Virus record (IMG/VR): IMGVR_UViG_3300035034_000514
Span: 1-25,484 of that record
DNA: 25,484 nucleotides
DNA from: a virus
Direction: 5' to 3' (one strand)
Shown here piece by piece: positions 1-25,484 of the stretch (position 1 is its first letter; the number at the start of each line of letters is the position of its first letter). The translations under genes were made by a program, and so were the position numbers. The notes beneath the pieces are model-generated. The model did not search any database. It was not told the origin of the DNA and was given only the letters and a program-made list of their open reading frames with translations.

Positions 1-443
1 AGGTAGTTTTCCGATGCGAGCTTAGCTACAGCGTATGGGCTGTTAGGATTAGGCAGTGTGTTTTCGTCGAACACGTGGACAGATGGATCGAACTCACCAC
101 CATCACGTAAAAAATCACTAGCAGGTTGCCAGCCGTACACTTCCATTGTGCTAGCAAACAAAAAATACTCGACATTATATTTTACTGCGCATTCGGCTAG
201 ATTCACTGTGCCTATAAAATTAGTACGAGCAAAACCGTCTTGGTCATAGAAGCTGTCCTGGACCTCTGTTTGCGCAGCTAGATGTATAACAATGTCTGGC
301 CTAAAACGTTCCATTTCTAATTCTACGTCAACTCGATATCTTATGTCGCCTGTGAATTGATGCACGTGATGCGTATCACATAGCACTTTTAGCAAATGCT
401 GTCCGATAAACCCACTTGTGCCTGTGATAAATATTTTTTTCAT
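1..443 (-). CDS. NAD-dependent sugar-nucleotide epimerase/dehydratase (SDR family), 3' end cut by window
   Basis: Reading leftward from ATG at 443, 147 codons are visible before the window edge, so the C-terminus is missing. The protein opens with the extended-SDR Rossmann nucleotide-binding motif TGTSGFIG (residues 7-14). It continues with HLAAQT and an FASTMEVYG segment that supplies the catalytic Ser/Thr. The YAVAK catalytic YxxxK motif lies near residues 137-141. These are hallmarks of the family containing UDP-glucose 4-epimerase, GDP-mannose dehydratase and GDP-fucose synthase; substrate cannot be told from this fragment. Such enzymes interconvert nucleotide sugars in the cytoplasm. AGGAGA at 450-455 (minus strand) is a good ribosome binding site for this start. 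It is divergent from the gp14-like gene, with 63 bases between them. Sugar genes recur at 6427-10021, so a role in glycan modification is plausible (inference). Confidence 0.88.
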   Translation of the reverse strand, partial: MKKIFITGTSGFIGQHLLKVLCDTHHVHQFTGDIRYRVDVELEMERFRPDIVIHLAAQTEVQDSFYDQDGFARTNFIGTVNLAECAVKYNVEYFLFASTMEVYGWQPASDFLRDGGEFDPSVHVFDENTLPNPNSPYAVAKLASENY

Positions 444-470
444 ATTATTGTCTCCTGACTATTTAACCTA

Positions 471-478
471 AATTTATC
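471..478 (-). promoter_or_regulatory. Possible T4-type late promoter (GATAAATT) for the epimerase gene
   Basis: On the minus strand the octamer is GATAAATT, one base off the GATAAATA form seen elsewhere in this window. It lies 28 bases upstream of the start at 443 and abuts the plus-strand octamer at 478-485. Together they form the near-palindrome ATTTATCATAAAT. It is a weak match on its own. Confidence 0.35.
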
Positions 479-485
479 ATAAATA
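478..485 (+). promoter_or_regulatory. T4-type late promoter octamer CATAAATA
   Basis: CATAAATA differs at one base from the T4 late consensus TATAAATA. It lies in the short divergent gap, just upstream of the AGGAG ribosome binding site (496-500) and the ATG at 507. The same octamer precedes the plus-strand gene at 17930. Transcription by a gp55-like late sigma factor is inferred from the T4 paradigm. Confidence 0.6.
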
Positions 486-506
486 GTATAAATTCAGGAG
501 AACTCA

Positions 507-1583
507 ATGGCTCGTTTAAGCCTCTGGAAGCCCCACAAAGGTCTCGATTTTAAATTTATTGATCGCGTAGTAGCCGAGCATCTTTATGCTGGGGGTACTG
601 GCGTACATGTTCACAAATATTTAGGTGTGCCGCAAAATATTAATAGTGCTAACGGGCTAGATATAGGTTCAAGCGAAAACGTTACAGGTGAGCCAAGCGA
701 AACGTTTATACAAGATCTATTGTTTCTTGAGAATCGCGATCGCAGCTACGATGATACTATTTACATAATGCGAGGGCAATATAATATCCTCGACAACGAT
801 GCGTACGATCTAACCCAATTTGGATTATTTTTATCTAACGATACGCTGTTTATGACTTTTCACATTGAGAGCATGGTAGAGACCTTAGGACGCAAGCTCA
901 TGCCCGGCGACGTGCTTGAGCTACCTCATTTGCGCGATGATCTGCTGCTAGGGCGCGAGGATGCTGCTAACAGATTTTATGTGGTGCAAGAAGGCACACG
1001 ACCAGCAGACGGTTACGATCCTGGCTGGTGGCCTCACTTGTGGCGTGTTAAACTTACTCCTATGCCAGACAGCCCAGAGTACAACGACATACTCGGGGAC
1101 GGCACAGAGGATGATGACCTCCGTAATCTTGTTAGCCAGTATGCTAACGATATTAAGATAAACGACGGAGTACTTGCTGAAGCAGCAGCGGAAGTTAAAT
1201 GGGATCCGCAATATCGACGCAACGAGCATTTGTATTTTGATCCGGCTGTGCCTGACAAACCCACCATCGGCTTCGAATATGCTGGTGCCGGTTATGAACC
1301 TCCTAACGGTGCTGCTATCATTGGAAGTGGCAGCAGTTTTCCGGACGATGCGAAAGATTGCGATTATTTTTTACGAACAGATTTTACCCCAAGCAGAATA
1401 TTTCAAAAGGATGGCGACCGCTGGAAGAATATCTCAACAGATAATCGATACGTGTGGGCTACTGCTGATCGCTTACTCACTTCGTTCATTAACAACGATG
1501 ATACCAGTGTGTGGACCAACGGAACTACGCAGCCAGTTAAAACAAACCTAAGCAAAGTGATTAGGCCTAAAACAGATGACTGA
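507..1583 (+). CDS. 14: T4 gp14-like neck (head completion) protein
   Basis: The 358-residue product starts MARLSLWKPHKGLDFKFIDR. It carries segments I associate with the neck protein of T4-like cyanophages: FLENRDRSYD, then MRGQYNI, then a DLTQFGLFLSNDTLF block followed by FHIESMVETLGRKLMPGDVLELPHL. The last block corresponds loosely to the T4 gp14 region with LSINPNLFKH and GDLIYFPM. A WWPHLWRVKLTP segment follows near residue 178. In T4, gp13 and gp14 form the neck that closes the filled head and receives the tail. T4 gp14 is shorter (about 256 residues); the longer form is usual in marine relatives as far as I recall. The start is well supported by AGGAG 7 bases upstream. It heads a plus-strand structural operon and lies two genes before the gp15-like gene, close to T4 order 13-14-15. 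No signal peptide or membrane segment is apparent. Confidence 0.75.
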   Translation: MARLSLWKPHKGLDFKFIDRVVAEHLYAGGTGVHVHKYLGVPQNINSANGLDIGSSENVTGEPSETFIQDLLFLENRDRSYDDTIYIMRGQYNILDNDAYDLTQFGLFLSNDTLFMTFHIESMVETLGRKLMPGDVLELPHLRDDLLLGREDAANRFYVVQEGTRPADGYDPGWWPHLWRVKLTPMPDSPEYNDILGDGTEDDDLRNLVSQYANDIKINDGVLAEAAAEVKWDPQYRRNEHLYFDPAVPDKPTIGFEYAGAGYEPPNGAAIIGSGSSFPDDAKDCDYFLRTDFTPSRIFQKDGDRWKNISTDNRYVWATADRLLTSFINNDDTSVWTNGTTQPVKTNLSKVIRPKTDD

Positions 1584-1632
1584 TTTTATAATGTTTTTTA
1601 TAAGAGATCTATTTAAAAAAAAAGGAATAACG

Positions 1633-2148
1633 ATGAGTGATTTTAACACAGCACTAAAAATTGTATTAAAATGGGAAGGCGGTTATGTCGATCATCCTCG
1701 CGATCCCGGTGGTGCTACTAATCTAGGTATTACTCGTGCTGTTTACGAACAATGGCTAGGACGTAAGGTGACAAAAACAGCGATGAGAAAGCTAACCCAC
1801 GAGCAGGTTGAGCCTATATACAAAGAATGGTATTGGGATAAATTGCGGGCAGAAGATATTCCGCACGGTCTGGACATTTGCGTATTTGATTTTGGCGTAA
1901 ACGCAGGCGTTCATCGTAGCAGCCGTTATCTACAGCGTACAGTGGGTGCGACACAAGATGGCATCATTGGCCCTCTTACGCTTAAACAGGTTAACAAATA
2001 TGTAAAACGCAACGGTGTGGCGCAAGCTATACAGTCGTTTAGCGAATCACGTCGTGACTATTATCGTAGCCTCCATCATTTTGATACTTTTGGCAAAGGT
2101 TGGTTAAATAGAACTAACGATGTAGAACAGGAGGCACTGAAAGTATAA
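1633..2148 (+). CDS. GH108-family peptidoglycan hydrolase (putative N-acetylmuramidase/endolysin)
   Basis: From ATG at 1633 the product is 171 residues, a normal size for GH108 enzymes. The catalytic Glu lies in the family motif KWEGGYVDHPRDPGGATNLGIT (Glu15). The DFGVNAG segment near residue 100 and QDGIIGPLT near residue 125 match the second, peptidoglycan-binding half, and the end (FGKGWLNR) is also typical. The enzyme should cleave the glycan backbone of murein. It could act as a lysin from inside the cell or as a virion-associated hydrolase. No signal peptide or transmembrane segment is seen. An in-frame ATG exists at 1576, overlapping the gp14 stop, but 1633 is preferred because AAAGGA sits just upstream and family homology begins there. 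The stop overlaps the gp15-like start by one base (TAATG), so translation is probably coupled. Its placement between two neck/tail genes is unusual relative to T4. Confidence 0.88.
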   Translation: MSDFNTALKIVLKWEGGYVDHPRDPGGATNLGITRAVYEQWLGRKVTKTAMRKLTHEQVEPIYKEWYWDKLRAEDIPHGLDICVFDFGVNAGVHRSSRYLQRTVGATQDGIIGPLTLKQVNKYVKRNGVAQAIQSFSESRRDYYRSLHHFDTFGKGWLNRTNDVEQEALKV

Positions 2149-3476
2149 TGTCTAATATGGACTATTTTTACGACAGCCAGATACGTAGATATTTACTACA
2201 GCTGATTCGCGCTTTTAGTTTCTTTGAGGTGCAAGCAACTGATAGCAACGGCAACACTATCCAGCGTCGTGTGCCGGTGCGTTATGCTGACCCAAGCAGA
2301 ATGGTCGCGCAAATTATGAAAGGCAATAGCGAAAACATTCTAAACAGTGCGCCAATGATGAGCCTGGGTATTACTGCGCTCAAACAAGATCCAACAATGC
2401 GCCATGCTCCTGGCTATGTAGATCGCAGACAGGTAGCAGAACGAGAGTATAATGCTGTCACTGGTGCTTATACACAAAACCAGGGTAATCTGTATACGAT
2501 CGAAAGACATATGCCGGTGCCTTACATTATGACAACACAACTAGATATATGGACCACTAACACAACAAACAAGCTAGAGCTGCTTGAGCAACTGTTGGTT
2601 ATTTTTAATCCTAACATACAAATACAATCCAATGATAACCCACTTGACTGGACTAGCGTTTTTGAAATAGAGCTAACAGATGTGAACTGGAGTAATCGAG
2701 GTATTCCTGCCGGTACTGACACCACTATTGAATATGCTACATTAACATTCGACAATACAGTGTTTATTAATCCGCCAGCAAAGGTACAACGTCAGAAAAT
2801 TATTCAGCAGATTGTTACTAATATCCATAGTGTAACAGATGTACAAGATTTAAACTTTGAGTTTGATCGCTATTACGATTTCTTTGCTAACATCAACGAA
2901 GATAGTCGGTTAATTGTCACTCCGAACGATCTAGAAATCATTGTCTCAAATGGTACGCTCGAATTAGTTAACAGTGCTGATGAAGGACAGAGTTGGAGTG
3001 ACCTAATAGAAATGAAGGGCGACATTAGCTCTAGCAGCCGCGTCGAACTTAATTTGCGCAATGATATAGAAGATCGTAGCGAGCTAGTATATGGCACGGT
3101 TGCATTTACCGGCGACGATACAATTTTAAATTTTACAGTTGACACTGACACCTTACCTGGCGATACATTAGACCCTGTCAGGGTTATTGATCCCAATAAC
3201 TTTACGCCTGATAACACCGACGGTGTGCGTTATCTACTAGTGAACAATGATATTTTGGCTAATACTACTGCAAGTAATGTATGGAACACTACAGCTAAGG
3301 TTGGTAACATACTGGAATATGATAGCAATACATGGTCTGTAGCGTTCACAACATCAAGCAACACAGAGTACGTATCTAGCAGCATAAGCGGAACACAGTT
3401 TAAATGGACCGGGTCTGAATGGCTCGACAGTTACCAAGGTCAATACCGTGCGGGATATTTTCGTCTTATTCTCTAA
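2148..3476 (+). CDS. 15: T4 gp15-like proximal tail sheath stabiliser/tail completion protein
   Basis: The 442-residue product opens with YFYDSQIRRYLLQLIRAFSFF. It contains the segments that define this family in marine T4-like phages: IERHMPVPYIMT, DIWTTNTTNKLELLEQLLVIFNP, a DNPLDWTS block and FINPPAKVQRQ. T4 gp15 caps the contracted-tail sheath and tube and joins the tail to the neck. The first ~250 residues hold the recognisable core. The remaining ~190 are a longer extension ending QYRAGYFRLIL, which I cannot assign. ATG overlaps the upstream stop (TAATG), with AGGAGG at 2129-2134; an in-frame ATG at 2157 is an alternative. The 3' end is odd. A second, differently encoded copy of the last 10 residues and stop lies 258 bases downstream, beyond an HNH relic, so the present C-terminus seems to have been rebuilt by an insertion. 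The assignment to gp15 rests on remembered family patterns. Confidence 0.68.
   Translation: MSNMDYFYDSQIRRYLLQLIRAFSFFEVQATDSNGNTIQRRVPVRYADPSRMVAQIMKGNSENILNSAPMMSLGITALKQDPTMRHAPGYVDRRQVAEREYNAVTGAYTQNQGNLYTIERHMPVPYIMTTQLDIWTTNTTNKLELLEQLLVIFNPNIQIQSNDNPLDWTSVFEIELTDVNWSNRGIPAGTDTTIEYATLTFDNTVFINPPAKVQRQKIIQQIVTNIHSVTDVQDLNFEFDRYYDFFANINEDSRLIVTPNDLEIIVSNGTLELVNSADEGQSWSDLIEMKGDISSSSRVELNLRNDIEDRSELVYGTVAFTGDDTILNFTVDTDTLPGDTLDPVRVIDPNNFTPDNTDGVRYLLVNNDILANTTASNVWNTTAKVGNILEYDSNTWSVAFTTSSNTEYVSSSISGTQFKWTGSEWLDSYQGQYRAGYFRLIL
3442..3459 (+). repeat. Left copy of an 18-bp direct repeat at the end of the gp15-like gene
   Basis: AATACCGTGCGGGATATT occurs here in frame as (Q)YRAGY near the end of the gp15-like gene. 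It recurs exactly at 3700-3717. The two copies flank the HNH relic and are offset by 258 bases. Confidence 0.9.
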
Positions 3477-3640
3477 GTTTACATTTGTCGCCGTGGTATT
3501 TAGCATAATTCCCTTTGTCGAAATTTCTTCCGCAGTGAGAACATTTTTTCTTCTCCCCGACGATCTTGGCACGACATGATGTTTTTCGGTATACTCTTCG
3601 GGTGCGCACTCTCTATATCGTGCTCTCCTAATAAGGCTTA

Positions 3641-3648
3641 GATAAATA
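3641..3648 (+). promoter_or_regulatory. Possible late promoter octamer GATAAATA upstream of nudix
   Basis: GATAAATA on the plus strand lies 82 bases upstream of the Nudix start. However, it is antisense to the conserved IYL codons of the HNH relic, so it could be coincidental. If active, it would supply late transcription to nudix and the next gene after the insertion. Confidence 0.3.
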
Positions 3649-3682
3649 GCAGTATACTTATTTTGTAAAAAAGGATAATTTT

Positions 3683-3690
3683 TATTTATC
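3683..3690 (-). promoter_or_regulatory. Possible late promoter octamer GATAAATA for the HNH relic
   Basis: On the minus strand GATAAATA lies directly at the upstream edge of the HNH relic, where a homing-endonuclease promoter would be expected. It also overlaps TATCAA, which may belong to the second gp15 C-terminal copy (YQ). Evidence is positional only. Confidence 0.3.
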
Positions 3691-3699
3691 AAAATTGCG

Positions 3700-3717
3700 A
3701 ATACCGTGCGGGATATT
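3700..3717 (+). repeat. Right copy of the 18-bp direct repeat; start of an orphan gp15 C-terminus
   Basis: This is an exact second copy of the 3442-3459 repeat. In the right frame 3699-3734 reads EYRAGYWRLIL and then TGA, matching the gp15 end QYRAGYFRLIL. The last codons differ (AGA for CGT, ATA for ATT, TTG for CTC) while the protein is kept. The TGA overlaps the Nudix GTG start as GTGA. This looks like the original gp15-nudix junction. Confidence 0.82.
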
Positions 3718-3730
3718 GGAGACTTATATT

Positions 3731-4159
3731 GTGACCGTAACCGCAGCGGGCGTTTTATTTTTAGCTCGTGACACCGGTCGTTGTTTGCTACAATTGCGTA
3801 ACAGTGACAAGCGTCATCGCCACACCTGGGGATTTTTCGGAGGCATGCTCGAAGCAGGCGAGACGCCATATGAAGCTATAAAGCGTGAGCTAACAGAAGA
3901 AATCGGATTTGTGCCAGCGCTAGAAAAACTAAACCCCATTGATGTGTTCCAGAGCCACGACAAGCGTTTTTATTATTACAGTTTTGTGGCCGTTGTAGAA
4001 GCAGAATTCTCTCCTACGCTAAATAGTGAGAGCGCAGGATATGCATGGGTCGATATAGGACAGTGGCCACAGCCGTTACACCAGGGCGCTCGAACTACAC
4101 TAAACAAAAATAAAGGTACGGAAAAACTTCGTACCATCTTAGATATACACACCCAATAA
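3731..4159 (+). CDS. Nudix hydrolase
   Basis: From GTG at 3731 the protein is 142 residues, a compact single Nudix domain. The Nudix box Gx5Ex7REUxEExGU is complete at residues 38-60: G38, E44, R52-E53-L54, E56-E57, G59. The two glutamates of the EE pair should bind the metal. Such enzymes hydrolyse nucleoside diphosphates linked to another group, such as oxidised nucleotides, ADP-ribose, nucleotide sugars or capped RNA; the substrate is not evident. A TTG start at 3695 is possible but less likely. GGAGA at 3718-3722 sits 8 bases before the GTG, and that GTG overlaps the stop of the orphan gp15 end, which suggests ancestral translational coupling. The stop overlaps the next gene by one base (TAATG). 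Confidence 0.88.
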   Translation: MTVTAAGVLFLARDTGRCLLQLRNSDKRHRHTWGFFGGMLEAGETPYEAIKRELTEEIGFVPALEKLNPIDVFQSHDKRFYYYSFVAVVEAEFSPTLNSESAGYAWVDIGQWPQPLHQGARTTLNKNKGTEKLRTILDIHTQ

Positions 4160-4752
4160 TGCAAATAGTAGATATAAAATGCGCCAGAATCGAACAGGCG
4201 TTGCAGCAGTACATGCTCAACGGGGCAATCCACGATGACTTTAAATCTGGTCAGCTGTGTGTAGTTGATGTGCGTGGGTGCAGGGGACACCTAAAGTGTA
4301 ATGACGAAATTATTAATCATTTTATTTTAGTTATTGTTAACCAGCACAAATCCGTATTGCTAAAAAAGATGATTGCTGATTATAGCAAAATATTATATTC
4401 GTTGGACTCGCTACAAAAAGAATTTAGTATACCAATTGTGCTAGACAAATACCGTGTGTTAATAAATCCATTACGTGCGCTATATTTCGAAATGCTAAAT
4501 GTAATGAATCATTACTCAGGTACAGCCTACGAGAACACTATCTTAAAGATCGTGCAGGATGCTGATTTTAACACAAAAGCAAAAAATGCATTAGTAAATG
4601 ATATTACAGAGCTATTGCAATTTTATAACACTTATAGTGTGCACTTCGAAGACCAGATGCCACCTATACAGCTCATGCATGCACAGAAAAAAATATTCGA
4701 AATGCGCTTGTACTACCAAGCATTTAACGATATACTAACCTGGACTATTTAA
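4159..4752 (+). CDS. Hypothetical protein, predicted largely helical
   Basis: This 197-residue protein is not one I recognise. It begins MQIVDIKCARIEQALQQYML and has a hydrophobic stretch (HFILVIVN) near residue 55. The rest is mostly charged or amphipathic sequence suggestive of alpha helices. No catalytic motif, signal peptide or clear transmembrane helix stands out. Its ATG overlaps the Nudix stop (TAATG), so it is probably translated with nudix as the last gene of the plus-strand operon. Its end overlaps the bilin reductase gene, read from the other strand, by 4 bases. Length, coupling and codon structure support a real gene; function is unknown. Confidence 0.7.
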   Translation: MQIVDIKCARIEQALQQYMLNGAIHDDFKSGQLCVVDVRGCRGHLKCNDEIINHFILVIVNQHKSVLLKKMIADYSKILYSLDSLQKEFSIPIVLDKYRVLINPLRALYFEMLNVMNHYSGTAYENTILKIVQDADFNTKAKNALVNDITELLQFYNTYSVHFEDQMPPIQLMHAQKKIFEMRLYYQAFNDILTWTI

Positions 4753-5336
4753 ATTACGTCAGGAAAAAGAAGGTTGTGTACAAAATCATGTGCTCGTTCT
4801 TTTCCTATATTACTCTGTAACATACGAAAAGTTTGTGGATTCGCTCGTTGGCATTCAACATAATGCTGTTGTGCTAGTACACTATTTGCCTTGTTACCGG
4901 GCAGGATGCTTATGTAATCTTGCAACACGGTTACCCCAGCATGTATGTCATCTGCAGACGGGGTTGAGCAAACAAACTGATCGCTAAAGAAATGTGCCCA
5001 ATCTGGCAAAGGTCTAGGTGTGCCTACTTGTGGTATTGATACTGTGCGGTTGCCTACAGTAGGCGTTACATCTAAAAACATACCAGTAAAATTGCCATTT
5101 ATCTCAATCACATCAAACCCATAGATAGGCGAATCAGTATTAGTATGCGGCATTATTACGCAATGAACAATACTTACCTTGGGCGTGATAAATTCTTGCA
5201 GGTGCGCAGAGCGAAACAGTTTACTAGTCCAGGTCCTATTTGTCCACGGATAATCATATATTGCGCGTGACGATCCTACCTGACTAAGCAGAGTATCTAT
5301 TTCGGCTGAGAGTTTATTGTACCAAGTCAAAGACAC
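4749..5336 (-). CDS. pcyX: Ferredoxin-dependent bilin reductase, PcyA/PcyX-like
   Basis: The 195-residue product matches the ferredoxin-dependent bilin reductase family along its length when compared by memory with Synechocystis PcyA. SIVHCVIMP matches DILHCVMFP (His58, equivalent to PcyA His88). SPIYGFDV matches LPMFGCDL (Asp75, equivalent to catalytic Asp105). PDWAHFFSD matches PEWGNIFSD, and the AQQHYVECQRANPQT end region also matches. The family reduces biliverdin IXalpha to phycobilins using ferredoxin. The active-site His is kept here, whereas as I recall it is replaced in PebS, favouring a PcyA/PcyX type. The PcyA Glu76 position appears as Gln47, or as a shifted Glu48. PcyX from ocean phages makes phycoerythrobilin and also sits beside a heme oxygenase gene. 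The protein is about 50 residues shorter than PcyA. It starts with GTG inside the heme oxygenase gene (23-base overlap), so the two are co-expressed. Family is near certain; the PcyX label and product are inferred. Confidence 0.85.
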   Translation of the reverse strand: MSLTWYNKLSAEIDTLLSQVGSSRAIYDYPWTNRTWTSKLFRSAHLQEFITPKVSIVHCVIMPHTNTDSPIYGFDVIEINGNFTGMFLDVTPTVGNRTVSIPQVGTPRPLPDWAHFFSDQFVCSTPSADDIHAGVTVLQDYISILPGNKANSVLAQQHYVECQRANPQTFRMLQSNIGKERAHDFVHNLLFPDVI

Positions 5337-5823
5337 TATCTTGTATTGCCTCTATTAATGTAAATGCGTGATTTGCTTCAATGCCTAAATCTGTGTGTTT
5401 TCCTTCGAGACGATTACGTACCCATTCAATCGAATCAGTTCTTTGCGTAAAATCTAAATGAGTAGTAGGTCCAGGTGCAAGTTTTTTAAGCATTTGCCCG
5501 CCATATAAATCGCCTAAATAATTAACATATAGGTGTGCGTCTAATAATTCATCGCTAGTCTTGTTAATCCATTTAACGTAGTCTGTTGTTGCGTTTAACA
5601 CTACCGGATAAACTCGTTTAGTATCTTCTAATAGTAAATCAGCTCGACGGAGACTCTCAGGTAGTGTAATTCTTTTTTCTATAGCAAGGGTATATACATA
5701 TTTTTGATAGGTAAACATATTCCATGCGGTAGACGAAAGTTGACCTGCCATTAATGCCTTGCTGTAATTGCTTTGCTCTATGCGGTCGTGTGCATTTTGT
5801 GTTAGTTCTTTAAGTGTTGTCAT
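5314..5823 (-). CDS. ho1: Heme oxygenase (biliverdin-forming)
   Basis: From ATG at 5823 the product is 169 residues, shorter than cyanobacterial HO1 (about 230-240). The N-terminal LTQNAHDRIEQSNYSKALMAGQL matches the heme oxygenase start, with His12 as the likely proximal heme ligand. AHLYVNYLGDLYGGQMLKK, near residue 110, is the family signature; its GD.GG glycines and Asp shape the distal pocket. EANHAF near the C-terminus is also conserved. The enzyme opens heme to biliverdin IXalpha, CO and iron, using ferredoxin or another reductant. The start is chosen because homology begins there, with AGGA 11 bases upstream; the longer open frame to 5904 lies inside the oxygenase gene above. Its 3' end overlaps the bilin reductase by 23 bases, so biliverdin would pass directly to that enzyme. 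No ferredoxin gene is in the window, so reductant probably comes from the host or elsewhere in the phage. Confidence 0.92.
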   Translation of the reverse strand: MTTLKELTQNAHDRIEQSNYSKALMAGQLSSTAWNMFTYQKYVYTLAIEKRITLPESLRRADLLLEDTKRVYPVVLNATTDYVKWINKTSDELLDAHLYVNYLGDLYGGQMLKKLAPGPTTHLDFTQRTDSIEWVRNRLEGKHTDLGIEANHAFTLIEAIQDSVFDLVQ

Positions 5824-5836
5824 GCTAGTACTTATC

Positions 5837-6427
5837 CTAATCAAAGAAAAACATGTGCCAAAGGCGACCAGATTGCATGTCGTGTCCAAAATATTCGCTA
5901 GCACTATGGATAAAGCCTCCGCTAAAAATTACAAGACGATTGTACACGTTACCAAAGCTATCCACACGGTCAAACGGAGTCTTGTCGAGATAGGTGTCGC
6001 CGGGAAAAATTTCTGCGCCTTGCTGTGTACTCCAATCTATCTGGCTGTTGTGGTGTACCTTGTGGCCGCGGTGCTGCCACGTGCTCGTCCCACATGATGG
6101 CGGGGCGTCTGGCGTCAGGTAGATCATTGCTGCCCACGTTTGCTCATCGCAGTGGTACACAAGTTTTTCGCCTGCGTAATTATACTGGAAACGGGCGTTC
6201 ATTCCGTGCTCTTCCCAGCGTGTTATTTTGTGGCCCATTATATCTTCAAACGCTTCCTTGATTCCCGGAATAAAAAATTGCTTGCGGGTGCGTCTGCCTA
6301 TGTACCCAGGGTCGTCAAAAAATTCCTGCTCTAGCGCATACTGACGTATAGCATCTGGGTCTTTATAAAAGTTTTCTACTATGTGCACTCTCTTGTCGTA
6401 GTTTTTGTTTACCGTTAATAGATTCAT
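5837..6427 (-). CDS. Putative 2OG-Fe(II) oxygenase-like protein (DUF6445-type)
   Basis: The 196-residue protein begins MNLLTVNKNYDKRVHIVENFYKDP. It has the layout of a small cupin-type iron/2-oxoglutarate oxygenase: HCD at residues 92-94 (HxD), then WAAMIYLTPDAP, then RLVIFSGGFIHSAS with His174, and GRLWHMFFF with Arg188 placed to bind 2-oxoglutarate. I associate this pattern with the DUF6445 proteins common in marine phages, whose substrate is not known to me. It shares a one-base overlap (TAATG) with the glycosyltransferase upstream and lies 13 bases before the heme oxygenase start, so all are probably one transcript. Iron released by heme oxygenase could be relevant to an iron enzyme, but that is speculation. 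Confidence 0.68.
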   Translation of the reverse strand: MNLLTVNKNYDKRVHIVENFYKDPDAIRQYALEQEFFDDPGYIGRRTRKQFFIPGIKEAFEDIMGHKITRWEEHGMNARFQYNYAGEKLVYHCDEQTWAAMIYLTPDAPPSCGTSTWQHRGHKVHHNSQIDWSTQQGAEIFPGDTYLDKTPFDRVDSFGNVYNRLVIFSGGFIHSASEYFGHDMQSGRLWHMFFFD

Positions 6428-7212
6428 TAAAAGCCCAAATGCTTAGATCGCACATACCCAAGATCCCATTTAGTGTAGTCAATCGGTATATCTTCTTTGT
6501 TGTATGGGTGCTCCCACGGTCTGCACACCCTCCAATCCGGTCCCCATTTTTCAGTAAGGTACTTTATGTTTTCAGCATTAATAACGTCCAGTCGATCTTT
6601 AAGATCTGGCTCACTTACTTGTGTTTGTGATCCTTCTTCGTAATAGCGCCATGCCGGTGCATTACCGTGCTGATAGCTGTTTGTTGTACCAACAACTTTT
6701 CTTATCGGTCTGTGTATCATTCGCATTATGTAATCAGCATCCTCATTGTATGCGGGATAGGTGTTTTCATCAAACAACCCGAACGTCTGTACTATCACAT
6801 CACGTATAGCAAACAAATCCCATGCGCCTACATTGTAATCACCGGGGTTAGGATTTATTAGTCCTAGCTGATCATCTTCTAGCATAAGCGAGTGCATTTC
6901 ATTTAACAAACCGGGGTCGAATGCAACATCGTCGTTAACAATAATCCAATATGGTGCATTCATGTAACACTTAATTATAAGGTTCCAGGCACCAGCACAT
7001 CCGATGTTAGCAGGCATGTGACATACTTTAATACGTTTAACAAATTTATGCGTAGTGTTAACTAGTTTATCTAGCTCTGCGTCAATTTCTCCTCGACCGT
7101 TGTTATTAATAATAACAAAATCATCTACTGGGTAGTCAATGCTCATTAGCAGACGTGTAACCCAATACGGATTACTAACTACCGCTGTGCCGATTACAGG
7201 AATGCTTTTCAC
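6427..7212 (-). CDS. Family 2-type (GT-A) glycosyltransferase
   Basis: The 261-residue product has the GT-A layout of small family 2 glycosyltransferases. It opens with PVIGTAVVSNPYWVTRLLMSID and a VIINNNG segment near residue 33. MPANIGCAGAWN follows near residue 66, then IIVNDDVAFDP with NDD (93-95) as the DxD-like metal and nucleotide-sugar site. The NEDADYIMR motif near residue 155 corresponds to the ED acidic residue. It should transfer a sugar from a nucleotide donor, in the cytoplasm; donor and acceptor are unknown. No transmembrane helix is present. The start overlaps the upstream methyltransferase stop by 4 bases (ATGA), and the stop overlaps the next start by one. It sits in a glycan-type cluster with the beta-propeller and methyltransferase genes. 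Glycosylation of phage fibres or of host surface sugars are both possible. Confidence 0.85.
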   Translation of the reverse strand: MKSIPVIGTAVVSNPYWVTRLLMSIDYPVDDFVIINNNGRGEIDAELDKLVNTTHKFVKRIKVCHMPANIGCAGAWNLIIKCYMNAPYWIIVNDDVAFDPGLLNEMHSLMLEDDQLGLINPNPGDYNVGAWDLFAIRDVIVQTFGLFDENTYPAYNEDADYIMRMIHRPIRKVVGTTNSYQHGNAPAWRYYEEGSQTQVSEPDLKDRLDVINAENIKYLTEKWGPDWRVCRPWEHPYNKEDIPIDYTKWDLGYVRSKHLGF

Positions 7213-9041
7213 TTATCTGTCCCTAGCATATAATCTTTAGCACATTTTACTTCGTCGTCTGATTGCATTAGTTGCACTATCTTGTTATCCACAAGATCTG
7301 GGTGCACCCACCAATCTTCGTATGCTCGCCCATTACGGTCTGGCGAAATATTACCAGCTACCATCTTGTAACCTTGTGACTCTAGAAACGTGCGACTACG
7401 CTCTCGGTAATCGTTGTCGGGGCTAGCATAGTAGTCGTGCTCATACGTTATTACAGCAAAACGATATGTGTCGAACGGAATGTTTAGCAATGCTTTAAAT
7501 GTATTTTCGGGTGGGTCGCAATCCATTTGTAAATAGTCGATATCTTTTGGCGCGCCTACTCCTGCTAGCATGCGCTCATAATTCGTGCAGGTTGCATCCT
7601 TAATTAAAAAGGTGTTATTGCGTTTCTCGTAAAACTGCACGGCATACTGCTCATCTAGATCTATGCTAACACCTTTCCAGCCAAACTCGCGCTCTAGTAA
7701 TACTGTATTATTTCCGTATTCAGCATTACCTGCGCCGATCTCTAAATAATATCCATCGCGCTTGCCATTTGCTATTGTCAACGCAAATATATCTTGATAG
7801 CTTTCGCTATAATTACGCTCAATGTTTTTGCTGCCATCGAATTTATAACGTAGTTGGCTGTGGAGATCAGCAGTGTATGGCTCAATTTCTTTTGTAGAAA
7901 ATGCGTTTAGATTAACAAGATTATCGTGTATCATTTGTTTTTCGATTGCAGGTAGATTATCTCGCTGATACATTTCTAGGAATAAACGCCGTGCCTCGTC
8001 GCATAGTCCACACCACCATGCTGCATGTGCTCGCTGTATTTCTATAGCTAGCTTGCCTGGATATCTAATAGACTCGTGTGTGACTAGCATGCATACGTTA
8101 TTATCGGCAGCAATAACACCAAGGCTAGCCCAAGTGTAGCTGTCAAACCAGCTGCCGTCGTTGTTTTCGTTTGATGTAATTTGTCCTAGCATGTAATATG
8201 CTTCTGGGCGTTCTGGGTGTAACACAATAGCATGTTGCAGCATGCCTTTAACACTAAACTTGCGGATTGTTTGCTCTTCGAAGCATTGTGCTGCGCGAAT
8301 CATGCATTCGTATTGCCAAAGTGTATCATCTGTCCGTTCTGCTGTGCGTACATAATAACTAATAGCACTAGCGTTTTGATTTATTTTGTCATAATAGAGC
8401 CCAAGGTCCCAGTTGTTGTTAGCGTTATCTTCGTCTTTGTTATAGTAATAGAGTAACGTATCTATTTCGTCATAAGCAAAATAATCTTCAACGTCTTTAA
8501 GATTTAACCATTTTACTCTATTCTGGCACAAGCCGTCATAGGTTAATGTTTCATCTGGTATAGCTATTAGCTCTTGCTTACCAAACTCGATAATACCGCA
8601 GCCTTCATCTGTGTCTAGTACACACATACTAATGTTTTTGCTAGATGCGCGTAGCTTTACCCAGGCTTTCCAGCAATCGCCATTCCAGTGTCCACCAGTA
8701 AACGGAACAGTCTGGTGTTCCTCTTTTAATGGATTCAGGTCATGACACACAATGTATCCGGTCGGGCTTAGAACTGCTAGAGCATTAGTAATATCTCTGT
8801 AGACTTGCTCTGCTTCGTGTAATCCGTCAATAAAAATAACGTCATACGTGTCAGTGTTGTTTGCAAAAAACTCATCACTTGAGATTACATGCTGTGCTTT
8901 TGCTTGAGGATCAGGATCGACGCTTGTTTTGTTTTTGCAATTTATTAACTGAAAGTTAAGTCCATCTGAAATGCCTATTTCCAAATATGCAGTTGCGCCA
9001 CAAGCGTCGATTAAGCGGTTAATAATTCCTGTTCTATTCAT
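7209..9041 (-). CDS. Double methyltransferase: N-terminal class I SAM domain, helical-repeat linker, C-terminal FkbM-like SAM domain
   Basis: The 610-residue protein appears to contain two SAM-dependent methyltransferase domains. The first, residues ~15-120, has motif I as YLEIGISDG, SVDPDP, then YDVIFIDGLHEAEQVYRDI and GYIVCHDL, like Methyltransf_24 enzymes. A central region (~210-390) is rich in helices resembling tetratricopeptide repeats (WDLGLYYDKINQNASAISYY, PERPEAYYMLGQI). The second domain, ~425-565, begins YYLEIGAGNAEYG, then GWKGVSIDLD, then DIDYLQMDCDPPE, like FkbM-type methyltransferases that act on sugars. Standard single-domain enzymes are 200-280 residues, so this is a natural fusion. 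Both SAM motifs look intact. It overlaps the neighbouring genes on both sides by 4 bases. Acting with the glycosyltransferase on a glycan is a reasonable inference; the targets are unknown. Confidence 0.82.
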   Translation of the reverse strand: MNRTGIINRLIDACGATAYLEIGISDGLNFQLINCKNKTSVDPDPQAKAQHVISSDEFFANNTDTYDVIFIDGLHEAEQVYRDITNALAVLSPTGYIVCHDLNPLKEEHQTVPFTGGHWNGDCWKAWVKLRASSKNISMCVLDTDEGCGIIEFGKQELIAIPDETLTYDGLCQNRVKWLNLKDVEDYFAYDEIDTLLYYYNKDEDNANNNWDLGLYYDKINQNASAISYYVRTAERTDDTLWQYECMIRAAQCFEEQTIRKFSVKGMLQHAIVLHPERPEAYYMLGQITSNENNDGSWFDSYTWASLGVIAADNNVCMLVTHESIRYPGKLAIEIQRAHAAWWCGLCDEARRLFLEMYQRDNLPAIEKQMIHDNLVNLNAFSTKEIEPYTADLHSQLRYKFDGSKNIERNYSESYQDIFALTIANGKRDGYYLEIGAGNAEYGNNTVLLEREFGWKGVSIDLDEQYAVQFYEKRNNTFLIKDATCTNYERMLAGVGAPKDIDYLQMDCDPPENTFKALLNIPFDTYRFAVITYEHDYYASPDNDYRERSRTFLESQGYKMVAGNISPDRNGRAYEDWWVHPDLVDNKIVQLMQSDDEVKCAKDYMLGTDK

Positions 9042-10021
9042 AGCACACCACCAAACACCATGTGATCAAATACTGTTATCGGTGTTTTTATAACGTATGC
9101 TGCGTTGTCTTGATATCCAAATGTAATATAAATATCATCGTCTTTCTGTGCCATACCTACCGAAAATTCAACTTGTGCACCCATTATGCTAAAGTCTCCA
9201 GTGTAGTGCTTGATATTCCAATTTTTATCCCAGTATATAAAGCGGTGTCGATATACACCATCTTTACGTCCTACTTCGCTCTTAAATAAATCAACCTCGT
9301 GAGTTAAAGCTAAGTATCCATCGCGATAAGGCATAACTTGTGACCCACCTCTAACGTCACGCGGTATCGGAGTATAATCAGTTAACGCAATTGTTTTACT
9401 TGTTCCATCGGGAAAAATCTTAACTGCTTCAGTTGGATTACTCCACTTAACATAATGGAATGGTTGATCCAATATAGGCATCCAATTCTTTTCGCAATAG
9501 CTGTCTGGATCGTTCGGAGGCTCAATGCGCAATCGAGTAGTTTCTTTCCATACGCCATTGCTTAATTGTTCTATTTTACAAAGCTCCATGCGGCCTTCGC
9601 CATTCGGTTTAATGTCTCGACGTACACCAGTAGTGTAATATTCATTATCCCATTTAATTAAACGAACATCCTCGAGGCCAATAAATTCCCAGTTAGCTTG
9701 ATCAACGAAATTACTAGTGTCAATCTTGTTACAGTTAATTAAATTTAAGTCGTTGTCTAATTCACCTATCCAGTTCCATGTACGAAGGTGCATATCATCT
9801 TCGGGATGAAGATAGGTTAGTGGGCCAAATGGATGCTGAAACAGTTTTTTCTCAGAATGATAAAACGTGTAATTTACATGACGTATGTTTACTAGCATGC
9901 GACCGTTGTCGTTGAGAATACTAGGATTCATTAGACCCGTCATGCCTGTAGTGTTACCGTCGATTATCATGGGACGCAGTACAGCGCCGTGTTCTAGCGC
10001 ATAGTTACAAAACGTGATCAT
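9038..10021 (-). CDS. GH130-like beta-propeller protein (glycosidase/phosphorylase fold)
   Basis: The 327-residue protein looks like a five-bladed beta-propeller of the GH130/GH32/GH43 type. Supporting segments are MNPSILNDNGRMLVNIRHVNY (~31-51), GLEDVRLIKWDNEYYTTGVR (115-134), KNWMPI, RGGSQ and a late HEVDLF...YRHRFIYWD block. EFSVGMAQ follows near the end. GLEDVR resembles the EDPR active-site region of GH130 beta-mannoside phosphorylases, but I cannot assign a catalytic residue with certainty. In phages such proteins often accompany glycosyltransferases. The start at 10021 lies just inside a late-type octamer at 10048-10055, so this gene probably heads the accessory transcript running to the bilin reductase. 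The stop overlaps the next start by 4 bases. No signal peptide is evident. Confidence 0.62.
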   Translation of the reverse strand: MITFCNYALEHGAVLRPMIIDGNTTGMTGLMNPSILNDNGRMLVNIRHVNYTFYHSEKKLFQHPFGPLTYLHPEDDMHLRTWNWIGELDNDLNLINCNKIDTSNFVDQANWEFIGLEDVRLIKWDNEYYTTGVRRDIKPNGEGRMELCKIEQLSNGVWKETTRLRIEPPNDPDSYCEKNWMPILDQPFHYVKWSNPTEAVKIFPDGTSKTIALTDYTPIPRDVRGGSQVMPYRDGYLALTHEVDLFKSEVGRKDGVYRHRFIYWDKNWNIKHYTGDFSIMGAQVEFSVGMAQKDDDIYITFGYQDNAAYVIKTPITVFDHMVFGGVL

Positions 10022-10047
10022 GTGTATACCTGTTAAGTGTGTATAGG

Positions 10048-10055
10048 TATTTATT
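10048..10055 (-). promoter_or_regulatory. Late promoter-like octamer AATAAATA
   Basis: On the minus strand AATAAATA lies 26 bases upstream of the ATG at 10021, in the 71-base gap after the adhesin cassette. It matches the T4 late octamer except at the first base. It would separate the fibre operon from the bilin/glycan operon. I see no convincing hairpin-plus-T-run terminator in this gap. Confidence 0.42.
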
Positions 10056-10092
10056 AGTTGGATATTAGCGTTGATGCAGTAACTGAGTAAAA

Positions 10093-10806
10093 TTACGCAA
10101 TTATATCTAAGTAAACTCGTAATGTGCCAATTGCGGCTCCGTTACGAGCTTCTGAATATGCTAAAGTAGGTGTATCCGACAATGTAACCGTCGGTGAACG
10201 TAACCAATATGTAACACCGGGAAAGCCTGGATCAGTCACTTCCGCGTATACATACCACGAGCCAGATGCCGCATCTGTTCTGCCAGTGCTGCCGCTCGGT
10301 GTGCCGCCTGAGTCTCTGTTCCATCTTGCGTTAACTTGACCAGTCCCTAGCGAAGTCCAATCAACACCAAGATAGGTAGTAGTGTTGGCTGTGTTTATTT
10401 CAAATGATTCGTTGTTGGTTTCAAACCCATACGTGTTGCCGTCTAGATTAATTTCATCTAACTGCAAGTCTCCTGTAAAACTACCGCCACTTACATACTC
10501 AAACACAACACGCCCAACCGCTCCAGCATAAGCCGATATATCTACTGTACGATCTGACCAGTTGTTTGATGTGCCTGATATTGTGTCAAGCACCGACGTC
10601 AAACCAAGCGAATATGAAGGCTGCACAATAGTGGGCTCGGGGTGTGATAATACCCATTTTTCGCCATCGTAATAATCAAAACAATTTTCTGTTGTGTTAA
10701 ATCTAAACATACCTACCGCAGGTGATAGTGGTCGTTGTGCTGTCGTACCTGTAGCAATCTCGATAAATCCTGTATCGTCGATTACTGTGTTTTTAAGTAT
10801 AGCCAT
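10093..10806 (-). CDS. Modular tail adhesin paralogue 3: shared N-terminal anchor plus jelly-roll-like tip
   Basis: The 237-residue protein begins MAILKNTVIDDTGFIEIATG and continues GTTAQRP, then FRFNTTENCFDYYDGEKW. This ~52-residue anchor is shared with the two genes upstream. The rest is different. It includes TSGTSNNWSDRTVDIS-type and RVVFEYVSGGSFTGDLQLDEI strands, typical of a MAM/carbohydrate-binding jelly roll, and then a TGRTDAASGSWYVYAEV segment. I infer a virion-attached surface-binding protein. GGGA lies 8 bases before the start, and three bases separate it from the upstream stop. It is the last gene of the fibre transcript. The domain call for the tip is tentative; the modular anchor is clear from the sequence. 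Confidence 0.7.
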   Translation of the reverse strand: MAILKNTVIDDTGFIEIATGTTAQRPLSPAVGMFRFNTTENCFDYYDGEKWVLSHPEPTIVQPSYSLGLTSVLDTISGTSNNWSDRTVDISAYAGAVGRVVFEYVSGGSFTGDLQLDEINLDGNTYGFETNNESFEINTANTTTYLGVDWTSLGTGQVNARWNRDSGGTPSGSTGRTDAASGSWYVYAEVTDPGFPGVTYWLRSPTVTLSDTPTLAYSEARNGAAIGTLRVYLDIIA

Positions 10807-10809
10807 TGA

Positions 10810-11625
10810 TTATATCCCATATCTTCCGCGTAAGCTGTTAAAATTCATTTCTATTTCTGCTGAGCCAAGCACTCGATTATAAATTCTTGCACTAGCAATT
10901 AATCCGTTAGCATAATCACCTCCTGTGCTAAAAGTTGCGCCGATCCTAAGTGTCCCTGTTCCAGTGTAAGCCAACGGTGTAGACTGCGGAATTCCTGGTA
11001 GTCTTAGCGCGTTACGATATATTTCTTTAACAAACGTCGTGTGATTATAAGTAAAACAATATTGATACCATGTACTAGTAGCAGTAGTAATTGAAGCTGC
11101 TTCCATGTCATTGCTTACCATACCAAAACGTACAGTATCAGCGTCAGACATCCAAATATTTAATCCAGCATTGCTAGTATTTGTTCCTTGTCCTAAAAAT
11201 GCAAAACCTGATACTGTATCGTGTCTTGCCCAGCATTCGTACGTAAAATTTCGCCTAAGATCAATTGATGAAATTTCTACTGCGTCGTTTGTGCCGTCAA
11301 ACACCAAGGCTCCGCCGTTATTAGTTGAGTAACCTACACCGTCTACTAGTGTGCATGTGTTATCATTACCTGACAAATCTGTCCAGGTCGTGCCTGTTCC
11401 AGAATAGCTAGCTGGTTCACCTGCGTCTAAATATATATCTAACGAATTATTTATTATCCCTGGATAATATCTCCATATTGCTCCATTGTAATATTCCACT
11501 GTATTAAACGTAGAATTAAAACGTAGCTCCCCGGTTGCTGGTGTTGCGCTGCGTTGCGCTGTTGTACCAACCGGTAATATAACTGCGCCTGTTCCGTTAA
11601 CAGTAGTATTTTTTAAAATTGCCAT
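10810..11625 (-). CDS. Modular tail adhesin paralogue 2: shared anchor plus LamG/concanavalin-like tip
   Basis: The 271-residue protein starts MAILKNTTVNGTGAVILPVG and GTTAQRS, then LRFNSTFNTVEYYNGAIW, the same anchor as its neighbours. Residues ~65-265 look like a LamG_3/concanavalin A-like lectin. They contain LDAGEPASYSGTGTTWTDLSG, ALVFDGTNDAVEI, FTYECWARHD, YQYCFTYNH and LRIGATFSTGGDYANGLIASARIYNRVL, which is the standard strand order ending in the 'iAsaRiYNR.L' motif. Such domains bind sugars or proteins, suggesting receptor recognition. The ATG overlaps the upstream stop (TAATG). Fold assignment of the tip is strong; the ligand is unknown. Confidence 0.8.
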   Translation of the reverse strand: MAILKNTTVNGTGAVILPVGTTAQRSATPATGELRFNSTFNTVEYYNGAIWRYYPGIINNSLDIYLDAGEPASYSGTGTTWTDLSGNDNTCTLVDGVGYSTNNGGALVFDGTNDAVEISSIDLRRNFTYECWARHDTVSGFAFLGQGTNTSNAGLNIWMSDADTVRFGMVSNDMEAASITTATSTWYQYCFTYNHTTFVKEIYRNALRLPGIPQSTPLAYTGTGTLRIGATFSTGGDYANGLIASARIYNRVLGSAEIEMNFNSLRGRYGI

Positions 11626-12710
11626 TAAATTTTATACCTTATTACCACTAGTCCATCTCCACCTGCTTCCGCATCTGTATTTAGTGGGCCTCCTGTACCG
11701 CCTGCTGCTATACCAGTTTGAAAATAATCACCTGACGTATTAGGTGCGGTGGTTGTACTACCAGCAATATATGAATCAGCACCAAAACTACTTCCGCCAC
11801 CGCCTCCACTTGCTTGCGAGTTTGGCGCAGTTCCACCGCCGCCGCCACCGAAAAAGCCGCCACCGCCTCCACCGCCGCCACCGTAGGTTGCACTAGGACC
11901 GTCGCCACCTGCACCACCACCTGAAAAAGAAGTGCCTGTTTCGCCAAAAACGTCTCCTCTTGCTCCGCCTGCGGATTGTGTTGCGCCACCACCACCTGTG
12001 GATGCTCCCACTGATGCGGCTGTTTCTCCATTTGGCGCGCCTGCGTCGCCGCCGTCTGTTGGCAATCCAGCTGCATTTTGGTCAGAGCCTGCGCCACCGC
12101 CGCCGCCCGCAGCCTCAATTAATTTAACACCGGTTGGCAAAGATACACTAGATCCACCACCACCGCCACCGCCTCCACCAGCACTTGGTCCGTTACTAAA
12201 CGCAGCTCCACCGCGTCCGCCATTTGGTGAACCTCCTGCTGCTATTGGACCGGGTGCTGTTGTTGTATTGCGGCCACCGCGGCCGCCTGTTGCGACTTGT
12301 ATACTGTATACACCCGGCGAAGAAAAATTTGTAGTGACATTTGCATAAGCACCACTGCCGCCATCAGCACCTATATAGACGCCGCCGCCTCCGCCGCCTC
12401 CACCTGCACCCCACATAAAAATTTCTACTTCGGTGTCTTCAGTTAAAGTAGTGATAGTAAAAGCACCGGTTGATGTGAACGTATGTACTTGATAAATATC
12501 TGATCCTACTGTTTCCTCCGTTATTGTACCGCCAGATACTACTAGAGTAGACGGGAACCAGGTTTCGCCGGTATAGCATTCAATTAAATTACGTGTGGTG
12601 TTAAATCGTGTGCAGCCAGCAGCTGGGCTACTAGGCCGCTGGGCGGGTGTTCCGTTAGGCAAAGTTACGTGCCCGGTGTCATCAATCGTTAGATTTTGTA
12701 ATATTGCCAT
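11625..12710 (-). CDS. Modular tail adhesin paralogue 1: shared anchor plus long glycine-rich tip
   Basis: The 361-residue protein starts MAILQNLTIDDTGHVTLPNG and TPAQRPSSPAAG, then TRFNTTRNLIECYTGETW, the shared anchor. After a beta segment (VHTFTSTGAFTITTLTEDTEVEIFMWGAG), residues ~108-345 are dominated by runs of up to nine glycines broken by short variable loops. The protein ends GGDGLVVIRYKI. The pattern recalls glycine-rich adhesins at fibre tips, such as gp38 of T2-type phages, whose glycine motifs form packed polyglycine II helices with variable loops contacting the receptor. That comparison is inference. Low-complexity GC-rich codons create long open frames on the other strand, which are not genes. 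The ATG lies within the end of the S74-domain gene (29-base overlap). Confidence 0.75.
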   Translation of the reverse strand: MAILQNLTIDDTGHVTLPNGTPAQRPSSPAAGCTRFNTTRNLIECYTGETWFPSTLVVSGGTITEETVGSDIYQVHTFTSTGAFTITTLTEDTEVEIFMWGAGGGGGGGGVYIGADGGSGAYANVTTNFSSPGVYSIQVATGGRGGRNTTTAPGPIAAGGSPNGGRGGAAFSNGPSAGGGGGGGGGSSVSLPTGVKLIEAAGGGGGAGSDQNAAGLPTDGGDAGAPNGETAASVGASTGGGGATQSAGGARGDVFGETGTSFSGGGAGGDGPSATYGGGGGGGGGFFGGGGGGTAPNSQASGGGGGSSFGADSYIAGSTTTAPNTSGDYFQTGIAAGGTGGPLNTDAEAGGDGLVVIRYKI

Positions 12711-13485
12711 TTTCTAAATCCTCAATCCTTGCATGTAATTGTTTTATTGACTCAACTAGATATGCTGTTAAACGAGAATACTGAATACTTTCTACCTGGT
12801 CTCCGTTGTATGTAATAATATTCGGTATAACAGTCGCTACTTCTTCTGCTATTAATCCCGACTCGTTAATTTGCAAATTAGATTTTCTGTCAAACGTAAC
12901 ACCGCGTAGTTGTAACACTTTATCTAATCCGTTTGATATAGTTAGTATGTTATCTTTATATTTTTCACTCGATGTTTCCGTTAGTGACGTGACACTTAGC
13001 GTTCCAGTTGATGCGTTAAATCCAAAGCTGCCTGTTGTAACTGTTGCTGTCTGATCACTACCTGCGGCTGTTACCATTACCGGAAATAACGAAGTGTCGG
13101 TTGTGTTGTTAGTGGCGTTAATATTTTCATTACTTCCGCCACCGCCGCCACTACCACTCGGGCCTTGTGTTCCTTGAGTTCCTGTACCGGTTGTTCCTTG
13201 ACTTCCAGATGTGCCTTGATTGCCTGTTGTTCCTTGATTGCCTGTTGTTCCTTGACTTCCAGATGTTCCTTGGGTTCCAGATGTTCCTTGGATGCCTGTT
13301 GTTCCTTGTGTTCCGGTACCAGTAGTTCCTTGACGTCCTTGACGGCCTTGGGTTCCTTGTGTACTGTCACCACCACCGCCGCCGCCTCCTGCAGATACTA
13401 TACCCCATTTAACGCCGTCGAATCTATACGTTATATTGTTAAATTCGTAAGTATCGTTTTCAGATGGATTATTTGGAAAATTCAT
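12682..13485 (-). CDS. Collagen-like tail protein with C-terminal S74 intramolecular chaperone
   Basis: The 267-residue protein has four parts. Residues 1-30 (MNFPNNPSENDTYEF...YRFDGVKW) form a small phage-fibre N-terminal module. A glycine linker leads to collagen-like G-x-y triplets at ~42-110 (GTQ, GRQ, GTT, GNQ, with only one proline). A beta module at ~122-165 (NNTTDTSLFPVMVT) is shared with the 1068-residue fibre. The C-terminus (~172-267) is a Peptidase_S74 chaperone: SSEKYKDNI, LRGVTFD, GLIAEEVATVIP, IQYSRLTAYLVESIKQL. It ends in a coiled coil. S74 domains help fibres trimerise and then cut themselves off at the Ser of the SxxxxKDNI region. The gene starts 23 bases downstream of an exact TATAAATA. 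It overlaps the next gene by 29 bases. Confidence 0.85.
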   Translation of the reverse strand: MNFPNNPSENDTYEFNNITYRFDGVKWGIVSAGGGGGGGDSTQGTQGRQGRQGTTGTGTQGTTGIQGTSGTQGTSGSQGTTGNQGTTGNQGTSGSQGTTGTGTQGTQGPSGSGGGGGSNENINATNNTTDTSLFPVMVTAAGSDQTATVTTGSFGFNASTGTLSVTSLTETSSEKYKDNILTISNGLDKVLQLRGVTFDRKSNLQINESGLIAEEVATVIPNIITYNGDQVESIQYSRLTAYLVESIKQLHARIEDLENGNITKSND

Positions 13486-13507
13486 TTTATTTAATGCCTA
13501 TGTTTTA

Positions 13508-13515
13508 TATTTATA
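13508..13515 (-). promoter_or_regulatory. T4 late promoter, exact consensus TATAAATA
   Basis: On the minus strand the exact T4 late octamer TATAAATA lies in the 37-base gap between the 1424-residue fibre stop (13523) and the S74-protein start (13485). It would drive the S74 gene and the three adhesin paralogues. Position and exact match make it the best promoter in the window. Confidence 0.72.
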
Positions 13516-13522
13516 TTTTGCA

Positions 13523-16500
13523 CTACATTAGATTAACAAGAATTTCAATAACGCCTTTCCCGCCAGCGTTTTTTTCAATTGCTTTACCTATTATAGTGCC
13601 TGGCTTTGGATTAATTGCTGCTCTTGCGTATCCTTCTTCTGTGCTGGTTTCTAATAGATCACCAGGATTTACTGATCCGATTACTTTGCATGGCACTCTT
13701 CCACATAATGCAATAAACGGATGCGTTGCATCAGACCCTGCGCCACTGTTCATCATTACCGCTGGCTGTGTACTTATCACACCTGCTACTCGCGTGTCTT
13801 GTGGTACGTTGTCTGTTGTTATCTCATGATTGCCGCCAAATACCATTACGGTGCCTGGCTCTGCTACTATGTCAGTATGGTATCTTTCTGCTAAGTCAGC
13901 ATACTGTGCACTAGTTGCTTGCCCGTATACTACGTCCCAGCTCTGAACAGCTGATCCTAAATCCTGCGACCCGTTTGTGCTCGGAACAAAATCGCCGGCG
14001 TTAGTAACACGCATGCGGCTTATGCCATCAGTGTGGAAAAATATCTGTCCTGTTCCGCCTGTTAGGTTACCAACGAGAAGGTTAGCGTTACCTCGCTGAA
14101 AGATACGACTGTCATCATTTGCGTTGATATCAATTGTAAGTCCGTTAGTTGATCCGCCTGCTGTGTCTCGAAGATCTATTTGGCCGCCATTGACAGCACC
14201 CGACACTAAACCTATTGTTAGAGAACCAGCTGATGTTAACTGCATAGTCTCATCATTATCGCCAGTATACCAGCAATGCTGATCAGCAAAGCCATCTGTA
14301 TCAGTTGTAAAAATTTTATACAGGTCAGATTCTAATTGACCCGAAGTTAGTATCGTAAAATCAGCACTATTATCCCATTTTAGCTTAATCCTTGCGCCAT
14401 TTGAATCTAGGCTAGTGTTGTCTAGTAATAAGGCAACCTCGCCATTTTCAGCAAGATGCAATCTTTCCCTTGGCAAGTTAGATCCTATCCCTAGCCCGGT
14501 TGAATCTAAGACTGTTCTAAGCTGACCACCGGTATAAGTATGGAAACTGTCACCGTTGTTTATGTATTCAATTCGACCGACTATAGCTGATGCAGTGTTA
14601 CCAAAGAATAAACTAGCAGATGACGTAGTATTACCTGCTCTGATTGCTACAATTGCTGTGCCATCAGAATCCCTTACATCTAGATTATATTGCGGAACAG
14701 TCGATGTGCCTATGCCAACCAGGTTTGATGAATTAATTGTAATAGCAGTCGAAGCAGCGTCGTCATTGATGCCAGTTGATGTTAAGTTGCCAACAGATAT
14801 ATCATTTGTCGTAGTGTTACCATTGTCAGTAACACTATCTAATGTTGCACTTAGGCCACTATCAGTACCTTGGGTTCCTAGTGTGCCTTGGGTTCCTTGA
14901 CTTCCAGTAGTTCCCTGACGGCCTTGGGTTCCTTGACGGCCCTGGGTTCCTTGTGTTCCTGTAGCACCTTGTGTTCCTGTAGCACCTTGTGTTCCTGTTG
15001 TGCCTTGCGCGCCAGTATCTCCATCACTTGGGCCTTGGATGCCTTGTAGTCCTATCCCGCCAGCGGAATATATTACTATGCGTGTCCCTGCTGTAATTAA
15101 GCTAGCAGTTCCGTCGGCGTCAGTAAAAGCAAAAAATCTTACTACGTCGCCGTCGCTTAAATTTAAGGCAGTGGATAACCCCACACCGCCAGTGTTTTGG
15201 TCACTGTCACGAGCCACATAATTTGATACTTGCTCGGCTGTTAATTCAACAAATCCAGTGCCTGTGTCGATCTCAGTTCTAATAAACATCTCAGCTCTGT
15301 TGTTATTAATTGACCTGGCACTAACACTAAATATATAATTACCAGTTGCATTACATGTAATTTCGTTGCTTGCTATAGTAAACGGAGCTTGTGATATAGT
15401 TGGTGTGCCCCATGTGAGGTCGGCACGAACGTTACTGATGCTAGCAGTGCTAGTGCCGTTTGCTTTTATAATAAAGCCATCAGCAGCTTGTCCTTCGATT
15501 CCTTGAATACCTTGCTCGCCGAACGTTCCTTGCGTACCGGTAGCTCCCTGTACTCCAGTTGCTCCTTGTGGGCCTGTTGTTCCTTGTATGCCTTGGTTAC
15601 CATCATCACCTGTTGTACCTTGCTGGCCATTATTACCCTGACGGCCTTGGGTGCCTTGGTTACCGGTGGAGCCTTGATTGCCCGTAGAGCCTTGGATGCC
15701 TTGATTGCCAGTAGTGCCTTGACGTCCTTGAATGCCTTGGTTACCAGTAGTTCCTTGACGTCCTTGAATGCCTTGATTGCCAGTTGTTCCGTCATCGCCT
15801 GTTGTGCCTTGACGGCCTTGGGTTCCGTCATCGCCTGTTGTGCCTTGCGGGCCAGTAGTTCCTTGGTTTCCAGTAGTTCCTTGACGTCCTTGAATGCCTT
15901 GACGTCCTTGTGTTCCTTGATTACCTGTGGTTCCTTGATTGCCAGTTGTTCCTTGGATTCCTTGGATGCCTTGATTACCAGTAGTTCCCTGATTACCATT
16001 ATTACCCTGACGGCCTTGGGTGCCTTGGTTTCCAGTAGTGCCTTGGTTACCAGTGGTACCTTGGTTACCAGTAGTTCCTTGGATGCCTTGATTACCAGTA
16101 GTTCCCTGATTACCAGTAGTTCCTTGATTACCAGTAGTGCCTTGATTACCAGTAGTTCCCTGATTACCAGTAGTTCCTTGTACTCCCTGGATGCCTTGAT
16201 TACCAGTAGTTCCCTGATTACCAGTAGTTCCTTGTACTCCCTGGATGCCTTGGTTACCGGTAGTTCCCTGATTACCAGTAGTTCCTTGTACTCCCTGGAT
16301 GCCTTGGTTACCGGTAGTGCCTTGGTTACCGGTAGTGCCTTGCTCACCAGTAGTTCCCTGATTGCCCGTAGAGCCTTGGATGCCTTGGCGTCCTTGTGTT
16401 CCAGTAGAGCCCTGATTGCCAGTTGTACCCTGTATGCCTTGATCACCTGTTGTGCCTTGTGCACCAATCGGCCCCGATGTAGTAATCCATTGTTCAGAAT

Positions 16501-17797
16501 CGCCATCATCAAAATAAAAGTTTAAGGTACTGTCATTTGTGTCAAACCATAACTCGCCAACGATCGGGGATACAGGCGCTGTGTCATCTACTTCTATGCC
16601 AGCAGATTGTCCTTGTATACCTTGACGGCCTTGAACTCCTTGTGTTCCTGTAGTTCCCTGACTAGCCTGTGTGCCTTGTACTCCTTGATTACCAGTAGTT
16701 CCTTGGATGCCTTGCTCACCTGTGGTCCCTTGGTTACCAGTAGTTCCCTGATTGCCAGTAGTGCCTTGTATACCTTGGCGTCCTTGGTTTCCGGTTGTTC
16801 CTTGGTTACCAGTTGTTCCTTGATTGCCCGTAGTTCCTTGTACTCCTTGTATGCCTTGATTGCCAGTTGTTCCTTGATTGCCAGTTGTTCCTTGGTTACC
16901 AGTAGTTCCTTGTACTCCCTGTATGCCTTGATTACCTGTGGTTCCTTGATTACCTGTGGTTCCTTGATTACCTGTGGTCCCTTGTTGTCCAGTAGTGCCT
17001 TGATTGCCAGTAGTTCCTTGATTACCCTGACGTCCTTGGATGCCTTGCTGCCCAATAGTTCCTTGACGGCCTTGGGTTCCTTGGATGCCTTGGTTACCAG
17101 TAGTTCCTTGGTTACCAGTAGTGCCCTGGTTACCAGTAGTTCCCTGATTGCCAGTAGTTCCTTGTATGCCTTGATCACCGGTTGTACCTTGACTGCCTTG
17201 TGTTCCTTGTGTTCCTGTAGATCCTTGTAATCCAGCAACAGTAGATGGGTCAACAAAACTAATTGTACCAGAGCCATCTGTGCTCATTATGAAACCGTCG
17301 GCACCGTCTGCTAGCGGAAGAGTATAGTCATTGATAATAAGCGTACTATCAATAGTTACATTAGATGATTCTAGAAATTCTAAATTAGTTATTGACCCCC
17401 CGACTCCTGTGCCAAACGTAATTGTACCACTTACGTCAATATTGCTAGTAAATATGTCGGTTGCCGTTAGCGTAGCAAATGTCTTATCGCCTAGGTTATT
17501 AGTGTTAATCCATTGGTTTGTATTGCCATCGTACGCAAGTACATCAGCATTACCAACCGATGATATGCTAACGTCTGTTAGTTGCGGAAGAGATATATTT
17601 TCTACTGCGTTTGTTGCGAGGTCTACCCAGTTTACGCCGTCGTATATTTTTACTAATACATTAGAACTGTCGAGCCAAATGTCGCCGGTGTTGATATCAA
17701 CCGTCGGTTCGTCTGATATTCCGTAAATTTTAGAACCGCTTTTGCCAATCTGAAAATCAGATTTAGTGGTTCCTTTGAAGTTGCCAAAAACTGCCAT
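13523..17797 (-). CDS. Giant collagen-like tail fibre with C1q-like domain and shared C-terminal domain
   Basis: From ATG at 17797 the protein has 1424 residues. GGAGA 6-10 bases upstream supports this start over one six codons earlier. The N-terminus (MAVFGNFKGTTKSDFQIGKS) resembles the 1068-residue fibre's MAGFRSIKG start. Collagen-like triplets fill ~187-395 and ~443-770 (GNQ-GTT-GIQ-GVQ type, almost no proline), separated by a module with GELWFDTND. A beta domain at ~771-912 (ATGNYIFSVSARSINNNRAEMFIRTEI...LNLSDGDVVRFF) looks like a C1q/TNF jelly roll, as in C1q or BclA. Short collagen follows to ~972. Beta-rich fibre repeats follow (TGLGIGSNLPRERLH). The final ~130 residues (YADLAERYHTD...VFGG...GRVPCKVIGSVNPGDLL) are shared with the other collagen fibre. 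It is probably a trimeric virion fibre binding the host surface. Confidence 0.85.
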   Translation of the reverse strand: MAVFGNFKGTTKSDFQIGKSGSKIYGISDEPTVDINTGDIWLDSSNVLVKIYDGVNWVDLATNAVENISLPQLTDVSISSVGNADVLAYDGNTNQWINTNNLGDKTFATLTATDIFTSNIDVSGTITFGTGVGGSITNLEFLESSNVTIDSTLIINDYTLPLADGADGFIMSTDGSGTISFVDPSTVAGLQGSTGTQGTQGSQGTTGDQGIQGTTGNQGTTGNQGTTGNQGTTGNQGIQGTQGRQGTIGQQGIQGRQGNQGTTGNQGTTGQQGTTGNQGTTGNQGTTGNQGIQGVQGTTGNQGTTGNQGTTGNQGIQGVQGTTGNQGTTGNQGTTGNQGRQGIQGTTGNQGTTGNQGTTGEQGIQGTTGNQGVQGTQASQGTTGTQGVQGRQGIQGQSAGIEVDDTAPVSPIVGELWFDTNDSTLNFYFDDGDSEQWITTSGPIGAQGTTGDQGIQGTTGNQGSTGTQGRQGIQGSTGNQGTTGEQGTTGNQGTTGNQGIQGVQGTTGNQGTTGNQGIQGVQGTTGNQGTTGNQGIQGVQGTTGNQGTTGNQGTTGNQGTTGNQGTTGNQGIQGTTGNQGTTGNQGTTGNQGTQGRQGNNGNQGTTGNQGIQGIQGTTGNQGTTGNQGTQGRQGIQGRQGTTGNQGTTGPQGTTGDDGTQGRQGTTGDDGTTGNQGIQGRQGTTGNQGIQGRQGTTGNQGIQGSTGNQGSTGNQGTQGRQGNNGQQGTTGDDGNQGIQGTTGPQGATGVQGATGTQGTFGEQGIQGIEGQAADGFIIKANGTSTASISNVRADLTWGTPTISQAPFTIASNEITCNATGNYIFSVSARSINNNRAEMFIRTEIDTGTGFVELTAEQVSNYVARDSDQNTGGVGLSTALNLSDGDVVRFFAFTDADGTASLITAGTRIVIYSAGGIGLQGIQGPSDGDTGAQGTTGTQGATGTQGATGTQGTQGRQGTQGRQGTTGSQGTQGTLGTQGTDSGLSATLDSVTDNGNTTTNDISVGNLTSTGINDDAASTAITINSSNLVGIGTSTVPQYNLDVRDSDGTAIVAIRAGNTTSSASLFFGNTASAIVGRIEYINNGDSFHTYTGGQLRTVLDSTGLGIGSNLPRERLHLAENGEVALLLDNTSLDSNGARIKLKWDNSADFTILTSGQLESDLYKIFTTDTDGFADQHCWYTGDNDETMQLTSAGSLTIGLVSGAVNGGQIDLRDTAGGSTNGLTIDINANDDSRIFQRGNANLLVGNLTGGTGQIFFHTDGISRMRVTNAGDFVPSTNGSQDLGSAVQSWDVVYGQATSAQYADLAERYHTDIVAEPGTVMVFGGNHEITTDNVPQDTRVAGVISTQPAVMMNSGAGSDATHPFIALCGRVPCKVIGSVNPGDLLETSTEEGYARAAINPKPGTIIGKAIEKNAGGKGVIEILVNLM
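14875..17237 (-). repeat. Collagen-like coding repeats (9-bp triplet periodicity) in the 1424-residue fibre
   Basis: G-x-y triplets give nested periodicity of 9, 18 and 54 bases in three blocks (about 17237-16611, 16470-15485 and 15050-14875), split by two globular modules. A frequent unit encodes GNQGTT. Threonine and asparagine are common at x and glutamine, threonine or valine at y; proline is nearly absent. The DNA repeats are candidates for slippage and recombination. Confidence 0.9.
16181..16342 (-). repeat. Three tandem 54-bp units inside the collagen region
   Basis: The motif TACTCCCTGGATGCC starts at 16181, 16235 and 16289, exactly 54 bases apart, with near-identical sequence between the first two. 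Each unit encodes 18 residues of GNQ/GTT/GIQ/GVQ triplets. The third unit diverges toward its end. Confidence 0.88.
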
Positions 17798-17812
17798 ATA
17801 CTGTCTCCAAGT

Positions 17813-17850
17813 CATTGCTTAGGCAATGTCTGCGAGAGTTAAACCCGCAG
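17813..17850 (-). promoter_or_regulatory. Two adjacent hairpins in the leader of the giant fibre mRNA
   Basis: In the minus-strand leader, CTGCGGG pairs with CTCGCAG (17850-17844 with 17836-17830, one G-U pair, 7-base loop). Next CATTGC pairs with GCAATG (17828-17823 with 17818-17813, loop CTAA on the mRNA). The second hairpin ends 4 bases before the GGAGA ribosome site at 17804-17808. The pair fills most of the leader after the promoter at 17865-17872. They may affect mRNA stability or translation. No T-run follows, so they do not look like terminators. Confidence 0.5.
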
Positions 17851-17864
17851 TCTTGTTATGTATG

Positions 17865-17872
17865 TATTTATC
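17865..17872 (-). promoter_or_regulatory. T4-type late promoter octamer GATAAATA
   Basis: On the minus strand GATAAATA lies 67 bases upstream of the ATG of the 1424-residue fibre. It is divergent from CATAAATA at 17899-17906. It would start transcription near 17858, giving a roughly 60-base leader with two hairpins. Confidence 0.6.
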
Positions 17873-17898
17873 ATATTAGATCAGTTTAGATTTCCTAA

Positions 17899-17906
17899 CA
17901 TAAATA
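17899..17906 (+). promoter_or_regulatory. T4-type late promoter octamer CATAAATA
   Basis: CATAAATA, identical to the octamer before the gp14-like gene, lies 23 bases upstream of the ATG at 17930, with AGAGG at 17916-17920 between. It gives the small plus-strand glycine-rich gene its own late promoter. Confidence 0.6.
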
Positions 17907-17929
17907 CTAGTTTACAGAGGTATGAATTA

Positions 17930-18226
17930 ATGCAAATGTCCAATGGCGTTGTTTTAGCAGGCGGCGGTGGGGGCACAGGACTAAACGGTCGCACTGATAA
18001 TGGTGCGGGCGGAAATAGGGGTACTGATCGCGGTGGGTCGGAGCGAGGCCGTGGAGGCAGTGCAGGTCAGGGCGGTGGCATTCATGGGATTGGTGGCTTT
18101 TATGGTGGTGGCGGTGGGGGCTCGTATGTCGGGGCAGGCGCTCGCATACGTGGCTGGAGAGGTGGAAATGGTGCTGTCAGAATAATATGGGGGTCTGGCA
18201 GAAGCTATCCTACTGACGCTGCGTAG
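17930..18226 (+). CDS. Small glycine-rich protein, opposite in orientation to the surrounding fibre genes
   Basis: From ATG at 17930 the protein has 98 residues and is about 40% glycine. It begins MQMSNGVVLAGGGGGTG, has a GFYGGGGGGSYVGAGARIRG core and ends RGGNGAVRIIWGSGRSYP plus a few residues. That end is one I recognise as the C-terminus of glycine-rich tail proteins of marine phages, and it parallels GGDGLVVIRYKI in the 361-residue adhesin. The rest is low complexity. An upstream in-frame ATG at 17858 is rejected because AGAGG lies 9 bases before 17930, after a late-type octamer. It is the only plus-strand gene between 4753 and 25484. Its stop directly abuts the stop of the 1068-residue fibre. 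It could be an adhesin tip or a stranded C-terminal module of a larger adhesin. Confidence 0.68.
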   Translation: MQMSNGVVLAGGGGGTGLNGRTDNGAGGNRGTDRGGSERGRGGSAGQGGGIHGIGGFYGGGGGGSYVGAGARIRGWRGGNGAVRIIWGSGRSYPTDAA

Positions 18227-21200
18227 TTAAACAATTATTTCCACTGTTCCTTTACCAGTGTCAGGCTTGTTAGCAAGAGCTTTGCCTACTATTGCGCATG
18301 CTCGAACAACGTCTGGGTTAGCACGTTCACAGTATCCTGGAGTCATGCTGGTCACTAATATATCGCCTGCGAATACAGCACCTGTCACTAATGCTGGTGT
18401 GCGACCTCGTAGTGCTATGTATTGACCAGCACCATCTTGGTTAAGCATAAAACCTGGCTTGTCTGACACTACACCAATAACACGCGAATCTGCATAGTTT
18501 GTGGTAGTTGTAACTTCGTCGCTGCCGCCAATTACAAGCACAGTGCCGACAGCGTACTCTGAATCTGTAACATATTTCTCAGCAAGGTCGCCGTATGTTG
18601 CTGCTGTTGTTGTACCGCTAAAGTTGTTAGAGAACAACGTATTAGTTGATGCGTCATATGTTAAGTTTTGCGTATGTACTTCAGCAGTTTCCGGAGTACC
18701 GCTAGCAGTTACCATCACAGGGAACAACGATGTATCAGTTGTGTTGTTTGCTGCATTAATAATAGTATTCGGTCCTGCATTACCTTGTACACCTTGCGTT
18801 CCGAAACTACCTTGGATGCCTTGTGTAGCTGAACCAGTTGACCCGTCTGCTCCTTGTATAGCAGGTCCTTGTAATCCTTGTAATCCTTGTAATCCTTGTA
18901 ATCCTTGAATGCCTTGGTTACCAGTAGAACCCAGTGTTCCGTCTATGCCCTGATTTCCTTGATTTCCTTGTGCTCCAGTTGTGCCTTGTGGGCCGTCTGC
19001 GGGACCTTGAATACCTTGCACGCCTTGTGTTCCGCCGCCGCCTGTTGTTCCCTGGGCTCCTTGTGGGCCGTCTGCTGGTCCCTGAACGCCTTGTATGCCT
19101 TGTACTCCGTCTTCGCCTATTGTGCCTGCTGTGCCTTGTGGGCCTGCTGCGGGTCCTTGTGGGCCAACTGGTCCCTGGATGCCTTGATCACCTGTGCGAG
19201 CAAAAGTAATGACCATCGGTAAGCCGTCTGTAAATGACGCGCCGCTTCCGTCAACGAAACCACACGATACAGTAAAGTATCCGGCATTTTCGCTAAGTGT
19301 ATTAATAGTAAACAGCGCAAAGTTTGCTGGGTTAGATTCTTCGGAAACTTTAAAGTGGCCTTTTAGTGTGCTAGTACTGTCATCAATTGTGCGTAAATAT
19401 CCTTGTATATCGGTACCGTTGTTATCTTGATCATCGATATATAATGTAGTAGCACTTGATAAACTAGTAGTATTAAATTTTAAATCACCGGCGCCCGGAT
19501 CAGTGGCATTAGTATCAGTATCGAAATCATACGCGAAACTTGCGCCGCCGAATTCACCTGTGCGGCCTTGTAGTCCCTGGGTTGCTTGCCCACTAATACC
19601 CTGTATGCCTTGTGGTCCGAATATGCCTTGGACTCCTTGTGGCCCTTCTGATCCTAGTGTGCCGTCTATGCCTTGTATTCCCTGAGTACCCACAGATCCT
19701 TGCGTTCCGCTAGTTCCCTGTGGCCCTTCTGCGCCTAGTGTTCCGTCTATGCCCTGACGTCCTTGTAATCCCTGTGTTCCTTGCGCGCCGGTGGGTCCTT
19801 GTGGCCCTACTCCTTGTAGTCCTTGGCTTCCTAGCGTTCCTTGTATTCCTTGTTCGCCGCGTATTCCCTGGAATCCTGTGCCGCCGAATTCGCCGGCTAT
19901 GCCTTGAAGTCCTTGTGTTCCTTGAGTGCCTTGCTCGCCAGTTGTTCCCTGGGGACCGGTTGTTCCTTGATTACCCTGACGTCCTTGAATACCTTGCTCG
20001 CCGTCTGTGCCTTGAGCTCCTTGAATACCTTGCTCGCTTATAGCACCCTGGATGCCTTGAATACCTTGCTCGCCTGTTACTCCTTGCCGTCCTTGGCGGC
20101 CTTGGGTTCCTTGACTGCCTTGTGTTCCTTGTGGTCCAACAATCTGGCCGACATCTGTCCATACGTCAGATACTTCTGTCTCAACCCATAGGCTGCCGCT
20201 TGTTTCGTCAATGACGCCATCGCCGATGCCAGCAGACGGAAACGCTGCATTAAGTACAGCAGATTCATTTCCGGCGCCATTCGCTAATACGTTAGGCACA
20301 CTACCGATAATGGTTACGGTTGTTCCGTCGTTTCCTGTTATGCCCTGGATGCCCTGGATGCCTTGGATGCCTTGATTACCCTGGATGCCTTGCTCACCTT
20401 GGATGCCTTGCTCGCCGGTTGTTCCTTGAGTGCCTTGCTCGCCGGTTGTACCTTGACTGCCTTGTGTTCCTTGTGTTCCTGTAGCACCTTGACTTGCTTG
20501 CGATCCTTGTATGCCTTGCTCGCCATCTGCACCCTGGATGCCTTGCCGGCCTTGAACGCCTTGTGTTCCTGCTGCTTCTGGTCCTTGGATGCCTTGCCGG
20601 CCTTGAACTCCCTGACGGCCTTGCGTGCCGAATTCGCCTTGTGTTCCTGTTGTTCCTTGTTGGCCTCGAACGCCTTGTATGCCTTGACGTCCTTGACGTC
20701 CTTGTGTTCCTTGACTGCCTTGGGCGCCGTCTGCTCCGGCTATGCCTTGAGCACCTGTTATACCCTGGATGCCTTGCGGTCCTAGATTACCCTGAACACC
20801 TTGCTCGCCTAAGGTGCCCTGGGTGCCTTGAAATCCTGTTACGCCCTGGGTGCCTTGGAGTCCTGTTGTTCCCTGGGACCCAGGTGGGCCTTGTATTCCC
20901 GACGGACCTCTAACCTGACCTACATTTTGCCATACGCCAGCTGAGACCTGCACCCATAGATCGCCTGTAGCACCATCAATGATGCCGTCACCTACTACTG
21001 CTGATGGGAACGCTGTGTTGATTACACCCGATTCATTTCCTGCGCCGTTTGACAGAACATCATTGACCTGGCCTTCTACGTTTACGCTCTCACCGGGTGT
21101 TCCTTGCAGTCCTTGAAATCCGTCAATGCCTTGTATGCCTTGAGTACCTTGTAATCCCTGGTCGCCAATTAGTCCCTGAACGCCTTGGGCTCCTTGTGGG

Positions 21201-21433
21201 CCTTGGGCTCCTTGAACACCTTGTATGCCTTGTGGGCCTTGTAGGCCTGCTGGACCCGACGGGCCTTCTGGTGCAGATCCCCATTGTACGCCATCGCTGT
21301 AATAGAGTTCGCCATCATCACCGAATACTATAGTATCCTCGTAGTCAGCTGCGTTTAACTGGATAGGAACAGGATACGACCTGCTCGGGCCAATAAAACT
21401 TGATCTACCTTTTATACTTCTAAAGCCTGCCAT
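18227..21433 (-). CDS. Collagen-like tail fibre with duplicated beta modules
   Basis: The 1068-residue protein opens MAGFRSIKGRSSFIGPSRSY, then GELYYSDGVQW. Collagen-like triplets (GPQ, GIQ, GTQ, GRQ, GEQ) cover most of the first ~700 residues. They are broken by two copies of a ~62-residue module (residues ~117-177 and ~372-433) containing VLANGAGNES, AFPSA.VGDG and LWV. A beta domain beginning FAYDFDTDTNATDPGAGDLKFN follows, typical of phage and bacterial surface proteins. More collagen follows. NNTTDTSLFPVMVT, shared with the S74 protein, comes next. The last ~125 residues (YGDLAEKYVTD...VIGG...LRGRTPALVTGAVFAGDIL) match the other giant fibre. The ATG lies 5 bases after the upstream stop with AGGA overlapping that stop. 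It is probably a trimeric virion fibre. Confidence 0.84.
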   Translation of the reverse strand: MAGFRSIKGRSSFIGPSRSYPVPIQLNAADYEDTIVFGDDGELYYSDGVQWGSAPEGPSGPAGLQGPQGIQGVQGAQGPQGAQGVQGLIGDQGLQGTQGIQGIDGFQGLQGTPGESVNVEGQVNDVLSNGAGNESGVINTAFPSAVVGDGIIDGATGDLWVQVSAGVWQNVGQVRGPSGIQGPPGSQGTTGLQGTQGVTGFQGTQGTLGEQGVQGNLGPQGIQGITGAQGIAGADGAQGSQGTQGRQGRQGIQGVRGQQGTTGTQGEFGTQGRQGVQGRQGIQGPEAAGTQGVQGRQGIQGADGEQGIQGSQASQGATGTQGTQGSQGTTGEQGTQGTTGEQGIQGEQGIQGNQGIQGIQGIQGITGNDGTTVTIIGSVPNVLANGAGNESAVLNAAFPSAGIGDGVIDETSGSLWVETEVSDVWTDVGQIVGPQGTQGSQGTQGRQGRQGVTGEQGIQGIQGAISEQGIQGAQGTDGEQGIQGRQGNQGTTGPQGTTGEQGTQGTQGLQGIAGEFGGTGFQGIRGEQGIQGTLGSQGLQGVGPQGPTGAQGTQGLQGRQGIDGTLGAEGPQGTSGTQGSVGTQGIQGIDGTLGSEGPQGVQGIFGPQGIQGISGQATQGLQGRTGEFGGASFAYDFDTDTNATDPGAGDLKFNTTSLSSATTLYIDDQDNNGTDIQGYLRTIDDSTSTLKGHFKVSEESNPANFALFTINTLSENAGYFTVSCGFVDGSGASFTDGLPMVITFARTGDQGIQGPVGPQGPAAGPQGTAGTIGEDGVQGIQGVQGPADGPQGAQGTTGGGGTQGVQGIQGPADGPQGTTGAQGNQGNQGIDGTLGSTGNQGIQGLQGLQGLQGLQGPAIQGADGSTGSATQGIQGSFGTQGVQGNAGPNTIINAANNTTDTSLFPVMVTASGTPETAEVHTQNLTYDASTNTLFSNNFSGTTTAATYGDLAEKYVTDSEYAVGTVLVIGGSDEVTTTTNYADSRVIGVVSDKPGFMLNQDGAGQYIALRGRTPALVTGAVFAGDILVTSMTPGYCERANPDVVRACAIVGKALANKPDTGKGTVEIIV
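18775..21275 (-). repeat. Collagen-like coding repeats in the 1068-residue fibre
   Basis: 9-bp-periodic G-x-y coding repeats are interrupted by the two duplicated modules (20903-21085 and 20134-20320) and by a beta domain (about 19200-19560). The repeats here are more varied than in the 1424-residue fibre, with some proline near the N-terminus. Confidence 0.85.
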
Positions 21434-21438
21434 TTATA

Positions 21439-22131
21439 TTATCCTGTTGGAAGATCGTCTTCTTCTGCTTGTCCTTCAGTGTAACTAATAAATGCATGCA
21501 TAACATCATCGTTACCTGCTCTAACTTGTAATTGGTCGCCTGTTGTAAAAAATTGACCGTTAAGTGCTATAATTAATGTATCCTGATGTTGTACTGGGAT
21601 TTCATTAGCAAAGTAATACACGCCTTCACCATTGCCTATTTCTAAGTTTACTTCTGCTACCGTAATACTAAAATTTTGTCCAAGGGCATTCGAAGATATT
21701 TCATTTAAAACATTTGTGTCAGCAACAAATACACCAACTGAATCTAATGTAAAAGCATTTACACTTGCGTTTGATACACCATCCACTGTAACCTCAGCAC
21801 CATTGGCTAACGTTATCACTTCGCCGGCAACATATCCCACGCCGCCATTAAAAGTAGAAAAGTCGCCTTCGTTTTGTGCTGCTATCAATGGTCGGTCAGC
21901 TTTTACAACACGTACACTAACAGTGCTAGGTGTAGAGCCAAAGTTTGTAATCATTAGCGGACTTGATATCTCAGCTACACCAGGGGCAACACGACGAGAA
22001 GTACCAAAACCTACAATAGGAACATCGTAATTAGGAACGTCAATTAGTGTTTGCCAATCAAGCGTTAGCGCAAGACCAGCAGATATTGGTTTTGCACTCG
22101 GTGCTTGTTCTGTAGTAATTGTTGTAGTCAT
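21439..22131 (-). CDS. Virion structural protein (small tail-fibre associated)
   Basis: From ATG at 22131 the protein is 230 residues. The N-terminus MTTTITTEQAPSAKPISAG leads into beta-rich sequence. VGYVAGEVITLANGAEVTVDGV is a repeat often seen in marine phage structural proteins. The end, IALNGQFFTTGDQLQVRAG followed by FISYTEGQAEEDD, is a pattern I associate with virion proteins of T4-like cyanophages. I cannot name a precise role. A TTG one codon upstream is possible, but AGAGGAA lies well placed for the ATG, and that ATG overlaps the upstream stop (TGATG). It sits between the beta-helix fibre and the collagen fibre, so co-assembly with them is likely. Confidence 0.72.
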   Translation of the reverse strand: MTTTITTEQAPSAKPISAGLALTLDWQTLIDVPNYDVPIVGFGTSRRVAPGVAEISSPLMITNFGSTPSTVSVRVVKADRPLIAAQNEGDFSTFNGGVGYVAGEVITLANGAEVTVDGVSNASVNAFTLDSVGVFVADTNVLNEISSNALGQNFSITVAEVNLEIGNGEGVYYFANEIPVQHQDTLIIALNGQFFTTGDQLQVRAGNDDVMHAFISYTEGQAEEDDLPTG

Positions 22132-24902
22132 CAAAAAGTTCCTCTAGAGTTTGCTAGTCGTCGTGCTATTTGTCTTACTGATATGTCAAACGGTCTACCT
22201 TCGAATTTACCTGTTAGTCCGTTGATGCGTGTTCCACCGGCAAAATACTGGTTGTTTAATTCGTCGGCGCCTGACCATCTAACACGACCGCCGCCTTCTT
22301 GTAATACGCTAAACGGTACAGGCCTGTTTGATCCTGGACCTCTAAAATTAAGTGGCAAGGCGTTTTTATTTACGCCCGACCCTGCATTGTTAAACTGGTG
22401 ACCTAGTGATTCGATAAGCGAGCCAAACTCGAGAGTAGACGGATTGCTTACAGTATTTATTAGTACGTCATCAAACAAACTTGTAATCATATTTGCTTCG
22501 GGGCCTGCGCCTATTATCGTTACTAGCTCGTCGCGTAAATAATTCCAGGTGTGCACAAAACTAGATAGCATTGCTTCGGGGAATACATAACTCGAATCAT
22601 ATTTAAAAAATCCTAGTGTTTGGTTTGTAGTTACTTCACTTGTGCCGCCCCGTAGGTCAAATGCAATTGCTTTTAGTACGTTACCCGCATCACGCTTTGC
22701 AAGGTCCTCGTAGTATGAACCATATGTTGTGTTAAGATATGTTATCGTATCAGTTTGTATGGTTGACTTAGCTGCAACAATCGTGTTATAATCAGTAATC
22801 ACATTTGATGGCTGCCACGACAGGCCAGGCTGCGAAAGTGCAGGTATGACATTTGCATCTGCTGCCGCAATAGCATCGATTGTAATGTCAAGCAGTCCGG
22901 ACAATGTAGTTGCCTCAGCTGACGATGCTGTTCCAGCAGTAGTGTCTTGTCCAGGAAATGCCTCAACGACAACATTGCTTATAATATTTTGCATTGACGT
23001 AAAAGCAGTTACGCTAGCATTAGCTACATTAGACGAAACAAGTAACAGTTCACCTAGCGAAAAGAATCCGTCTGCTGCTTTACGACTTGCATAATTACCG
23101 TCGTAAATTAAATCGTGTATCAATCCGTTAAGAACAGTATTAATATCACGTCGAGCAAATTCTTCATTGTATACTAGTCCGGGATATGCTAGTTCCATTT
23201 CCTCAATAACTGCATCCTCTATCAGCTGGCGGTTATTTTCTAGTTGTGCTCGTGCTGCTTCAACGTTAGCAGTAATATTTGTTGGGTTATTGTAAAAGCG
23301 GTCACTTGTTTGATTAAAACGCAATATCTCTACAATGTTTTCAACACGTTCACGTATCTCGTCGATTATACTTTCGTTAACTGCAAGAGCCTGCATTTCA
23401 TCACGTATATATTCAATACTGTCTATTGTTTGCACAAGTATTTCTTCTATTACTACACTAGACACTTCACGCTGAAATGCTTGTCCTACTGTTAGGCTGT
23501 TATGATTTGTGCCTAACGCAACGTCATACATTACGCTGTCAATGATGGTACCAGCATCTCGCTCTGCTAGTGCTTCGTTGTAAACAAAGCCTTCAGTCCA
23601 GCTTGCGTTGCCAGTACCATTAGGTGATCCGTCCGGCTCTGGTCCGTTAGTAACTAAATCATCCCACATGCTATTAATTATTGCGCCGTTAGCTACGAGT
23701 GCATCAATAGTATCTGCCGTGACGGTGTTAGTAACTATAGTAGCCGTTGCCTCATACGGTTCGACTACATTAATAAATCCAGATGCTCTCATGGCAATAT
23801 CACCAAATTGTGTGCCCGAGTTGTTTAGAGTAATCTGGCCACCACGTAATGCGTAGAATGCTGCGCGCTGAAAAATACTAATACTCGATATACCGTTAAT
23901 ACCGGCGCCGTCTTTTGCGCAATAGCCGATTCCATTTGGGCTACGTGGTGTAGCACCAAACGCTAGCATGTAAGGCCATATGCTGTTCTGGTTTAGTACT
24001 TTTCTATCTGCTAGCAATACGCCACCGCCATTGCCAACCAATGGATTGCCGTTTGCTGGATCGAGTGGTGCTGCTACTTGTAGTGCATCATAATTTGATA
24101 CTTGCGCGATGTCACGTATATATGGTGAACGAATAATAAGTGCATTTGGCGCAAATGCAATAGCAAATCCGCCTGTTGGTTCATCGAGGTTGTCGATTTC
24201 CTGATTTCGAAAGGTAAATCCTTGTACATAGCAGCCCGAATTAACCCAAAACATGTTGCGGAAATTTTCTCGGCATTCGCTGCTTGCAATTACTTCTGTT
24301 ACAAATTGTCCGCCGCTGCTAACTACACCGCAGTTTTCCGGGATCTCTAGCTCGCCGTCCTCAACATATTTTCCTGGGTATATGCTAACCACTACGCTGC
24401 CATTTCCGTTTGACAGCTGATTAGCAATTTCTAAACCGCGTTCAATTGTTGCAACACTCTCACTGAGACTGCGGCCGTTGTTGTCTGTGTTATTACCATC
24501 TTTTGTAACATATACAATATTAGATACGTCTTTGTCTGGGTAAGTAAACTCGCCTGTGACAGTTAAATTAACTGCTTCTAAATTTAAATAGTCGCCTACA
24601 TCACCAAAAGTACTTTCAATTCTGCTTAGTGCATTACCTAAATTTTCAATGGCATCGCCATTTACAGTTAAGTTGCCTTCAAGTATAGTAGAGCTAGTTA
24701 CACGCAGATTATCAAAAACCGCGTCCGGCGATGTTATTTGATTTAATGCTTCTATATTTTGTGTACCTAGGGTGTCTACTAGTAACGATCCTTGTACCTG
24801 TAGATCATCGGCAACAATCAGATTATTGTCAACAAATACATTGCCGTAGATTACTAATTTCTCGTTAGTAGGATTTATTGACGAAAATTTATCGTTTGGC
24901 AT
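22131..24902 (-). CDS. Large beta-helix tail fibre/virion structural protein
   Basis: The 923-residue protein opens MPNDKFSSINPTNEKLVIYG with repeated beta turns (NLIVADDLQVQGSLLVD, TILEGNLTVNGD) like a fibre shaft. Residues ~128-380 form a parallel beta-helix region. It starts NIVYVTKDGNNTDNNGRSLSESVATIERGLE, then YPGKYVEDGELEIPENCGVVS, MFWVNSGCYVQGFTF and successive short strands, like pectate-lyase-type repeats in cyanophage structural proteins. The second half has three imperfect units around FVYNEALAERDAGTIID, LVYNEEFARRDINTVLN and YYEDLAKRDAGNVLK, each followed by helical sequence. The C-terminus (GGTRINGLTGKFEGRPFDI) may be an attachment end. The start is close behind a GATAAATA octamer; its ribosome site (TTGAGA) is weak. 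It is probably a long or proximal tail fibre; the exact gp name is uncertain. Confidence 0.78.
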   Translation of the reverse strand: MPNDKFSSINPTNEKLVIYGNVFVDNNLIVADDLQVQGSLLVDTLGTQNIEALNQITSPDAVFDNLRVTSSTILEGNLTVNGDAIENLGNALSRIESTFGDVGDYLNLEAVNLTVTGEFTYPDKDVSNIVYVTKDGNNTDNNGRSLSESVATIERGLEIANQLSNGNGSVVVSIYPGKYVEDGELEIPENCGVVSSGGQFVTEVIASSECRENFRNMFWVNSGCYVQGFTFRNQEIDNLDEPTGGFAIAFAPNALIIRSPYIRDIAQVSNYDALQVAAPLDPANGNPLVGNGGGVLLADRKVLNQNSIWPYMLAFGATPRSPNGIGYCAKDGAGINGISSISIFQRAAFYALRGGQITLNNSGTQFGDIAMRASGFINVVEPYEATATIVTNTVTADTIDALVANGAIINSMWDDLVTNGPEPDGSPNGTGNASWTEGFVYNEALAERDAGTIIDSVMYDVALGTNHNSLTVGQAFQREVSSVVIEEILVQTIDSIEYIRDEMQALAVNESIIDEIRERVENIVEILRFNQTSDRFYNNPTNITANVEAARAQLENNRQLIEDAVIEEMELAYPGLVYNEEFARRDINTVLNGLIHDLIYDGNYASRKAADGFFSLGELLLVSSNVANASVTAFTSMQNIISNVVVEAFPGQDTTAGTASSAEATTLSGLLDITIDAIAAADANVIPALSQPGLSWQPSNVITDYNTIVAAKSTIQTDTITYLNTTYGSYYEDLAKRDAGNVLKAIAFDLRGGTSEVTTNQTLGFFKYDSSYVFPEAMLSSFVHTWNYLRDELVTIIGAGPEANMITSLFDDVLINTVSNPSTLEFGSLIESLGHQFNNAGSGVNKNALPLNFRGPGSNRPVPFSVLQEGGGRVRWSGADELNNQYFAGGTRINGLTGKFEGRPFDISVRQIARRLANSRGTF

Positions 24903-24931
24903 TATTAGGTCTCAATTTACACACTTGCTTA

Positions 24932-24939
24932 TATTTATC
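24932..24939 (-). promoter_or_regulatory. T4-type late promoter octamer GATAAATA
   Basis: On the minus strand GATAAATA lies 29 bases upstream of the ATG at 24902, in the 58-base gap after the previous fibre stop (24961). It would head transcription of the beta-helix fibre, the 230-residue protein and the 1068-residue collagen fibre. Confidence 0.62.
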
Positions 24940-24960
24940 GTTTCAGTTGGGTACGCAACA

Positions 24961-25484
24961 TTAGCCGCCGCCTTCGCCGCCAGGATTAAGTCCGCCGCCT
25001 CCTTCGCCGCCGCCGGATATAATTGCTAGAGAAATAGATCCAATAAAAATAACCCAGCTACCGTTTTCCAATCCATCGTAATCTTCTACCCACACCAAAC
25101 CAACATAAATCGTTTCAGCTGAATCGTTAATTACCCATTCGAAACTTAAACTAGGAATGGAGCCTTCTATATTATCACTAGATTCAATTATTACCGTACC
25201 ACTTAGTGAATTTATATTACGCACACATACTACATCACCGTTTGATTGAGCAGTCGGTAATGTCATTGTAAGTCTGTCGTTGAAATTAGGATTAATAAAA
25301 TGGTAGGTATTTAGAGACGCAGTAAAGTTATCTGTATTTACTGTGGTATCAAACGTCCACAAGCTGTCGCCACCGCCGCCACCGCTGTCAGGAAGACTAG
25401 CATTTATCCACCCACTCTCGGCATCATATGTTAATACCTGACCTTGACCAGGTAAGCTAATTGCTGTGTCATTGAGATCAACGA
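24961..25484 (-). CDS. Tail fibre protein, C-terminal part (5' end cut by window)
   Basis: An open frame enters at the right edge and runs to TAA at 24961, giving 174 residues. The visible part starts DLNDTAISLPGQGQVLTYDAESGWINASLPD, the fibre repeat in which a bilin- or sugar-independent 'VLTYD....W' strand recurs. A GGGGGD linker comes next, then a beta domain (FTASLNTYHFINPNFNDRLTMTLPTAQSNGDVVCVRN) of about 110 residues. It ends in another glycine-rich tail (GGGEGGGGLNPGGEGGG). An internal ATG-like start would give a shorter protein, but the frame is open upstream and the fibre repeat lies there, so it is read as partial. The GDVVCVRNI and GTVIIESSD segments are common in fibre heads that bind surfaces; ligand unknown. 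Confidence 0.75.
   Translation of the reverse strand, partial: VDLNDTAISLPGQGQVLTYDAESGWINASLPDSGGGGGDSLWTFDTTVNTDNFTASLNTYHFINPNFNDRLTMTLPTAQSNGDVVCVRNINSLSGTVIIESSDNIEGSIPSLSFEWVINDSAETIYVGLVWVEDYDGLENGSWVIFIGSISLAIISGGGEGGGGLNPGGEGGG

Follow-up and report, generated by a model that had tools for sequence, protein, structure and literature searches.

A first-pass annotation of a viral DNA stretch of 25,484 bases from IMG/VR (referred to as the window) proposed a two-gene route from heme to bilin in a phage with no photosynthesis gene in view. This raises the question of which reductase the phage carries, in what genomic setting the pair is found and to what end an infected cell would make a bilin. 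Pairs of this kind are on record as hemO-pcyX in pelagiphages and as hemO-pcyA in the freshwater 527-kb phage CB_2 (PMC11480375, PMC7674155).

The gene pair and its active sites

The pair consists of a ferredoxin-dependent bilin reductase (FDBR) and a heme oxygenase (HO):

4749..5336, minus strand: FDBR of a compact AX-clade type (PF05996, trees, AlphaFold and Foldseek to PcyA)
5314..5823, minus strand: heme oxygenase, 169 aa (PF01126, pLDDT 95.7, Foldseek to HO-1)

The HO lies upstream and overlaps the FDBR by 23 bases (5314-5336). The FDBR ORF begins with a GTG, the furthest-upstream ATG, GTG or TTG past the preceding stop, so that 195 aa is its maximum length with those start codons; for the HO we prefer the ATG at 5823, the mechanical ORF beginning at GTG 5904. 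Gene identity, folds and catalytic residues were computed. The FDBR matches the Pfam family Fe_bilin_red (PF05996, E=1.1e-16, 61.7 bits against a cut-off of 31) and the HO the family Heme_oxygenase (PF01126, E=1.5e-14, 54.8 bits against a cut-off of 23). Among PDB sequences the top match of the FDBR is PcyX 5owg (1.2e-11), with Nostoc PcyA 2g18 a close second (2.4e-11), and the HO matches HO-1 and HO-2. AlphaFold models built from alignments of 42 (FDBR) and 37 (HO) sequences reached mean pLDDT values of 94.8 and 95.7, respectively. Foldseek aligned the FDBR model with PcyA (TMq up to 0.83), with PebA, PebB, PebS and PcyX matching too, and the HO model with HO-1/HmuO (TMq up to 0.88). Profile and fold thus place the former in the FDBR superfamily, while profile, proximal His, distal GDxxGG helix and fold make the latter an HO of the HO-1 type. 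Single-sequence scans of IMG/VR found no near kin of either protein. The overlapping pair of 169 and 195 aa is therefore real rather than a chance arrangement, and families, folds and kept catalytic residues support a predicted heme-to-bilin pathway at the level of the gene pair.

In the HO, the distal motif YLGDLYGGQ (residues 102-110), which the first-pass annotation had singled out, and the proximal His12 are intact, and all key residues are present. The FDBR retains each of the 15 columns that are invariant in an alignment of 42 FDBRs; its H45, H58 and D75 correspond to PcyA H74, H88 and D105, in agreement with the claim that the active-site His and Asp are kept. That annotation missed an altered active-site residue, namely Gln at position 47, where PcyA has E76 and PcyX has D55 (the PcyX and PcyA columns were equated through the 5owg numbering, assuming an 8-residue tag). 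Of the PcyA residues Glu76, His88 and Asp105 the window enzyme thus has the His and the Asp, with Gln for Glu76; it likewise has Gln47 in place of the PcyX Asp55. Pre-PcyA proteins are defined by replacement of His88 by Asn, Thr or another residue (PMC10151467), and the window FDBR has His58 at this site.

According to Rockwell et al., Glu76 is specific to PcyA and needed for 18-vinyl reduction (PMC10151467). Since this residue is Gln in the window, phycocyanobilin (PCB) would be an unlikely product, and phycoerythrobilin (PEB) or phytochromobilin would be the likelier outcome. A profile scan of IMG/VR yielded at least 580 stretches coding for an FDBR, and 80 of them were retained; in this set of 80 loci, a single further viral group (L017/L018/L020) shares the Gln. 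The PcyA-like Glu is common among phage FDBRs, being found in about one third of the retained loci (L013-L044); in the survey of Wegner 2024 all metagenomic viral FDBRs except that of CB_2 fell within PcyX (PMC11480375).

Position of the reductase among bilin reductases

Two phylogenetic trees place the window FDBR inside the AX clade, which unites alphaproteobacterial PcyA with phage PcyX and excludes cyanobacterial PcyA (support 98 and 100/100); the sequences of CB_2, Bradyrhizobium ORS278 and pre-PcyA are absent from the FDBR tree. In both trees its sister is the viral sequence L013 (support 99 and 100/97; 42% identity), and within the clade the two stand next to PcyX, to the PcyA of alphaproteobacteria and to a large group of phage enzymes whose E76 site is Glu. 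Three sister positions were left standing by the AU test, which rejected neither PcyX (p=0.084) nor the phage Glu group (p=0.109) nor Roseomonas-type PcyA (p=0.121). The window enzyme falls outside the PebS, PebA/PebB and cyanophage PcyA groups. PebS of cyanophage P-SSM2, a phage FDBR like that of the window, groups with PebA/PebB, far from it. The annotation was thus right that the enzyme is not PebS-like, the tree separating it from PebA/PebS and Foldseek aligning it with PcyA.

The resemblance to PcyX that had also been claimed stands only in part. As a member of PcyX the enzyme was ruled out, because PcyX is monophyletic without it (support 100/99) and Gln47 replaces Asp55; moving the window FDBR without L013 into PcyX was likewise rejected (p=0.007). 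It could nevertheless be a functional equivalent of PcyX, that is, a four-electron PEB synthase as in pelagiphages. Consistent with this are the top PDB match to PcyX 5owg, the unrejected grouping of window, L013 and PcyX, and the fact that the best isolate match is the hemO-pcyX phage Mosig (Pelagibacter phage Mosig EXVC030M), by coverage for the FDBR and by E-value for the HO. The separate PcyX clade and the loss of the PcyX-specific Asp argue against it, and we regard such an equivalence as possible without expecting it.

Judged from its sequence, the window FDBR is an unusually short, deep lineage of the AX clade that it shares with L013; the two are the shortest complete FDBRs of the set (195 aa in the window, about 192 aa in L013). 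L013 differs from the window enzyme in having Glu in the E76 column; the HO beside it belongs with those of the PcyX type and a NifU-like gene lies upstream; no backbone gene common to L013 and the window was found. Small size and an altered active-site residue might also betray a decaying, non-functional cassette. With 15 of 15 invariant FDBR columns, the HO motifs and the overlapping frames intact and both folds confidently predicted, we consider decay very improbable. A further proposal, which we think unlikely, is that window and L013 form a separate compact type of phage bilin reductase and that the Gln-bearing window enzyme makes a bilin unlike those of PcyA or PcyX (e.g. phytochromobilin) during jumbo-phage infection of a heterotroph. 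The window copy in itself is a natural active-site variant, offering a direct test of how bilin regiospecificity is controlled.

Jumbo-phage backbone and glycan island

The pair is flanked by structural and backbone genes on one side and by a glycan island on the other:

507..1583, plus strand: virion structural protein (PHROG 11591, 2.5e-88; 42-44% to PA5oct and Atu_ph07)
1576-2148: GH108 lysozyme, between structural protein and sheath stabiliser
2148..3476, plus strand: tail sheath stabiliser (PHROG 11196, 3e-104; 37-38% to PA5oct and Phosso)
3695..4159, plus strand: NUDIX hydrolase of the jumbo-phage backbone (PF00293, 1.1e-20; equal position in PA5oct)
4159..4752, plus strand: hypothetical protein of 197 aa, in convergent orientation to the FDBR (PA5oct has a gene at equal position, by order only)
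5837..6427, minus strand: DUF6445 (2OG-Fe(II)-oxygenase-like) protein (PF20043, 5.3e-10; final island gene in relatives)
6427..7212, minus strand: family 2 glycosyltransferase (GT2), island gene (PF00535; syntenic homologues)
7209..9041, minus strand: methyltransferase protein, FkbM-like in relatives, island gene (PF13578; syntenic homologues)
9038..10021, minus strand: beta-mannosyltransferase-like protein, island gene 1 (55% to Synechococcus phage DSL-LC02, 48.5% to S-SCSM2R)

Sheath stabiliser and structural protein share 35-44% identity with those of Phosso (469 kb), PA5oct (287 kb) and Atu_ph07 (490 kb), and the backbone matches are to jumbo phages of Pseudomonas, Agrobacterium and Sinorhizobium. 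The block of structural protein, sheath stabiliser and NUDIX hydrolase follows the PA5oct/Atu_ph07-type gene order, found in PA5oct itself and in many IMG/VR contigs. It differs from PA5oct in the GH108 gene inserted between structural protein and sheath stabiliser, which adjoin there; in Phosso an endolysin immediately precedes the sheath stabiliser homologue. The 197-aa hypothetical protein has matches at 23-29% in four further loci (L219-L221, L228). The computed lineage makes the window phage, on sequence grounds, a myophage of the PA5oct/Atu_ph07/Phosso jumbo group of probably giant size, the window being a 25,484-base record and genome size being taken from relatives. The label T4-like therefore holds in the broad sense, but the tail proteins belong to the jumbo lineage. 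Further along the minus strand, two very long collagen-like fibre proteins of 1430 and 1068 aa (13523-17815 and 18227-21433) contain G-x-y repeats in which GTTGNQ and GIQGxQ are frequent. No tRNA genes were found in the window.

The annotated neighbourhood of glycan enzymes is confirmed by the island upstream of the HO, which runs on one strand from the mannosyltransferase-like gene through methyltransferase/FkbM and GT2 to DUF6445. Thirteen IMG/VR contigs (L188-L200) contain the island genes, whole or clipped by contig ends, with identities of 40-75%, and DUF6445 homologues in 13 viral contigs are 68-75% identical; neither HO nor FDBR lies beside the island in the stretches of L188-L200 examined. 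A shorter island without GT2 is syntenic in the Synechococcus phages S-SCSM2R and DSL-LC02 (40-57% identity). Because the HO starts 13 nt past DUF6445 and the island occurs without the pair in relatives, the pair looks to have been added at the end of the island, next to the tail genes. Having joined at this point it would probably be co-expressed with the island, and co-transcription is what we infer from the arrangement. The T4 late promoter TATAAATA has 2 matches where 2.26 would be expected, and neither lies immediately before the cassette; sigma-70 and terminator scans of the sequence stayed at chance level. Backbone relatives (L209-L217) carry a DUF6445 homologue at the equivalent cargo site past NUDIX, with extra oxygenase-like genes in L210, which suggests a cargo hotspot after NUDIX.

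Distribution and likely output of the cassette

In nearly all of the 80 loci kept from at least 580, which were found via the FDBR, an HO lies directly upstream, mostly with a short overlap. Cassettes with a PcyX- or Glu-type reductase occur together with a sheath stabiliser of the window's type on contigs of 318 kb (G008), 353 kb (G009) and 364 kb (G010) and on a 140-kb piece (G014); a 191-kb contig (G046) carries a cassette as well. No cassette was found in PA5oct, Phosso or the other backbone relatives searched, many of which are fragments. Since some contigs of the same lineage have one while these phages do not, the cassette is sporadic cargo.

The published cassettes share much with the window. 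In Mosig the two genes overlap and follow the same order, the HO is immediately preceded by a gene of the 2OG-Fe(II)-oxygenase type, and neck/tail genes are nearby. Mosig differs in sequence (27.6% identity for the FDBR, 30.5% for the HO), in the Asp at the PcyX Asp55 site and in its Kyanoviridae backbone. CB_2, which is thought to infect a heterotroph, is likewise a giant phage that combines an HO with an FDBR of the PcyA/X type; this FDBR, however, has been proven to be a PCB-producing PcyA, and a 5-ALA synthase is near it (PMC11480375, PMC7674155), whereas the window has Gln for the Glu required. The kind of cassette is thus already published, and as far as the literature found shows, the compact Gln-bearing lineage, the PA5oct-like jumbo setting and the add-on anatomy are new. 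The window copy extends the cassette to this jumbo lineage and presents it as an add-on at a defined cargo site.

The explanation that we favour, as probable though well short of certain, is that the two genes are coupled in translation and form a heme-to-bilin cassette of a jumbo-lineage myophage, with the bilin as selected output. The HO would cleave heme of the host, giving biliverdin IXalpha, CO and Fe2+, and the FDBR would reduce biliverdin on the A-ring side through its kept His/Asp pair, with electrons presumably supplied by host ferredoxin. Its activity would have a precedent in the HO-FDBR pair of CB_2, which is active in vitro (PMC11480375). A phage-borne ferredoxin was considered as donor and rejected: none of the IMG/VR contigs searched has a ferredoxin gene, and only Mosig and P-SSM2 have one.

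From this gene content we infer the purpose as well: most likely the bilin serves the infected cell, and iron release is a by-product. The reverse reading takes the cassette as a module for iron or heme turnover, in which the HO frees host-heme iron and the FDBR merely clears biliverdin. In its favour, no key residue of the HO is lost, iron supply has been discussed for such cassettes (PMC11480375) and no bilin acceptor was found in the related phages searched. Six of 26 cassette contigs, however, encode a 5-ALA synthase; all six are of the PcyX type, none having the window's cassette type, and they include the three jumbo relatives G008-G010. As making heme merely to free its iron would be pointless, these relatives fit bilin output better, and the pairing of FDBR with HO in nearly all loci, found as they were via the FDBR, suggests that the reduced bilin matters. 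We therefore find the turnover module doubtful.

A light-harvesting role was set aside. No photosynthesis gene is seen in the window, as first annotated, and psbA (PF00124) is computed to be absent from 26 related cassette-bearing IMG/VR contigs, P-SSM2 scoring as positive control. Profiles for phycobiliprotein (PF00502) and phytochrome (PF00360) found nothing over cut-off in 14 large phage contigs and Mosig, with positive controls scoring for both. The bilin could still supply phycobilisomes in a cyanobacterial host, as in ordinary cyanophages, and synteny of the island with S-SCSM2R and DSL-LC02 would agree with this. Yet the backbone matches that of jumbo phages infecting Pseudomonas, Agrobacterium and Sinorhizobium, the reductase groups with neither PebS nor cyanophage PcyA, and psbA is found in 0 of 26 related contigs, which makes a cyanobacterial host unlikely and phycobilisome supply quite improbable. 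The non-cyanobacterial host that had been proposed is hence plausible from the backbone, which points to a proteobacterium, though the island, being common to Synechococcus phages, gives no host call. Relatives would indicate a marine source.

Some features of the wider set of cassettes deserve mention. HO type and FDBR type go together in phage cassettes (L013-L092, about 48 of phage and a few from bacterial bins among those with Asp): the distal-helix Gly-Asp of the HO (HO-1 G139-D140) is present in 51 of 51 cassettes having Asp in the E76 column, and its Asp is missing in 23 of 27 with Glu, counts that are not independent as the sequences are related. In L013 (7475-8585) the HO falls among PcyX-type HOs though the FDBR is sister to that of the window, from which cassette partners appear to reassort. 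A ClpS-like gene directly precedes the HO in about 22 PcyX-type loci (L061-L091 and others), and many have a DnaK-like gene further upstream, both called by eye. PcyX-type FDBRs with an HO also occur on contigs assigned to MAGs of Neomarinimicrobiota, Halobacteroidaceae and Rickettsiales (L098, L107 and L118), which are probably phage contigs binned with bacteria.
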